NCBI RefSeq assembly: GCF_008806975.1
Contig: NZ_CP031728.1
Span: 1-64,000, forward strand
Direction of reading: 5' to 3'
Source of the DNA: Cellvibrio sp. KY-GH-1
GTDB taxonomy: Bacteria > Pseudomonadota > Gammaproteobacteria > Pseudomonadales > Cellvibrionaceae
Length of the DNA stretch: 64,000 nucleotides
A model generated the notes under the pieces. The model was not told the DNA's origin and did no database searches. It saw nothing but the letters and a program-made list of their open reading frames with translations. Made by a program: the position numbers and the translations under genes. This document shows positions 1-64,000 of this stretch, piece after piece. Position 1 is the first letter of the stretch. Each line of letters begins with the position of its first letter.

Positions 1-45
1 GTCGTGGAAGCCTTGCGTCAGGGACGCATCGGGAGGGCATCCTGA
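1..45 (+). CDS. lapB: C-terminal end of a type I secretion ATPase/permease (partial)
   Basis: Only the last 14 codons are present, ending in TGA at 43-45. The tail reads VVEALRQGRI and resembles the C-terminus of LapB-type secretion ATPases. The stop codon overlaps the ATG of the downstream HlyD gene (TGATG), so the two are translationally coupled. A LapB-type ATPase is what the genes that follow would need. The identification rests on this short tail plus context, so it is probable but not proven. Confidence 0.55.
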   Translation, partial: VVEALRQGRIGRAS

Positions 46-1472
46 TGAAGAACGCTATCCAATCGCGCGATAAAATCTGGTTTGAAAAACTGGGTCGTGG
101 GTTAAATAAATTCGGAATTCCTGCGAGTAAAATTATTGATAAAGCCTATGCGCGTTGGTTGGACCCACTGCATGAGCAACCTAAAGACTGGGTGACCGAT
201 TCCGATTGGGCGCGTTTGCAACAGGAGCCAATAAAGGCGCGATTGCTATTGCGTGTCATTGCGTTAATTATTTTAATCCTGTTGGTGTGGGCTGCCTTTG
301 CGCCCTTGGACGAAGTAGCGCGCGGCGAAGGTAAGGTGATTCCCTCATCGCAACTGCAAGTGATCCAATCTTTTGATGGCGGTGTAGTACAAGAAGTTTT
401 GGTGCGTGAAGGGCAGGTGGTAAATAAAGGTGATTTGCTGTTGCGTATTGATCCCACGCGTTTTATTTCTACCTTCCGTGAAAATCGTGCGGAGTTTTTA
501 TCACTACAGGCTCGCGCGGCGCGTTTGCAGGCATTGACCGGTAATACTGCATTTACATTACCGGATGATTTGTCCAGTGAAGCGCCGGACATTGCGACCC
601 ATGAGCGCAATCTCTATGAATCCAATCGCAAAGAATTGGATGAGCAGATAACCATTGCGCGCAGTCAGTTGGATCAGCGTACTGAAGAGTTAAATGAAGT
701 TCGCGCGAAATTAACCCAGGCAACCCGGGCACTGGAATTAGCAACACAAGAATTAACTGTAACCAAACCCTTGTTAGCGAGTGGCGCTATATCGGAAGTA
801 GAAATTTTGCGTTTGGAAGGTGAGGTGGCAAATGCTAAAGGTGCGCGTGATCAAGCCGCCGCACAGGAGTCGCGCTTGATCTTGGCGATTGAAGAATCAC
901 AAGGAAAATTGCGCGAAACCGAATTGCAAGCCAGCAATAAATGGCGTGCCGAGCTATCAGAAGTGTTGAGTAAAATTGCCGCGCTGAGTGAAAGCAGTAC
1001 TGGCCTTGCCGACAAAATTAAATACGCTGAAATTCGCTCGCCAGTGCGCGGTACTGTGCAGCGTGTTTTCACCAATACCGTAGGTGGTGTAGTGCAGCCT
1101 GGGCATGAAGTGATTGAGATGGTTCCACTCGATGACGATTTATTGGTGGAAGCAAAAGTATCGCCTAAAGATATTGCTTTTTTGCACCCGGGGCAGGAAG
1201 CCATCGTGAAATTCACCGCCTACGATTTTGTGGTCTATGGCGGCTTGCGCGGTAAAGTGGAACACATCAGTCCCGATACGATTACCGACGAAAAAGAGCG
1301 CACGTTTTATATTGTGCGAGTGCGCACTGAACGCGCGGGCTTTGATCCAACACTGCCGATTATGCCGGGCATGATGACGCAAGTGGATATTCTTACGGGT
1401 AAGAAAACGGTATTGGCGTATCTGTTAAAACCTGTGTTACGCGCACAACAAAATGCGATGACTGAACGATGA
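45..1472 (+). CDS. lapC: HlyD-family type I secretion membrane fusion protein
   Basis: This is the periplasmic adaptor that would link an inner-membrane ABC exporter to an outer-membrane TolC-type channel. A cytoplasmic N-terminus of about 65 residues is followed by one membrane segment at about 66-86. A first lipoyl half-motif lies at about 110-136 and a long coiled-coil hairpin at about 140-320. The second lipoyl half is near 326-360, followed by a beta-barrel and C-terminal domain. The length of 475 aa is normal for the family. It overlaps the upstream ATPase by one base and the downstream LuxR gene by four bases, so the three are one operon. The LapA-type adhesin 0.9 kb downstream is the obvious cargo. 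No outer-membrane partner gene is in the window. The family call is secure; the lapC name rests on context. Confidence 0.9.
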   Translation: MKNAIQSRDKIWFEKLGRGLNKFGIPASKIIDKAYARWLDPLHEQPKDWVTDSDWARLQQEPIKARLLLRVIALIILILLVWAAFAPLDEVARGEGKVIPSSQLQVIQSFDGGVVQEVLVREGQVVNKGDLLLRIDPTRFISTFRENRAEFLSLQARAARLQALTGNTAFTLPDDLSSEAPDIATHERNLYESNRKELDEQITIARSQLDQRTEELNEVRAKLTQATRALELATQELTVTKPLLASGAISEVEILRLEGEVANAKGARDQAAAQESRLILAIEESQGKLRETELQASNKWRAELSEVLSKIAALSESSTGLADKIKYAEIRSPVRGTVQRVFTNTVGGVVQPGHEVIEMVPLDDDLLVEAKVSPKDIAFLHPGQEAIVKFTAYDFVVYGGLRGKVEHISPDTITDEKERTFYIVRVRTERAGFDPTLPIMPGMMTQVDILTGKKTVLAYLLKPVLRAQQNAMTER

Positions 1473-2086
1473 ATCAGCACCTGTTTATCGCGCCGGTAGA
1501 CATTCAATCACCGCGTTGGCAACAAGCATTTCCTTCGGCGTTAATTGCGACGGATGCGGCACAGTTGGCGCAGGCCGGTTGTGTGTGGATGCTGCTGCGC
1601 GATACTGATGATTTTGCGCAGCTCGAAACCCTGGCCAAGAGCGGAGTGAAAACTATCGCCATGACACTCGTGGAATCCGCCGAGCAGGCGCGGCTTGCGT
1701 TGGAAGTGGGCGCGAGTGGTTATGTGCATTACCTGGCTGCTCCGGTTGTGCTTGAGCAGGTGGCTCAAGTTGTGGCGGCGGGTGGTATGTGGCTGGGGGC
1801 GGATTTGATGCGGCAATTGGTATTGGCCACCGCGCGCTCCATTCCTGCTGTTCCCGCAAATGCGACTAGAGCTACTGTTAATGGTGCCAAAGTCGATTTA
1901 TCGCAGCTCACCAGCCGTGAACTTGCGGTTGCTGAATTGGTAGCGGCGGGCAAAACTAATAAAGAAGTTGCGCGTGAACTCGATATCACCGAGCGCACGG
2001 TGAAAGCCCATTTGGGTTCCGCGTTTGAGAAATTAAAAGTGCGTGATCGTCTCCACCTGGTCTTGGTGATGGCGGCCAAGACTTAA
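1469..2086 (+). CDS. LuxR-type transcriptional regulator with a degenerate receiver domain
   Basis: The protein has 205 aa. The C-terminal 60 residues are a clear LuxR/FixJ helix-turn-helix (LTSRELAVAELVAAGKTNKE, then ITERTVKAHLG). The N-terminal 120 residues have the alternating beta/alpha pattern of a response-regulator receiver, including a late GASGY turn. However, the paired acidic residues after strand 1 are absent, the strand-3 phospho-acceptor is not in its usual context, and the conserved lysine is replaced by histidine. Phosphorylation is therefore unlikely. The ATG overlaps the stop of the HlyD gene (ATGA), so it is co-expressed with the secretion genes. It may regulate the adhesin gene downstream; that is inference. 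Confidence 0.85.
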   Translation: MNQHLFIAPVDIQSPRWQQAFPSALIATDAAQLAQAGCVWMLLRDTDDFAQLETLAKSGVKTIAMTLVESAEQARLALEVGASGYVHYLAAPVVLEQVAQVVAAGGMWLGADLMRQLVLATARSIPAVPANATRATVNGAKVDLSQLTSRELAVAELVAAGKTNKEVARELDITERTVKAHLGSAFEKLKVRDRLHLVLVMAAKT

Positions 2087-2347
2087 TCGGCCTGCGTGTT
2101 GATCCTGCCAACAAACGCCTGATCCCGGTTTTCTGCTTTGAATTTGCTGACTCATTGACTTGGGCTTGGCACTTAAAGCACCTTTTTATCGAAACCCTTC
2201 TGCGTCCCGTCATTATTCTTCTAAAGCAATAAAAAAATTTCACTTATTGTCCTTTAGTCCAATGGCACAAGTTTCATCAGTAACTAGACTGCAAATCATA
2301 TCCTTATTGTGATTCGATTCACATTTCAATATGACCCGGAGTCAGTT
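2087..2347 (+). other. Non-coding leader upstream of the giant adhesin
   Basis: These 261 bases carry no convincing gene. They become AT-rich after about 2,220. The sequence before the ATG at 2,348 contains a plausible ribosome site (CCGGAG, about 2,336-2,341). No promoter with both good hexamers and no terminator was found, so the adhesin may have its own weak or regulated promoter or be read from the upstream operon. Confidence 0.4.
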
Positions 2348-5300
2348 ATGAGTAATGCCGTTGCGACAGTTGCGTTCCTACAGGGCCAAGCATGGGCTAA
2401 AGCGCCCGATGGTAGTTTGCGGCCGCTCTCTGTGGGCAGTGTACTGAATGACGATGAAACGCTGGTAACTGCCCAGGGCGCCCAAGTGCAACTGGATTTT
2501 GGTAATGGTGAGCCAGTGCTTGTGAACGGCGGACTTGAAGTTGCCATGAGCCGCGACTTCAGTAATGAGACTGCTACCGACGCCAATGAAGCTGTGCTGA
2601 ATGACGCCAGTGTGCAAGAGGCGTTGACGGTGTTGGAGCAGGGGGGTGACCTGTTGGATGAGTTGGAAGAAACCGCTGCAGGCAATAACGCTGGCGGAGG
2701 CTCTGACGGTACAAATAGTTTTGTCCAGTTAACTCGCGTGTTGGAACAAACCGATTCCCAGTCGTTTAGCTATCAATCGCCTTCCACAGCAACCACAACG
2801 GTGGATCAATCCGACGGTGATTACATCAATCACGCGCCTGAGGTAACCGATCAAACCTTATCGGGCAACGAAGATGAAATTATTTCCGGGCAGATAATTG
2901 CCTTGGATATCGAAGGCGATACCATCACCTATACCTTGGCTACAGCGCCTGCGAACGGCACTTTGTTGCTGGACTCAGCGACCGGTCAATTTACCTTCAC
3001 CCCCAATGTCAACTACAACGGGAATGATAGTTTTGTCGTAACCGTGACTGATAGTCGGGGCAATGCCAGCACCACGACTGTCAGCCTGAATATTGTTCCG
3101 GTAAACGATGCTCCAACTACCAATGATATAAATCTCACAACGGATGAAGACACGCCGGTTGTGGGTCAAGTAGTCGCGCAGGACATCGAAGGCGATACGT
3201 TGAGTTATAGCATTTCTGGTCAGCCTATTCATGGCACAGTAACGCTTGACCCTGTGACGGGCGGTTTTGTCTATACGCCTAATGCCAACTATAACGGCAG
3301 CGACAGCTTCGTGGTTACAGTGAGCGATGGCAATGGCGGCACGACTACCAGCCTGGTGACAATTGGCGTTATCCCGGTCAATGATGCGCCGGTCAGCAAC
3401 GACCAGAATTTGGTTACGGATGAAGACACACCGATCAGTGGTCAGGTAATCGCGAGCGATGTGGATGGCGATACGCTTGGCTATGCAGTTTCAGGCCAAC
3501 CTTCGAACGGTACTGTGACGTTGAACCCCGTTACAGGCGGTTTTGTCTATACGCCAAATGCCAACTACAACGGTAGCGACAGTTTTGTAGTGACCATCAG
3601 TGATGGTAAAGGCGGCACCACTACCAGCCTGATCACCATTGGCATTAACCCGGTGAATGATGCCCCGGTATCCAGCAATCAAAACCTTACCACCCCGGAA
3701 GATACCGCGCTGAATGGCCAAGTGGTCGCTAGTGATGTAGAGGGTGATGCGCTGATTTATACGGTTACCGGTCTGCCAACGAATGGTTCAGTAACCCTAG
3801 ATGTCGCTACTGGCAGCTTTGTTTATACGCCAAATGCCGATTACAACGGGAATGATAGTTTTGTCGTGACCATTGATGATGGCAATGGCGGTATTACTAC
3901 CAGCCTCATCAATATTGGCGTCATCCCTGTTAATGATGCGCCTGTCTCCAGCAACCTCAATCTGACAACACCCGAGGATACATCTGTATCGGGTCAGGTG
4001 AGTGCATCTGATATCGATGGTGATACCTTGTCCTTCGCGGTTGGCACCGCCCCAGCAAATGGCTCTGTAACGCTGAACGCTGCAACCGGGAGTTTTGTGT
4101 ACACCCCGAGTGCCAAGTTTAATGGCAGTGACAGCTTCGTGGTCACCATTAGCGATGGGAATGGCGGCACCACCACGAGTGTGGTGACTATTGGTGTAAC
4201 ACCCGTGAACGATGCTCCGGTGACCAGTAATCTAAGCCTTACGACCAATGAAAATACGCCGATTAATGGTGGTGTTAGCGCATCTGATCCGGATGGCGAT
4301 ACATTATCGTTCAGTGTATCGGGCAACCCGGCAAATGGCACCGTAGTACTGAATCCTTCTACCGGTACGTTTACCTACACTCCAGCGACTGGGTACAAAG
4401 GCAGCGACAGTTTTGTTGTCACTGTCAGTGATGGGAATGGCGGTATTGTCACCAGTACCGTAACAATTGGTGTTAGCGCCGTTAACAATGCTCCCAATGC
4501 TGCGGACGACACGGCGTCGACAAATGAAAGTACCGCGGTGACTATTGCTGTTCGCGGTAACGATGTTGATCCAGATGGCGATAGTCTGACTGTGACGGGC
4601 GTTACGCAAGGCGCTAATGGCTCGGTGGTGATTGATCCGATTACCAAAAATCCGATTTACACCCCCAACGCAGGCTTTACTGGTACTGACAGCTTTACTT
4701 ATACGGTCGACGATGGAAACGGCGGGACCGATACCGCCACCGTCACTGTGACTGTGAGCGCGATTGTTCCCCCAAATACTGCTCCAGTCGCCGCCGCCGA
4801 TAGCTTCACCGTCGCCGAAGGTGGCACTTTAACTGGTGCGGCTTACGATGTATTACTCAACGATACCGATGCTGACGGCGATTCATTAACTGCGGTATTG
4901 GTTAGCGGCCCGGCCAACGGCACTTTGGTGCTCAATGCCAACGGCACTTTCACGTATGTGCATAACGGCAGCGAGACCACTAGCGACAGCTTCACCTACA
5001 AAGTGAACGACGGCACCGTTGATGGCAACACCGTCACCGTAACTATCAATGTGGCCCCTGTAAACGATGCACCTGTTGCGGTTGATGATCTGGTATCGGT
5101 GAATGAAGACGACTCGGTGGTTGTTGCTGTTCGCACCAACGACACAGATGCCGAAGGCGGTAGCTTGGCCGTCTCCAGCGTCACTCAAGGGGCCAACGGT
5201 TCGGTAGTGATCGATGCGGTGACCGGCAACCCGATTTACACCCCGAATGCCGGCTTCAACGGCAGCGACAGCTTCACCTACACCATTACTGACGCGGGTG

Positions 5301-8300
5301 GTGCTACGGCAACCGCAACGGTGAATGTCACCGTTATCCCGCAAAACGATGCTCCAGTCGCCGTCGCCGATAGCTTCACCGTCGCCGAAGGTGGCACTTT
5401 GACTGGTGCGGCTTACGATGTATTACTCAACGATACCGATGCTGACGGCGATTCATTAACTGCGGTATTGGTTAGCGGCCCGGCCAACGGCACTTTGGTG
5501 CTCAATGCCAACGGCACTTTCACGTATGTGCATAACGGCAGCGAGACCACTAGCGACAGCTTCACCTACAAAGTGAACGACGGCACCGTTGATGGCAACA
5601 CGGTCACCGTAACTATCAATGTGACCCCGGTAAACGATGCACCTGTTGCGGTTGATGATCTGGTATCGGTGAATGAAGACGACTCGGTGGTTGTTGCTGT
5701 TCGCACCAACGACACAGATGCCGAAGGCGGTAGCTTGGCCGTCACTAGCGTCACGCAAGGGGCCAACGGCTCTGTTGTCATTGACGCGGTGACTGGCAAC
5801 CCGATTTACACTCCGAATGCCGGCTTCAACGGCAGCGACAGATTCACCTACACCATTACTGACGCCGGTGGTGCTACGGCAACCGCGACGGTGAATGTAA
5901 CGGTGAATCCGGTTGTGCCGACTAATCTGATTCCTGAAACCAATAATGTTAACACTACGGGCGATGAGGACACGCTGGTCACCATCAACCTTTCCGGTAC
6001 CGATAGCGATGGCACAGTCACTGGTTATCTCATCAAATCACTACCAGCCAATGGTGTCTTGTATGCCGACGCGGCTATGACCACCGTGATCGCTGTTGGT
6101 GATCTCGTGAGTGGTCCGGTTTACTTCAAGCCAGATACTAACTGGAATGGCAGCACCGGTTTCAGCTATGCGGCACGCGATAATGTAGGCGCGGAAGATT
6201 CAACGCCAGCCAATGTCACTATCACTGTTAACCCCGTTGCCGATGCTGCGGTGCTCGGCACAGGTACTGGTTCTGTAAAAGAAGACACTCCAGCGCAAAC
6301 ATCGGCAACGGGCACTCTCACCATTACTGATCCAGATGCCGGCGAAGCAGCATTTATTGCTCAAACCAACAGTGCGGGAACCTACGGCAGCTTCTCCATC
6401 AATGCAACTGGTGACTGGGTTTATAACCTGGATAACAGTAAATCCGCTGTTCAAGCGCTTAAAGAGGGCGAAACTAAAACTGAACAGTTCACCGTTGCCA
6501 GCCTTGATGGCACCACCACCACGGTAACGGTAACTGTAACTGGTACTAATGATGGTCCAGTAGCCGTTGCCGATACTGCAACGGTGAAGCAGGGTGATGT
6601 TTTAACGCTTACCCCTGCACAACTTATGATTAATGACTCTGATCTAGACGGCGATAGTTTGAGCGTCACGTCGGTCCAGGGGGCGGTAAATGGGACGGTC
6701 AATATCGTCGGGGGCGATATCGTCTTTACCCCTACGGCGGGGTATAGCGGCCCGGCATCATTTACTTACACCTTAAGCGATAGCCAGGGTGGTTCAAGCA
6801 CTGCCACAGTCACTATCACTGTATTACCGAATACTGCTCCAGATGCGGTTGACGACCCTACTGGACTAGCCGCCTATTCAGTTGCTTTTGGTGATTTATC
6901 CGCGACGGACAGCTGGAGCAACCTCGATAGCAAAGGGTTATCGGTAAATATCACCGGTTATACCGCGGGTGGGGTGGCAACATCGCTGTACTTGGGGACC
7001 GTCGACGGCAATGCTAATACGTTGGGCGTTCAGGGGACTCCACGATCCTTGGCTGAGGTTGCCAACCAGATTGAATACAACGTTGCTACCGGCACTTCAG
7101 AGTCAGTTGTCATGACGTTTAACGGCAACCTCAACCAAGCCAGTTTTGGTGTAAACCGCTTGTTTCCGGGGGAGAACGGCGGGGAAATAGGTAAGTGGGA
7201 GGCTTATTACAACGGTGTGTTAGTGGCTTCTAATACTTTCAGATTGCTAGGTTCCAGCGAAGCAGGAACCTTTTCAATAAATACTGGTAGCCTGGTGTTT
7301 AACAGCATTAAGTTCAGCGCGTTGCATACCAACAACTCTACTGGTGATGGCGGTGATTATTACCTGACCAGTTTTGCCGGCTCGGGCCCAGCGGCTATGA
7401 ATAGTAGTCTGACGGTTACCGCTGGTACCAGCAACACCATCAACGCATCCACCTTGTTGGCCAATGACACTGATGCCAATGGCGATACCTTAAGCATCAA
7501 CAGTGTTCAAGGTGCAGTGAATGGCACTGTGAGTCTGGTTGGCGGTAATGCCGTGTTTACGCCTGCTGCGGGCTATACCGGTCCTGCCAGCTTTACTTAT
7601 ACGGTCAGCGATGGTCATGGCGGTTCTGATACTGCCACCGTTAACTTGCTGGTGGAGCGTACTAATAGCGCGCCTATTGCCGTGGACAACAGCTCGATAG
7701 TAGCTACCAACAGCTCGGTCACCATCGCTACATCAACCTTGCTGTCAAACGATTCAGATCCGGATGGCGACACCTTTACCTTGGTGAGTGTGCAGGGGGC
7801 GGTAAATGGTAGCGTCAGTCTGGTAGGCGCAAACGTTATTTTCACGCCGACGAGCAACTACGAAGGCCCTGCCAGTTTCGCTTACACCATCCGCGACGCG
7901 CTGGGGGCAATCAGTACGGCAAATGTAAATATCAGTGTTGGTGCAGCGAGTGCACCCAGTGTAGTCGTCAGTCGCTCTCTGGTGGCTATTGCTCACGGCA
8001 CGGGTGGAACCAGTGTCAAGTTCCCAATTACTACCAAGTTGGTTGATACCGACGGCTCTGAGACCCTTTCAATTAAGATTAGCGGTGTGCCAACGGGGTT
8101 GACCTTTAATTCCGGTGTGAATTTGGGGGGAGGGGTATGGCAGTTTTCCGCGGCAGATTTACCCAACCTGACGCTAAATTTGCCGGGCAGCTATACCACC
8201 AACGCAACGCACCTCACCGTGCAAGTGACCTCAACAGAAAGTAGCGGTGGCTTTACCGCTGCTACGTCTTCCGTTGTGACCCTTAAAGCGGCTTATACCA

Positions 8301-8989
8301 CGGTGGATATCACCACTACTGAGTCAGGTAGTTATACCGGTAGTTCGGCGAATGAATACATCACGGGTGGCAACGGCAATAACACGATTAACGCTAACAA
8401 CGGAAACAATATTGTAAATGGCGGTGCCGGGGATGACACCCTGAGTGCTGGCTCGGGATCTGATGTGTTTTTTGGCGGTAGTGGTAACGACATTATTAAT
8501 TCGGACAGCGGTTCTGATCGCATTAGTGGCGGCTCTGGGAATGACACCCTGCAGGGCGGTAATGCGGGTGAAAACTTTGTCGATGTATTTGTTTGGTCAT
8601 TGGGTGACCAAGGTGTTGCGGGTACTCCTGCCGTGGATACCATCCAAAATTTTGCTACAGCGGCGGCCGGGAGCAACACTACCGGCGGTGATGTGTTGGA
8701 TCTGCGCGATTTATTGCAGGGTGAATCAGTAGGTGCTTCCAACGGTGCTGGCAACCTGGCGGATTACCTCCATTTTGAGGTTTCGGGTGGAAATACTATT
8801 ATTCATATCAGTCACACCGGTGGCTTCTCGGCTGATTCTCACTCAGTGGGCGCCAGCTATACCAGCGGTGCAGAAACCCAGCAAATTGTATTGAGTGGTG
8901 TGAATTTACAATCGCTTTACAGTGGTGCAACAACGGATCAACAAATTATTACCCAGTTGCTCAACAACAATAAGCTGATTACCGATTAG
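2348..8989 (+). CDS. Giant Lap-type RTX adhesin with LapG-cleavable retention module
   Basis: The protein has 2,213 aa when started at the ATG at 2,348, which has CCGGAG upstream. An in-frame GTG at 2,309 would add 13 residues not expected in the family. Residues 1-105 form a LapA-type retention module, followed by a TAAG dialanine site at residues 109-112 and a Gly/Ser-rich stretch. From about 158 to 1,990 there are tandem bacterial Ig/cadherin-like repeats (VNDAP starts, DG.GG.....V ends), interrupted at about 1,500-1,685 by a non-repeat domain. RTX nonapeptides (GGxGxDx) lie at about 2,005-2,080, and the last 130 residues match the VCA0849-type type I secretion domain. By analogy with LapA, the N-terminus would plug the outer-membrane pore until LapG cuts at TAAG. 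The secretion genes lie just upstream and lapG/lapD downstream. Confidence 0.92.
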   Translation: MSNAVATVAFLQGQAWAKAPDGSLRPLSVGSVLNDDETLVTAQGAQVQLDFGNGEPVLVNGGLEVAMSRDFSNETATDANEAVLNDASVQEALTVLEQGGDLLDELEETAAGNNAGGGSDGTNSFVQLTRVLEQTDSQSFSYQSPSTATTTVDQSDGDYINHAPEVTDQTLSGNEDEIISGQIIALDIEGDTITYTLATAPANGTLLLDSATGQFTFTPNVNYNGNDSFVVTVTDSRGNASTTTVSLNIVPVNDAPTTNDINLTTDEDTPVVGQVVAQDIEGDTLSYSISGQPIHGTVTLDPVTGGFVYTPNANYNGSDSFVVTVSDGNGGTTTSLVTIGVIPVNDAPVSNDQNLVTDEDTPISGQVIASDVDGDTLGYAVSGQPSNGTVTLNPVTGGFVYTPNANYNGSDSFVVTISDGKGGTTTSLITIGINPVNDAPVSSNQNLTTPEDTALNGQVVASDVEGDALIYTVTGLPTNGSVTLDVATGSFVYTPNADYNGNDSFVVTIDDGNGGITTSLINIGVIPVNDAPVSSNLNLTTPEDTSVSGQVSASDIDGDTLSFAVGTAPANGSVTLNAATGSFVYTPSAKFNGSDSFVVTISDGNGGTTTSVVTIGVTPVNDAPVTSNLSLTTNENTPINGGVSASDPDGDTLSFSVSGNPANGTVVLNPSTGTFTYTPATGYKGSDSFVVTVSDGNGGIVTSTVTIGVSAVNNAPNAADDTASTNESTAVTIAVRGNDVDPDGDSLTVTGVTQGANGSVVIDPITKNPIYTPNAGFTGTDSFTYTVDDGNGGTDTATVTVTVSAIVPPNTAPVAAADSFTVAEGGTLTGAAYDVLLNDTDADGDSLTAVLVSGPANGTLVLNANGTFTYVHNGSETTSDSFTYKVNDGTVDGNTVTVTINVAPVNDAPVAVDDLVSVNEDDSVVVAVRTNDTDAEGGSLAVSSVTQGANGSVVIDAVTGNPIYTPNAGFNGSDSFTYTITDAGGATATATVNVTVIPQNDAPVAVADSFTVAEGGTLTGAAYDVLLNDTDADGDSLTAVLVSGPANGTLVLNANGTFTYVHNGSETTSDSFTYKVNDGTVDGNTVTVTINVTPVNDAPVAVDDLVSVNEDDSVVVAVRTNDTDAEGGSLAVTSVTQGANGSVVIDAVTGNPIYTPNAGFNGSDRFTYTITDAGGATATATVNVTVNPVVPTNLIPETNNVNTTGDEDTLVTINLSGTDSDGTVTGYLIKSLPANGVLYADAAMTTVIAVGDLVSGPVYFKPDTNWNGSTGFSYAARDNVGAEDSTPANVTITVNPVADAAVLGTGTGSVKEDTPAQTSATGTLTITDPDAGEAAFIAQTNSAGTYGSFSINATGDWVYNLDNSKSAVQALKEGETKTEQFTVASLDGTTTTVTVTVTGTNDGPVAVADTATVKQGDVLTLTPAQLMINDSDLDGDSLSVTSVQGAVNGTVNIVGGDIVFTPTAGYSGPASFTYTLSDSQGGSSTATVTITVLPNTAPDAVDDPTGLAAYSVAFGDLSATDSWSNLDSKGLSVNITGYTAGGVATSLYLGTVDGNANTLGVQGTPRSLAEVANQIEYNVATGTSESVVMTFNGNLNQASFGVNRLFPGENGGEIGKWEAYYNGVLVASNTFRLLGSSEAGTFSINTGSLVFNSIKFSALHTNNSTGDGGDYYLTSFAGSGPAAMNSSLTVTAGTSNTINASTLLANDTDANGDTLSINSVQGAVNGTVSLVGGNAVFTPAAGYTGPASFTYTVSDGHGGSDTATVNLLVERTNSAPIAVDNSSIVATNSSVTIATSTLLSNDSDPDGDTFTLVSVQGAVNGSVSLVGANVIFTPTSNYEGPASFAYTIRDALGAISTANVNISVGAASAPSVVVSRSLVAIAHGTGGTSVKFPITTKLVDTDGSETLSIKISGVPTGLTFNSGVNLGGGVWQFSAADLPNLTLNLPGSYTTNATHLTVQVTSTESSGGFTAATSSVVTLKAAYTTVDITTTESGSYTGSSANEYITGGNGNNTINANNGNNIVNGGAGDDTLSAGSGSDVFFGGSGNDIINSDSGSDRISGGSGNDTLQGGNAGENFVDVFVWSLGDQGVAGTPAVDTIQNFATAAAGSNTTGGDVLDLRDLLQGESVGASNGAGNLADYLHFEVSGGNTIIHISHTGGFSADSHSVGASYTSGAETQQIVLSGVNLQSLYSGATTDQQIITQLLNNNKLITD
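2672..2683 (+). other. Predicted LapG cleavage site codons (TAAG)
   Basis: Codons ACC GCT GCA GGC encode Thr109-Ala110-Ala111-Gly112 of the adhesin. LapG proteases cut between the two alanines of a [T/A/P]AAG motif. In Pseudomonas fluorescens LapA the cut lies at almost the same distance from the N-terminus. The motif is followed by a Gly/Ser/Asn-rich flexible segment, as in known substrates. Confidence 0.85.
4781..5920 (+). repeat. Near-identical 570-bp tandem duplication inside the adhesin gene
   Basis: The sequence beginning GCTCCAGTCGCCG at 4,781 starts again at 5,351, giving a 570-bp (190-codon, two Ig-like domains) unit. Copies 4,781-5,350 and 5,351-5,920 differ at only scattered bases over most of their length and diverge near the end of the second copy. 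The period is a multiple of three, so frame is kept. This indicates a recent in-frame duplication or gene conversion. Confidence 0.9.
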
Positions 8990-9016
8990 TGGGGCAATAA
9001 ACTCATCTGCGAAATG

Positions 9017-9044
9017 AAAAATCCCGCTCAGTGCGGGATTTTTT
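9017..9044 (+). terminator. Rho-independent terminator after the adhesin gene
   Basis: The stem AAAATCCCGC / GCGGGATTTT has a five-base loop (TCAGT) and is followed by a T tract. It lies 28 bases after the adhesin stop. The ribosome site GGAG of the next gene follows immediately. Confidence 0.88.
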
Positions 9045-9056
9045 AATGGAGTATTT

Positions 9057-9386
9057 ATGTACGTAAAACGCAATCAACACGGCGACATCGTTTCAATCAG
9101 CAAACAGGCCGGTGCGGAATTCTCAGAAAAAATTGCCGATGATGCACAAGAGTTGCTGCAATTTTTTCAGCATGAGAAATCGGCAGAACAATTGGCGCTG
9201 GAACAGACTGACCAAACCATGGCGCGGGTATTGGAAGATGTGGTGAATTTGCTGGTAGAGCAAGGGGTGATTCGTTTTACCGATTTACCTGAAGCAGCGC
9301 AAAATAAGTTGCTCACACGGCGCGAATTGCGTGGTAAACGCCAGGGAATGAATTTGCTTGATGATGGTGATCATCTGCCATTGTGA
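9057..9386 (+). CDS. Small conserved protein of unknown function downstream of the adhesin
   Basis: The protein has 109 aa. The ATG at 9,057 is preceded by GGAG at a good distance. No signal peptide or membrane segment is visible; it looks cytoplasmic and rather acidic. It opens MYVKRNQHGDIV, typical of a family of small gammaproteobacterial proteins often named 'tryptophan synthase subunit beta-like'. That name is not supported, because no part of TrpB is present. The middle (residues about 45-85) could form a small winged-helix-like fold of alternating helices. It sits between two terminators and between the adhesin and the lapG-lapD operon, so a role connected with adhesion is possible but unproven. 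Confidence 0.8.
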   Translation: MYVKRNQHGDIVSISKQAGAEFSEKIADDAQELLQFFQHEKSAEQLALEQTDQTMARVLEDVVNLLVEQGVIRFTDLPEAAQNKLLTRRELRGKRQGMNLLDDGDHLPL

Positions 9387-9401
9387 TTGCTAATAGAAAC
9401 A

Positions 9402-9440
9402 AAAAATCCCGCCAATGGGGAACCCTTGGCGGGATTTTTC
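9402..9440. terminator. Bidirectional terminator between the small gene and lapD
   Basis: The 14-base stem AAAAATCCCGCCAA / TTGGCGGGATTTTT has a ten-base loop. It is flanked by A's on one side and T's on the other, so it can stop transcription from both the small gene (+) and lapD (-). Confidence 0.88.
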
Positions 9441-9443
9441 TAT

Positions 9444-9470
9444 GCCGCCTTTTTGGCGGCAGTATTTTTT
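9444..9470. terminator. Second hairpin terminator downstream of lapD
   Basis: GCCGCC TTTTT GGCGGC is followed on the plus strand by AGTATTTTTT. It lies four bases beyond the lapD stop codon. Together with 9,402-9,440 it makes a double terminator for the convergent transcripts. Confidence 0.7.
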
Positions 9471-9473
9471 GTA

Positions 9474-11378
9474 CTAACTAATAAATGTACCGGTCAATCC
9501 GTCCATGCCAATTTTTAACAGCACTACCTGCTCCTCATCGGTGCTTACACCTTCGGCGATAATTTGAATTCCGAGGGAGTGGGCTAACGTGCATAGGCTC
9601 TGCACAAAACTTTGGCTACTGCTGTTGGTGTTAATTGCGCGGGTAATAGCGCCGTCCAGTTTTAAATAATGCAAACCCATGTCTTGCAAGTTACCAAATT
9701 GGGTAAATTCCAGCCCTACGTGCTCCAAGCCTACTTTGCAACCCAAGCTACGCAAACGAATAATAAATGCGCGCAGTTCTTCCAGATGGCGCAACACACA
9801 GATTTCTGGAAACTCCAGCCACAAACGCTTGGCTTCTTGCGGATGTGCTTCCAGTAACGCTATCGCTTGTTCGCGAAAGTGGGCGTCGCATAACGCAAGC
9901 GCGGAAATATTAATCGCCAGATCCTGTTGCAAATTTTTCATGTGTTTAATGGCAAGGCTTAGTACCGCGATATCTATACTCGCCATAACACCCAAGCGTA
10001 CTGCCCAGGGCATAAAATACCCCGCTGGGCGATATTCATTATCGAGCTTTAAACGCACAGCTGTTTCCAGATGCAGCAATTTTCCATCGGTATTTTTAAC
10101 CGGAAAACTGGCCAGACGGATCTCTTCGGCGGCCAGCGCTGCCTCTATGCTGCTGCGCCATTCGTTCAGATTGTGCTGGGTATAACCAGGAGTTTCATCC
10201 ACGGCAACGACTGCGCGGTTCCCTTTGAGTTCTGCCTGTGCGAGGGCTCCATCCAACTTATGCATCACCTGGCCGGGCTTTTCGCCCTGATTAAAACTAC
10301 ACAGCGCTAGCGGGATGGCGATTTTGTCGAAACCACCGGCAATTAATTGGAAATTTAATGATTGCGAAATATCGGTGCTGACAATATCAATTGGCGAATC
10401 AGTGGGAATCAATAAGCTGAAGTCGCTGCCGTTCAAGCGGCCAGCGTGGCTGCCAGGAAATTTTTGTTCGAGGTCAGAGAACACACTCGCTATCGCCCGC
10501 AGCAATTGATCTACCTGATTGTGCCCCAATTGTTGGTTAAGATCCTGCAGCATTAACACCTTGGCGATTACCAAAATACCGCGTTTTTCCGCATCTTCCC
10601 GGGTTAGTTGGACTTCCAGCAGATTCAAAAAGTGAGTGCGGTTTAACAATCCGGTCAAGCGATCAGTTTGAGAATCGCGGCGCAATAGCTCCAGCTGCCG
10701 CGCTTCCTTTTCCAACATTTGTTTAACACTGTGGGAAAGGGTATTCATAGCTCGTACCAGTCGCTGGAACTCTTTGGTCTTAGGTTCTTGCGAAACAATA
10801 AAGCGCCGCTCGCCGATGGCCTCTGCCTGATCGACAACCACATCTAATGGGCGCGAGATATATTTCAAAATCAAGCTACCAACAAGACCGCTTAACAGCG
10901 TGGCAAATACAAACCAATCAAATAAATCTTTGGTATTTTTCCATAAGGCTTCCAGTGCATAACGCGAATGGCTCTTTACCAGTAAGGTTCCTGCCTGCTG
11001 CCAATCATCTTGTATCTGGGCGATACCGGGAGCCACTTCAAATTTTATTTGTTTGGCAAACCATTTAGGTACGGTTTCAATTTGGCTGTTTTCAAAGTTG
11101 CGAGCAACAATCGGTTTCTTATTAATGTCTTGAAAAATAATGTACTCGTAATGCCCAGCATCAAATTGGGCAGTAATTAATAGCTCCAAAGTCACAGGAT
11201 CTTTCTCTGGCATTTGCGAGATTGACAGTGCTAGCGAGTTGGCATTGTCGATATTTTTTAACCGCAGTTGCTCCTGCAGATAGGTTTTTGCGGTGACTAT
11301 GCTAATTACAAAGTTTCCACCCAACACCAACAGTAGCATGATGATGATGCCAATCCACAATTGTTTGATTAATGACAT
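9474..11378 (-). CDS. lapD: LapD-type inside-out c-di-GMP receptor (HAMP, degenerate GGDEF and EAL)
   Basis: The protein has 634 aa. Membrane segments at about 8-29 and 155-172 flank a periplasmic LapD/MoxY-type domain. That domain contains the DDWQQAG...VKSHSRYA segment with Trp126, matching the LapG-binding output loop of LapD. A HAMP-like linker follows. The GGDEF domain (about 235-390) has NGSDF at 316-320 where an active cyclase has GGDEF. The EAL domain (about 400-634) has ETA at 438-440 where a phosphodiesterase has EAL. Both should be catalytically dead, as in known LapD proteins, leaving c-di-GMP binding. It lies 41 bases downstream of lapG on the same strand. When bound to c-di-GMP it should hold LapG and so keep the adhesin on the cell. 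Confidence 0.93.
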   Translation of the reverse strand: MSLIKQLWIGIIIMLLLVLGGNFVISIVTAKTYLQEQLRLKNIDNANSLALSISQMPEKDPVTLELLITAQFDAGHYEYIIFQDINKKPIVARNFENSQIETVPKWFAKQIKFEVAPGIAQIQDDWQQAGTLLVKSHSRYALEALWKNTKDLFDWFVFATLLSGLVGSLILKYISRPLDVVVDQAEAIGERRFIVSQEPKTKEFQRLVRAMNTLSHSVKQMLEKEARQLELLRRDSQTDRLTGLLNRTHFLNLLEVQLTREDAEKRGILVIAKVLMLQDLNQQLGHNQVDQLLRAIASVFSDLEQKFPGSHAGRLNGSDFSLLIPTDSPIDIVSTDISQSLNFQLIAGGFDKIAIPLALCSFNQGEKPGQVMHKLDGALAQAELKGNRAVVAVDETPGYTQHNLNEWRSSIEAALAAEEIRLASFPVKNTDGKLLHLETAVRLKLDNEYRPAGYFMPWAVRLGVMASIDIAVLSLAIKHMKNLQQDLAINISALALCDAHFREQAIALLEAHPQEAKRLWLEFPEICVLRHLEELRAFIIRLRSLGCKVGLEHVGLEFTQFGNLQDMGLHYLKLDGAITRAINTNSSSQSFVQSLCTLAHSLGIQIIAEGVSTDEEQVVLLKIGMDGLTGTFIS

Positions 11379-11419
11379 TGTTTGTGCCTTTGTGCGTTAA
11401 AACTTGATTAAAATGTTTT

Positions 11420-12124
11420 TTAAAAACCATCTTCCTGCGCGCGCGCTAACAGATCGCGCCAGCGCGACAAGCGCGCCGTTGGGTCTGCATTGGTGTGCTG
11501 GTTGCCAACCCAGAGTCCATCGCTGTTAAAGCTAAACACCGGGCGTAAATCCGGACGTTTAGTGGCGGGCTCAATGGTATTGATCAGGCTATCCAAAATC
11601 AGTGGAATTGCATCGCGTTGCGGATAATAGCCCAGCACCATATGCGCTTGAAAAACCTTGCTTTGTATTCCTCCCACTTGCGCACGCACGTAAATCAAAC
11701 GCAGGTTGTCAACAGGAACTCCCATGCGCAAAAGCGTGAGGTATTTGGCGATGGTGTAGTCCTCACAATCGCCAGCGCGCACGCCTAATGTCTCCAACGG
11801 GGTGGCCCAATAATCACTTTTCTTCCACAAGATTAAATCTTCCGTGTAACGCAGGTTATGGTTGAAAAAATGGTTGACCCGCTTGATTTTTTCTTCTGGT
11901 GATTGTTGGGTTCCTTCAACAACTAATTGGTTCCAACGTTCCAGTAATGCAGTGCCGTCGCTGCCGTAACGCTGCTCCATGATAATTTTCATTTTTTGTG
12001 GGTCTGAACTGGCATACACGAACAGTGCGCCGAGTAATAGCACAAAAACGCCAGCGTACACTCCGTATCGTTTTGCCCGAATCGAGTACGCTCTGAGGGT
12101 CCCATTAGCGCGCAGAGTAGGCAT
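11420..12124 (-). CDS. lapG: LapG-type periplasmic transglutaminase-like cysteine protease
   Basis: The protein has 234 aa. An N-terminal membrane or uncleaved signal segment lies at about 22-38. The catalytic triad is visible: Cys120 in AGDCEDYTIAKY, His161 in QAHMVLGYY and Asp178 in LILDSL. The acidic residues flanking the cysteine (Asp119, Glu121) match the calcium-binding pair described in LapG. The protein should cut the TAAG site of the adhesin encoded 2.4 kb away when LapD releases it. It is the first gene of a lapG-lapD operon and is transcribed divergently from the amylase gene. The start lacks a strong ribosome site, so an alternative start a few codons away is possible. Confidence 0.93.
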   Translation of the reverse strand: MPTLRANGTLRAYSIRAKRYGVYAGVFVLLLGALFVYASSDPQKMKIIMEQRYGSDGTALLERWNQLVVEGTQQSPEEKIKRVNHFFNHNLRYTEDLILWKKSDYWATPLETLGVRAGDCEDYTIAKYLTLLRMGVPVDNLRLIYVRAQVGGIQSKVFQAHMVLGYYPQRDAIPLILDSLINTIEPATKRPDLRPVFSFNSDGLWVGNQHTNADPTARLSRWRDLLARAQEDGF

Positions 12125-12267
12125 GATATTGCGCTCTACGCAGGATGATATAAGTCAAACAACTCATTACTTAATGTGGTTAGCAGCTAATGTTATAGCA
12201 GTATAGACGGAGTTTTTTAGGGGGAAGGGGAATCTACTTTGGCGCGCGAATTTTTATCAGAGTGAAT

Positions 12268-12281
12268 TGCATACGTATTCA
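12268..12281. promoter_or_regulatory. Palindromic operator 1 upstream of the amylase gene
   Basis: TGCATACGTATTCA is a near-perfect palindrome centred on TACGTA with a CG centre, typical of LacI-family repressor sites. It forms an exact inverted copy of the second site at 12,298-12,311, 30 bp away centre to centre. It lies about 100 bp before the amylase start and between lapG and the amylase gene. Confidence 0.7.
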
Positions 12282-12297
12282 GATCTGGCGGAAAAGT

Positions 12298-12311
12298 TGA
12301 ATACGTATGCA
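12298..12311. promoter_or_regulatory. Palindromic operator 2 upstream of the amylase gene
   Basis: TGAATACGTATGCA is the reverse complement of operator 1. The centre-to-centre distance of 30 bp is about three helical turns, which would place two bound dimers on the same face of the DNA. Regulation by a maltose/starch-responsive LacI-type protein is inferred; no such regulator is in the window. Confidence 0.7.
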
Positions 12312-12383
12312 GCACTTTGCGTGTGCGGGTTTTATCTCATCAAATAGTCGCTCCAATAACATAAGCATAAAGGAACGACCATT

Positions 12384-14975
12384 ATGAAACACAAACACAT
12401 CCTCCTCTCTTTTTTGCTGGTGACCTCAGCAAGCGCGCAAGCCGAATGGTTTTTGCGCGGCACGCATAATAATTGGGCTGCGGCTCAAATGAATAACGCG
12501 GGAACCAACACCATGGAATTAACCAATGTGGTGTTTCCGGCGGCAGGCAGTATCAAGTTCGATCGCTATGGTGACTGGTCGGAAAATTATGGTGTGGGCG
12601 GGCGCAGCGGCTCCAATATTGCGGTGGGTCAAGGCACCTGGAACATTAAATTTTTTACCGATACCAAAAACTGGAGCATTAGTGCGGCAGCGGCCAGTGC
12701 GAATTATCACCTGCGTGGTACGTTTAATGGGTGGGCTGAAGGTACATTGATGACCCAAGTTGGCACCTCGGATGTATACGAGATTTGCCAGAACTTTGTC
12801 AGCGGCGATGCTTCCGGCGGCCCGCGTTTTAAAATCGACCCTAACGGCGGTTGGGGCAGTGATGCTGTTCCCACCACAGATTACACAGTGGCAGCCGGTT
12901 GGGTGAAAATCACCTTCAACGTTACCTCCAAAGCCATTAGTGCACAGCAAAATCTCTCCGCAAATTGTGGCGCTGTTACATCCAGCTCAACAGCGTCTGT
13001 CGCGAGTTCTGTAACAACCAGTTCCGCTGTTACAAGCTCACGTGTTCCCAGTTCGGTTGCGGCCAGTTCGTCCAGTATTGCAGGAGCGCCGTTCCATCTG
13101 CGCGGTACGCATAACGGCTGGGTGGAGGGTGACTTATTTGCGACGCCGGCAGGGACCAATCAACTGGAAATTTGCCGTAATTTCAGTGTGGGCGATGCTA
13201 ACGGCGGGCCGCGTTTTAAAGTCGACCCTAACGGTGCTTGGGGTGATGCGTTCCCGGCTGCAGATCAACCAGCCAGCGGTTGGACGCGTATTGTCATTAA
13301 CACCAGCACGCGCAGTTTGGTGAGCACTACGACCAATCTTGCAGCGAATTGTGCGGTCGCTTCATCCAGTTCTATCAGTTCCAGTACGGCGTCCAGCGCC
13401 TTATCCAGTAATGCGGCGAGTAGTGTTGCATCGGCAGACGATTTCCGTGCACGCACTATGTATTTTGTGTTTGTGGATCGCTTCGCCAACGGTAGCACAG
13501 GGAACGATAACGGTAGCAACGCAACAGCGACCTCAACAGTGAAGTCATCCGGGGCGCAAAGCGAATGGAAGAAATATTGGGGCGGTGATATCGCCGGATT
13601 AATTTCCAAGCTGGATTATCTACAGGCATTAGGCGTTTCCGCCATCTGGGTAACACCGCTGGTCGATAATATTAATATTGGCAATGAAGGCGGCTATCAC
13701 GGCTATTGGGCGCGCGATTTTTACAGCGTGGATGAGCACTTGGGTGATTGGGCATTAGTCGATGAACTCAATGTGCAAATGGAAGCGCGCGGCATGAAGC
13801 TGGTATTGGATATTGCGCTCAACCATTCCAATCAAGATGATCAATACGAATTCGGTGCGCTCTACAAAGAAGGTGCTTTCCTGACCGATTTTGCCATCGG
13901 CAAAGGCTCTTGGTACCACGCTAATGGTGCAATCTCCGATTGCGGTGATACTAATCCTGCAACCACGTGCAACGGCGAGTGGGACGATCCCAGGTCATTC
14001 CGCAACAAGAGCTTGTTTAACCTCACCGATTTCAATCACGGCACCAGTGGCAATTCTATTGCCGATCAATATTTAATTGATGCCGCGCTCAAGTGGATGG
14101 ATCACGGTGTCGATGCGTTCCGTATCGATGCGATTAAACATATTGAGCCATCGTTTATTAATCGTTTCTCTGCCGCTGTGCGTGCGAAAAAAGCTGACGC
14201 GTATATTTTTGGTGAATGGTATAGCGCGGGGGCGGGCGATGCATTATCGATGAGCTTTCTCAACGAACGTCGCGGTTCTGAATTGCTGGATTTCAAATTG
14301 CGCGATGCTATTGAAAATGCGATTGCGGGTAATATCACCATGACCAGCTTGAGCAGCCATATTAATTCGCGTGCAGGTGCGATGAACAATTTTGAAGACC
14401 AGCAGGCGATTTTCCTCGACAACCACGACGCAACTCGCACCAGCGTCTATTTGCAAACCACGGGCAATACTAATCGCGGTGCAGGTAAAGGCATGAGCAA
14501 AAGTTTTGCTGATGCGCGTCAAAACCTGGGTATGGCATTGGTGATGACGTTGCCGGGAGTCCCGACGATTTATTACGGTACCGAGCAAAACTCTACCTGG
14601 TTTACCGCCAACGGTGATGGACAAGTTGGTCATGATCCGTTTAACCGCGAACAACAACCTTCATTTAGCCAAACAACACCTGCGTTCAGCTTAATCAGCG
14701 CCCTGGCTAATCTGCGTAAAAACAGCCCGGCAATTCAGCGTGGAAGCTATGCGGAGCGCTGGTCGACGGCGGATGTGTTGGTATTCCAGCGTCAGGAAGG
14801 CAACGATTGTTCGGTGATTGCTGTGAATCGTGGGGCGGCAACCACCATCACCGTGCCTAATTTGTGCTTGATTAATGCCGCTTACACTAGCGTAGTAGGA
14901 ACGGATGTGGTGAATGTGACCGGTGGTAGCGGCACATTTAACCTGTCGCAAAATGAAGTAGTGGTATTGCATTAA
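12384..14975 (+). CDS. Secreted GH13 alpha-amylase with three N-terminal accessory modules
   Basis: The protein has 863 aa. Its signal peptide is cleaved after AQA at about residue 20. Three homologous beta-rich modules, each beginning with a (F/H)LRGT.N.W pattern, occupy about 22-100, 108-195 and 237-323. They probably bind starch. Poly-serine linkers lie at about 199-232 and 326-350. The GH13 barrel (about 355-780) shows the four conserved regions: DIALNH (476-481), FRIDAIKH with nucleophile Asp582, GEW with acid/base Glu611, and FLDNHD ending at Asp682. A C-terminal beta domain completes it. It should hydrolyse starch or maltodextrins outside the cytoplasm. Paired operators lie upstream. 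Serine linkers of this kind are characteristic of Cellvibrio enzymes. Confidence 0.94.
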   Translation: MKHKHILLSFLLVTSASAQAEWFLRGTHNNWAAAQMNNAGTNTMELTNVVFPAAGSIKFDRYGDWSENYGVGGRSGSNIAVGQGTWNIKFFTDTKNWSISAAAASANYHLRGTFNGWAEGTLMTQVGTSDVYEICQNFVSGDASGGPRFKIDPNGGWGSDAVPTTDYTVAAGWVKITFNVTSKAISAQQNLSANCGAVTSSSTASVASSVTTSSAVTSSRVPSSVAASSSSIAGAPFHLRGTHNGWVEGDLFATPAGTNQLEICRNFSVGDANGGPRFKVDPNGAWGDAFPAADQPASGWTRIVINTSTRSLVSTTTNLAANCAVASSSSISSSTASSALSSNAASSVASADDFRARTMYFVFVDRFANGSTGNDNGSNATATSTVKSSGAQSEWKKYWGGDIAGLISKLDYLQALGVSAIWVTPLVDNINIGNEGGYHGYWARDFYSVDEHLGDWALVDELNVQMEARGMKLVLDIALNHSNQDDQYEFGALYKEGAFLTDFAIGKGSWYHANGAISDCGDTNPATTCNGEWDDPRSFRNKSLFNLTDFNHGTSGNSIADQYLIDAALKWMDHGVDAFRIDAIKHIEPSFINRFSAAVRAKKADAYIFGEWYSAGAGDALSMSFLNERRGSELLDFKLRDAIENAIAGNITMTSLSSHINSRAGAMNNFEDQQAIFLDNHDATRTSVYLQTTGNTNRGAGKGMSKSFADARQNLGMALVMTLPGVPTIYYGTEQNSTWFTANGDGQVGHDPFNREQQPSFSQTTPAFSLISALANLRKNSPAIQRGSYAERWSTADVLVFQRQEGNDCSVIAVNRGAATTITVPNLCLINAAYTSVVGTDVVNVTGGSGTFNLSQNEVVVLH

Positions 14976-15003
14976 TTCACAGCAGTAATTACTAAATGCA
15001 AAC

Positions 15004-15035
15004 GGGATTCCAACCGCCAACGGGGTTGTAATCCC
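15004..15035 (+). other. Hairpin-forming inverted repeat after the amylase gene
   Basis: GGGATT and AATCCC enclose an inner partial stem (CAACC / GGGTT). No T tract follows, so it is not a standard terminator. It may protect the 3' end of the amylase transcript. Confidence 0.35.
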
Positions 15036-15115
15036 AAATACGTAAAGCAAAAGAAAAACCTGCTTTTACATCAGAAAATTGTTCCACCTGATCGTAAAAA
15101 ATAAGCAGTAAAAAC

Positions 15116-15146
15116 AAAAGAGGCGCTCACAATGAGCGCCTCTTTT
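15116..15146. terminator. Bidirectional terminator between the amylase gene and mltF
   Basis: AAAAGAGGCGCTC / GAGCGCCTCTTTT is a 13-base perfect stem with loop ACAAT, flanked by A's and T's. It lies between convergent genes and can serve both. Confidence 0.93.
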
Positions 15147-15169
15147 TCATCATTCAGTTGAAAAGTGTA

Positions 15170-16687
15170 TTACAGCAACGAATGTTTTTGTGTGGCTACT
15201 GTTTCCAATTCTTTTTGCTGATCGACTTCTTCTGTGTTCATGGTGTTAGCTGACAAACGATTTACGTTGCTCGCTGTTGCTAACCTAAATTCTTCTTGCT
15301 GTTGATGCCAGGCAATAATTTTGTAGTAGTTACGCACGTTATCGACAAACTTGACGGGCTCCCAGCCACGCATATAACCGTGCTTGGCGCGGCTATAGTA
15401 CTGATACTTGGATAGCAGCGGCATGTGTTTGCGTACATCTTCCCAGCTGCTGGGGTTGCCGCCCATACGCTGAGTAAGCACTCGTGCATCTTCAATGTGG
15501 CCCAAGCCCTGGTTGTAAGCGGCCAGCGCCATATTAAATCGGTCTTCGCCGGTAATACGTTTCGGAAGCTTCTCAAATAAAATGCTCAGGTATTTTGCCC
15601 CGCCGTAAATACTTTGCTTGGGGTCTTTGCGATCGCTAATACCCATGGCGCGTGCGGTATTTTTGGTGAGCATCATCAGCCCTTTAACCCCGGTGTGGGA
15701 TACGGCGTCTGGCAACCAGTTGGACTCCTGATAGCTGATGGCAGCGAGCAGTTGCCAATCCAGATTAAATTCCGCCGCGGCACTTTTCATGTGATCTTCC
15801 CACTGGGGCAAACGCTGCTCCAATTGGTAGGTAAACGCCATTGCCTCACCGCTAGTCACTTCTTCTATATGGCGATCAAAAAATTCAGCGGTTACGCGTG
15901 CCAGAGTGCCATCGGCTTTAATTGATTGCAGATACTCCTGTGCCGCATCAAATAATGTTGTATCACTGCTGTGAGGAAATGCCCAGGCGACCGGTTGGGG
16001 GTCGCTCACGTCAAATGCCAGCTCCGCCTTGGGGTAGGAGTAGCGATTCAACGAGTAAATGGAGGAATCGATAATGGCGTAGTCAGCTTCACCTTTGTTG
16101 ATCATCTCCAGCAAATCGATCATTTCTGCGTTGACGACTTCACGCCACTGCAACTCCGGAAAGGCATCCTGCAAGGCTTTAACGCGTGCGCTGTGGGACT
16201 CGCTGGCAAGGATCAGCACTTCACGATTCGCAAGGTCCTTAACGCTGGTGGGCTGCGGCAAACGATTGTTGTACACCAGCTGCTGGGTTAGCTGCATAAA
16301 AGGTGCAGCAAAGCTTAGAGGCTTACCCCGGCTTTCCTGCGCCGTTAATCCGGCGGCAGCAAAGTGATATTGACCCGCGACCACGCCTTCCAGCATGGAA
16401 TTAGTATCGGTGTTGTTTTCCAACACCAACTTCAGACCGAGCGAATCCGCAAAGCCTTTTACAAGGCTATATTCGAATCCTGTAAGGCCATTAGGACCTT
16501 CATAATAAGTGGTAGGACCGTTGCTCGATACTACGTGCAATTCGCCTGACTCAAGCACCTTCTCCAGTAGGGTAGGAGGGGTGCTACGCACCAGTACTAG
16601 GCTACTGGCGGTAAGTAACAAGCCCGCAAAAAGGCTCGTTATTATGGATTTTAAAATCACTAACGCTGATGGTTTGCGAATTTCCAT
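15170..16687 (-). CDS. mltF: Membrane-bound lytic murein transglycosylase F
   Basis: The protein cleaves peptidoglycan glycan strands to 1,6-anhydro products. I chose the ATG at 16,687 (505 aa) because GGAG stands nine bases before it and the N-terminal signal/anchor (about 8-30) follows. An upstream in-frame start at 16,753 would add 22 residues without a good ribosome site. Residues about 40-275 are a periplasmic solute-binding (SBP_bac_3) domain. About 290-470 are the lytic transglycosylase domain, with the catalytic Glu in YQESNW and the family motifs GLMMLT and ALAAYNQG. In pseudomonads mltF lies next to and divergent from purL; here two extra genes separate them. A polar, Gln-rich C-terminal tail is present. 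Confidence 0.94.
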   Translation of the reverse strand: MEIRKPSALVILKSIITSLFAGLLLTASSLVLVRSTPPTLLEKVLESGELHVVSSNGPTTYYEGPNGLTGFEYSLVKGFADSLGLKLVLENNTDTNSMLEGVVAGQYHFAAAGLTAQESRGKPLSFAAPFMQLTQQLVYNNRLPQPTSVKDLANREVLILASESHSARVKALQDAFPELQWREVVNAEMIDLLEMINKGEADYAIIDSSIYSLNRYSYPKAELAFDVSDPQPVAWAFPHSSDTTLFDAAQEYLQSIKADGTLARVTAEFFDRHIEEVTSGEAMAFTYQLEQRLPQWEDHMKSAAAEFNLDWQLLAAISYQESNWLPDAVSHTGVKGLMMLTKNTARAMGISDRKDPKQSIYGGAKYLSILFEKLPKRITGEDRFNMALAAYNQGLGHIEDARVLTQRMGGNPSSWEDVRKHMPLLSKYQYYSRAKHGYMRGWEPVKFVDNVRNYYKIIAWHQQQEEFRLATASNVNRLSANTMNTEEVDQQKELETVATQKHSLL

Positions 16688-17155
16688 AAGGGGTTTCTCC
16701 GGTGGTCTGAACTGCATCGCCCGAAAGGGTATTCTCTGTTCGTGTGTGCGCATTCATGCCGAATCCAATCCATTAATGACCCGTGCAAATACGACGCCAT
16801 GGTATAACCACTTGTTTTGTGTGCCTAGCTTGTTTTCTGATCAGGATTAGGCTAGTCGTTCGGTGAAAAATTGACCTTTTTTGCCATCGGGCTAGTAATG
16901 GCGCGGGATTCGGCGGATTTCAGGCATAGTGTAAAGGCCGACGAACGGTCGAAAAAAACTTAAAAAATGTGATATCTAACGCCATTTTGAGGGTCAAAAA
17001 GGGCATGGAAATGGGGCAAAAAGTAAGTTTTTGTTAAAAAGCTGCACAAAAATACGGCAATATTTCAGATTTTTTTGTTATAAGCTGAATTTGTGCAGGC
17101 TATATTTCAGGCTTTTTTATTTTAAAAATCTTTTTCTCGATGCTTTTTTTGTTGT
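16688..17155. other. AT-rich intergenic region between mltF and the SDR gene
   Basis: These 468 bases should hold the mltF promoter (minus strand). The part from about 16,960 to 17,155 is strongly AT-rich, with runs of A and T, unlike the flanking housekeeping DNA. No gene, clear terminator or tRNA was found. The AT-rich half merges into the low-GC SDR gene. Confidence 0.4.
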
Positions 17156-17890
17156 TCAATATTTTTTAAATATTTTGGATACTAACGTTGGACTTATTCG
17201 TGAAAGTAACGGAATCCATTTGGCTTTTCCAACAAAGATAATTTTTTTGCTTTTATTTATTCCCGCAATAATTTCTGTTGCCGCAGTGTCTGCCGATATT
17301 TTTTTACCCGCACGTTCACTTGTCATAGGTGTATCAACCAGCGGTAGTATAGCTTCGTATACCTGCGTGCAAGTATTTTCAAGTTGATAATTCAATGCGC
17401 ATGAAAAATTATGTAACGCTGCTTTAGTTGCACAATAAACAGCGGCGCTGGTTTTCGGAAATATTGCGAGTGCGGATGAAATATTTACAATTGCTGATGG
17501 TTGATTATGTTGCCGCCAATGTTTTATGAGTATTGCGCTGAGTAACAATGGGGCTTGTAGATTTACCTGTATTTCCTCGTTGATTGATTTGAGTTCGAAA
17601 TCTTCATCTATCAATAAAGGCGTGTATTGAACGCCAGCATTGTTAATCACCATGGAGATGTCTGGGTGCTCTTTTATTATTTTTCCCAGTGTGCGTTCAG
17701 TGTCTGGTTGTGCGCTTAAATCACAGCAATAACAGTGAATGTTGTGGCGATCACCAAACAGGGTTGTCATTTTTTCATGGGACCTCGCCAAGACTAATAT
17801 GCAATTGTTTTTACTGAGTTGGTTAACCAGTGCAAGGCCGATACCGGAAGTGCCACCGGTAATCAAAATGGTTCTATTGGCAGTGTTCAT
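17156..17890 (-). CDS. Short-chain dehydrogenase/reductase family oxidoreductase
   Basis: The protein has 244 aa, a typical length for the family. The N-terminal cofactor motif TGGTSGIG is at about residues 11-18. NNAG is at about 84-87, the catalytic serine lies in NISSA and the active-site pair in YCATK. It is a cytoplasmic NAD(P)H-dependent oxidoreductase of the DltE-like group; the substrate cannot be inferred. Its base composition is more AT-rich than neighbouring genes, and its C-terminus is lysine-rich. It is divergent from a Crp/Fnr-type regulator 77 bp away, a pairing that suggests direct control. The pair separates mltF from purL, so it is probably an acquired insertion. Confidence 0.88.
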   Translation of the reverse strand: MNTANRTILITGGTSGIGLALVNQLSKNNCILVLARSHEKMTTLFGDRHNIHCYCCDLSAQPDTERTLGKIIKEHPDISMVINNAGVQYTPLLIDEDFELKSINEEIQVNLQAPLLLSAILIKHWRQHNQPSAIVNISSALAIFPKTSAAVYCATKAALHNFSCALNYQLENTCTQVYEAILPLVDTPMTSERAGKKISADTAATEIIAGINKSKKIIFVGKAKWIPLLSRISPTLVSKIFKKY

Positions 17891-17967
17891 AAGGGATTCT
17901 TCATTGAATGTGTGTTTGCACTTTAATAAAGACAGGCAAGTACAGCATTAACCTGAGTTAATAAAAT

Positions 17968-18513
17968 ATGTTAGTTGATAATGTTTTTTCTGGTTTTGGT
18001 GTTCGCGTAACACGTCGCAAAGGCGATTTTTTATTTGGCCAACATGCTGAATCATCCAATTTATTTTTTATCGAGCAGGGCTTGGTAAAAGCGTTTTATG
18101 AAACACGTGATGGTAAGGAGTTTATTAAGTCCTTTATTCGTGAGGGGCAAATCATTGGCAGTTTGCAGGCGCTATTTGCCGATAGGCCGAATAGTTTTTC
18201 TGTGGTCGCCCTGGAGGATTGTGTTGTCCGGGAAATACCTAAGGCGCAGTTGCTGGGTGCTAACGATAAAAACGGCGAGTTACAGGCGCTAATGAATAAA
18301 CAGTTACTCATGCTGGCGATGAAAAAAGAACAGCGTGAATACGAACTCCTATGTCTATCTGCGGAGGAGCGTTATCAGATGTTTTGTGGGTGTGACGCAC
18401 AATTGGTGGCCCGGCTTACGCAAGTGGATATCGCACGCTATTTGGGGATAACCCCTGTCGCCCTGAGCCGGATCCGTAAACGGCTTGGTTTGAAGCTCGG
18501 GAATACGGCTTGA
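17968..18513 (+). CDS. Crp/Fnr-family transcriptional regulator
   Basis: The protein has 181 aa. Residues about 5-115 form a cyclic-nucleotide-binding-type beta-barrel (KGDFLFGQ, LFFIEQGLVKAFYETRDGKE). The Crp phosphate-binding motif is not evident, so the effector is unknown. The C-terminal helix-turn-helix (LTQVDIARYLGITPVALSRI) is clear. No cysteine cluster for an Fnr-type iron-sulfur centre is seen. It probably controls the divergent SDR gene through the 77-bp shared promoter region. The stop is followed after about 90 bases by purL. Confidence 0.87.
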   Translation: MLVDNVFSGFGVRVTRRKGDFLFGQHAESSNLFFIEQGLVKAFYETRDGKEFIKSFIREGQIIGSLQALFADRPNSFSVVALEDCVVREIPKAQLLGANDKNGELQALMNKQLLMLAMKKEQREYELLCLSAEERYQMFCGCDAQLVARLTQVDIARYLGITPVALSRIRKRLGLKLGNTA

Positions 18514-18636
18514 AGAGCGGGTAAAGGGGAAAAAAGTCTCTCGGGCAGGGCGTAAATCCAGTACAATGCGCGCCTCTCTTTTGTCATTACCCTTTAATTA
18601 CCACCCATGATCACCCATGCCGAGGCTCTTCCCACT

Positions 18637-21600
18637 ATGTTAATCCTGCGTGGCGCTCCCGCTCTTTCAAGCTTCCGTACCCAAAAACTCCTGTCCAGCC
18701 TGCAACAACGCGTTCCTGCTGTCACAAGTGTTAGTTCGGAATTTGTCCACTTTGCCCATGTTTCCGCTCCGTTAAGTGATGCTCAACAGCAAGTCCTCAC
18801 GCAATTACTGACTTACGGCCCCAAAGCAGAGAAAGAAGCCAGCCATGAAGGTGAGCTGTTTTTAGTGGTGCCGCGTTTGGGGACTATTTCTCCCTGGGCC
18901 TCCAAGGCAACCGATATTGCTAAAAACACGGGTCTGGAAAATGTAAAACGCCTTGAGCGCGGTATTGCCTACTATGTAACTGGAGCTTCGGCAACAGATC
19001 GCGCGGCAATTGCAGCGCTACTCCATGACCGTATGGTGGAAACTGTATTTGATCGCTTGGAAGCGGCGGAGCAGCTGTTTATCCAGCAGCAACCGGCGCA
19101 ACAAACCTCTGTGGATATTCTTGGTGGTGGCCGGGCTGCCTTGGCGGATGCGAACAAGTCCCTCGGTTTGGCATTAGCAGAAGACGAAATTGATTATCTG
19201 GTAGAAAGTTTTACCACACTGGGGCGCAATCCTATCGACGTAGAGTTGATGATGTTTGCGCAGGCCAACTCTGAACACTGCCGTCACAAAATCTTCAATG
19301 CGTCCTGGACTATCGATGGTGAAGAGCAGCAGCGTAGTCTGTTCAAAATGATCAAGAACACTAACGAAGTGGGCGGTGAAGATGTGCTTTCGGCATACGC
19401 TGACAACGCCGCGGTAGTGGTTGGTCACGAAGCAGGGCGCTTTTACCCAAACCCGGAAACCAAAGCCTACGAATACACCCAACAACCTATTCATATATTG
19501 ATGAAGGTTGAAACTCACAATCACCCAACGGCCATTTCACCGTTCTCTGGTGCTGGTACTGGCGCGGGTGGCGAGATTCGCGACGAAGGCGCCGTGGGGC
19601 GTGGTTCCAAGCCTAAAGTTGGTTTGAACGGGTTTACCGTATCCAACTTGCAAATCCCGGGCTTCGAACAACCTTGGGAACACAATTACGGTAAGCCAAA
19701 CCGCATCGTCAATGCGCTCGATATCATGATTGAAGGCCCCATTGGCGGCGCGGCGTTTAACAACGAATTTGGTCGCCCGAACATTTGCGGTTATTTCCGT
19801 ACTTTCGAAGAGAACTTCGACGGCGAGCGTCGCGGTTACCACAAGCCAATTATGTTGGCGGGTGGCTACGGCAACATCAAAACTGAACATATCGAAAAGC
19901 CGCCGTTTGGCGCGGGCACCAAACTCGTAGTGCTCGGTGGCCCGGCGATGTTGATCGGCCTCGGTGGTGGTGCCGCTTCTTCTATGACGTCCGGGTCTTC
20001 GTCTGAAGATTTGGATTTCGCTTCCGTACAACGCCAGAATCCTGAAATGGAACGCCGCTGTCAGGAAGTGATCGACGCTTGCTGGCAGTTGGGAGACAAA
20101 AACCCCATCGCCTTTATTCACGATGTAGGCGCAGGCGGTTTGTCTAACGCTTTCCCTGAGTTGGTAAAAGACGGCGGCACCGGCGGCAAATTTGAATTGC
20201 GCAATGTGCCCAACGATGAGCCGAGTATGAGCCCATTGGCGATTTGGTGTAACGAATCGCAAGAGCGTTATGTGTTGGCGATTGCACCGGCAGATTTGCC
20301 GCGCTTTGAAGCGATTTGCCAACGCGAGCGCGCGGCTTACGCTGTTGTGGGTGAAGCGACTGACGAAAAACATTTACTGGTTAACGACAAACACTTCGAT
20401 GCAAAACCAGTTGATTTACCGATGTCAGTATTGTTTGGCAAGCCGCCAAAAATGCATCGCGTTGCAGAAAAACACAATGCAAAAACATCTGAGTTCAGCA
20501 CCGCGGGTATTGAATTAAAAGATGCTGCTGAGCGTGTATTGAAGCACCCGGCGGTAGCGAGTAAAAACTTTTTGATCACCATCGGTGACCGTTCAGTAAC
20601 CGGTATGGTAGCGCGCGACCAATTGGTTGGCCCTTGGCAAGTTCCTGTTGCTGATGTTGCGGTAACGACTATCAGCTATGACTCCTACGCCGGCGAAGCC
20701 ATGAGTATGGGCGAGCGCACACCGGTTGCATTGCTGGATGCCCCTGCATCTGGTCGTATGGCAATTGCGGAAGCGATTACCAATATCGCGGCAACCCGAA
20801 TTGCAAAATTGTCTGATGTAAAACTGTCTGCTAACTGGATGTGCGCTGCTGGCCACAAAGGTGAAGAAGAAAAGCTGTATCGCACAGTGCAAGCGGTTGG
20901 TATGGAGTTGTGCCCAGCGCTGGGAATTACTATTCCTGTTGGAAAAGATTCCATGTCCATGCGCACCGCGTGGAAAGATGGCGATGAAAACAAAGCGGTA
21001 ACTGCGCCCTTGTCACTGGTAATTTCTGCATTCTCACCGGTAGTCGATGTGCGTCAGACTCTGACTCCACAATTGCGTACAGATAAAGGTGAAACTGAAT
21101 TAATCTTGGTTGATTTGGGGAATGGCAAAAACCGTCTTGGTGGTTCGATCCTCGCGCAGGTTTACAACCAACTCGGCCAAACACCAGCGGATCTGGATTC
21201 TGCCGATCAACTCAAAGGTTTCTTCAATGCAGTGCAAGCAAGCCTTGTCGCAAATGAATTACTTGCTTACCACGACCGCTCTGATGGCGGTTTGTTCGCA
21301 ACTGTTGCAGAAATGGCGTTCGCTGGTCATACAGGTGTAAGTATCAATCTGGATGGTTTGGGTGCAGATTCACTTGCTGCTTTGTTTAATGAAGAGGCGG
21401 GCGCAGTGGTACAAGTGACACGCGCTCAATCTGCTGCCGTGCAAAAACGTTTTGCGGATGCTGGTTTGAAAGTCCATGTGATTGGTGGCTTGAACGCGAA
21501 TGACTCATTGAACATCAGCGCAAATGGCAATGTATTGTTCGAACAACCACGCGCGCAATTGCAAGCGTTGTGGAGCGAAACCAGTTATCGCATTCAATCA

Positions 21601-22503
21601 CTGCGCGATAACCCTGCTTGTGCTGAACAAGAATTTGCTGCTATCACCAAACCAAACCCCGGTTTGAGTGTGAAGCTGAGCTACGACCAAAATGAGGATG
21701 TTGCTGCTCCGTTCATTAACACCGGCGTTCGTCCTGCTATCGCCGTGTTGCGTGAGCAAGGTGTTAACGGTCATGTGGAGATGGCGGCAGCATTTGATCG
21801 GGCTGGTTTCAAAGCCGTTGATGTTCACATGAGCGATTTGCTCTCCGGACGTGTGTCTCTGGAGCAATTCAAAGGTTTGGTTGCTTGCGGTGGTTTTTCT
21901 TACGGCGACGTATTAGGTGCGGGTGAAGGCTGGTCCAAGACCATTTTGTTTAACAACAAAGTGCGCGATGAATTCGAACGTTTCTTCCATCGCAACGATA
22001 CTTTCAGTCTCGGCGTGTGTAACGGTTGCCAGATGATGTCCAATCTGAAAAACCTGATTCCGGGCGCCGATCACTGGCCGCGTTTTGTGCGCAATCTCTC
22101 TGAGCAATTTGAAGCGCGTTTCAGTCTGGTTCAAGTACAAGACTCGTCATCGGTATTGTTCAAAGGTATGAGCGGTTCGCACATGCCCGTGGCGGTTGCG
22201 CACGGTGAAGGTTACGCCGAGTTTGCCAATGCCGATGCTTTGAAAGTCTGTAACGAAAGCGGCACAGTGGCGATGCGTTTTATCGACAACAACCTTGCTG
22301 TAACTGAAACTTATCCGGCTAACCCGAATGGTTCGCCATTGGGTATCACCAGTGTTGCCAGCAAAGACGGTCGCGTCACCATCATGATGCCGCACCCGGA
22401 ACGTGTATTCCGCGCAGTAAGCAACTCATGGAAGCCCGATGACTGGAAAGACGACGGCGCTTGGTTGCGTTTGTTCCGCAACGCTCGGGTGTTTGTGGGT
22501 TAA
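18637..22503 (+). CDS. purL: Phosphoribosylformylglycinamidine synthase (large, single-chain)
   Basis: The enzyme makes FGAM from FGAR, glutamine and ATP in de novo purine synthesis. It has 1,288 aa from the ATG at 18,637, which gives the family N-terminus ([12 protein letters not shown]) and has GAGG upstream. An in-frame ATG at 18,607 would add ten residues. The N-terminal PurS-like domain, linker, two AIRS-type halves and a C-terminal glutamine amidotransferase are all present. The amidotransferase triad is visible: Cys at residue 1,128 in GVCNGCQM, and His1253 and Glu1255 in MPHPE. The length is normal for the proteobacterial single-chain form. It is terminated by the hairpin at 22,537. 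Confidence 0.97.
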
Positions 22504-22536
22504 TGATCCGGATGGCTTGGGCTTAAATGGATTGAA

Positions 22537-22563
22537 CAAAGGAGGCTTCGGCCTCCTTTGTTG
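22537..22563 (+). terminator. Rho-independent terminator of purL
   Basis: CAAAGGAGGC TTCG GCCTCCTTTG is a ten-base perfect stem capped by a UUCG tetraloop and followed by a short T-rich stretch. Confidence 0.85.
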
Positions 22564-22639
22564 TTTATGGGGTGGGTAATTGCTAGCAAGCAGTTTATGA
22601 TCATTTAAATCGTTCGATTTGATTAATTTGGCTGTTTCA

Positions 22640-22914
22640 GCTGAGAGGCGCATATATGGAAACCCTATCAAGAGCTATACCCACAAAAAGTGGGGAGTTC
22701 AACAGCAAAAGCAATATTTAAATGGTTGCGCAGTGCGTTAAATCAGTTAGCTGAAAACCCTTTAATGGGTACATTACGATGTTCAGCCGATCAAATTTAT
22801 AGTTTTCCCTATGTGAGTCATATGGTTTACTACCAGACACAAAAAGACCACATTATTATTCTTGCTGTATTGCATCAAAGCATGACACCTGAAATACATT
22901 CGAAAAAAGAATAA
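22640..22914 (+). pseudogene. Frameshifted parE/relE-type toxin remnant
   Basis: The C-terminal part (KWLRSALNQLAENPLMG, then SFPYVSHMVYYQ and VLHQSMTPEIH) is clearly a ParE-type toxin. It can be read from a GTG at 22,690, but the usual N-terminal half is missing in that frame. The expected preceding sequence (YTHKKWGVQQQKQYLNG) is found in another frame at about 22,676-22,726. Loss of one T near 22,725 would explain the change of frame. A further shift may exist near 22,660, where IWK-type sequence is in the first frame. No antitoxin gene lies upstream. It is best called a decayed orphan toxin, although expression of the short GTG form cannot be excluded. Confidence 0.7.
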
Positions 22915-22957
22915 AACAATAAATCCTCAGCTAATCCCCACGTTCTCCTCAAGTTCA

Positions 22958-22986
22958 GTTGTATAGGTTGCCTTAACTTATACAAC
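22958..22986. promoter_or_regulatory. Interrupted palindrome upstream of the methyltransferase gene
   Basis: GTTGTATA and TATACAAC are perfect inverted arms, with GTT and AAC continuing the symmetry inside. The 29-bp element lies about 50 bases before the start codon of the methyltransferase gene. It resembles an operator for a dimeric repressor, or an mRNA hairpin. Confidence 0.5.
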
Positions 22987-23036
22987 ACAGGTTCTGATAT
23001 GGATCTGTTAAACCGCGAACTCAAAGGAGCTATAAC

Positions 23037-23879
23037 ATGAATGCGAATTTATCCAATCACGTAATCGATGCACCGGATTTTGATGCGATTAAGAAAAAGC
23101 AGCAGGCCATGTGGGCATCTGGTGACTACAGCAAGGTTGGTAGTACATTACAAATTACCGGAGAAAGCCTGTGTGAAGCCATGGATTTATACAGTGGTGA
23201 AACTGTGCTGGATGTTGCAGCAGGTAATGGCAATGTAACTCTGGCAGCTGCACGTCGCTATTGCCAGGTGACTTCAACTGACTATGTGCAAGAGTTATTG
23301 GATCAGGGCAGGGCCCGCGCGCTTGCCGATGGTTTGCGTGTTGATTATCAACAGGCTGATGCAGAAAAACTCCCCTTTACGAATGACAATTTTGACAATG
23401 TGGTTTCCACATTCGGTGTAATGTTTGCGCCCAATCAGGCACAAGCGGCGGCGGAAATGCTGCGTGTTTGTCGGGCGGGTGGAAAGATTGGTCTAGCTAA
23501 CTGGACACCGGATGGGTTTATTGGTCGCTTGTTCAAAATTGTGGGGCGTTATGTGGCACCACCGGCGGGTGTGCAATCGCCAGCGGCTTGGGGAACGCAG
23601 GAGTTTTTACAAAAACATTTTGGTAGTGCTGCTGAAAAGATAGAAGTGACTACCAAGACTTTTATTTTTCGCTATTTGTCTAGCGATCATTGGCTGGATG
23701 TTTTTCGCAACTACTACGGCCCTGTGCACAAAGCCTTTGCGGCATTGAGCGATGAACAGCAGCAAGCGTTGGCTCAGGATATTACTCAACTGATCGACGA
23801 ATTTAATCTGACGCAAGGCGCGAGTGTGAAAGTACCATCGGCTTATTTGGAAATTGTGATTACCAAAAAGTCGGCGTAA
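23037..23879 (+). CDS. Class I SAM-dependent methyltransferase
   Basis: The protein has 280 aa. The ATG is preceded by AAAGGAG. Motif I is VLDVAAGNGNVT at about residues 58-69. The acidic end of strand 2 is in TSTDYV and motif II/post-I in QADAEKLPF. The pattern is that of UbiE/Methyltransf_11-type enzymes. The C-terminal 110 residues are unique to the subfamily and may bind substrate. The substrate is unknown. It appears to be a single-gene unit with a palindromic element in its leader. The gene downstream is convergent. Confidence 0.85.
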   Translation: MNANLSNHVIDAPDFDAIKKKQQAMWASGDYSKVGSTLQITGESLCEAMDLYSGETVLDVAAGNGNVTLAAARRYCQVTSTDYVQELLDQGRARALADGLRVDYQQADAEKLPFTNDNFDNVVSTFGVMFAPNQAQAAAEMLRVCRAGGKIGLANWTPDGFIGRLFKIVGRYVAPPAGVQSPAAWGTQEFLQKHFGSAAEKIEVTTKTFIFRYLSSDHWLDVFRNYYGPVHKAFAALSDEQQQALAQDITQLIDEFNLTQGASVKVPSAYLEIVITKKSA

Positions 23880-23996
23880 AAATGCATTGGTCAGTGTGTA
23901 AAAATTAGCTGATTGGCTCATGAATTGTTTGGGGAAATCTGTAATAGATTCCAGTGATCTATTGCGCCCCAAGCAATTTGCCGCAACACGGGTGCG

Positions 23997-25592
23997 CTAT
24001 AAGTCAACCAGTTGTAAACCGCGTTTAAGTGCGGTTTTTAGCACTTCGTCTACAAATGGAAATGCGCTGAAAAAATGTAACGCGTTTGCATCTGTCTTAC
24101 GGGCCTTAATGCGAGCGCGCCAATACTGGGATTTTTCCACGTTTCCAGCAAGCGCGTAGGTTGCGGCGGCAATCATAAAAATCAGGAAGTGTGCACCGGG
24201 CGTAGAGGCTGCTTTTTCAGCCCAATAAACTGCATTGGGTAAATCACCCAGGCGTAAATAGCCAAACGATTTGATGGCATAATTTCCATATAGCAATGGG
24301 TCTAGCGGGCTCAGATGTAATGAGCGTTCGGTATTTTCCAGGGCCGAATGTATATGTCCTTGCATCACTTCACAGAAGGCGCGGGAATAATGGCCTTGAG
24401 CAAAATTGGGGCTAAGCACAACAGCTCGCTCCAGCCAGCCCAAGCCTACATCCGCTTCGCCACTCAACCAAAAAGATCGCCCCATGTTGTAATTCGTAAA
24501 TGGATCGAGTGCGTCCAGCTCCACACCGTGTTCCGCGAGTCGGCGCGCGTCGGTTACCGCTTTATTGTGATCCTGATCGTAGCCTAAAAATGCATCCTGG
24601 AAGCGTGTAAAAGATAGCCCAGCGTAGGCGCGCGCAAATTGTTCGTCTTGATTAATGGCTTGGGAAAAATAATGCGCTGCACGCGAGTTGTCTGTGTGAG
24701 TGAAACGAAACATGTAGCGCAGCCCTAAATGATAATTGGCCCAAGCATCCAGATTGTCTGACGAGCGCAGGTATGCTTGGCTCGCTTCATTCAGGGGTAT
24801 ATAAATTTCAAGTGAAGAAACTACATTGGCGATAATCTTGTGACGAATTTCATTGAGCGTGTCTGGTGTTGCCTCGAAGCGTTCCGCCCAGATAACTTCT
24901 GATGTTTCACAATCACTTAGCTCTACGGAAATAATCTGCGTTTTTCGAATTTCTTCAATGGAGCCGCATAAGGCGTAACGTAAACTGAGTTGCTGTCCTA
25001 TCTTTTTAAGGTCAGGAGTTGGCGCGCGAAATTGAAATGCAGTGCCGCGCGCAATAACCCTGAGCCAGCGCAAACGCGATAGTGCTTGAATTAAATCGTG
25101 CGCCATGGCGTCGGCTATTACGGAGTCCTGTTGATTGACCAGTAGGTTTTGAAAAGGCAAAACAATAATCGACGGCTTACCCTGAGTGATAAACTCGGTC
25201 GGATGTTGTTGTAATGAATGAAGCAGAATCGATTGCTGTACTGGTGAGGTAATTGGCTGAAAATTTTGAATTGCCGTGGTCTCAGCAACAATAATATCAG
25301 CTACAAAGCGAAAACCTCGCCCACGCAGTGTTTTGATATAGCGCTGTTGCTCACCATCATCCTGCAGTGCTTTTCTGAGGGATTTTACACAGGTTGATAG
25401 GGCGGCGTCTGAGGTGAAGCGCCCACCCCACACAGCATTAATAATTTCATCCTTGGATGCTACCTGTTCCCGGTTTTCGATTAAAAATACCAATAAATCG
25501 AATACCTGAGGTTCAAGTGCAACTGTGGTGGTACCTCGCCTCAGTTCAGCGATATCCGTATCCAGCGTAAAGTGATCGAAGATTAGTTTCAT
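23997..25592 (-). CDS. CadC-like winged-helix regulator with TPR repeats, no membrane segment
   Basis: The protein has 531 aa. Residues 1-100 are an OmpR/CadC-type winged helix (LEPQVFDLLVFLIENR, DEIINAVWGGR, IKTLRGRGFRFVA). A middle domain at about 145-275 (IIVLPFQNL, AMAHDLIQALSRLRWLRVIAR) matches the region found between winged helix and TPRs in cyclase-like transcriptional regulators. The C-terminal half (about 285-520) has tetratricopeptide-like helix pairs. Unlike CadC itself, no transmembrane helix is visible between the halves, so it is probably cytoplasmic. Its target is unknown; the divergent lipoprotein gene is 296 bp away and is a candidate. Confidence 0.85.
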   Translation of the reverse strand: MKLIFDHFTLDTDIAELRRGTTTVALEPQVFDLLVFLIENREQVASKDEIINAVWGGRFTSDAALSTCVKSLRKALQDDGEQQRYIKTLRGRGFRFVADIIVAETTAIQNFQPITSPVQQSILLHSLQQHPTEFITQGKPSIIVLPFQNLLVNQQDSVIADAMAHDLIQALSRLRWLRVIARGTAFQFRAPTPDLKKIGQQLSLRYALCGSIEEIRKTQIISVELSDCETSEVIWAERFEATPDTLNEIRHKIIANVVSSLEIYIPLNEASQAYLRSSDNLDAWANYHLGLRYMFRFTHTDNSRAAHYFSQAINQDEQFARAYAGLSFTRFQDAFLGYDQDHNKAVTDARRLAEHGVELDALDPFTNYNMGRSFWLSGEADVGLGWLERAVVLSPNFAQGHYSRAFCEVMQGHIHSALENTERSLHLSPLDPLLYGNYAIKSFGYLRLGDLPNAVYWAEKAASTPGAHFLIFMIAAATYALAGNVEKSQYWRARIKARKTDANALHFFSAFPFVDEVLKTALKRGLQLVDL

Positions 25593-25888
25593 CGCTTAAT
25601 CCTAACGAGCAGCCTCGGAAGGGTCAACTCGAAGGATGGTGAACAACCCTAGCGCTACAAAATATTACAAACATAATCGCAGCGGCGGCGCACGCAAGTT
25701 TGTTTTTGTGCTTCAATAACTTACACTCCATTGCCAGGTTTATTATGGTCTGCGGCCGCAGGTGTTGGCCGGTAGTCAATGAACCCTGAATTACGAATAA
25801 CGTCATAGGCATTGTCGTATGTAGGTTTACATAACGGCGCCCGCGGTTAAAGCCGCACTCTGTTTTATCTATACAGGCAGGTAATCCC

Positions 25889-26578
25889 ATGAAAGCGATA
25901 TTGAAACATACAGCACTTCGTTTAAGTTTGATTGCGTTGGCCAGCGTTTTGGTTGCTGGCTGCTCAGTCACTAAAAAACATGAAAAGGATGCGCAAGTTA
26001 AAGCGGATAAGGAGGGGCTTTCGGTAGTCAAGGATTCCAAATTTGATGGCACTTTTGTTGCGCCCAATGCCCAATTTGCACAGTACAAAAAGTTATTTGT
26101 TGAACAGCTTGATATGACGGATGTGAAAATCCGTAAACTGTCGAATACTAATTTTAGTAATGATACCCCCTGGGAGCTGAACGATAATGATCGTCGCTAT
26201 TATCAGGAACGTTATACCGAAGCGTTGATGAATAACCTGATTGTCGATGGGCGTTATTCCACAGCAATGCAAGCCGGCGCTGATGTCATGACTGTTAGGG
26301 CTAAGGTATTGGAAATTGCACCGCTCGGCAGTAAGGATGACTTTAAAGGTCGCCCTAACAATGTGAAAGTATACAGCGAGGGAATGGGGACTATGACTCT
26401 GGAGATTTCCCTGTATGACTCTGCCTCTGGAAAAGTGCTGGGAATAATTACAGATCAGCGTGATTTGGGAAGAATATGGGAAGAAAATAATCGCGTTACT
26501 AATAATGTTCAGGTGCGCGTGGCATTCGATGCCTGGTTAAAAAAGCTGCGCAATGAGCTGGATCGTCTTTCCAAATAA
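25889..26578 (+). CDS. DUF3313-type lipoprotein
   Basis: The protein has 229 aa. The signal peptide ends in a lipobox LVAGC with the lipidated cysteine at about residue 25. The residue after it is Ser, which favours outer-membrane sorting. The mature part resembles the DUF3313 family (small periplasmic lipoproteins with a mixed alpha/beta fold); GRPNNVKVYSEGMGTMTLEI is the recognisable core. The function is unknown. A perfect terminator follows, and the gene seems monocistronic. Confidence 0.82.
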   Translation: MKAILKHTALRLSLIALASVLVAGCSVTKKHEKDAQVKADKEGLSVVKDSKFDGTFVAPNAQFAQYKKLFVEQLDMTDVKIRKLSNTNFSNDTPWELNDNDRRYYQERYTEALMNNLIVDGRYSTAMQAGADVMTVRAKVLEIAPLGSKDDFKGRPNNVKVYSEGMGTMTLEISLYDSASGKVLGIITDQRDLGRIWEENNRVTNNVQVRVAFDAWLKKLRNELDRLSK

Positions 26579-26618
26579 ACATTGCCGTTTTTTCAAATCA
26601 ACTGCTTTTCTTGACAAT

Positions 26619-26651
26619 AAAAAAGGGTGGTCCCAATGACCACCCTTTTTT
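26619..26651. terminator. Bidirectional terminator between the lipoprotein gene and trxB
   Basis: AAAAAAGGGTGGTC / GACCACCCTTTTTT is a 14-base perfect stem with loop CCAAT. It lies between convergent genes. Confidence 0.94.
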
Positions 26652-26673
26652 GTTGTTCCGGTTTTTTACGAAA

Positions 26674-27642
<969 letters not shown>

Positions 27643-27816
27643 CTACAAAAATTGGATTTAAAAGGGGCTTGGCTAAGCGCTTGTTGCCTAATGTGGGGGC
27701 ATGATAGGCGAATAGCAATGGCAGCGCAAAATTGTCTCGTTCAATGCGCCGTATTGCGTTTGCCTATAGCGGGCGTTTGGGCTGAGGAATCCGGCAGGTG
27801 CTTACGCCGTTCGGTA

Positions 27817-29574
27817 TTATCCGACGAGCGCACCCAGTACGGATATGTGTGTGCTCCATTCGGCTGGGCTGTGTTCGCGCAATAACTGCTCAAAATCAGC
27901 AGGGGACAGGGGTTTGGAGAACAGATAACCCTGTAAGTAGTCTGCCCCATAGTCCCGGCAAATCCGCGCCTGCTCGCGGGTTTCAACACCTTCTACCACA
28001 ACGGTTAAATCCAGGCTTTTGGCAAAGATAATCATCGCGCGCAGAATGCGGCAGTCTGCTGTATTTTCCGGTACGCCCATTACAAAGGTGCGATCAATTT
28101 TGAGGGTTTTAGCTGGCAATTCTTTCAAATAAGCCATGGAGGAATAACCGGTGCCAAAATCGTCCACGGCGATATCAATGCCGTATTCCTGAATTTTTTT
28201 AAGTTTTTGCGCTGTCCTCTGCAGGTTTTCGATCAATACTGATTCGGTAATTTCCAGGCTGACACAACGGCCGGGAACGCCGGTGGAGTTAAGATCTTTA
28301 ATGATATTTTCATAGAGGTCTTCATCGGTAAGTAATTGAGCGCACACGTTGAATTTCATATTGAAATTATCATCGACTAATCCTTCGTTGCGCCAACGCG
28401 CAATTTGCTGGCAGGCTTTCAAGCGGCTTTTGGAATCGATCTCCCCAATTAGGCCAATTTCTTCGGCAAGGGCGATAAATGCAGCCGGCGGTAAGATGCC
28501 ACGTTCAGGGTGATCCCAGCGGATCAGTCCTTCGGCGCCGCGGATTTCAAAGGTCTGTGCATCCACAATCGGTTGATAAAACAAAATAAAATGATCAGTA
28601 GGAATTAAATTGCGCAACTCTTTTTCCATGCGAATCCGTTCTTGCATTTGCGACTGCATAGTCGGGGAAAAAAATTGGTAATTATTACGGCCATCGTGCT
28701 TGGCTCGATACATCGCCAGATCGGCCGCCTTTAATAAATCACTGGCGTTTTGTCCCGCATCCGGATAGGTCGCTATACCAATACTGGTTGAAATCGCGTT
28801 TTCAAATTTTCCGATAATAATGGGTTTGCGCAGGTCATCCAGAATACGTTGCGCTAATTGGCTTATGGATTCCTGGTTGTCGAAATTGTGCGCGAGCACG
28901 GCAAATTCATCGCCGCCAAGGCGGCAGACAATATCGCCCGCACGCACTACCCGCAGCAGACGTTGTGCAACCTCTTTTAATACCTGATCGCCAATCACAT
29001 GACCAAGGCTATCGTTGATTATTTTAAAATTATCCAAGTCTAAAAAGAGTAGGGCGAGTTGATCGTTTTGGCGTTTGGCGCGGGGAATAGCTGCACGCAG
29101 GCTTTCATCAAAGTAATAGCGGTTGGCGAGTCCGGTCAGCGAATCATTTTCTGCCAATGCGCGCAATCGTTGGTGGCTTTCCTGTAATTGTCGCTCAAGG
29201 ATGTGGCGCGAACGTGCATGGGTAATGGCGCGGGTCAAATGCTTGTGGGCAATTTCTGATTTGAATAAAACATCCTGGGCACCCGCTTCAATAAATTCGC
29301 GTTCCAGGTCTTCATCGGCCGATGCACCGGTCAAAATAATAATGGCGGCGTGATGTTGGGGGTGTTTGTTGAGTAGTTGCAGTACTTCCATTCCATCGAT
29401 ATCGGGTAAGCGATAATCAAGCAAAACTGCATCAAAATCGTTGCAGTCAAACTGTTCCAATCCTTCGGCGGCGCAGCTCGCTTGGGATATTGTGATATCC
29501 CATTCGGTTTTGCGAAAGGTACGAATGATCGCTTGCCGATCCAGGTCGTTATCGTCGATCAACAACAGCTTCAT
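27817..29574 (-). CDS. Response regulator with GGDEF and EAL domains
   Basis: From the ATG at 29,574, which has AGAGGTG upstream, it has 585 aa. An alternative start at 29,601 overlaps the upstream receiver gene by four bases. A receiver domain (about 1-120, LLLIDDND, phospho-acceptor in VLLDYRLPD) is followed by GGDEF (about 140-305) with intact LGGDEF and an upstream RAGD inhibitory site. The EAL domain (about 315-570) has EGL in place of EAL, but DDFGTGYSS, KIDRTFV and VVVEGVET are kept. It may therefore both make and degrade c-di-GMP, or the EAL half may have altered activity. It is the last gene of the kinase/receiver operon. Confidence 0.93.
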   Translation of the reverse strand: MKLLLIDDNDLDRQAIIRTFRKTEWDITISQASCAAEGLEQFDCNDFDAVLLDYRLPDIDGMEVLQLLNKHPQHHAAIIILTGASADEDLEREFIEAGAQDVLFKSEIAHKHLTRAITHARSRHILERQLQESHQRLRALAENDSLTGLANRYYFDESLRAAIPRAKRQNDQLALLFLDLDNFKIINDSLGHVIGDQVLKEVAQRLLRVVRAGDIVCRLGGDEFAVLAHNFDNQESISQLAQRILDDLRKPIIIGKFENAISTSIGIATYPDAGQNASDLLKAADLAMYRAKHDGRNNYQFFSPTMQSQMQERIRMEKELRNLIPTDHFILFYQPIVDAQTFEIRGAEGLIRWDHPERGILPPAAFIALAEEIGLIGEIDSKSRLKACQQIARWRNEGLVDDNFNMKFNVCAQLLTDEDLYENIIKDLNSTGVPGRCVSLEITESVLIENLQRTAQKLKKIQEYGIDIAVDDFGTGYSSMAYLKELPAKTLKIDRTFVMGVPENTADCRILRAMIIFAKSLDLTVVVEGVETREQARICRDYGADYLQGYLFSKPLSPADFEQLLREHSPAEWSTHISVLGALVG

Positions 29575-29597
29575 GCATTCACCTCTCCACCCTTGTG

Positions 29598-30056
29598 TCA
29601 TTTGTCTTTCACGGGTAATTCAATAATTTTCCAATAGTGGTCAAGCAAGCCAACAACTTGCAGGAAGTCGCTGTCCATGCGTTGCTTGAGCAAGTATCCG
29701 GCTACGTGTTCACGATAGGCCGCAATAATGTCTTCGTCCGATTTTGAAGTCGTCAGGACAAATACTACGGCGTGGGTTAGTTCCGGATCTGAACGCAGGA
29801 CCTCCAGGAACTCTATGCCATTCATGCGTGGCATATTGATATCTAACAAGATTATGTAAGGATTGGGGATTTCACCATTACGCAATATTTCGAGCGCTTC
29901 CTGACCGTCTTTGGCGCGGTACAGAGGATTTAATAATTTCAGTTTGTGCAGCGCGCGTCGCAGCGCGGTTGCATCTATATCATCATCATCGACGATTAAC
30001 AGGCTTACGGTACGAAAATGTTCGTTAGCACCGGGTGGATGTAATTTATCGATCAT
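29598..30056 (-). CDS. Single-domain response regulator (Rcp1-like)
   Basis: The protein has 152 aa and consists only of a receiver domain. It has the acidic cluster VDDDDIDA, the phospho-acceptor aspartate in ILLDINMPRMNG, the conserved Thr in VLTTSKSDEDI and the Lys in GYLLKQ. This is the Rcp1 type usually paired with sensor kinases. The ATG overlaps the kinase stop by four bases, and its own stop overlaps a possible start of the next gene. It probably acts as a phosphorelay intermediate between the kinase and the GGDEF-EAL protein. Confidence 0.92.
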   Translation of the reverse strand: MIDKLHPPGANEHFRTVSLLIVDDDDIDATALRRALHKLKLLNPLYRAKDGQEALEILRNGEIPNPYIILLDINMPRMNGIEFLEVLRSDPELTHAVVFVLTTSKSDEDIIAAYREHVAGYLLKQRMDSDFLQVVGLLDHYWKIIELPVKDK

Positions 30057-32197
30057 AAGCTTGCCTTCTCCTTGATAACTTGCGGCCAGGTAAATGTGAA
30101 GCGGCAGCCTCGCCCTTGGGACGATAGTTTGATGGAGCCCCCATAGGCTTCGACCAATTTTTTAATGAGCGCAAGCCCCATGCCGCTGCCTTCCAGTTCG
30201 TCGCGTGGTTTAAGCGTTTGAAACATGCCAAAGACACGCTCCTGGAATTTTTCGGGAATGCCGGGGCCATCGTCACTTACGCTAATTTCGTAAAATTTAT
30301 CGCGAATGTTGGTACATTCCAAACGAATCACGCCTTGGTCGAGATCATGGTGTTTAATGGCATTAGAAAATAAATTGCGTATTACTTGTTCGAAGGGGGT
30401 GCTTAGCGTCTCAAACGTCGGGAGATTTTCGCCCAGCTCCAAACGTAATCCCGCTTTGGTGTTTTGAATTTCAAACAACTCAGCAGCCATCTGTGCCAGA
30501 TTGATGACGGTAAATTTGCCGTCAGTTTTGCCGGCCCGATAAAAAATCAGCATATCGTCCAGGAGCTTTTCCATGCGCTGAATGCGATTCCGCAACATCT
30601 GTGTGTGTTTACCGACCTCGGCGAATTCTTTTTCAGCGAGATCTTCTTCAATCCATGTGGATAGTTGGGCAATACCGCGTAATGGTGACTTTAGATCGTG
30701 CGAGGCTACGTAGGCAAAGGTTTCCAATTCCTTATTGGTTTGCGCCAAACGACTATTGCTGGACTCCAGCTCCGTTTGATGTTGGATTAGTTGTTGGGCG
30801 CTTCGCTTTCTTGCCTCGATATTTTCTGCAAAGACCACTAGCGTTTTTGCCATGCTTCCCATTTCATGGGGAGCGTCGTGAAAGGGAATTAAAACGGAGG
30901 AATCGCCTCTCGCTAATTGCTCCATGGTATTGCGGATGGTTTGCAATTGGCCATTTAGGCTGCGAGTAATTATTGCGGCGACCAAGAAGCCCAAGATAAG
31001 AAAGCCGCTCAAGATAAACAGCATTAAATAGCCCGCATTGTCGGTAATACCTTTGACCTGTTTATTCAATGTCTGTACACGATCTTGTTGTTGTTGAATC
31101 AACTCTTCGCATTGATGTTCTATCTCGAGTGTAAGGCTTTGTGTATCAACGAGCATTTTCTCGCGATAGAGTTCGACGTTGCCCGCAACTAATTGTGCAT
31201 AGGTATCGCTTACCGCCTTTTGCCAAAGGTTAAATGTTGCGTGCAGTTTTCTTGGTTTATCGTCACCTAATTTTCTGCTGATGAGGTCTATCTCCTGTGT
31301 AACGGCAAAGCGAGTGTCTATCAGGCTTTCAGGGATATTAAATTCATTTGCCAAGTGAGGGTTTACCGCAATGTCTTTCAATTGCCTGTTCAGCTTGTTG
31401 ATATGTCCCTTGAGTCGTAGCAGGGCGTTATTCACCTGGATCGGCTCTTCGTAGAGTTGCTGGGTGAAAAGTGCTACAGAATTGATTTGCGATGAACCTA
31501 TAGAGCCAATTCCAATAAACAGCACGCTCAGAAATACGTAGCCGGTGGCCAAGCGGCTGAATACACTCAAACGATTGAAGGCAAGTGTCGCAGCGCTAAA
31601 GCGCAAGAAAATCAAACCGGAAACAAACAACACAAATCCAATTGCGGATTGGGGAGCCATTTTTATGCCTAGCCACGCGGAGTCGGGTGTGACTCCAAAA
31701 CGTTGCCCTATTACTGCGGTGAGCGTAAGGAACAATATAAGAGCACAAAGCAACATGGCGATAACCATTTTTACACCCAGCTCGCTAAAGCTCAGTAAAA
31801 TTGCTACGCCGGAGATTATAAAAACGAGGCTTGTTGTGGGTGAGCTTGGCTGTAAACGAAGAGGCGGTTCACTCAGAAAAGTGATAAACCACGTTGAAGT
31901 ATTGATTGGTGTATTAGAAAACAGATCTAGTAGTGTTAATAAGCCTATTGAAACTACCACCAGGCTTGCGAGTAATGTTAAACGCCATTGCCGAATAGTT
32001 ATTGCATACAACCCGATGCCGCAGCCCAAGAACCCAATTGCCGTGTTATAAGCCATGAGGGTGGCGTAAGGGTATATGCTTTTAAATAGGTGCGGGCTGT
32101 GCCAGCTAATTAATACGAGCATACCTAGCGCGCACAGCAACAACGCTATGGCATTGGGAGCCAAGTGGCGATATAAGTTGGAGTTGGTGCTGTTCAT
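30053..32197 (-). CDS. Membrane sensor histidine kinase
   Basis: I start it at the ATG at 32,197 (714 aa), directly before the membrane domain. A longer frame to 32,290 exists without a better ribosome site. Seven or more hydrophobic helices in the first 230 residues form an integral-membrane sensor. A second, extracytoplasmic helical region (about 250-390), another membrane helix and a HAMP-like segment follow. HisKA has the phospho-acceptor in FAYVASHDLKSPLRG. The ATPase domain has NLFSNAIKHH, DDGPGIPEKF and GSGMGLAL boxes. It is first in a three-gene operon with four-base overlaps. The stimulus is unknown. Confidence 0.92.
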   Translation of the reverse strand: MNSTNSNLYRHLAPNAIALLLCALGMLVLISWHSPHLFKSIYPYATLMAYNTAIGFLGCGIGLYAITIRQWRLTLLASLVVVSIGLLTLLDLFSNTPINTSTWFITFLSEPPLRLQPSSPTTSLVFIISGVAILLSFSELGVKMVIAMLLCALILFLTLTAVIGQRFGVTPDSAWLGIKMAPQSAIGFVLFVSGLIFLRFSAATLAFNRLSVFSRLATGYVFLSVLFIGIGSIGSSQINSVALFTQQLYEEPIQVNNALLRLKGHINKLNRQLKDIAVNPHLANEFNIPESLIDTRFAVTQEIDLISRKLGDDKPRKLHATFNLWQKAVSDTYAQLVAGNVELYREKMLVDTQSLTLEIEHQCEELIQQQQDRVQTLNKQVKGITDNAGYLMLFILSGFLILGFLVAAIITRSLNGQLQTIRNTMEQLARGDSSVLIPFHDAPHEMGSMAKTLVVFAENIEARKRSAQQLIQHQTELESSNSRLAQTNKELETFAYVASHDLKSPLRGIAQLSTWIEEDLAEKEFAEVGKHTQMLRNRIQRMEKLLDDMLIFYRAGKTDGKFTVINLAQMAAELFEIQNTKAGLRLELGENLPTFETLSTPFEQVIRNLFSNAIKHHDLDQGVIRLECTNIRDKFYEISVSDDGPGIPEKFQERVFGMFQTLKPRDELEGSGMGLALIKKLVEAYGGSIKLSSQGRGCRFTFTWPQVIKEKASL

Positions 32198-32402
32198 ATC
32201 TCGTTCAATCCATAACCCTTGAGTTTGCACCTCCCGGAACAAGCGGCAATCAGCTACCCCTACACCTGTAGCTCCCAGTGGTGACAGCAAGTCTGAGTGT
32301 AGTTTCTACTTAGCAAAAATTCTTATAAAGTCGCGGCTTGCGCTGAAATAATTAGCCTGCTGAGTTATTTATATTTTTAAGTCATATATGAAAAGGCGTC
32401 AT

Positions 32403-32594
32403 ATGGAGCCCGTTATTGAATCACCCTGCGTACGGAATTGTTGTTTAAATGATGAGGATATTTGCCTGGGCTGCTTTCGTAGTTTGCGGGAAATTACGTG
32501 TTGGGGAACCCTGGACGACCATGGGAAACAGCTTATTTTGGAGTCAGTTGCCCAACGCAAAAAAGACTATCTGCAAAAAGTGCGACGCCAATAG
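32403..32594 (+). CDS. DUF1289-family small cysteine-rich protein
   Basis: The protein has 63 aa from the ATG at 32,403, preceded by AAGGCG. An ATG five codons earlier is possible. The pattern SPCVRNC, then C.GCFRS..EI..W, is the DUF1289 family. Its four conserved cysteines could bind a metal or Fe-S cluster. The function is unknown. It is divergent from the histidine kinase. Confidence 0.85.
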   Translation: MEPVIESPCVRNCCLNDEDICLGCFRSLREITCWGTLDDHGKQLILESVAQRKKDYLQKVRRQ

Positions 32595-32733
32595 CAGCAC
32601 AACAGTTACAAGTCGCTGGCGCCTCTCCGGGCATTGGTTTACCCTGCGCCACCTAAAAATAAAAAGCAATTTGTTATACGTTTCTAAATTATTAGAACTA
32701 GACTTGCTCTGTGTTGCGTGGCTTTAATAAGAA

Positions 32734-32749
32734 TTTTTATCGATAAAAA
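32734..32749. promoter_or_regulatory. 16-bp perfect palindrome upstream of the GAF-HlyD gene
   Basis: TTTTTATCGATAAAAA is perfectly symmetric and sits inside a longer imperfect repeat (CGTGG ... CCACG). It lies about 85 bp before the first gene of the LEPR-XLL cluster. It is a candidate operator. Confidence 0.5.
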
Positions 32750-32811
32750 CCACGAAATATATACCGTCGGGCCATGGCAGGCGAAGTAACCGCATAATCT
32801 GAATACTCACA

Positions 32812-32823
32812 ACAATATATTGT
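32812..32823. promoter_or_regulatory. 12-bp perfect palindrome just before the GAF-HlyD start
   Basis: ACAATATATTGT ends seven bases before the ATG at 32,831, where a ribosome site would be expected. No Shine-Dalgarno sequence is visible there, so the element may affect translation or bind a repressor. Confidence 0.4.
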
Positions 32824-32830
32824 CTTTGTT

Positions 32831-34711
32831 ATGCAGTCGTTAAAGGCCTTTAAACTCTGGTTGAGCATGCAATGCCAAATGCTGGGCAACGTGCAAGCCG
32901 CCATATTGGTGCAGTGCGCGCCGGAAAATCCCCAAATTTTGGCGAAATGGCCCAGTGCTGATATCGATTCAACGCTCTTGCGCGGTGCCATACAACCTGT
33001 GCTGGAAAAGCAACGTTTGCATTTACAGCTTCTGGACTCGCAGCACTATTTATTAGGCTATCCATTGGTAATTGATGGTCAGCAGTGGGGAGTGTTGGCA
33101 TGTACACTGGCACTGACGGATAAAAAAGAACTGCCATCAATCCTCAAATGGTTAAAGCTGGGGCAGTTTTGGCTGCAATTTATTTTACATCTCACCGCCA
33201 ACGATTCTTCGCCAAACGACAGGGCATCAATTGAAACGGCGCCGCTTGAACCTGATCAAACGGCGGTTGCATCAGCGTCCCAAAGCAATGTTGCATCTGC
33301 AAACGGGCAGATCGCTATTCCGCCATTAAACGAAGCCCTGAATACGGCGCTGGTACAAATCACTGCAAGTTTATTGAAAGAAAACTCCCTGCAAGAAACC
33401 GGGATTACGCTGGTTAATTTGCTGGCGGGCCTATTACAAGCGACGCGTGTGAGCCTTGGGGTGTTGGATGGGCAGGGGAAAAACTTGCAGTTGGAGGCAG
33501 TTTCTTTTTCTGCAAATTTTGACAAGCGCACACAAGCGATGCTGGCGATCAGGGAGGCGATGGCAGAGGCGATCGATCAGGGTATGCGCATCCACTGTAC
33601 GTCCAATGAGGATGAACAACCTGCGGGGGTGTCCTCACAGATCAAGCAAGCACACCAACATTTGCTACATGGCCAACAATTGCAGAGTGTCAGCAGTTTT
33701 TTATTGCGCAAGGGCGAGCGCATTTTGGGTGCGATAACTATCGAATTGGATAGGCGCTCATTAACGACCGATCAGGAATTGTTTGCGCAGCAAGCGGCGC
33801 ATTCAGCCGCGGCGATTATGTTGTTGCAGCAACAGGCGGCAGCTGGTTTGTGGCAAGGCTTAAAGCACAGCCTGGTGGCGCGGTTACAAAGGCTGTTGGG
33901 GCCGGATTCCTGGCGGGGCAAACTGATTGCAATGGCGGCGGCGGCATTTGTTGTCGCCTTATTTGTGCCCGTCACCTATCACTTGTCTGCCGATGCGAAT
34001 TTGCAAACCACGGAAAAACATTTGGTGGTTTCCCCGCAAGACGCCTATTTGGGAAAAATTTCTGCACGTCCTGGTGATGCTGTTAAACAAGGCGCATTAC
34101 TCGCACAATTAAATGATGAAGATTTGCGTTTGGAGCGACGCAAAATTGCAAGCCAGGCGCAACAGTATCGGCAGGCCTATGATTCGGCGTTGGCAAATGG
34201 CAATCGTGTAGAGGCCGCAATTGCCAGCGCTCAATTGGATCAAGCGACTATTCAAGTGCAATTGCTCGATCAGCAATTGGCGCGCACGCAATTGCTCGCA
34301 CCGGTCGATGGCATAATTGTGTCTGATGATATTGCGCAAACACAGGGCGCACCTGTAAAGCAGGGTGATGTTCTATTTGAAATTGCGGCAGGACAGAGCT
34401 ATCGGGTGCAGTTGTTTGTGGATGAGCGCGATATAGCCCAAGTCCAACCTGGACAATCCGGTGCGTTAAAGCTGAGCAGTTTGCCAACGGAGGTATTTAA
34501 TTTGCGCGTCAAACTGATTACCCCCATTAGTGAGGTGCGTGAAGGGCGTAATTATTTTCGCGTTGAATTGGAAATCGATAACACGCCGGAACAAAATGCG
34601 TTGCTGCGCCCGGGTATGACCGGTACCGGTAAAGTACAGATCGGCACGCGTGCATTGGGTTGGATCTGGTTTCACGATCTGTGGCATTGGCTGCGGTTGA
34701 ACCTCTGGTGA
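32831..34711 (+). CDS. GAF-domain/HlyD fusion membrane adaptor
   Basis: The protein has 626 aa. The N-terminal 350 residues look cytoplasmic. They contain a first degenerate sensory region (about 1-120), a low-complexity linker (about 125-160) and a GAF domain (about 170-335; LQATRVSLGVLDGQG, RILGAITIELDRR). One membrane helix lies at about 364-385. A periplasmic HlyD-type region follows (about 390-600), with two lipoyl halves (ISARPGDAVKQGALLAQL; LLAPVDGIIVSDD) around a short coiled coil. Ordinary HlyD proteins lack a cytoplasmic sensor of this size. It is the first gene of the cluster with the M50 fusion, another HlyD protein and the LEPR-XLL giant protein. Confidence 0.85.
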   Translation: MQSLKAFKLWLSMQCQMLGNVQAAILVQCAPENPQILAKWPSADIDSTLLRGAIQPVLEKQRLHLQLLDSQHYLLGYPLVIDGQQWGVLACTLALTDKKELPSILKWLKLGQFWLQFILHLTANDSSPNDRASIETAPLEPDQTAVASASQSNVASANGQIAIPPLNEALNTALVQITASLLKENSLQETGITLVNLLAGLLQATRVSLGVLDGQGKNLQLEAVSFSANFDKRTQAMLAIREAMAEAIDQGMRIHCTSNEDEQPAGVSSQIKQAHQHLLHGQQLQSVSSFLLRKGERILGAITIELDRRSLTTDQELFAQQAAHSAAAIMLLQQQAAAGLWQGLKHSLVARLQRLLGPDSWRGKLIAMAAAAFVVALFVPVTYHLSADANLQTTEKHLVVSPQDAYLGKISARPGDAVKQGALLAQLNDEDLRLERRKIASQAQQYRQAYDSALANGNRVEAAIASAQLDQATIQVQLLDQQLARTQLLAPVDGIIVSDDIAQTQGAPVKQGDVLFEIAAGQSYRVQLFVDERDIAQVQPGQSGALKLSSLPTEVFNLRVKLITPISEVREGRNYFRVELEIDNTPEQNALLRPGMTGTGKVQIGTRALGWIWFHDLWHWLRLNLW

Positions 34712-34715
34712 TGCC

Positions 34716-36875
34716 ATGAGTGACTCAGCCACCAATAATCCTATCTGGCAGCGTCTGGAATCCCTGCGCCCCTCGCTGCCGCGCCATATTCATATCCAGC
34801 GCCGCGATTACAACAACGAGCGTTGGTATTTATTGCAAGATAAAAGCAACGGCCGCTTCCATCGTTTAACACCTTCCGCCTGGCGTTTGATTTCAGCGAT
34901 GGACGGGCGCAATTCACTGGCCCAGATTTTAACGGCGGCCAACAACCCGGCATTTTATGAAACGGAAGATGACGTTCCTACGCGTGAGGATTTAATTCAC
35001 CTGCTGCAATATTTGCACGTCGCCGATTTATTGGTGTGCGATATGCCACCCAATACTCAGGAATTATTTGCGCGGCGCGAACAGAAAAAGCAGCAGCGCT
35101 GGGTGCGGTTGCTAATGAACCCGCTCACCTGGAATATCCCGCTCGGCAATCCCGATTCACTGTTGGATAAATTAATGCCATTTGCGCGTTTGCTGGCGAC
35201 GCGCACTATGGGTGTTATCTGGTTAATGGTTGTCGGTTATGCATTGCTGCAGGCGGGTGCACACTGGCAACAACTCACGCACGGGCAATTGGATCGTGTG
35301 CTTTCTCCCGGAAATTTATTTTTGCTCTGGTTGACTTATCCTTTTTTTAAAGTCTTACACGAGCTGGGGCACGGATTATTTACCAAAGTCTGGGGCGGGC
35401 AGGTGAATGATTGCGGTTTGGTGTTTGTGGTGGGAACACCTCTACCTTATGTCGATGCCAGCGCGGCTACCGGCTTTTACGCCAAGCGTCAGCGCTTGAT
35501 GGTGAGCGCGGCGGGCATGGCCGTGGAATTATTTTTAGCGGCGCTCGCATTGCTATTGTGGGTGCAATTATCCGCGGGTTTCCTACGCGATTTTCTCTAC
35601 AACATTATTTTAATTGGTGGCGTGTCCACGTTATTTTTTAATGGTAATCCGCTCATGCGTTTTGATGGTTACCATTTGTTGACTGATGCGTTTGATTTGC
35701 CAAATTTGGCAACTCGTGCCAATCAGCAGGTGAGTTATTTATTGCGTCGCTATGCTTACGGCATCATTAATGTTTTTTCGCCGGCAAGTTCAATGCGCGA
35801 GGCCTGGTTGTTGGCGGGCTACAGTATTGCTGCGTTTATTTATCGCGTGTTTACACTGTTCTTTATTATTTTGCTGGTCGCCAGTTATTTCCCGGTACTG
35901 GGGTTGGTGATTGGGGCCTGGTTGATATTTTTCCAATTGGTGTGGCCAGGGTTAAAGGCCTTGTGTTTTCTTGCGCAAGACAAACAACTGGCCAATCAAC
36001 GCAAACGGGCATGGGCGGTCACCAGTGCTGGCAGTGCAGTGGTTTTGCTGGTGATACTGGCGGTGCCCTTACCGCAATCCACGTCTGCGGAAGCTGTGCT
36101 CTGGTTGCCCGATGATGCGCGAGTGAAAGTTGAGTCAAGCGGTGAAGTGGCGGAGTTGTTGGTGGAAAATGGAAGTCAAGTTGTTGCGGGTCAGGAGTTG
36201 GTGCGTTTGCACAATCCCGTTTTGATTGCACAGCTTGCAGTGCAGCAGGCGCGGTTGCGGGAATACGATGCTCGCTATCAGCAGGCGTGGGTGGATGATC
36301 GCGCGCAGGCGCAGATGTTTGATCAGGATATCGCTGCCATTAAAGCGGAAATTGCACTGCTGCAAGCACGGGTCGTCAATCTGGTGGTTCGCAGCCCTTC
36401 CGATGGTGTGTTGCGCATTACTCGCACCTACTATTTGCCGGGCAGCTATCTGCATCAGGGCGACGAATGGGCGGTAATAGAAAAGCCCGGTAGTGTTCGG
36501 GTACGCGCTGCGCTGTTGCAGGAGGAGATTGGTCTGGTGCAGCAGGCAACCCGCCGCGTGAGCCTTGGGTTTGCAAGCGCCCCCACCCAGGGGCGTGAAG
36601 CCAGCCTGGTGTCAGGAGAGGTAATCGCTAGCCAGCAGTTGCCCAACCCGGTCCTGGGGACCCAGGGCGGAGGTCGTATTGCGGTAGATGCCACGCAGCC
36701 GGGCGGTGTGCAAGTGAAAGAAAAAGTCTTTCTGGTGGATCTCGCGGTACAGGATTTTGTGCAGAGCGGGCATTTCGGCGAGCGAGCCTATGTGAAATTT
36801 CATCATCCCGCAGAGCCCTTGGCGTTGCGTTGGTACAGGCATTTGCAGCAAGTTTTTATCCGCCATTTTTCGTAA
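34716..36875 (+). CDS. PqqD-like / M50 site-2 protease-like / HlyD fusion membrane protein
   Basis: The protein has 719 aa and begins four bases after the previous stop. Residues about 25-120 resemble a PqqD-type peptide-binding winged helix (RWYLLQDKSNGRFHRLTPSAW). The polytopic membrane region (about 155-445) has the zinc motif HELGH at 215-219 and a third-ligand motif NPLMRFDGYH with Asp317, both intact for an S2P/M50 intramembrane metalloprotease. After a final helix (about 430-448) comes a periplasmic HlyD-like part (about 460-700) with lipoyl halves VAELLVENGSQVVAGQEL and VRSPSDGVLRI. The combination suggests that substrate recognition, cleavage and export adaptation are in one chain. 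The likely substrate is the giant protein encoded 1.3 kb downstream, but this is inference. Confidence 0.88.
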   Translation: MSDSATNNPIWQRLESLRPSLPRHIHIQRRDYNNERWYLLQDKSNGRFHRLTPSAWRLISAMDGRNSLAQILTAANNPAFYETEDDVPTREDLIHLLQYLHVADLLVCDMPPNTQELFARREQKKQQRWVRLLMNPLTWNIPLGNPDSLLDKLMPFARLLATRTMGVIWLMVVGYALLQAGAHWQQLTHGQLDRVLSPGNLFLLWLTYPFFKVLHELGHGLFTKVWGGQVNDCGLVFVVGTPLPYVDASAATGFYAKRQRLMVSAAGMAVELFLAALALLLWVQLSAGFLRDFLYNIILIGGVSTLFFNGNPLMRFDGYHLLTDAFDLPNLATRANQQVSYLLRRYAYGIINVFSPASSMREAWLLAGYSIAAFIYRVFTLFFIILLVASYFPVLGLVIGAWLIFFQLVWPGLKALCFLAQDKQLANQRKRAWAVTSAGSAVVLLVILAVPLPQSTSAEAVLWLPDDARVKVESSGEVAELLVENGSQVVAGQELVRLHNPVLIAQLAVQQARLREYDARYQQAWVDDRAQAQMFDQDIAAIKAEIALLQARVVNLVVRSPSDGVLRITRTYYLPGSYLHQGDEWAVIEKPGSVRVRAALLQEEIGLVQQATRRVSLGFASAPTQGREASLVSGEVIASQQLPNPVLGTQGGGRIAVDATQPGGVQVKEKVFLVDLAVQDFVQSGHFGERAYVKFHHPAEPLALRWYRHLQQVFIRHFS

Positions 36876-36945
36876 TGGTTTTTTTAATCTATAGTGTTAC
36901 CAATTAATTGTTATAGTCCCCTCACGTTTTTATATCGAGTTAACT

Positions 36946-37794
36946 ATGTTCAGAGTCTCAGGATTTTCATTGCTGGCTTTTTTGTTCAGTAATGAACTAT
37001 TCGCCCAGACACAAGAGCCGGCGCAGCTCAATTGCCGTATTGAGCCCTCGGTGACGGTAGAAATGAGTAGTGCTGTTGAAGGTGTGATCAGCGAAGTATT
37101 GGTAGATAAAAATGATGTAGTAAAAAAGGGGGATGTGTTAGCTCGCCTGGATGCCGGTTTGGAATCGGCTACTGCAGAGTTGCGTCGGGTGCAGTCGGAA
37201 TTAACCAGCGATGTACAGGCGCAGCAGCTGGCGGTGGAATTTAGTCAGCGGGCGTTGACGCGGGTAAAAGATTTATACGACAAAAAAGCAGCATCCTTTT
37301 CCGAATTGGACAAACACAAAACGGAACACGCCATCGCCCAACAACAGTTGCAGCAGGCGCTGGATCGCAAACGTCAGGCTGAATTGGAATATAAACGTGC
37401 ATTGGCGGATTTGCAGCGCCGTACCTTGGTCAGCCCAATAGATGGTGTTGTGGTTGAGCGTATGAAAGAGCCGGGTGAGCACATCGATTTTGAGCCAGTG
37501 TTAAAGCTGGCCCAGTTGGATCCACTGCGCGTGGAAGTGTTTGCACCCGCGAGCTTGTATGGAAAAGTGAAGCCGGGCATTAAGGCGAGCGTTATTCCAG
37601 AATTAGGTGGCGATAGCCGCGCTTACGCTGCGGAGGTTATATTGGTTGATCAAGTCATTGATGGGCCCAGTAATACTTTCGGTATACGTTTGTCGTTTGC
37701 GAATCCGGGGAATCGCCTGCCCAGTGGCTTGAAATGTCGCGTTACCTTTGAGGGGGTTACCTTAAACTTGCTAGACCCGCGCGCATTGCCCTAA
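36946..37794 (+). CDS. HlyD-family periplasmic adaptor
   Basis: The protein has 282 aa. A signal peptide or N-terminal anchor covers about the first 20 residues (cleavage probably after FAQ). The lipoyl half VEGVISEVLVDKNDVVKKGD (about 45-65) precedes a coiled-coil hairpin (about 75-155). The second lipoyl half (LVSPIDGVVVERMKEPGEHI) and a short beta domain end the protein. It is shorter than type I secretion adaptors. It is the third HlyD-type chain in the cluster and lies directly upstream of the LEPR-XLL giant gene. No ABC or RND transporter is adjacent. Confidence 0.87.
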   Translation: MFRVSGFSLLAFLFSNELFAQTQEPAQLNCRIEPSVTVEMSSAVEGVISEVLVDKNDVVKKGDVLARLDAGLESATAELRRVQSELTSDVQAQQLAVEFSQRALTRVKDLYDKKAASFSELDKHKTEHAIAQQQLQQALDRKRQAELEYKRALADLQRRTLVSPIDGVVVERMKEPGEHIDFEPVLKLAQLDPLRVEVFAPASLYGKVKPGIKASVIPELGGDSRAYAAEVILVDQVIDGPSNTFGIRLSFANPGNRLPSGLKCRVTFEGVTLNLLDPRALP

Positions 37795-38130
37795 AACGCT
37801 GCGCGCAATACGAATAACAATAATTCATTACAACGAAACTCAAGGTTATTACCTGAATCTAGATTATTTTTTTATGTGGGCCTGATTCAGCGAAATTTTG
37901 TGCCAAAATTATCAAATTGAGAAATTTTGATAACTACTAATAACTGATAAATAAGACTTTACGAGTGCTAAACCGAGGATTTTTGATCGGTTTACCTTCC
38001 GGCTGTTTCACTCAGTGCTCGCTATGGTACGGCGAGCAAAGCGCCGGTAACACCAAAGGATGTAGTTGGTTTTCACCAGTCCTTTAACCCAATGCACCCG
38101 TAAAAGTGCGTGTAAGTAACAGCGAAACTT
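37795..38130 (+). other. 336-bp leader upstream of the LEPR-XLL giant gene
   Basis: No gene is seen. An AT-rich inverted repeat lies at about 37,909-37,933 (TTATCAAATT / AATTTTGATAA). Further down, a hairpin GCTCGC / GCGAGC lies at about 38,018-38,037 and another AAAGGA / TCCTTT at about 38,055-38,085. The leader looks structured and could be regulatory. It does not match a riboswitch that I can name. Confidence 0.45.
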
Positions 38131-41100
38131 ATGTCGAAAGCTCCGCGTCATCGCCGTCCGTTAATTGAAGCACTGGAACCGCGCTTACTCTTTTCCGCCA
38201 CAGCGGATATTGCTGTGTTCGATGACGGCCATTCCGATGGTCAGTACCTCGCCTATGCCGCGCAAGATGTCGATCTGGTGAGTATCTATAAACCTGATGA
38301 TGCGTTGGATATACAACCGCTCATAATGCAGGACGCTACCCCCGACATTCCTCAAATTGACGCTGTGATTTTTGTCGATACCGCGGTCGATAATTATCAG
38401 CTGCTGGTTAACGATATAGAAAAAGCGCTGAACGATCAGTCAATCGCGATTGTTTATCTGGATTCCACCAAAGATGGTCTGACCCAAATCAGCGATTACC
38501 TCGCCGGTGTCAGTGGCATTTCCGCCGTACATATTATTTCCCACGGGGTCGCGGGCAGCGTGCAATTGGGAACGCAAGTGCTCAACGAAAATAATATTGC
38601 GCAATATCAGCAAGCACTTGGTAACTGGAAAAATTCGCTTGATGACGATGCGGACATTTTACTGTACGGATGCGATGTAGCAGCCAATCAAAGTGGTGTG
38701 AATTTACTGCGTCAATTAAGCGATCTCACCGGTGCCGATGTCGCTGCCAGTAATGATTTAACCGGTAATGCCGCCAACGCCGATTGGGAGTTGGAAGAAC
38801 GTGTCGGTCAGATTGAAACCACCAGTATTTTCTCTTCCACCCAAAATATGGAATGGCAGGGCGTTCTTGCCGACGTTGTGCATTTGTATTCCGGTGTCGC
38901 CACCAATGAACAGGCAATTCCTACCGGTGGATATGTCATGCAAGGTGTGCAGTTAACCTCATCGCACACGGTGGATCGTATTCAGGTAATGCTGGCGAAT
39001 CACGGCACCAGTTCCGCAACAGTGCAAGTCTTCGTGCATGAGCATAGCTACAATGGAACTGTAGTTGCTTCGGCATCAGTTAATACTGCATCGCTGGGAA
39101 GCTCATTGGGCACTGTTAATTTTGATTTTGCGCAGACCACGTTTAATGCTTACACCGTTTATTGGATTGAGTTCAGAACCAACAATGGGGCAGACAATTT
39201 AGTTGGCATTGGTTACATAAATAGCAACGTTATCGCCAGTGAGTTTGTGGTTAATGGCAGCGGGGACGGTAACAAGGACATGTCTATCGCACTGGTGGAT
39301 GTTCAAAACCATGCTCCCACCGTTGCGAATGCAATTCCCAACCAAACAGCGACTGAAGAAGCGTTGTTCAGTTATACCTTTGCCGCGAACACTTTTAGCG
39401 ATCAGGACGGCGATACGCTGACGTACACCGCCACCTTATCCAATGGTAATCCTTTGCCGCCATGGTTGAGTTTTAATGCGGCGACCCGCACTTTCAGCGG
39501 CGTTCCCGATGACGGGGATGTGGGAACTATTTCCGTTAAAGTAACCGCGAATGATGGTAACGGCGGCACTATTGATGACACTTTTGATTTGGTTGTTAAC
39601 AACGTTAACGATAATCCCTTTTTAAACATTCCGGTGCCCAATCAAAATGCTACAGAAGATGCCGCATTTAATTATACTTTTCCGGCAAATACCTTTGGCG
39701 ATGGCGACTTGGGTGCAAGTTTTACCTACACCGCAACCTTGGCGGGTGGTGGAGCCTTACCCGCGTGGTTAAATTTTGATTCGGCGACACGTACGTTCAG
39801 CGGTACACCGGCGAATGGTGATGTAGGAACTATTTCCGTCAAGTTGACCGCTGATGATGGTGCCGGCGGCACTGCAAATGATACGTTTGATATTGTTGTC
39901 GCCAACACCAATGATGCACCTACTGTTGCCAATGCCATTCCCAACCAAACAGCAACAGAAAACGCACTGTTTAATTACACCTTTGCCATCAACACATTCA
40001 ATGATCAGGATGTTGGCAATACCCTGACCTATACGGCGCAGCTCGCTGGTGGGGGCGCATTACCCGCGTGGCTTTCTTTTGATGGCGCCACGCGTACATT
40101 TAATGGAACGCCATCCAATGGCGATGTAGGCAATATCACCATTCAAGTGATTGCCAATGATGGCACTACAACCGTGTCTGATTTTTTTGATTTGGATGTG
40201 CAGAATGTCGGCTCCTCCAATGTGGTTTATGAAACCTCGGGCCCTTCGACTGATACGCAAATTATTGCGGCGGGCGTGCCTTTCTTTCAGAGCTTTTTTC
40301 ACGACAGTGTTGGCGCAACCTACACCATAGATTCTATCGTGCTGCAGCTGGTGAAAGACCCTTCAGCAGCGGCGCAAACTATTACGGTTACCTTATTATC
40401 GGGGGCCTTTAATGGTACGGTAGTGGATTCGGCCACGGTTTCGTCGGCGGACATAAGTACAACACTTGCGTGGAAAGCGTTTGATTTTACCAACACGGTT
40501 CTTACTGATAATCAGCTGTATTTTATTAAAATTGAATCCACCAGTAATGATGGCCAGGTAAAAGCTGCAATTCACAATAGCAATGTTTATAACAATGGAT
40601 CGTTTCATAGTAGTACAGGTGTTGCAGATACTGGTCGCGATGTTGCTTTTCAAATTTCCAGCGGCGCCAATATTGATCCGGTAATTGTTAACCCGATTCC
40701 AAACCAAAATGCCACTGAAGATGCTGCATTTAATTTTCAATTTGCAGCCAATACTTTTAATGATGCGGATGTGGGCGATACGCTCACCTACACAGCAACC
40801 ATGGCGGATGGCAGCGCGTTGCCGGCGTGGTTAAGTTTTAATGCCGCCACCCGGACATTTTCGGGTACGCCCACCAACGGTGATGTGGGAACTATTTCTG
40901 TTAAAGTCACCGCCGATGATGGCAACGGCGGAACGCCAGCAACCGATACCTTTGATTTGGTTGTCGCCAATAGCAATGACGCGCCTACTATTGCAAATGC
41001 TATTCCCAATCAAAATGCCACTGAAGATTCAGTATTTAATTTTACCTTTGCCGCGAATACATTTGCCGATCAGGATGTGGGAAACACGCTTAGTTACTCC

Positions 41101-44100
41101 GCCCAATTGGCGGGTGGCGGTGCCTTACCGGCATGGTTAAGTTTTGATTCTGCCACGCGCACATTTAGCGGTACACCTACCAACGCGTTTGTGGGAACTG
41201 TATCAATCGATGTCATTGCCAGCGACGGCAATGGCGGTACAGTCACCGACACCTTCAATATAGTTGTTGCCAACACTAATGATGCGCCTACTGTTGCCAA
41301 TGCAATTACCAATCAAAATGCGACAGAAGATGCTGCATTTAATTTTCAATTCGCGGCCAATACATTTAGTGATCAGGATCTAGGTGATACCTTAACCTAT
41401 TCTGCGCAATTAGCCGGGGGCGGGGCGTTGCCATCTTGGTTAAGTTTCAACGCCGCAACGCGTACTTTTAGCGGCACTCCCGCGAACGGAGATGTAGGTA
41501 GTTTCTCGGTTGATGTTACGGCCAGTGATGGAAATGGGGGTTCGGTTACCGATACCTTTAGCGTCACGGTAGCCAATGTAAACGACGCGCCCTCGGTGAG
41601 TATTGCGTTAACGGATTACTACACCAGTGAGCAGACAGCGGTTAATTTGCATGGAACGGGCATATCCATTTCAGATGTGGATACGAACAGTGTTACTGTC
41701 ACTATCGCTGGTCCAGCACCACACAGTGAACTAACGGCAAATGTGGGTACGACCGGTGTTAGTATTTTTTCCGGTAACGGTACACCCAGTTTGGTGATCA
41801 CCGGTACGCTCACCCAGGTGAATGATTTCCTCGCGGGAAATAATGGCGGCACCTTAACGTATCGTCTGGCGGGCGACACACCTATGTCGACTGCGACATT
41901 AACCATCACTGCCAATGATGGCGCGTTAACGGGTAACGACACGGCGACAATTAATATTTCTGCTGTTAATGATGCGCCGGTAAATTCTGTTCCGGGCGCG
42001 CAAGTTACAACTGAAGATACCGCATTGGTATTTAGTACAGGCAATAGCAATCAAATTCAAATCGCTGATCCTGATGCTGCTGCAGGTGCTGTGCAGGTCA
42101 CACTATCAGTGACCAATGGCACGCTCACACTTGCCGGTACAACCGGTTTAAGTTTTACCACGGGTGATGGAACCGCTGATTCAACGCTGGTGTTTACCGG
42201 TACGCTTGCGGATATTAATACCGCGCTGGCGACACTCACCTACAACCCCACCGCAAATTACAATGGTGCGGCGGTATTATCTCTTACTACCAGTGACCAA
42301 GGTAATACCGGTTCCGGTGGAACCCTGACGGATACGGATACGGTCAATATTACTGTTAACGCCGGGAATGATGCGCCCACCGTCGCCAACGCTATCCCGA
42401 ACCAAAATGCCACAGAAGATGCAGCCTTTAATTTCCAATTTGCGGCCAATGCCTTTGCCGATGTTGATGCTGGTGCAACACTCACTTATTCAGCACAATT
42501 AAATGGCGGCGGTGCATTGCCAGCCTGGTTAAGTTTTAACGCGGCTACACGCACATTCAGTGGTACACCGGCGAATGGTGATGTAGGAACCATTTCGATT
42601 GATGTGATTGCCGATGACGGTAACGGCGGTACAGTCACTGATACATTCAATATTGTGGTGGGCAATGCGAATGATGCGCCCACAGTGGCCAACGCGATTC
42701 CCAATCAAAATGCGACTGAAGATGCGGCATTTAATTTTCAATTTGCCGCGAATACGTTTGCTGATCCCGATGTTGGCGATACGCTCACATACTCTGCGCA
42801 ACTTGCCGGTGGTGGCGCTTTACCCGCTTGGTTAAGTTTCGATCCGGTTACCCGCACTTTCAGCGGCACACCGTTAAATGCCAACGTGGGCACAGTCTCG
42901 ATTGATGTCATTGCCAATGATGGTAATGGCGGCACGGTGACAGATACGTTCGACATTGTGGTTGCCAATACTAACGATGCGCCCACCGTCGCCAACGCCA
43001 TTCCCAATCAAAATGCGACTGAGGATGCAGCATTCAATTTCCAATTTGCGGCTAACACTTTTGCCGATGTTGATGTAGGTGCAACACTCACTTATTCAGC
43101 ACAATTAAATGGCGGCGGTGCATTGCCAGCTTGGTTAAGTTTTAACGCGGCTACACGCACATTCAGTGGTACACCGGCGAATGGTGATGTAGGAACCATT
43201 TCGATTGATGTGATTGCCGATGACGGTAACGGCGGTACAGTCACTGATACATTCAATATTGTGGTGGGCAATGCGAATGATGCGCCCACAGTGGCCAACG
43301 CGATTCCCAATCAAAATGCGACTGAAGATGCGGCATTTAATTTTCAATTTGCCGCAAATACGTTTGCTGATCCCGATGTTGGCGATACGCTCACATACTC
43401 GGCGCAACTTGCCGGTGGCGGCGCTTTACCCGCGTGGTTAAGTTTCGACCCGGTTACCCGCACTTTCAGCGGCACACCGTTAAATGCCAACGTAGGCACA
43501 GTCTCGATTGATGTCATTGCCAATGATGGTAATGGCGGCACGGTGACAGATACGTTCGACATTGTGGTTGCCAATACCAATGATGCCCCGACTGTTGCAA
43601 ATGCAATTCCTGACCGTACCGCAACCGAAAATGCAGCATTCAATTTCCAATTTGCTGCCAACACATTTGCGGATGTGGATGCTGGTGCAACACTCACGTA
43701 TTCAGTGCAATTAAATGGCGGCGGTGCGTTACCCGCGTGGTTAAGTTTTAATGCGGCAACGCGCACATTTAGTGGAACACCGACTAATGCAGATTTGGGT
43801 AGCGTATCTATTGATGTCATTGCTGATGATGGAAATGGCGGCACTGTTACTGATACTTTCACCATCACCGTAAACGATGTGAATGATGCGCCCACAGTTG
43901 CTAACGCGATCCCCGATCAAAATGCTACCGAAGATGCGGCTTTTAATTTTCAATTTGCGGCGAATACGTTTGCCGACATTGATGTGGGTAATGTGCTGAC
44001 ATATTCTGCCCAAGTTGCCGGTGGGGGCGCATTGCCAGTATGGTTGAGTTTTGATCCTGCTACTCGCACGTTCAGCGGTACTCCTGTTAATGCAGATGTA

Positions 44101-46437
44101 GGTACCTTGTCGATTGACGTCATTGCCGACGATGGCAACGGTGGTACAGTGACGGATACGTTCGACATTGTTATTGCCAATACCAACGACGCCCCTACGG
44201 TCGCCAATCCAATTGCAGATCAAACTGCCACTGAAAGTAATGCATTTAATTTTCAATTTCCTGCTAACACATTTGCTGACGTGGATGCAGGTGCGACGCT
44301 AACTTATAGTGCGCAACTAGCGGGTGGCGGAGCGCTGCCGGCATGGCTAAGTTTTGATGCAATTACGCGTACATTTAGTGGAACACCAGGCACCCCAAAT
44401 GTTGGCGCCGTCGCTATTGATGTGATTGCCAGCGATGGTAATGGCGGCAGCGTTACCGATACTTTCAGTGTGACTGTGAACGCATTGCCTGCCAATTTAC
44501 CTCCCACAGTTCAGGCGGGGATAAGTGATCAATCCGTTAACGAAGATTCCAACTTTTCGTTCACCATTCCTGCAAATGCGTTTGCCGATGCCGAAGGCGA
44601 TTCATTGAGTTATTCAGCGCAATTAGCGGGCGGTGGTGCTTTGCCCTCATGGTTGAGTTTTGATGCATCGACGGGCACTTTTTTCGGAACGCCGGGCAAT
44701 GGCGATGTCGGTGTAGTTAACCTGCAAGTCAGTGTGAATGACGGCAATGGTGGCAGCATCAGCGATACGTTTACCATTACCGTGGTTAATACCAACGATG
44801 CACCAACATTGATTGCCCCAAGTGTCAATCCTGTTGCACATGAAGATCAGCCCTTTAACCTTAGTTTCCCATTGACGATGTTTAACGATATCGATGTGGG
44901 GGATTCACTGAGTTACAGCGCGCAATTGGCGAATGGGCAAGCGTTGCCCACGTGGTTACATTTTGATGCTGACACCTTAACGTTTACCGGCACCCCAGGT
45001 AATAGCGATGTTGGTAATCTCAGTATTCAATTGATTGCCAGCGATGGTGAAGCCAGTGTGAACTTCCAGTTTGCGCTGCAGGTAGAAGCTGTGAATGACG
45101 CACCTGTTGCCGGTGCGCCAATTACTATCAATAACATTGAAGATGCGCCCGGTGACCAACTGGATTTATTTTCTATCTTCAGCGATGAAGAAACTCCTGC
45201 GAGTCAATTGCAATATACCGTTGTGAGCAACTCCAATGCTGCCCTGGTTTCCAGTGCAACCGTAGATGCCAATACTGGAAAATTAATGTTTAGCTACGGT
45301 GCTAATCAATTTGGCGTCAGTGATTTAATTATTCGCGCACAGGACACTAGTGGCGCGACTGTTGAAACCGCAGTACGAATAAACATTGCTTCGGTTAATG
45401 ATGTTCCTGTATCCGCTGGCATTAACGACATTAACGTTAATGCGGGTGCTCAACCTCAACAAATAGATTTGCGTAAAATATTTTCTGACATTGAAAATGG
45501 CACTGCGCTGCAATATTCGTTAATTGCCAATACCAATACCGCCGTGGTTCCCAGTGTGCAATGGAATCAGACCACTGGCATGATGACAATTTCATTTGCT
45601 GCCAGCAGTGGCGGTGAAACCTTTATTACTCTGCGTGCGCAAGACAACGAAGGTGCCTGGGTTGACACGCGCTTTAAAGTAAATGTCACGGCGCCAGTGG
45701 TTGTTCCTGACCCGGAAATTCCTTCCAAACCTCCGGTAACGCCGCCCACGGTACCACCGGTTACCGAAGTGCCAACAACGCCGCCGGTAACACCGCCCAC
45801 TACACCACCCACAGATGGGAATGGCGAAAACCCGGGTTCAGGTAACAATGGTGAGGATGTCGGCCTGCCAGAAACGGGGATAGATACCAATTTACCGGGA
45901 ACGTCTGGCCAGGGGGTGCCTCCGGTCTCTGATTCGAATGATGCTCGCGATAATGTCGCCTTGCCCAATGATAAATCCAGTCGTGATTATGCGCGTTTTG
46001 AAGCAGACCTGGAGTCGCAAAATATACCGGTTACAACACTGACGGCGTCTTCATCGCTCGTAAGTCTGATTGCAACGGATGATGGTTTTGCCCCTTGGGA
46101 GGCAGCTGATTTTGACAACGAAGTACGCCGTATTCGCGATCAAATGGATGTGGCTATGGAAGAGGAGCAGGATCGTCGTGCGGTAGTGGCGGGGCTGACT
46201 TTTTCAGTGACGACAGGCTTGCTGGTTTGGTCTTTGCGCGCCAGCAGTCTATTGTTAACCCTGATGTCTATGTTGCCTTTATGGCGCGGTTTGGATCCAT
46301 TGCCCATTCTTGACGAAGTGAATAAGCGCAAGAAAGAGTTGGAACAACAGCGTAAAGACCGTGCGCGAGAAGATAAGAGCTCCAAAGAAGTAGGGTATTT
46401 GTTCGACCATGCGCAACAAAAAAATCCCGGCCAATAA
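38131..46437 (+). CDS. Giant LEPR-XLL protein with DUF4347 and tandem Ig-like repeats
   Basis: The protein has 2,768 aa. The N-terminus carries the LEPR-XLL signature (ALEPRLLFSA, residues 14-23) after a basic stretch. A DUF4347 domain follows at about 75-245 (IISHGVAGSVQLG, ILLYGCDVA). Two non-repeat beta-rich domains lie at about 248-390 and 693-845. About 15 He_PIG-type Ig repeats (IPNQ.ATE...F.F start; ALP.WLSF..ATRTFSGTP middle) and about four cadherin-like domains fill most of the rest. A Pro/Thr-rich spacer (about 2,530-2,590) leads to a hydrophobic tail at about 2,683-2,727 and a basic, charged, helical C-terminus. There are no RTX repeats and no type I secretion signal. The flanking M50 and HlyD genes probably serve it. 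Confidence 0.9.
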   Translation: MSKAPRHRRPLIEALEPRLLFSATADIAVFDDGHSDGQYLAYAAQDVDLVSIYKPDDALDIQPLIMQDATPDIPQIDAVIFVDTAVDNYQLLVNDIEKALNDQSIAIVYLDSTKDGLTQISDYLAGVSGISAVHIISHGVAGSVQLGTQVLNENNIAQYQQALGNWKNSLDDDADILLYGCDVAANQSGVNLLRQLSDLTGADVAASNDLTGNAANADWELEERVGQIETTSIFSSTQNMEWQGVLADVVHLYSGVATNEQAIPTGGYVMQGVQLTSSHTVDRIQVMLANHGTSSATVQVFVHEHSYNGTVVASASVNTASLGSSLGTVNFDFAQTTFNAYTVYWIEFRTNNGADNLVGIGYINSNVIASEFVVNGSGDGNKDMSIALVDVQNHAPTVANAIPNQTATEEALFSYTFAANTFSDQDGDTLTYTATLSNGNPLPPWLSFNAATRTFSGVPDDGDVGTISVKVTANDGNGGTIDDTFDLVVNNVNDNPFLNIPVPNQNATEDAAFNYTFPANTFGDGDLGASFTYTATLAGGGALPAWLNFDSATRTFSGTPANGDVGTISVKLTADDGAGGTANDTFDIVVANTNDAPTVANAIPNQTATENALFNYTFAINTFNDQDVGNTLTYTAQLAGGGALPAWLSFDGATRTFNGTPSNGDVGNITIQVIANDGTTTVSDFFDLDVQNVGSSNVVYETSGPSTDTQIIAAGVPFFQSFFHDSVGATYTIDSIVLQLVKDPSAAAQTITVTLLSGAFNGTVVDSATVSSADISTTLAWKAFDFTNTVLTDNQLYFIKIESTSNDGQVKAAIHNSNVYNNGSFHSSTGVADTGRDVAFQISSGANIDPVIVNPIPNQNATEDAAFNFQFAANTFNDADVGDTLTYTATMADGSALPAWLSFNAATRTFSGTPTNGDVGTISVKVTADDGNGGTPATDTFDLVVANSNDAPTIANAIPNQNATEDSVFNFTFAANTFADQDVGNTLSYSAQLAGGGALPAWLSFDSATRTFSGTPTNAFVGTVSIDVIASDGNGGTVTDTFNIVVANTNDAPTVANAITNQNATEDAAFNFQFAANTFSDQDLGDTLTYSAQLAGGGALPSWLSFNAATRTFSGTPANGDVGSFSVDVTASDGNGGSVTDTFSVTVANVNDAPSVSIALTDYYTSEQTAVNLHGTGISISDVDTNSVTVTIAGPAPHSELTANVGTTGVSIFSGNGTPSLVITGTLTQVNDFLAGNNGGTLTYRLAGDTPMSTATLTITANDGALTGNDTATINISAVNDAPVNSVPGAQVTTEDTALVFSTGNSNQIQIADPDAAAGAVQVTLSVTNGTLTLAGTTGLSFTTGDGTADSTLVFTGTLADINTALATLTYNPTANYNGAAVLSLTTSDQGNTGSGGTLTDTDTVNITVNAGNDAPTVANAIPNQNATEDAAFNFQFAANAFADVDAGATLTYSAQLNGGGALPAWLSFNAATRTFSGTPANGDVGTISIDVIADDGNGGTVTDTFNIVVGNANDAPTVANAIPNQNATEDAAFNFQFAANTFADPDVGDTLTYSAQLAGGGALPAWLSFDPVTRTFSGTPLNANVGTVSIDVIANDGNGGTVTDTFDIVVANTNDAPTVANAIPNQNATEDAAFNFQFAANTFADVDVGATLTYSAQLNGGGALPAWLSFNAATRTFSGTPANGDVGTISIDVIADDGNGGTVTDTFNIVVGNANDAPTVANAIPNQNATEDAAFNFQFAANTFADPDVGDTLTYSAQLAGGGALPAWLSFDPVTRTFSGTPLNANVGTVSIDVIANDGNGGTVTDTFDIVVANTNDAPTVANAIPDRTATENAAFNFQFAANTFADVDAGATLTYSVQLNGGGALPAWLSFNAATRTFSGTPTNADLGSVSIDVIADDGNGGTVTDTFTITVNDVNDAPTVANAIPDQNATEDAAFNFQFAANTFADIDVGNVLTYSAQVAGGGALPVWLSFDPATRTFSGTPVNADVGTLSIDVIADDGNGGTVTDTFDIVIANTNDAPTVANPIADQTATESNAFNFQFPANTFADVDAGATLTYSAQLAGGGALPAWLSFDAITRTFSGTPGTPNVGAVAIDVIASDGNGGSVTDTFSVTVNALPANLPPTVQAGISDQSVNEDSNFSFTIPANAFADAEGDSLSYSAQLAGGGALPSWLSFDASTGTFFGTPGNGDVGVVNLQVSVNDGNGGSISDTFTITVVNTNDAPTLIAPSVNPVAHEDQPFNLSFPLTMFNDIDVGDSLSYSAQLANGQALPTWLHFDADTLTFTGTPGNSDVGNLSIQLIASDGEASVNFQFALQVEAVNDAPVAGAPITINNIEDAPGDQLDLFSIFSDEETPASQLQYTVVSNSNAALVSSATVDANTGKLMFSYGANQFGVSDLIIRAQDTSGATVETAVRINIASVNDVPVSAGINDINVNAGAQPQQIDLRKIFSDIENGTALQYSLIANTNTAVVPSVQWNQTTGMMTISFAASSGGETFITLRAQDNEGAWVDTRFKVNVTAPVVVPDPEIPSKPPVTPPTVPPVTEVPTTPPVTPPTTPPTDGNGENPGSGNNGEDVGLPETGIDTNLPGTSGQGVPPVSDSNDARDNVALPNDKSSRDYARFEADLESQNIPVTTLTASSSLVSLIATDDGFAPWEAADFDNEVRRIRDQMDVAMEEEQDRRAVVAGLTFSVTTGLLVWSLRASSLLLTLMSMLPLWRGLDPLPILDEVNKRKKELEQQRKDRAREDKSSKEVGYLFDHAQQKNPGQ
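42367..43578 (+). repeat. Near-identical 606-bp tandem duplication inside the LEPR-XLL gene
   Basis: Copies 42,367-42,972 and 42,973-43,578 (202 codons, two Ig-like domains each) differ at only a few synonymous or conservative positions. The next unit, from 43,579, is clearly diverged. The duplication keeps the reading frame and must be recent. Confidence 0.92.
46180..46310 (+). other. C-terminal hydrophobic tail of the LEPR-XLL protein
   Basis: The codons encode two short hydrophobic segments (about 2,684-2,700 and 2,705-2,717) followed by WRGLDPLPIL and a Lys/Glu-rich helix. This would anchor the C-terminus in the inner membrane with the last 45 residues cytoplasmic. It is a plausible target for the M50 protease encoded upstream. 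Confidence 0.7.
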
Positions 46438-46474
46438 TGTTGGTTTTGCTGAGTTTTCTGGTTAAGGAAAATAA

Positions 46475-47992
46475 ATGTTAGGTTTTACTCCAGCAGTTCG
46501 TTTAAGTTTGGGTTTGGTGATTTTAACTATCTCCATCCTGATTTTGGCACAGGCCATCGGGCTTGCGCCCGGTGCTGAGCGTCAACAATTGGAAGTCCGC
46601 AAGCGTTTGGCTGAAACCCTGGCATCGCAAGTCAGTGTGGCTATTATGCGCGGTGATGAATTACTGCTGCAGTATTTGCTGGAGTCATCGGTAGAGCGCA
46701 ACCCGGAAATTTTATCAGTCGCTGTGCGCCGCAATGATGGTGTAATTGTTGCGCAAACCAAATTGCATTCCAAGAACTGGGCCAAGGCGAAAGCTAACGA
46801 ATCTACACCCACACATATCCGTTTTCCCATCATGCTCAACGGTGCCAAGCGTGCTGAATTTGAATTGAGCTTCGAGCCATTGTTAAGCGATAGTCATCCG
46901 ATTTTTAAATTGCCGACATTTATATTGTTGGTGATCTTTGTATCACTCAGTGGCTTTGTTGGTTATTGGTTTTACATTAAACGCGCGTTAAAACATTTGG
47001 ATCCCAGTGCGGTAGTGCCTGCCCGGGTACGCAACGCATTAAATATTCTGGCGGAAGGTGTGTTAATTCTGGATAGGCGCGAGCAAATCGTATTGGCTAA
47101 TAATTCGATGATTGAGCACCTGCAGCGTACCGAACAATCACTCATGGGAAAAAAGGCCAGCAGTCTTGGCTGGTTTTTAGATCCCAAACAAGAAGCGCGC
47201 GAATATCCCTGGCTGAAAGCAATTGGTAGCGGCGTCAAGCAAACCGGTGTACGAGTACTCCTACCCGACGCCAGCAATAGCGATAAAGACACGATTTTTC
47301 AGGTAAATGCGGTGCCCATTCTGGACCCTAAAGGCGCGAGCCAAGGCACCATTGCGGTATTTGAAGATATTACTGAACTGGAAACCAAGAGTCGTTTGTT
47401 AGAGGAAATGATCCAGCAGTTGGCCGCAACACAAGTAGCAATTGAAAACAAAAATAAGGAGCTGACTTTTCTCGCAACGCGCGATCCGCTTACTAACTGT
47501 TACAACCGTCGTGCGCTCTACGAGCATCTAAGCAGTAAATTTGATGGTGCTCGCACTACTGATGCTGAGTTCAGTTGCATCATGGCCGATATCGATTTCT
47601 TCAAAAAAGTAAACGATACCTATGGCCATGCGGCGGGCGATGAAGTGATTAAAATGGCTGCAAACAGTTTGCGCGAAGTAGTGCGAGATATGGATATGGT
47701 AGCGCGGTTTGGCGGTGAAGAATATTGCGTAATCTTGCCTGGGGCGCCATTGGAACAAGCGCAGATGATTGCGGAGCGCTGCCGCCAGAAAATTGAAGAG
47801 AAAGTAACAAATGGAATTAAAGTGACGGGCAGCTTTGGTGTGACATCCATCCGCATGGGGGCAGTCACTGCCAACCAACTTATCCAGCAGGCGGATGAGG
47901 CTCTTTACTATTCCAAACAGCATGGCCGCAATCAGGTTACTTGCTGGCAGCCGGATATGAAAACCATTATTACTGATACCCAGCATCATTAA
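46475..47992 (+). CDS. Membrane diguanylate cyclase with PAS domain
   Basis: The protein has 505 aa. Membrane helices at about 9-28 and 145-167 flank a periplasmic sensor domain. A PAS domain (about 185-310; ILAEGVLILDRREQIVLANN) and a short coiled coil lead to a GGDEF domain (about 325-490). The active site reads GGEEY, a variant of GGEEF likely to be active. The upstream RDMD five residues before it is an intact inhibitory site. It starts 37 bases after the LEPR-XLL stop in the same direction, so it is probably co-transcribed and may tie c-di-GMP to the surface protein. Confidence 0.92.
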   Translation: MLGFTPAVRLSLGLVILTISILILAQAIGLAPGAERQQLEVRKRLAETLASQVSVAIMRGDELLLQYLLESSVERNPEILSVAVRRNDGVIVAQTKLHSKNWAKAKANESTPTHIRFPIMLNGAKRAEFELSFEPLLSDSHPIFKLPTFILLVIFVSLSGFVGYWFYIKRALKHLDPSAVVPARVRNALNILAEGVLILDRREQIVLANNSMIEHLQRTEQSLMGKKASSLGWFLDPKQEAREYPWLKAIGSGVKQTGVRVLLPDASNSDKDTIFQVNAVPILDPKGASQGTIAVFEDITELETKSRLLEEMIQQLAATQVAIENKNKELTFLATRDPLTNCYNRRALYEHLSSKFDGARTTDAEFSCIMADIDFFKKVNDTYGHAAGDEVIKMAANSLREVVRDMDMVARFGGEEYCVILPGAPLEQAQMIAERCRQKIEEKVTNGIKVTGSFGVTSIRMGAVTANQLIQQADEALYYSKQHGRNQVTCWQPDMKTIITDTQHH

Positions 47993-48137
47993 TTCGCTGT
48001 TGAAATTATGCTCAAAGTTGCTTGCTGCTGTCTTCATGCACTGAGGTGAGGCAGTTTTTTTCACCTATTTCCCGTCATAGTGATCTTGCCGGTGGTAAAT
48101 CTTCCGCCAGTTATTACAATAGCCCTCGTTCATTCAA

Positions 48138-48157
48138 AACCCGGCCGAGACCGGGTT
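48138..48157 (+). other. Hairpin in the ftsK leader
   Basis: AACCCGG and CCGGGTT pair around a six-base loop. The element lies about 24 bases before the preferred ftsK start (TTG at 48,181). It supports reading this stretch as untranslated leader. Confidence 0.45.
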
Positions 48158-48180
48158 CATCATTATTCGGGATATCACCA

Positions 48181-50544
48181 TTGAAATCAGTCAGTCCACA
48201 ACGCCGTGCGCCCGCATCGGAGCAGACCTCTAACCTGCTGGTACGCCTGCTGAAAGAAGGGGCCCTGATTGGCTTGGGCGCTATTTGCCTGTATTTGCTG
48301 ATCGCTATGGTCAGTTACGACCCCAATGACCCGGGGTGGTCGCGCACTGGCGACAACGCCATTGTGCAAAATGCCGGCGGACCTTTCGGTGCCTGGATGG
48401 CGGATGTCTTCTTCTCTCTGTTTGGGTACCTTGCTTATTTGTTTCCGGTGATGATTGCTTACCGCGCCTGGTTGGTCTTGAAAGATCGCAACCGCGAAGG
48501 GGGAATCGATTGGTTGTTTTTTGGCTTGCGCGCCGCCGGCCTTGTATTGGTAATGGTTGCAGGAACAGGCATTGCCGCCATGCACTACAGCGATGGTCAA
48601 TCTGTTTTGCCATACTCCAATGGTGGCCTGCTTGGCGCGGCGGTTTCCGATGCGGTCTTTGGTGCGTTTAATTACACCGGCGGAACCTTGCTACTGCTCA
48701 GTACCTTTTTAGTGGGCATGACCATTTTCACAGACCTTTCCTGGTTAAAGCTCAGCGAGGACATTGGCCGCTGGACCTTAATTGGTTTCAACAAAGCCAT
48801 GGAAAAGTGGCAGGTCTATCGCCGTGAGCGGGCAGAAAAGCAAATTGCAGTCAAAGCTCAGGAGCATCGCCGCGAAATCGTAGAGCAGCATGTGAAGCAA
48901 GAAGCCAAGCGCGTAGCGCCGGTCATCATTACCGAGCCACCCAAAAAGAAACCTGCACCCAGTCCTCGCGTTGAAAAAGAAAAGCAGCCATCGCTGTTCG
49001 AATCGTTGGAGCCCGCAGTGGGCACCTTGCCTCCCTTGAGTTTGCTGGACCCCGCCGATAAACGCAGCGACAAGGGCTATTCCAAAGAGTCGTTGGAAGC
49101 CATGTCGCGCATGCTCGAATTGAAACTAAAAGACTTCGGTATCGATATTGAAGTGGTGTCAGTGCAACCCGGCCCAGTAGTTACCCGGTTCGAAATCCAA
49201 CCGGCGCCCGGCATTAAGGCGAGCCGTATTTCCGGTTTGGCGAAGGACTTGGCGCGTTCACTCGCCGTCGTGTCAGTGCGGGTAGTGGAAGTAATTCCCG
49301 GCAAATCAGTTATGGGGGTAGAGATCCCCAATGCACACCGCGAGATGGTGCGCCTCTCGGAAGTGATTGCCTCGGAAGCCTTCGATAATGCGAAATCGCC
49401 TCTCACGATGGCCTTGGGCCATGACATTTCCGGCGAGCCAGTGGTATCTGACCTGGCCAAGATGCCGCACTTGCTGGTAGCGGGTACTACGGGTTCGGGT
49501 AAATCCGTGGGCGTGAACGTGATGTTGCTCAGCCTGCTGTATAAATCCACGCCTAAAGAAGTGCGCCTGATTTTGGTCGATCCGAAGATGCTGGAGCTTT
49601 CAGTGTACGAGGGTATTCCCCATTTGCTCACGCCCGTAATCACTGACATGAAAGATGCATCCAACGGCCTGCGTTGGTGTGTGGGTGAGATGGAACGCCG
49701 CTATAAACTCATGTCGGCCTTAGGTGTGCGTAACCTCGCGGGCTTTAACCGCAAGGTAGACGACGCGATTAACGCCGGTGAGCCGATTAAAGATCCGTTA
49801 TTTAAACCGGAAGACAATTTTGAAGCCGGTGCTGAAGTTGCCACCGCTCCGGATTTGGAAGTGTTGCCGTTTATTGTGGTAGTGATCGACGAATTCGCCG
49901 ATATGATGATGATCGTCGACAAGAAAAAAGTGGAACAATTGATCGCCCGTATCGCGCAAAAAGCCCGTGCGGCTGGTATTCACCTGATCCTCGCCACACA
50001 GCGTCCATCGGTAGACATTATTACCGGCTTGATTAAAGCCAACGTGCCTACGCGTATTGCCTTCCAGGTTTCCTCCAAAATTGATTCGCGTACCATCTTG
50101 GATCAGGGTGGGGCAGAGCAGTTGCTGGGGCATGGTGACATGCTGTATTTACCATCCGGTACCAGCGTACCTATTCGTGTTCACGGCGCTTTTGTGGATG
50201 ACCATGAGGTGCATAAAGTGGTTGGTGATTGGAAAAAGCGCGGCGCTCCACAATATATCGATGGCATTACTGATGACGATAACAACTCGATTCCAGTTCC
50301 CGGCTTGCCGAGCGAAGGCGGCGAGGGTGATGAAGGTGAAGCTGATGCGCTTTACGATGAAGCGGTACAGTTTGTTATTGAATCGCGCAAAGCCTCTATT
50401 TCTTCAGTACAACGGAAGCTGCGAATCGGCTACAACCGCGCGGCGCGTTTGATTGAGACTATGGAAGCGGCAGGTGTTGTCTCGTCCGCCGGTCACAATG
50501 GTAATCGCGAAGTCTTAGTGGGCGGTGGACGAGATTTTAATTAA
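48181..50544 (+). CDS. ftsK: DNA translocase FtsK
   Basis: FtsK pumps DNA at the division septum and helps chromosome dimer resolution. I chose the TTG at 48,181 (787 aa) because the following residues resemble family N-termini. The frame is open to 48,022 with only TTG/GTG starts and no ATG, so the start is uncertain. Four or five membrane helices lie in the first 200 residues. A short charged linker follows, then the motor domain with Walker [13 protein letters not shown], Walker [13 protein letters not shown] and the [24 protein letters not shown] segment. A C-terminal winged-helix gamma domain ([20 protein letters not shown]) reads KOPS sites. The lolA-rarA-crcB-serS-cysG order downstream matches pseudomonads. 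Confidence 0.95.
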
Positions 50545-50652
50545 CGCGTCTTTACCGGGTGAATCCCGTGGGATTTATCTGCCGTTCATCGGCGCTCGTT
50601 AGGATTCGGGTGCTCGTCAACCTTATTATTTTCCTTGCTGCCTGGATGTTTT

Positions 50653-51285
50653 ATGAAAGCAATTGTTCAAATTTTTGCGTTAGTGTTAGTGAGTGTTTTT
50701 TCTGGCGTTACTTACGCTGCGGATGATCAGGCGGCAGTGCAGTTGCGTAAGTTGCTCGATGCGATGAATAGCCTGCAAGGTGATTTCACTCAAACCAGCT
50801 TCGACAAGGCAGGTGTAGAGCAGGAGGCCAGCACGGGTAATTTTATGCTAATGCGGCCGGGCAAGTTTTATTGGAAGACCTTGGAACCAATGCCTCAACT
50901 GTTGGTGTCCAATAACAAAACTATTTGGCTCTACGACCCGGATTTGGAAACTGTTACCGTTCGTGAATTCTCCGAAGACCTGCGTGAAACTCCAGCGCTG
51001 TTATTGAGCGCCGATGTGGAGCAACTGCGTAAGCAATTTTCAGTCACTCGTGATCTGAACAACAAAGCGGCAGAAGCGTTTACCCTCACACCCAAAGTAA
51101 CTGAAGGTATGTTCCAGCATTTGACGCTGGTATTTAAAAATGGCCAGTTAACAGAGTTTGCTATTAAAGACAGCCTTGGCCAACTTACACGCTGTGTGCT
51201 TACCAAAGTGGAACGCAACAAGCCTTTGGCGGAGGAGAAATTCTTTTTTCAACCGCCGGAAGGCGTAGAAGTTTTGCGCGATTAA
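50653..51285 (+). CDS. lolA: Outer-membrane lipoprotein carrier protein
   Basis: LolA carries lipoproteins across the periplasm from LolCDE to LolB. The ATG at 50,653 gives 210 aa; an in-frame TTG 18 bases earlier is unlikely. A signal peptide ends after TYA at about residue 22. Recognisable features are LQGDFTQTSFD, MLMRPGKFYWKTLEP and IWLYDPDLETVTVR. It follows ftsK and precedes rarA in the conserved order. Confidence 0.95.
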   Translation: MKAIVQIFALVLVSVFSGVTYAADDQAAVQLRKLLDAMNSLQGDFTQTSFDKAGVEQEASTGNFMLMRPGKFYWKTLEPMPQLLVSNNKTIWLYDPDLETVTVREFSEDLRETPALLLSADVEQLRKQFSVTRDLNNKAAEAFTLTPKVTEGMFQHLTLVFKNGQLTEFAIKDSLGQLTRCVLTKVERNKPLAEEKFFFQPPEGVEVLRD

Positions 51286-51312
51286 TTCCGGGGCTGTTAT
51301 CACAGGAACGGC

Positions 51313-52653
51313 ATGGATTTATTTGGTTCATCTACACCCGCCTATCAACCGCTTGCCGCGCGTATGCGTCCGCGCAATCTGGATGATTATATTGGTCAGG
51401 AGCATTTGCTAGCGCCGGGTAAGCCCCTGCGCGAAGCGATCACGCGCGGGCAACTGCATTCCATGATTTTGTGGGGGCCGCCCGGTGTAGGAAAAACCTC
51501 GCTCGCCAAATTATTCGCCGAACAAGCCGATGCACGTTTTGAAACGCTGTCAGCGGTCTTGTCGGGGGTAAAAGAAATTCGCGCGGCGGTAGCTGCCGCA
51601 CAGCAGGAGCGGATTTCGACACGGCGTAAAACGATTTTGTTTGTCGATGAAGTCCATCGTTTCAATAAATCGCAGCAGGATGCATTTTTACCCTACGTGG
51701 AAGATGGCACTTTTATTTTTATCGGTGCGACTACCGAAAACCCTTCCTTCGAATTAAATAACGCATTGCTATCGCGCTGCCGTGTTTATGTGCTGCGCGG
51801 TTTGCAACCTGAGCAATTAAAGAATGTGTTGTTGCAGGCGCTCAATGATAAAGAGCGTGGCCTGGGGGATCATCCGATCGCAATTGATGACGATACTCTG
51901 ATGACTCTCGCCCAGGCGGCGGATGGCGATGCGCGTAAATCGCTTAACCTGCTGGAAATCGCCGCCGATCTTGCGGATGACGACGGCGATAGCAAAGTCA
52001 TCAACGAACAGGTTGTGGCGGAAGTACTGGCCAGCGATGTGCGCCGCTTTGATAAAGGCGGCGATATTTTTTATGAACAAATATCGGCCTTGCATAAATC
52101 GGTGCGCGGTTCATCACCCGACGGTGCCTTATATTGGCTGGCGCGCATGTTGGATGGTGGCTGCGATCCACTTTATATCGCCCGCCGCGTAGTGCGTATG
52201 GCGAGTGAAGACATAGGCAACGCCGACCCGCGCGCTCTGCCGTTGTGCCTTTCGGCTTGGGATGTGCAGGAGCGTCTGGGCAGCCCGGAAGGGGAGTTGG
52301 CCATCGCCCAGGCGGTGGTTTACCTGGCCTGCGCACCAAAAAGTAATGCTGTGTATAATGCGTTCAACCGGGTGATGGCCGATGTTCGCGCTCAGCCGGC
52401 TTACGATGTTCCCCTGCATTTGCGCAATGCCCCGACCAAACTCATGAAAAATATGGATTATGGTGCAGAGTATCGCTATGCCCACGACGAGCCGGGCGCG
52501 TATGCGGCAGGGGAGAATTATTTGCCGGAAGAAATTTCCGCTACCCGTTATTACGCCCCCGTAGAGCGTGGGCTGGAATTAAAAATCCAGGAAAAACTGG
52601 CGCACTTGCGCGAGCTGGATAAACAAAGCAAAAAGCAGCGTTATAAAAAATAG
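51313..52653 (+). CDS. rarA: Replication-associated recombination ATPase
   Basis: The protein has 446 aa. It is a clamp-loader-like AAA+ ATPase acting at stalled forks. The Walker A is GPPGVGKTS, the Walker B is [15 protein letters not shown] and sensor 1 is [13 protein letters not shown]. The C-terminal tetramerisation domain contains [15 protein letters not shown] and [13 protein letters not shown]. It starts 27 bases after lolA, in the same operon. Confidence 0.96.
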
Positions 52654-52666
52654 ATCAGGAAATAGC

Positions 52667-53041
52667 ATGCAGTGGTTAGCAATCGCATTGGGTGGCGCAA
52701 TTGGATCTGTAATCAGATTCGCCGCCGTCGGCTACCTAACGCCACTGCTGAATTACCGTTTTCCGCTCGGCACTTTTGTGGTGAATATCGTCGGGTCATT
52801 TTTAATTGGTGTGGCTTATGTGCTGCTGGTAGAAAAAACGACTTTGTCTGCTGAATGGCGGTTGTTTTTTATTACTGGAGTTTTGGGCGGCTTCACCACT
52901 TTCTCCGCGTTTTCGTTGGAGATTTTACAGCTGTGGCAAGAAGGGCATGTGATTAATGCATTGATGTATGCCAGTGGCTCGGTGATTCTGGGTTTATTGA
53001 TGGCTTTTGTTGGTATGGCCGTAACCCAAAAATTATTTTAG
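52667..53041 (+). CDS. crcB: Fluoride ion channel
   Basis: The protein has 124 aa and four membrane helices. It shows family features GGAIGSVIRF, GTFVVNIVGSF and the GGFTTFSAFSLE segment that lines the fluoride pore. It begins 13 bases after rarA, which suggests co-transcription. No fluoride riboswitch is visible upstream. The hairpin element at 53,044 begins two bases after its stop. Confidence 0.94.
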   Translation: MQWLAIALGGAIGSVIRFAAVGYLTPLLNYRFPLGTFVVNIVGSFLIGVAYVLLVEKTTLSAEWRLFFITGVLGGFTTFSAFSLEILQLWQEGHVINALMYASGSVILGLLMAFVGMAVTQKLF

Positions 53042-53043
53042 GC

Positions 53044-53125
53044 GTAGCTCGTATGGAGTCTAACGAAATACGGGGTTTGCATTGGCAACCATTCCCCGTA
53101 TTCCGCTAGCTTCCATACGGGCTAC
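53044..53125. repeat. REP-like inverted repeat pair between crcB and serS
   Basis: Two 32-base arms (53,044-53,075 and 53,094-53,125) are imperfect inverted copies, beginning GTAGCTCGTATGGA and ending TCCATACGGGCTAC, around an 18-base spacer. The right arm read on the minus strand resembles the GTAGCCCG.ATGGA...GGAAT.CGGGG class of dispersed REP elements of gammaproteobacteria. Two facing copies make a BIME-like unit that can fold into a long hairpin. Confidence 0.75.
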
Positions 53126-53147
53126 GGGTAACATTTTTTAACTTTAA

Positions 53148-54452
<1,305 letters not shown>

Positions 54453-54477
54453 TTGCAACATTAACTTGTGTGAATTT

Positions 54478-54515
54478 GTAGGGTGGGTGGAGCGCAAGCG
54501 ATACCCACCTTTTTT
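54478..54515 (+). repeat. Single REP-like element acting as a terminator after serS
   Basis: GTAGGGTGGGTGGAGCGCAA continues to ATACCCACC, giving the stem GGTGGGT / ACCCACC followed by TTTTTT. The same family of element (GTAGGGTGG.....AGCG...CCACC) is common between genes in this bacterial group. Here it also has the form of a Rho-independent terminator. Confidence 0.7.
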
Positions 54516-54576
54516 ATCGCAATAAAAGCAGCGTTGTTGGTAATTTTGCGTTAGTTGAAAATTGGTGCGCCTTGGT

Positions 54577-55962
54577 ATGGATTATTTTCCCGTCTTTCTT
54601 GATTTAAAAAAGCGTCGCTGCTTGTTAGTTGGTGGTGGCGAAGTGGCTACACGTAAAGGCAGAATGTTAGCCAAGGCGGGTGCCATATTGCGCATAGTAG
54701 CTCCGGAGATTTCTGCCGAACTACGTGAGTTGGCGAATACCTCCGGCGGGGAATTGCTGCAACGTGAATATCAAACCAGCGACTTGCAAGATTGTGTGTT
54801 GGCCATTGCTGCGACCGATATTGAATCGCTCAATGAAAAAATTTCTGCCGATGCTCAAGCTTTGCAGTTGCCCGTCAACGTTGTTGATACTCCCGTACTT
54901 TGCACCTATATCACGCCGGCAATCATCGATCGCTCGCCCTTGGTAATTGCCGTTTCCAGTGGTGGTGAGGCGCCGGTGCTCGCGCGATTGGTGCGCGCCA
55001 AATTGGAAACGCTGATTCCAACGGGTTACGGCAAGCTCGCGCAAATTGCCAGTCAGTGGCGCGAGCGGATTAAAGCGCGCTTTAGTGATGGTGATAGCCG
55101 GCGCAAGTTCTGGGAAAAAATCCTGCAAGGTCCAGCAGCAGAATTAATGATGAATGGCCAGGAAGAAGCGGCGAATAGTTTTATTCGTAATGAATTGGCG
55201 AGTGATCAGTCACAATTGACCCAAGGAGAGGTTTATCTGGTTGGTGGTGGCCCTGGTGATCCGGAATTATTAACTTTGCGAGCGTTACGCTTAATGCAGC
55301 AAGCAGACGTAGTGCTTTACGATCGATTGGTTTCAGATGGTGTAATGGAGTTGGTTCGCCGCGATGCTGAGCGAATCTATGTTGGCAAGCGTCGTAGCGA
55401 ACATGCAATGGAGCAGGAAAATATCAATCAATTGCTGGTTGATTTGGCGAAGCAAGGTAAACGTGTGCTCCGTTTGAAAGGCGGTGACCCTTTTATTTTT
55501 GGTCGCGGCGGTGAGGAGATTGAGCTCTTGGCACAACATAATATTCCATTTCAAGTGGTGCCAGGAATTACGGCCGCATCTGGCTGTGCTGCTTACGCGG
55601 GTATTCCCTTAACCCATCGTGATTATGCGCAGTCAGTGCGATTTGTAACTGGCCATCTAAAATCAGATGATACTAATTTATCCTGGCCAGAGCTTGCGAA
55701 CCCTACACAAACACTGGTGTTTTATATGGGGTTGGTTGGTTTAAAGGAAATTTGTGAGTCATTGATCGCTCATGGCCGCGCCGCAGATACGCCTGTAGCC
55801 TTAATTGAAAAAGGCACTACGCAAGAGCAGCGAGTGTTGATTGCAGATTTAATGTCCATTGCTGATGTGGTAGCTGCAAATGATGTTCATGCTCCTACGC
55901 TATTTATTGTGGGAGAAGTTGTAAAACTGCATGATAGTTTGAAGTGGTTTAACACCCATTAA
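54577..55962 (+). CDS. cysG: Siroheme synthase (trifunctional)
   Basis: From the ATG at 54,577 it has 461 aa and the expected [11 protein letters not shown] start; an upstream in-frame TTG is unlikely. The N-terminal part (about 1-150) is precorrin-2 dehydrogenase/sirohydrochlorin ferrochelatase with NAD motif [12 protein letters not shown]. The C-terminal part (about 215-455) is uroporphyrinogen III methyltransferase with [35 protein letters not shown] and [19 protein letters not shown]. It makes siroheme for sulfite and nitrite reductases. Confidence 0.96.
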
Positions 55963-55987
55963 TGAAGAAGCGATAACAACAATGTAT

Positions 55988-56018
55988 AAAAAAGGCCTGC
56001 TTGATGCAGGCCTTTTTA
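55988..56018. terminator. Bidirectional terminator between cysG and terC
   Basis: AAAAAGGCCTGC / GCAGGCCTTTTT is a 12-base perfect stem with loop TTGAT, between convergent genes. Confidence 0.93.
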
Positions 56019-56041
56019 TTTTTTAGGTAATTTTTTATCGA

Positions 56042-57070
56042 TTAGCTATTTTCTTGTGGTTTGGTTTTAATCCACGAGAGTAAGACCGATCCGCCAATCA
56101 GCATCGCCACGACTAACAAGGAAATTCCTACGGGAATTTTATAAATATCGATCAGAATCATTTTGATACCAATAAATACCAGCACCAACGCCAATCCATA
56201 TTTAATGTAAGTGAAGCGATCGGCCATATCAGCCAACAAAAAATACATAGCCCGCAGACCTAAAATGGCAAAGATGTTGGAGGTTAGCACGATAAAGGGA
56301 TCTGAGGTAATTGCAAAAATCGCAGGGATCGAGTCCACCGCAAAAATTACGTCGGAAATTTCCACCATAATCAACGCCAGAAACAGCGGAGTCATCATCC
56401 TCACGCCATTTTCCAGCACAAAGAATTTTTCACCGTGTAACTGATTGGTTATGGCGAAGTGCCTTTTAAACCAATTGAGTAATGGATTGTTTTCAAGGTG
56501 AATTTCTTTGTCAGCCATCCACCACATTTTGATCCCAGTAAACAACAGGAACAAACCGAACACGTAGAGCAACCAATGGAAGTGGGCGATTAACCAAACA
56601 CCGGCGAAAATCATAATGGTGCGTAAAATAATCGCTCCCAGTACGCCGTAGGTGAGTACGCGTTTTTGCAATTCAAATGGAATGGCAAAGAAGTTAAATA
56701 ACATTAACCACACGAATACGTTATCTACGGCCAAGGATTTTTCAATCAAATAGCCAGTTAGGTATTCCAGAGTTTTGGTATTGGCTAGTTCGCGGCTGAA
56801 GTTGGCGTCCAGGTACCACCAGAGCCCAGCACCGAAGCTCAGCGCTAACGCCACCCAAACTAGCGACCAGCTTGCGGCTTCTTTGAGTGATACCCGGTGT
56901 TGTTTGCCTCCACCTACAAAGATGAGGTCGATTAATAACACGACTAGAACAATGCCGAAGAAAATGGCCCACATCCAGGGAGTGCCAATAGACATTGCCG
57001 TGGTTTGAGGTGTTGCGGTATCAAGGGCGGGCGCTAGCCCAGCGGATAGGGAAGAGAGAAGGTTAAGCAT
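56042..57070 (-). CDS. TerC-family integral membrane protein (Alx-like)
   Basis: From the ATG at 57,070, which has GGAGC upstream, it has 342 aa; an in-frame start at 57,148 would run into the riboswitch and is rejected. About nine membrane helices are visible. Family motifs are [19 protein letters not shown] and [20 protein letters not shown], whose acidic residues are thought to handle metal ions. TerC/Alx proteins are linked to manganese export and pH stress. The leader contains a yybP-ykoY-type element, which supports control by Mn2+. The [19 protein letters not shown] loop is the usual long cytoplasmic loop. Confidence 0.93.
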
Positions 57071-57129
57071 GAATAGCTCCGTCGTTAGTGGTTTACAAAA
57101 CACAATGACGGGCGCCGGAAAATGCCGAA

Positions 57130-57245
57130 ATAGGGAAGCCTTTGTCATTGTGACAAAGGTCTTGTTAACAAGGTACTACCTTGCCCGCGCGACCGGAGCT
57201 AAACACTCGTATTGACGACCTGCGCGGCGAGAACTACTCCCCTTC
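57130..57245 (-). promoter_or_regulatory. yybP-ykoY-type (manganese) riboswitch upstream of terC
   Basis: On the minus strand the leader begins with GGGGAGTAG (57,242-57,234). It continues through GC-rich paired segments to AGACCTTTGTC ACAAT GACAAAGGC and closes with TTCCC (to about 57,133). These conserved blocks and their order match the yybP-ykoY family, whose members sense Mn2+ and commonly precede terC/alx and mntP genes. About 60 bases separate it from the start codon. Confidence 0.82.
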
Positions 57246-57253
57246 GTACGCCA

Positions 57254-57281
57254 AGTATAAAATGCGTAAAATTTTGGTCAA
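57254..57281 (-). promoter_or_regulatory. Sigma-70 promoter of terC
   Basis: On the minus strand TTGACC (57,281-57,276), a 16-base spacer and TATACT (57,259-57,254) form a good promoter. Transcription would begin about ten bases before the riboswitch. Confidence 0.75.
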
Positions 57282-57444
57282 GACCTTTAAAGCATATTTA
57301 CAATGCGTTTGAGTTGATTACGCGAATCTAAAAATGCCTGAAATGTGAGCAGTTCGCCAAATTTTTGATGACGTATGAATTAGCCTTCAAGTTAATATTC
57401 ACACAGCCGATAAATTGACTGTAAATGTAAATTTAGGTGCAATT

Positions 57445-57711
57445 ATGGTTTATATAGGCCCGGTAAGTCCAAGACCTCAATCTCTAAAGGCGCCCAGTCG
57501 CCCATCCAGTACAACCGCAGTCAGGGCGTATGCCAGTGACCAACATGGCGCGAGCGTGGATTCGGCACAAGAGCTTGCAGTTGGCCCACCCGGTGGTATT
57601 GAGCGGCGCAAGCAAGACCGGCGTAATAAGCCCGGTGAGCACATGGTAGAAACGCGTACAGGGAAAGACCGGCGCAGATCCCCCAAAACTGACATCAATA
57701 TCTCCATTTGA
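57445..57711 (+). CDS. Small basic hypothetical protein with ERR/DRR motifs
   Basis: The protein has 88 aa from the ATG at 57,445, with AGGTGC upstream. An earlier in-frame TTG at 57,415 is less likely. The N-terminal half is Pro/Ser-rich and low in complexity. The C-terminal half has repeated arginine-rich motifs (GIERRKQDRRN, GKDRRRSP). No signal peptide or domain is recognised. Similar short proteins with ERR..DRR patterns occur in related bacteria; their function is not known. Confidence 0.6.
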   Translation: MVYIGPVSPRPQSLKAPSRPSSTTAVRAYASDQHGASVDSAQELAVGPPGGIERRKQDRRNKPGEHMVETRTGKDRRRSPKTDINISI

Positions 57712-57834
57712 TCTGAGTTTATTATTTATTCCCTCCAATTGGTTTTAACTGCTGCGTTGGTCTAGTCTTTTTAATACTCTGGGGATGGTCTGATTCATCC
57801 TTAATCCCATCTTATTGGTCAAGGAATATGTGTA

Positions 57835-58626
57835 ATGTCCGAGCAAGTTTCCGAGAGTCTAAAGCTGTTTGAAGAAGCAGAGGCGAGATTGGATGGAGGG
57901 AAGATTAATGATGCCTTTCTTCTTGCTGCAAAAGCAGCGCCTTTGTGTTTGGAAAATTTACGGTTCGTTCGATTTTTGGGAAAGACCTTATTCCAACTTG
58001 GTTTTATCGAGGAGGCTTATAACGTCTCTGCCTTTGTTGAGGATTCAATTACGTTTCGCAATCGCCATCAAGAGTCTTTATTGGCGGAACTGAATGCGGC
58101 AAAGGCAGTTGGATACTCCAAAATGTACGAAGCGGAAGGTGTACGCGACGATCTGCATAACCCTGTGTGGGAGCATCGTGCAAAAGTCGTTGCGCGCTGG
58201 ATTCCGGAAGGTGCGTATGTGCTTGATATGGGGTGCGGCAATATGCTGATTGAAAAGCATCTCAAAAATCCGGCGGGATATATTCCTTGCGATATTGCCA
58301 AACGTGATAGCCGAACCATCGTGTGCGATTTTGATAAGTTTGAATATCCGCCGGTTCAAGGTGAAAACTTGATTTTATGTTTGGGTGTCGTGAATTATTT
58401 ACAACACCAAAAGGCGTTGCTGGAACATTTGTGTGCGCGAGGAAAAAGCTTTTTGTTTACGTTCAAACCACGTGAATTGGTCGCTGCCAAAGTTGAAAAG
58501 GGTTTTTACCCTGAAGCAATAGGGTTTAAAGAAGCTAGTGATATGGTTGCTGCCAGTGGTTTCCAGTTGAAATGCCAGTATATGCTTGGTCAAGGCGACG
58601 AAATCCTGCTCATCGCCAATAAATAA
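57835..58626 (+). CDS. Methyltransferase-like protein with N-terminal helical region
   Basis: The protein has 263 aa. The first 90 residues are helical and TPR-like (AEARLDGGKINDAFLLAAKAA). A SAM-binding motif VLDMGCGNMLIEKHL begins at about residue 123, followed by strand-2 and strand-4 patterns (YIPCDIAKRD; NLILCLGVVNYL). The usual acidic residue at the end of strand 2 is present (CDI). The substrate is unknown. It converges on the molybdoenzyme gene with only four bases between the stops. Confidence 0.78.
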   Translation: MSEQVSESLKLFEEAEARLDGGKINDAFLLAAKAAPLCLENLRFVRFLGKTLFQLGFIEEAYNVSAFVEDSITFRNRHQESLLAELNAAKAVGYSKMYEAEGVRDDLHNPVWEHRAKVVARWIPEGAYVLDMGCGNMLIEKHLKNPAGYIPCDIAKRDSRTIVCDFDKFEYPPVQGENLILCLGVVNYLQHQKALLEHLCARGKSFLFTFKPRELVAAKVEKGFYPEAIGFKEASDMVAASGFQLKCQYMLGQGDEILLIANK

Positions 58627-58630
58627 ATTA

Positions 58631-60835
58631 TCAAGGTGTAGTAATTTTAACGGGTACCGACTTAAATGCAGGAGTTTTACTGCGTGGGTCATGCTCAGTG
58701 GAAATCAGAACATTTGCCTCGGGGTAATAAGCTAGCAAATTACCGCGTGGGACATCAAAGACGACTGCTTTAACACTCTTCATTACTCCTTGTGGCGATT
58801 CAATATTTAACGAATCTCCTGCGACAATACCTAATGCCTGCATGTCGTCCTTATTCATTAATACCGACCATCGGGTGTCGGCTCCACGATAGGAGTCACT
58901 TTCTTCATAAATAATGGAATTGAATTGCCCTTCACTGCGAATACTGGCAAGCGTAAAGGGAAATTCCGGATTGCGGTTATTGGGTGTTAAGGGGTGAATT
59001 TTAAATTGCGCTTTCTGGTTGTTGGTATTAAAAAGCGGTTGGTCCAGTAGTCGATTTTTAATGGTAAATTCCTGCTTGGTTTCTTCAATATCCTTTAATT
59101 CTTCTAATCCGCTAATAGTTGCTGCAATCGCGGCTCGAATCGAATTGTGTTTTTTAAATTGTTGAAATAAAGGTGCTGTCTTGGGCAGTAGACGAAGCCC
59201 TAGCTCGCATAAAATTTCTACTTCAGGCTTAACACCATGTAAGCGGTCAATGCCTCCATCACTCAGCCGAACATAGTTAAACATGGACTCTTGTGTAGTG
59301 GGTTGCCACTCTTCATCGCGCGCAGTCACGGGTAGGATCAAGGACTCACTGTTTTCCATGCCGTGAATGTGGCCGGCGTTGAGAGTCGTTGTTAAATAGA
59401 CTTTAAATGGAATTTTATCCAGCGCTGTGCGCGCCCAATCGGTGTTGGGCGTTGCTGCAAATAGGTTGCCGCCCATAATAAACGCAGCATCAATATCTCC
59501 TTCTTGCGCAGAAGCTAAGCAGGCGAGGGTATCCATGCCGGGTTTGCGTGGTAGTTGCAAATTAAATTGATTTTCCAATTTTGCTAACACATCTTCTGCT
59601 AAAACCGGCTTTACACCAACGGTGCCTATACCTTGGACATTGCTGTGCCCGCGAAGCGGCAGCAAACCAGCGGCGGGTTTACCGATCATCCCGCGCAGCA
59701 GCGCAAGGTTGGCAATTGCCTCTACATTTTCAACGCCGTTGAGGTGATGGGTGATGCCCATTCCCCACGCAAAAATCGCGCGCTCGGATTTTGCGTAAGC
59801 GGCAGCAAGTGCAACAATTTTTTCTTGCGCAATTCCACAGCTATCAACAATGGTTGCCCATGAGGTTTCAGACAATTCATTGCTAAATGCGGAGAATTCT
59901 TCTGTGTGCGCGGTGATGAAATTGGCATCGTGTTGTTGGTTTTCGATAAGAGCTTTAGCAATACCTTTTAATAAGGCGAGGTCGCTACCGATTTGGGGTT
60001 GCACATAATCGGATGCAATCCAGGTTCCCCCTGTCAGCATAGATTTTGCGCTTTTGGGAACTGCAAAACGTACCAGACCGGGTTCTTTTGCTGGGTTAAT
60101 TACTATGACTTGCCCGCCCCGCTCGCGGCAATTTTTTAATTGATGCACAAAGCGTGGATGATTGGACGCCGGGTTAGCGCCTATCACAAAAATACAATCG
60201 CATTCGCCCACGTCCTCTAACGAAACTGTCGCTGTACCTGTGCCGATAACATTGGACAAACCAACCCCGGTCGCTTGATGGCAGTAGTAGGAACAGTTGT
60301 TCACATTGTTAGTGCCATAAATGCGTGCCAGTAATTGCAATACAAAGCCGGCCTCGTTGGAGGAGCGTCCCGACGAGTAAAAAAAGCTGCGCTCAGGTTG
60401 GCAAGCAGAAAATGCGCGTGCCATTTTATCAAATGCGAACGCCCAGCTTACGGGAGTGTATCTATTTGAATCTGTGTTCTTGAACAGGGGAGTGTCAAGC
60501 CGTCCGAGATGTTCCAATTCATAAGCGCTGAGTTGTTTAAAATCGTCGAGTGTATGTGCAAATAAATCTTGCGGAATTGGGGGTTGTATATCAGTCGATT
60601 GTGCCTGAATACTTTTGTTGCATACCGAAGGAAATTCGTCCTTCTCATTGGTCATACCGCCGCGTTGTCCACCCATCCCCAGACCGCAGGCTTTACAGGT
60701 GTTTTTGCTGTTTAGCGCTTTGGCAGAGTTGAGTAATCCAATTCTTGCAACGGTTCTCAATGTGTAGAGAACTTTCTTTGGGCCCCCGCCTACAATAGTA
60801 ATTGGTTCGATTTGAGATGATTCTTTGCTGGACAT
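58631..60835 (-). CDS. FdhF/YdeP-family molybdopterin oxidoreductase
   Basis: From the ATG at 60,835 it has 734 aa; a TTG 60 bases earlier is possible. The N-terminus has CKAC.LGM (Cys47, Cys50), fewer cysteines than a classical formate dehydrogenase Fe-S motif, as in the YdeP subgroup. Molybdopterin-binding segments follow (FFYSSGRSSNEAGF, IFVIGANPASNHPRF, GHSNVQGIGTVGV). A C-terminal MoCo dinucleotide-binding domain starts near residue 630. No twin-arginine signal is seen, so it is cytoplasmic. YdeP-type proteins have been linked to acid resistance in E. coli, but the electron acceptor and substrate are uncertain. Confidence 0.9.
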   Translation of the reverse strand: MSSKESSQIEPITIVGGGPKKVLYTLRTVARIGLLNSAKALNSKNTCKACGLGMGGQRGGMTNEKDEFPSVCNKSIQAQSTDIQPPIPQDLFAHTLDDFKQLSAYELEHLGRLDTPLFKNTDSNRYTPVSWAFAFDKMARAFSACQPERSFFYSSGRSSNEAGFVLQLLARIYGTNNVNNCSYYCHQATGVGLSNVIGTGTATVSLEDVGECDCIFVIGANPASNHPRFVHQLKNCRERGGQVIVINPAKEPGLVRFAVPKSAKSMLTGGTWIASDYVQPQIGSDLALLKGIAKALIENQQHDANFITAHTEEFSAFSNELSETSWATIVDSCGIAQEKIVALAAAYAKSERAIFAWGMGITHHLNGVENVEAIANLALLRGMIGKPAAGLLPLRGHSNVQGIGTVGVKPVLAEDVLAKLENQFNLQLPRKPGMDTLACLASAQEGDIDAAFIMGGNLFAATPNTDWARTALDKIPFKVYLTTTLNAGHIHGMENSESLILPVTARDEEWQPTTQESMFNYVRLSDGGIDRLHGVKPEVEILCELGLRLLPKTAPLFQQFKKHNSIRAAIAATISGLEELKDIEETKQEFTIKNRLLDQPLFNTNNQKAQFKIHPLTPNNRNPEFPFTLASIRSEGQFNSIIYEESDSYRGADTRWSVLMNKDDMQALGIVAGDSLNIESPQGVMKSVKAVVFDVPRGNLLAYYPEANVLISTEHDPRSKTPAFKSVPVKITTP

Positions 60836-61051
60836 AATTTCATCTAATGCCGGAGTAATGGCGAAGAGGTTAGGAGGGAATAAGGAGGATTGCAATACGT
60901 TAAATTACTGAATGGTCACCACGTATCAATTGTGAATGTTTTATGCAAACTCCTGGCAGCGTTAATACAAATACTTACATTTTGTATTATGTTGAATACA
61001 TAAGCTGCTCAGCTGCGGCGTTGTGTTCACGTGTAAAAAGAGGTTGTGCGA

Positions 61052-61648
61052 ATGTATTTGAAATGGTGTGGAGTTCTTGTAGTGCTGTTGACCTTAGGCG
61101 GGTGTAACGATTTATTGAATAAGCCTTTGCAGGGTGATGAGCCGGATGCGTCGCGGTTGTCAGGTAGTTGGGTTGCGGAGGAAAAGGGGACTCGACTCGA
61201 ATTAAAAAAGACGGAAAAAACGGATTGGTATCAGTTTGTTGTGCGTGAACCGAATCGACTGATTGAGGGAAGGGTTATGGTTGCTTCGTTTAAACGTAAA
61301 CTGGCACTGAGTGTTGATGTTGCGAGTGTCAAAGTTAATAGCGAGTCACTAGTACGCGACGATAGGCAGGGCTATTTCTTGATCGGCGCTTATTATGACG
61401 AGGGAGAATTGCGCTTGGCGCCAGCTAGTATGAAAAAGTTTGAGCGTAACTTTGCGGATTACTTCTTTGCTGCACCGATTGAAACCGCCAGTTTTTGTGA
61501 GCGAGCCAATCAAACCTGCAAAGACACCTTTTCTGATGGAAATTTGCTCTACTCCAAAAATCGCAGAAAGTTTAATGAAGATTTCGTAAAACACTTTCGG
61601 TCAGTCTTCCCCCAGCGTGACTCAGTGGTTTTCGTTCCTGCAACCTGA
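61052..61648 (+). CDS. Hypothetical lipoprotein
   Basis: The protein has 198 aa from the ATG at 61,052, with AGAGG upstream; an in-frame GTG two codons earlier is possible. A short signal peptide ends in a lipobox LGGC, with the lipidated cysteine at about residue 18. Asn-Asp follow the cysteine. An Asp directly at +2 would favour inner-membrane retention, but here Asp is at +3. The mature part is beta-rich with two later cysteines that could form a disulfide. No family is recognised. Confidence 0.72.
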   Translation: MYLKWCGVLVVLLTLGGCNDLLNKPLQGDEPDASRLSGSWVAEEKGTRLELKKTEKTDWYQFVVREPNRLIEGRVMVASFKRKLALSVDVASVKVNSESLVRDDRQGYFLIGAYYDEGELRLAPASMKKFERNFADYFFAAPIETASFCERANQTCKDTFSDGNLLYSKNRRKFNEDFVKHFRSVFPQRDSVVFVPAT

Positions 61649-61771
61649 TTGTTGCTGTTTTTGTCGGTTAGGTAAGGCAATTCAGGCGTAAAATTTTCAA
61701 ATGATAGGAATGTTAGGGCTACCATTTTCCTGGTTGACGTATGAATCTTTGATATATTTGTCAAAATATGT

Positions 61772-61800
61772 TTGACAGCGCTGTCATAAGGTTTTAAAGT
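61772..61800 (+). promoter_or_regulatory. Strong sigma-70 promoter of a candidate small RNA, with embedded operator
   Basis: TTGACA (61,772-61,777), a 17-base spacer and TAAAGT (61,795-61,800) form a strong promoter. The perfect 14-bp palindrome TGACAGCGCTGTCA (61,773-61,786) overlaps its -35 and spacer. A second inverted repeat, TGTCAAA / TTTGACA, spans 61,759-61,777. A LacI-type repressor bound here would block RNA polymerase. Confidence 0.75.
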
Positions 61801-61806
61801 AGCCAC

Positions 61807-61940
61807 AAGTTGATTGAGATTCCGAGCTTACTGGCTCGTCGAGCTTGGTTTTGAATGGTTAATGGTCTCTCACCGTCGATGTCTGGTTGATGCATCGACG
61901 TCTCCCTCTTGCCCTCTGAGTTTCAGAGGGCTTTTTTTTT
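61807..61940 (+). ncRNA. Candidate small RNA, about 130 nt
   Basis: No gene-sized reading frame exists here. The promoter at 61,772-61,800 predicts a start near 61,807. The transcript would contain a perfect hairpin, CGTCGATG / CATCGACG (61,874-61,900), and end in the terminator at 61,911-61,940 with nine T's. This promoter-hairpin-terminator layout is typical of a regulated, possibly Hfq-dependent, small RNA. I recognise no known family. Confidence 0.65.
61911..61940 (+). terminator. Rho-independent terminator of the candidate small RNA
   Basis: GCCCTCTGA GTT TCAGAGGGC is a nine-base perfect stem with a three-base loop and a run of nine T's. Confidence 0.94.
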
Positions 61941-62166
61941 ACGCGCCAGTTTTTAGAGTGTTGGTAGCGTAACCACGACTACCCGTCCGGTTAGTTTTTT
62001 CATTTTAATTCTCATCTGTGTGACTAGGTTATTCGGTTCTTAGCTGGCATAATCGACCCCCCGAATTTTCCGGGTTTGCCCCTATGTGTGTTGTGGGGTG
62101 AGCCCTAGTAGCGAGCCAGGCCAATTTGGCTAGTAGGCACGCTTTCCTGTCAGCTAGAGGACTACC
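61941..62166 (+). promoter_or_regulatory. serC promoter and structured leader
   Basis: An extended -10 (TGGCATAAT, 62,045-62,053) is the best promoter, with a poor -35. The 110-base leader that follows contains CCCC / GGGG pairing and two CTAGTAG direct repeats around GGCCAATTTGGC. It ends with a ribosome site before the ATG at 62,167. No named riboswitch is recognised. Confidence 0.5.
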
Positions 62167-63282
62167 ATGAAGCCAGCCGTAAAACCCAAGAACCCTAATT
62201 TTTCATCTGGCCCCTGCAGCAAACGCCCGGGCTACAGCCTTTATCAGCTTGATATTTCTACGCTCGGCCGCTCACACCGCTCCACAATTGGTAAGGCTGC
62301 GCTGCAACGCGCATGCGAAGACACTGCTGAATTGCTCGGATTGCCGGAAGGCTATCGTGTTGGTGTAGTTCCAGGTTCTGATACCGGTGCCGTTGAAATG
62401 GCAATGTGGTCGCTGTTGGGCGCGCGCGGTGTGGATATCCTGCAGTGGGAGTCTTTTGGTAATGGCTGGCTGAGCGATGCCACTAAAGAACTGAAGTTAT
62501 CGGTTAATGCTCACGAGGCGGATTATGGTCTGTTGCCGGATCTGTCCAAAGTCAATTTCGATAATGACGTCATCTTCACTTGGAACGGTACTACCTCGGG
62601 TGTGAAAGTGCCTAATGGCGACTGGATTCCAGCAGATCGCAAGGGTCTGACTATTTGCGATGCAACCTCGGCGGTCTTCGCAATGGATATGCCATGGGAC
62701 AAGCTCGATGTGATTACTTATAGCTGGCAAAAAGTACTCGGCGGCGAAGGTGCTCACGGCATGTTGATCTTGAGCCCGCGTGCTGTTGAACGTTTGGAAT
62801 CCTATAAGCCAAGCTGGCCCATGCCTAAACTGTTCCGTATGACCAGCGGCGGCAAGGTGCAGGAAGGTATTTTTAAAGGCGATACTATCAATACTCCATC
62901 CATGCTGGCGGTAGCCGATTATCTGGATGCGTTGGATTGGGTGCGTGCAATCGGTGGCGTAAAAGAAACAATTGCTCGCTCCAATGCCAATTTGGAAGTA
63001 CTGAAAAAATTTGTTGTCGCCAATGACTGGATCGATTTCCTTGCGCAAGTGCCGGAAACCTTGTCAAACACCAGTGTATGTTTCACCTTGAAAGCAACGC
63101 CGGATCAGGTAAAAACCATGATCAAATTGCTCGATAAAGAAGGTGTTGCCTACGACATTGGTGCCTACCGCGATGCGCCTCCCGGTTTGCGTATCTGGGC
63201 TGGTGCAACTGTAGGTGCGGAAGATCTTGAAGCGTTATTGCCTTGGTTGACCTGGGCATACAATGAGGCCACAGCGGCTTGA
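62167..63282 (+). CDS. serC: Phosphoserine aminotransferase
   Basis: The protein has 371 aa. It is a PLP enzyme converting 3-phosphohydroxypyruvate to phosphoserine. It is of the type found in alphaproteobacteria and some gammaproteobacteria ([14 protein letters not shown] start), not the E. coli type. The PLP lysine lies in [14 protein letters not shown]. The downstream serA gene catalyses the preceding step, so the two form a serine-synthesis unit, although a terminator lies between them. Confidence 0.95.
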
Positions 63283-63304
63283 TATTGATAGATGTTACGA
63301 CTCA

Positions 63305-63329
63305 GGCCGTGTTTTTACACGGCCTTTTT
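63305..63329 (+). terminator. Rho-independent terminator between serC and serA
   Basis: GGCCGTGT TTTT ACACGGCC is followed by TTTTT. It may only partly stop transcription, setting the serC:serA ratio. Confidence 0.9.
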
Positions 63330-63354
63330 GTTGGCAGATTTGAGGAAGAAAATC

Positions 63355-64000
63355 ATGTTTAAAATAAAAACCTACAATGCAATTTCTGTAAAAGGCCTTA
63401 ATCGTTTTTCGCGCGAAAAATACGAAGTCGCCAGTGATATTGGTAGTCCGGATGCCTATATCCTGCGCAGCCATAAATTGCAGGGTGAGCCATTGCCTGA
63501 ATCAGTGAAAGCAGTTGCTCGCGCAGGCGCGGGTACCAACAATGTTCCGGTTGAGGAATACACCAAAAAAGGCGTAGTGGTTTTCAATTCGCCTGGCGCA
63601 AATGCCAACGCGGTAAAAGAGTTGGTATTGGCCGGGATGCTACTCGGGTCCCGCGGAATCGTTTCTGGTATGCAATATGTGAACGGTTTGACGCACATGA
63701 CTGATGCTGACGAAATGTCCAAGCTGCTTGAAAAAGAGAAATCCAATTTTGCAGGTATGGAAGTGCAGGGCAAAACTCTGGGTATTGTTGGTCTGGGAGC
63801 GATTGGTTCGTTAATTGCCGATGCGGCGTTGGCATTGGGAATGAATGTTGTGGGTTTTGATCCAGCATTATCGGTAGAAGCAGCCTGGCGCCTGCCCAAC
63901 CAGGTAGGCCGTATGGAAAACCTGCAATCATTATTGGCGCGCTCTGATTACATTACTCTGCATGTTCCTGCAATTCCTGCAACCAAGCATCTGATCAATG
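63355..64000 (+). CDS. serA: D-3-phosphoglycerate dehydrogenase (3' end outside the window)
   Basis: The frame starts at the ATG at 63,355 with GAGGAA upstream and runs off the window at 64,000, giving the first 215 residues. Recognisable features are the N-terminal substrate domain (AGAGTNNVPVEEYTKKG, FNSPGANANAVKEL) and the NAD-binding motif GIVGLGAIGSLIADAA. It oxidises 3-phosphoglycerate in the first step of serine synthesis. It is paired with serC upstream. Confidence 0.94.
   Translation, partial: MFKIKTYNAISVKGLNRFSREKYEVASDIGSPDAYILRSHKLQGEPLPESVKAVARAGAGTNNVPVEEYTKKGVVVFNSPGANANAVKELVLAGMLLGSRGIVSGMQYVNGLTHMTDADEMSKLLEKEKSNFAGMEVQGKTLGIVGLGAIGSLIADAALALGMNVVGFDPALSVEAAWRLPNQVGRMENLQSLLARSDYITLHVPAIPATKHLIN

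Follow-up and report, generated by a model that had tools for sequence, protein, structure and literature searches.

Among described systems, type I secretion and tripartite pumps resemble the locus analyzed here, found in a window of 64,000 nucleotides from Cellvibrio sp. KY-GH-1 (the whole stretch of DNA that was analyzed), in their HlyD-family adaptors, in the giant Ig-repeat cargo and, at some loci, in a TolC-type channel. The locus differs from them in that its cluster gave no ABC, RND or MFS match, in the PqqD-like/M50 protease fused to one adaptor, and in the N-terminal LEPR-XLL leader of its cargo. The accessory Sec (SecA2) system of Gram-positive bacteria is comparable in that most relatives of the locus encode a second SecA beside very large repetitive proteins, yet the setting here is Gram-negative, the paralogue is shorter (~660 aa), the two paralogues scanned scored below the SecA2 cut-offs, and the genome of the window is without one. 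Retention by LapA/LapD/LapG likewise involves a giant repeat protein at the envelope (a location inferred here), a neighboring c-di-GMP enzyme and a protease, but the anchor of the present giant is C-terminal and hydrophobic, and the protease is of the M50 type, not LapG. The daptide maturation metalloprotease (NF041824) shows the same PqqD-like plus M50 architecture over most of its model, whereas the protein of the window falls below the cut-off, is fused to HlyD, and is linked to giants instead of short peptides. Finally, PA0256/Tce1 of P. aeruginosa shares His-Gly and Tyr-Gly-Cys motifs with the giant in a weak PDB match, although it is a stand-alone type VI cargo, while the DUF4347 domain of the present giant follows a leader within the same large protein.

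The locus consists of five co-directional ORFs, in the order and single direction claimed in an earlier note on this DNA. These ORFs, their main sites and a second gene set near the window's left margin are as follows:

32831..34711, + strand: GAF-HlyD adaptor, 626 aa (Pfam GAF and HlyD)
34716..36875, + strand: PqqD-like / M50 intramembrane metalloprotease / HlyD fusion, M50-HlyD, 719 aa (Pfam HlyD domains, motifs, relatives)
34836..35030, + strand: PqqD-like (leader-binding type) N-terminal domain of M50-HlyD, residues 41-105 (13 bits, below cut-off)
35358..35372, + strand: HELGH zinc site (H215, E216 and H219 invariant in 67/67 aligned)
35646..35675, + strand: NPLMRFDGYH, second M50 motif (P312, D317 and Y319 invariant in 67/67 aligned)
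36946..37794, + strand: HlyD/RND_mfp-type periplasmic adaptor, 282 aa (Pfam HlyD; TIGR01730)
38131..46437, + strand: giant LEPR-XLL / DUF4347 / He_PIG-repeat protein, 2,768 aa (Pfam, LEPR-XLL model)
38161..38202, + strand: LEPR-XLL leader motif, within RRPLIEALEPRLLFSA (motif positions counted over 83 relatives)
38365..38868, + strand: DUF4347 domain with His138 and Cys181 (His-Gly / Gly-Cys; both invariant in 21/21 aligned)
46015..46434, + strand: C-terminal anchor module, one predicted TM followed by a charged, presumably cytoplasmic tail (sequence prediction, relatives)
46475..47992, + strand: membrane diguanylate cyclase (PAS-GGDEF), 505 aa (Pfam GGDEF with PAS)
45-1472, left window end: HlyD gene of the LapA-type set
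2309-8989, left window end: RTX giant of the LapA-type set
9474-11378, left window end: LapD-like gene of the LapA-type set (Pfam LapD_MoxY_N)
11420-12124, left window end: LapG-like gene of the LapA-type set

Based on Pfam searches, the cluster carries three HlyD-type proteins, and no ABC exporter ATPase was matched among its proteins or in 20 further window ORFs scanned; neither was an RND pump matched among the cluster proteins, both absences being in agreement with the earlier note, nor MFS in the cluster. The LapA-type set lies ~20 kb from the locus as a separate Lap-type set, its LapD- and LapG-like genes adjoining the other giant; the labels LapA, LapD and LapG are our own presumptive naming, only LapD_MoxY_N being a Pfam name. 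An OEP gene was seen near the far end of the contig. No family was matched in an Rfam search of the window. Relatives were observed on 27 of 72,556 plasmid records.

Genome comparisons link an HlyD-family adaptor core to LEPR-XLL giants throughout Pseudomonadota; the link also holds in certain genomes from outside this phylum. In a sample of 397 Pseudomonadota genomes, LEPR-XLL was found in 48, M50-HlyD in 84, and both in 47 (Fisher test on counts 47/1/37/312: odds ratio 396, p 1.3e-36; genus-level counts 31/1/17/183: p 4e-25), so that the co-occurrence proposed as a check in the earlier note was found in 47 of the 48 LEPR-XLL genomes. Both lay on one contig in 31 genomes, within 10 kb of each other in 28 of these, and were co-directional in 28/28; a linkage of adaptors and giants through lifestyle only was set aside, as the adjacency of the genes speaks against it. 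Fifty of the 79 M50-HlyD loci compared come from 48 genomes, of which 37, including Thermodesulfobacteriota (L038, L073, L084), had LEPR-XLL over its cut-off and 11 lacked it. The conserved core comprises an adaptor mostly with a GAF domain, the adaptor fused to the PqqD-like and M50 parts, and usually a third adaptor. A GAF-HlyD homologue was located directly upstream of M50-HlyD in all 74 loci with enough flank, and 47 of the 57 homologues aligned gave a GAF match; in the protein of the window, GAF (residues 187-328) is followed by one predicted TM (365-383) and then by the HlyD part. The 282-aa adaptor scored over the cut-off of TIGR01730 (120.4 bits) and has a hydrophobic, signal-like stretch at its N-terminus.

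M50-HlyD was found as a single copy in the genome. Both zinc-site motifs of M50 / site-2 proteases (HExxH and NPxxxxDG-type) are present in the 719-aa protein, and the zinc-site residues are invariant in the 67 aligned proteins, as is N309; the claim of an intact M50 site was thus confirmed. The M50 and PqqD matches of this protein remained under the Pfam cut-offs (15.5 and 13 bits, respectively), but at E <= 0.01 the M50 model matched 63/67 and the PqqD model 40/67 of the aligned family, PqqD scoring over the cut-off in the L050 homologue (27.4 bits). Since relatives match both models, both assignments are considered secure. When the M50-HlyD alignment was compared with PDB sequences, nothing was returned over the M50 part, the matches being confined to the HlyD half (MacA, MexA and others; best stretches at profile positions 427-658).

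The best NCBIfam match over PqqD and M50 was the daptide metalloprotease NF041824 (121.2 bits here and 171.5 bits in L050, below the curated cut-off of 300), which raises the alternative that the adaptors and the M50 protein are an efflux or daptide-like maturation unit making a small modified peptide, with the giants linked through shared regulation or lifestyle. This alternative would also accommodate the sulfotransferase gene that separates the giant from M50-HlyD in L198, and the 37 of 84 M50-HlyD genomes without LEPR-XLL (E <= 0.01; in some genomes only 21 of the LEPR candidates were scored). We regard it as decidedly improbable, given that the adaptors are tightly co-directional with the giants, and that no recurring peptide-modification gene was detected among the selected neighbors scanned. 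The genomes without LEPR-XLL imply, therefore, that M50-HlyD may have other substrates or roles besides LEPR-XLL giants.

The LEPR-XLL start claimed for the giant was recovered with model NF012209 at residues 11-24 (17.7 bits; cut-off 17). The hydrophobicity of the leader region is moderate (maximum over 12 residues between 0.74 and 2.21 among 84 leaders, most commonly 1.86; the Sec-type signal of L013 reaches 2.27), and because of this the region could possibly be an ordinary weak Sec signal. Pfam assigned DUF4347 (177.6 bits) and 15 He_PIG stretches to the giant. The His/Cys dyad of clan CD-type cysteine proteases was found in its DUF4347, which resembles a cysteine protease and is here a predicted protease only; the DUF4347 protein PA0256/Tce1 is a putative cysteine protease according to the available text of PMC13323088. 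A PDB search with DUF4347 gave weak matches only, among them 9qpe_G (E 0.075), annotated as DUF4347; designed barrels (best E 0.0055) were taken as chance matches and rejected as relatives. No Pfam match to DUF4347 was obtained in the giant of L194, the domain thus not being universal among the giants, whose frames range from about 2,000 to 19,427 residues. Two candidate elements ahead of the gene were discarded: a riboswitch in the 336-base leader, where Rfam matches were far below the gathering scores, and a short hairpin, for which no compensatory change was seen in 7 sequences.

As the earlier note had claimed, no RTX match was found by Pfam in the 2,768-aa protein. This absence argues against the giant being exported by a type I system encoded elsewhere, such as the LapA-type set of the window, with the locus only trimming or sensing it, as does the fact that LEPR giants adjoin the M50-HlyD locus in the sample. 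The proximity of the LapA-type set, the OEP gene mentioned above, and the RTX repeats carried by the giant frame of L048 are in favor of such an export, which we nevertheless hold to be quite improbable.

The hydrophobic C-terminal anchor claimed previously corresponds to the single hydrophobic stretch of the giant (residues 2684-2702). The anchor module is common to all three LEPR giants of this genome and occurs together with M50-HlyD in three lineages, the Cellvibrionaceae-type and two others. A cyclase homologue adjoined the anchored giant of the locus, following it, in 10 of 10 visible cases, while no cyclase adjoins the genome's other two anchored giants. M50 proteases cleave within membranes, and together with the distribution of the anchor this fits the mechanism of the earlier note, according to which M50 frees the giant through cleavage at the C-terminal anchor, the giant having reached the periplasm by another route. 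However, although the M50 site is invariant throughout the alignment, the anchor comparison (49 rows; 9 set aside, 10 anchored, 30 others) showed no hydrophobic stretch within the last 260 residues in 29 of the 30 other complete giant frames, and the anchor model matched none of these. Cutting of the anchor by M50 is consequently unlikely as a general mechanism, the anchor being restricted to few lineages, but it may take place in those that have the anchor; the assignment of the adaptor genes to LEPR-XLL giants stands, and the other route is compatible with the compact SecA of most relatives. Because the N-terminal LEPR-XLL leader is far wider spread than the C-terminal anchor, action of M50 at the leader, guided by the PqqD-like domain, is favored instead.

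The compact SecA paralogue (~660 aa) was encoded just after M50-HlyD in 61 of the 79 loci (61/65 once L023-L036 were left out; 58/76 under a stricter rule). SecA_DEAD, P-loop_SecA and SecA_PP_bind were matched in both full-length paralogues scanned, from two relatives, which were below the cut-offs of the SecA2 and housekeeping SecA models (for the SecA2 models: 537.6 and 540 bits with TIGR04397, cut-off 1085; 487.2 and 449.9 with TIGR03714, cut-off 930; 410.3 and 458.1 with TIGR04221, cut-off 725). Walker A was missing in the paralogues of L059 and L067, and also of L196 by our reading of the frame, so that not every copy of the paralogue is an active motor. At the locus of the window no SecA paralogue was found, its genome having one SecA gene only, and in the Cellvibrionaceae-type clade the paralogue is missing beside M50-HlyD, where it was probably lost. 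Outer-membrane channel genes were found in 10 loci by a similarity search in which distant ones can be missed: OEP/TolC-type channels in L198, L200, L205, L199 and L213, and by similarity in L204, L047 and L094; and ShlB-type barrels in L215 and, by similarity, L214.

Taken from sequence, these patterns suggest that the locus is probably, if not with great assurance, a machinery dedicated to exporting or maturing LEPR-XLL giants; that it is a secretion system is something we infer. The giant would cross the inner membrane via the Sec route, assisted by the SecA paralogue where present and here by the sole SecA of the genome; the PqqD-like domain would bind the LEPR-XLL leader, the M50 site would cleave at or near it, and the HlyD parts would form a periplasmic conduit. 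In the Cellvibrionaceae-type and the two other lineages the anchor would be responsible for inner-membrane retention of the giant, and the adjacent diguanylate cyclase may couple display to c-di-GMP, whereas DUF4347, predicted to be a cysteine protease, may have the giant itself as its substrate.

No description of the locus was found among the matches listed from the open literature (titles and abstract starts; in one search, 15 of 19 matches). More tentatively, it may represent an undescribed Gram-negative export pathway, in which LEPR-XLL would be a new class of export leader, read by the PqqD-like domain and cut by M50 in an HlyD-type conduit, with Sec-driven crossing of the inner membrane, a dedicated compact SecA in most lineages, interchangeable TolC- or ShlB-type partners, and cargo spanning the size range given above. 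To our knowledge, the way in which bacteria export and display proteins that are thousands of residues long and lack type I signals is an open problem; the locus makes giant-protein export testable in ordinary environmental bacteria, and suggests a role both for LEPR-XLL and for the fusion of PqqD, M50 and HlyD, neither signature having been explained.

The five-gene cluster described in the earlier note was confirmed, all five genes being found on one strand with the following coordinates and domain matches:

32831-34711, plus strand, GAF-HlyD protein (GAF and HlyD)
34716-36875, plus strand, M50-HlyD, a 719-residue PqqD-like/M50 metalloprotease/HlyD fusion (HlyD domains)
36946-37794, plus strand, third HlyD protein (HlyD)
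38131-46437, plus strand, LEPR-XLL giant (DUF4347 and He_PIG repeats)
46475-47992, plus strand, diguanylate cyclase (PAS-GGDEF)

Taken alone, the M50 and PqqD matches of the window's 719-residue protein were under the Pfam cut-offs; both assignments are secured by the aligned family members. The source genome is one contig of 5.76 Mb, of which the window represents the first 64 kb, and the nearest named relatives of the window's proteins were from Cellvibrio. Divergently beside the locus, a histidine kinase, a response regulator and an RR-GGDEF-EAL protein are encoded on the minus strand (27817-32290), and a GGDEF match was observed at about the corresponding place in loci such as L023 and L033 (L-numbers denote DNA stretches fetched from other genomes or from elsewhere in this one). 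Between the third HlyD gene and the giant lies a leader of 336 bases (37795-38130), parts of which are conserved among Cellvibrio relatives. It contains a short hairpin, in which no compensatory changes were found, and it matched no Rfam family.

The association of M50-HlyD with LEPR-XLL giants was strong. The earlier note had named absence of co-occurrence across genomes as grounds for giving up its proposal, and the association held: among 397 genomes taken evenly across Pseudomonadota, that of the window among them, a search with alignment A1 (E <= 1e-20) detected M50-HlyD in 84; LEPR-XLL (E <= 0.01) was detected in 48, and both in 47 (Fisher test, 47/1/37/312, odds ratio 396, p 1.3e-36; genus-level table from genus tallies, 31/1/17/183, p 4e-25). 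The match in the lone LEPR-XLL genome without M50-HlyD (G274) sits in a 64-residue frame. By hand count, LEPR-XLL was present in 34 of the 38 genomes with an M50-HlyD match reaching 200 bits, versus 13 of the 46 with weaker ones. Both were on one contig in 31 of 48 LEPR genomes, in 28 of these 31 no more than 10 kb apart (giant ends estimated from open-frame lengths), all 28 co-directional. In the reverse direction, LEPR-XLL exceeded the cut-off in 37 of the 48 genomes that lie behind 50 of 79 M50-HlyD loci. As these 11 LEPR-less locus genomes and the 37 M50-only genomes of the sample demonstrate, the adaptors also occur where no LEPR giant can be detected; part of the misses may reflect incomplete genomes, diverged leaders or unscored candidates, at most 21 LEPR-XLL candidates being scored in some of the sampled genomes.

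The 79 loci, obtained by scanning named genomes with the M50-HlyD alignment and drawn from the best 80 of 91 relatives, belonged to Gamma-, Alpha- and Betaproteobacteria, Thermodesulfobacteriota, Nitrospinota, Deferribacterota, Myxococcota and one phycisphaeral planctomycete. In all 74 loci whose flank was long enough, a GAF-HlyD homologue was directly upstream of M50-HlyD. Similarity placed a third HlyD downstream in 46/66, and 54/64 had either a giant frame or a match to the leader, DUF4347 or the anchor (a crude count, in which long antisense frames can be included). A compact SecA paralogue followed M50-HlyD within 0.9 kb in 61/79 loci (58/76 by a second rule), that is, in 61 of 65 outside L023-L036 and none of the 14 within; among the four exceptions, the stretch runs out at a contig edge in L092 and L101 and does not in L055 and L076. 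This paralogue retains the nucleotide-binding and preprotein-crosslinking parts and, in two alignments, stops near the point where housekeeping SecA runs on some 250 to 300 residues. Seven compact SecA-like proteins (e.g. L040 12280-14283) share a short end motif like LLAFSGxxE and therefore do not look like simple truncations. Walker A was absent in L059 and L067, and L196 holds an apparently degenerate frame instead of the paralogue. Intervening genes were also observed, one for a SapC-family protein (256.6 bits; L207 6202-7047) that separates M50-HlyD from the SecA paralogue and, in a distant tree branch, one for a sulfotransferase (L198 10039-10920) that separates M50-HlyD from the LEPR giant. 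In a quick, midpoint-rooted M50 tree, six Cellvibrionaceae-type rows formed a clade (SH-aLRT 100) amid mostly SecA-bearing rows, adjoined by a Burkholderiales/Rhodocyclaceae group (support 86); given this nesting, loss of the SecA paralogue in the Cellvibrionaceae-type clade is the simplest reading. A single SecA is encoded in the window's genome.

Outer-membrane channel genes were found in 10/101 loci by similarity search with six queries, by which distant channels can be missed; the same search found none in the window, and several OEP genes are present elsewhere in its genome. OEP/TolC-type genes were detected in the distant branch (L198, L205, L199 and, by similarity, L204), with no SecA match within these fetched stretches; none was found in L202 and L206 of that branch, in stretches ended by fetch or contig limits. 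Others occurred in L200 (not in the tree), L213 (Pfam), L047 and L094 (similarity). Beside M50-HlyD/SecA-like loci, L215 (13488-15560) encodes a ShlB-type (ShlB/FhaC two-partner) barrel with POTRA and L214 (1798-3876) a close relative of it. The membership tests run place the locus outside the type I, RND and SecA2 systems.

The giant's C-terminal anchor module (predicted transmembrane segment and charged tail, 46015-46434) was common to the three LEPR giants of the genome and to a set of 60 proteins, the named ones being mostly Cellvibrio. A profile seeded with the window and seven of the matching loci detected it in eleven loci: L023 and L091, in which a following cyclase could not be judged, and L029, L030, L032, L036, L203, L058, L068, L074 and L093. 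In the window and these last nine (L203 as seen in L208), thus in 10/10 cases with a visible 3' flank, the diguanylate cyclase follows the anchored giant. No match to the window-type cyclase was listed in the loci of 30 other giant frames, LEPR being shown for some of these, and none was found beside the genome's other two anchored giants (L011, L012). The frame set held 49 rows, 10 anchored, these 30, and nine set aside for N-runs (L023, L033) or because the frame was judged to be antisense, unrelated or that of M50-HlyD (L063, L066 in one row, L075, L076 in two rows, L087, L096). The cyclase beside anchored giants suggests c-di-GMP control of giant display, which would resemble LapA/LapD in effect and does not make the locus a Lap system. 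A LapA-type set lies elsewhere in the window:

45-1472, HlyD
2309-8989, RTX Ig-repeat giant
9474-11378, LapD-like protein
11420-12124, LapG-like protein (peptidase C93)
within 45-12124, LuxR-type regulator

Close to the opposite end of the contig, an OEP gene was observed at 5758377-5759543.

Residues H215, E216, H219, N309, P312 and D317 of M50-HlyD were invariant in 67/67 aligned proteins (the window and 66 of 86 full-length relatives), and HExxH was listed in 86/86 relatives; proteolysis is therefore under selection. The earlier note had proposed that M50 releases the giant by cutting its C-terminal anchor. Its protease stood, and its cleavage site lost ground: 29 of the 30 frames outside the anchored set lacked a hydrophobic stretch within their final 260 residues (the exception is L052), and we consider a cut at the anchor improbable. 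The leader is more widely shared than the anchor module, with the pattern R-R-P-L-I-E-A-L-E-P-R-L-L-F-S-A over 83 leaders, mostly Cellvibrio-type and chosen by a LEPR-like pattern, so that core conservation was built in. PqqD-like domains bind leader peptides in other systems, and the best NCBIfam match of M50-HlyD was a daptide metalloprotease. On these three grounds we lean towards a cut at or near the leader; some other action of M50 seems unlikely.

Self-processing of the giant by DUF4347 is also possible, since His138 and Cys181 were invariant in 21/21 aligned sequences and a dyad of PA0256 (Tce1), described in PMC13323088 as a putative cysteine protease, is reported there to align with the dyad in the cysteine protease domain of a clostridial toxin; the DUF4347 label for PA0256 comes from its PDB chain name and from part of PMC8262886, the word being absent from PMC13323088 as consulted. 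The L194 giant had no Pfam match at all.

Literature searches for the gene combination found no description of the locus among the titles and abstract openings listed. A passage of PMC10868602 mentions a novel Vibrio giant, roughly 8,000 residues long, that combines LEPR-XLL and RTX parts; the same passage says nothing of an M50-HlyD locus. Public annotation names the parts singly, e.g. 'PqqD family peptide modification chaperone', or 'peptidase M50' beside 'preprotein translocase subunit SecA'.

Three LEPR-XLL plus DUF4347 giants are encoded in the genome, the other two (L011 and L012) away from the window locus, both sharing the N-terminal leader and the C-terminal anchor module of the giant at 38131-46437. 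By eye, similar-looking gene pairs (helicase-like protein and small partner; L011 7612-9614, L012 635-2564) lie near both, as if a larger block had been duplicated. A fourth DUF4347 protein (L013 1853-8896, minus strand) is without LEPR and has, as read by eye, a Sec-type signal instead; near the end of its frame a sorting-anchor-like segment is followed, in the same frame, by an apparent second signal peptide and barrel protein. M50-HlyD and GAF-HlyD were each found in single copy, with no second copy in the genome for the L011 and L012 giants; one apparatus could therefore serve all three. We infer that the locus would act as a secretion system, each mechanistic step being equally conditional; there is good support for its being an apparatus dedicated to LEPR-XLL giants.
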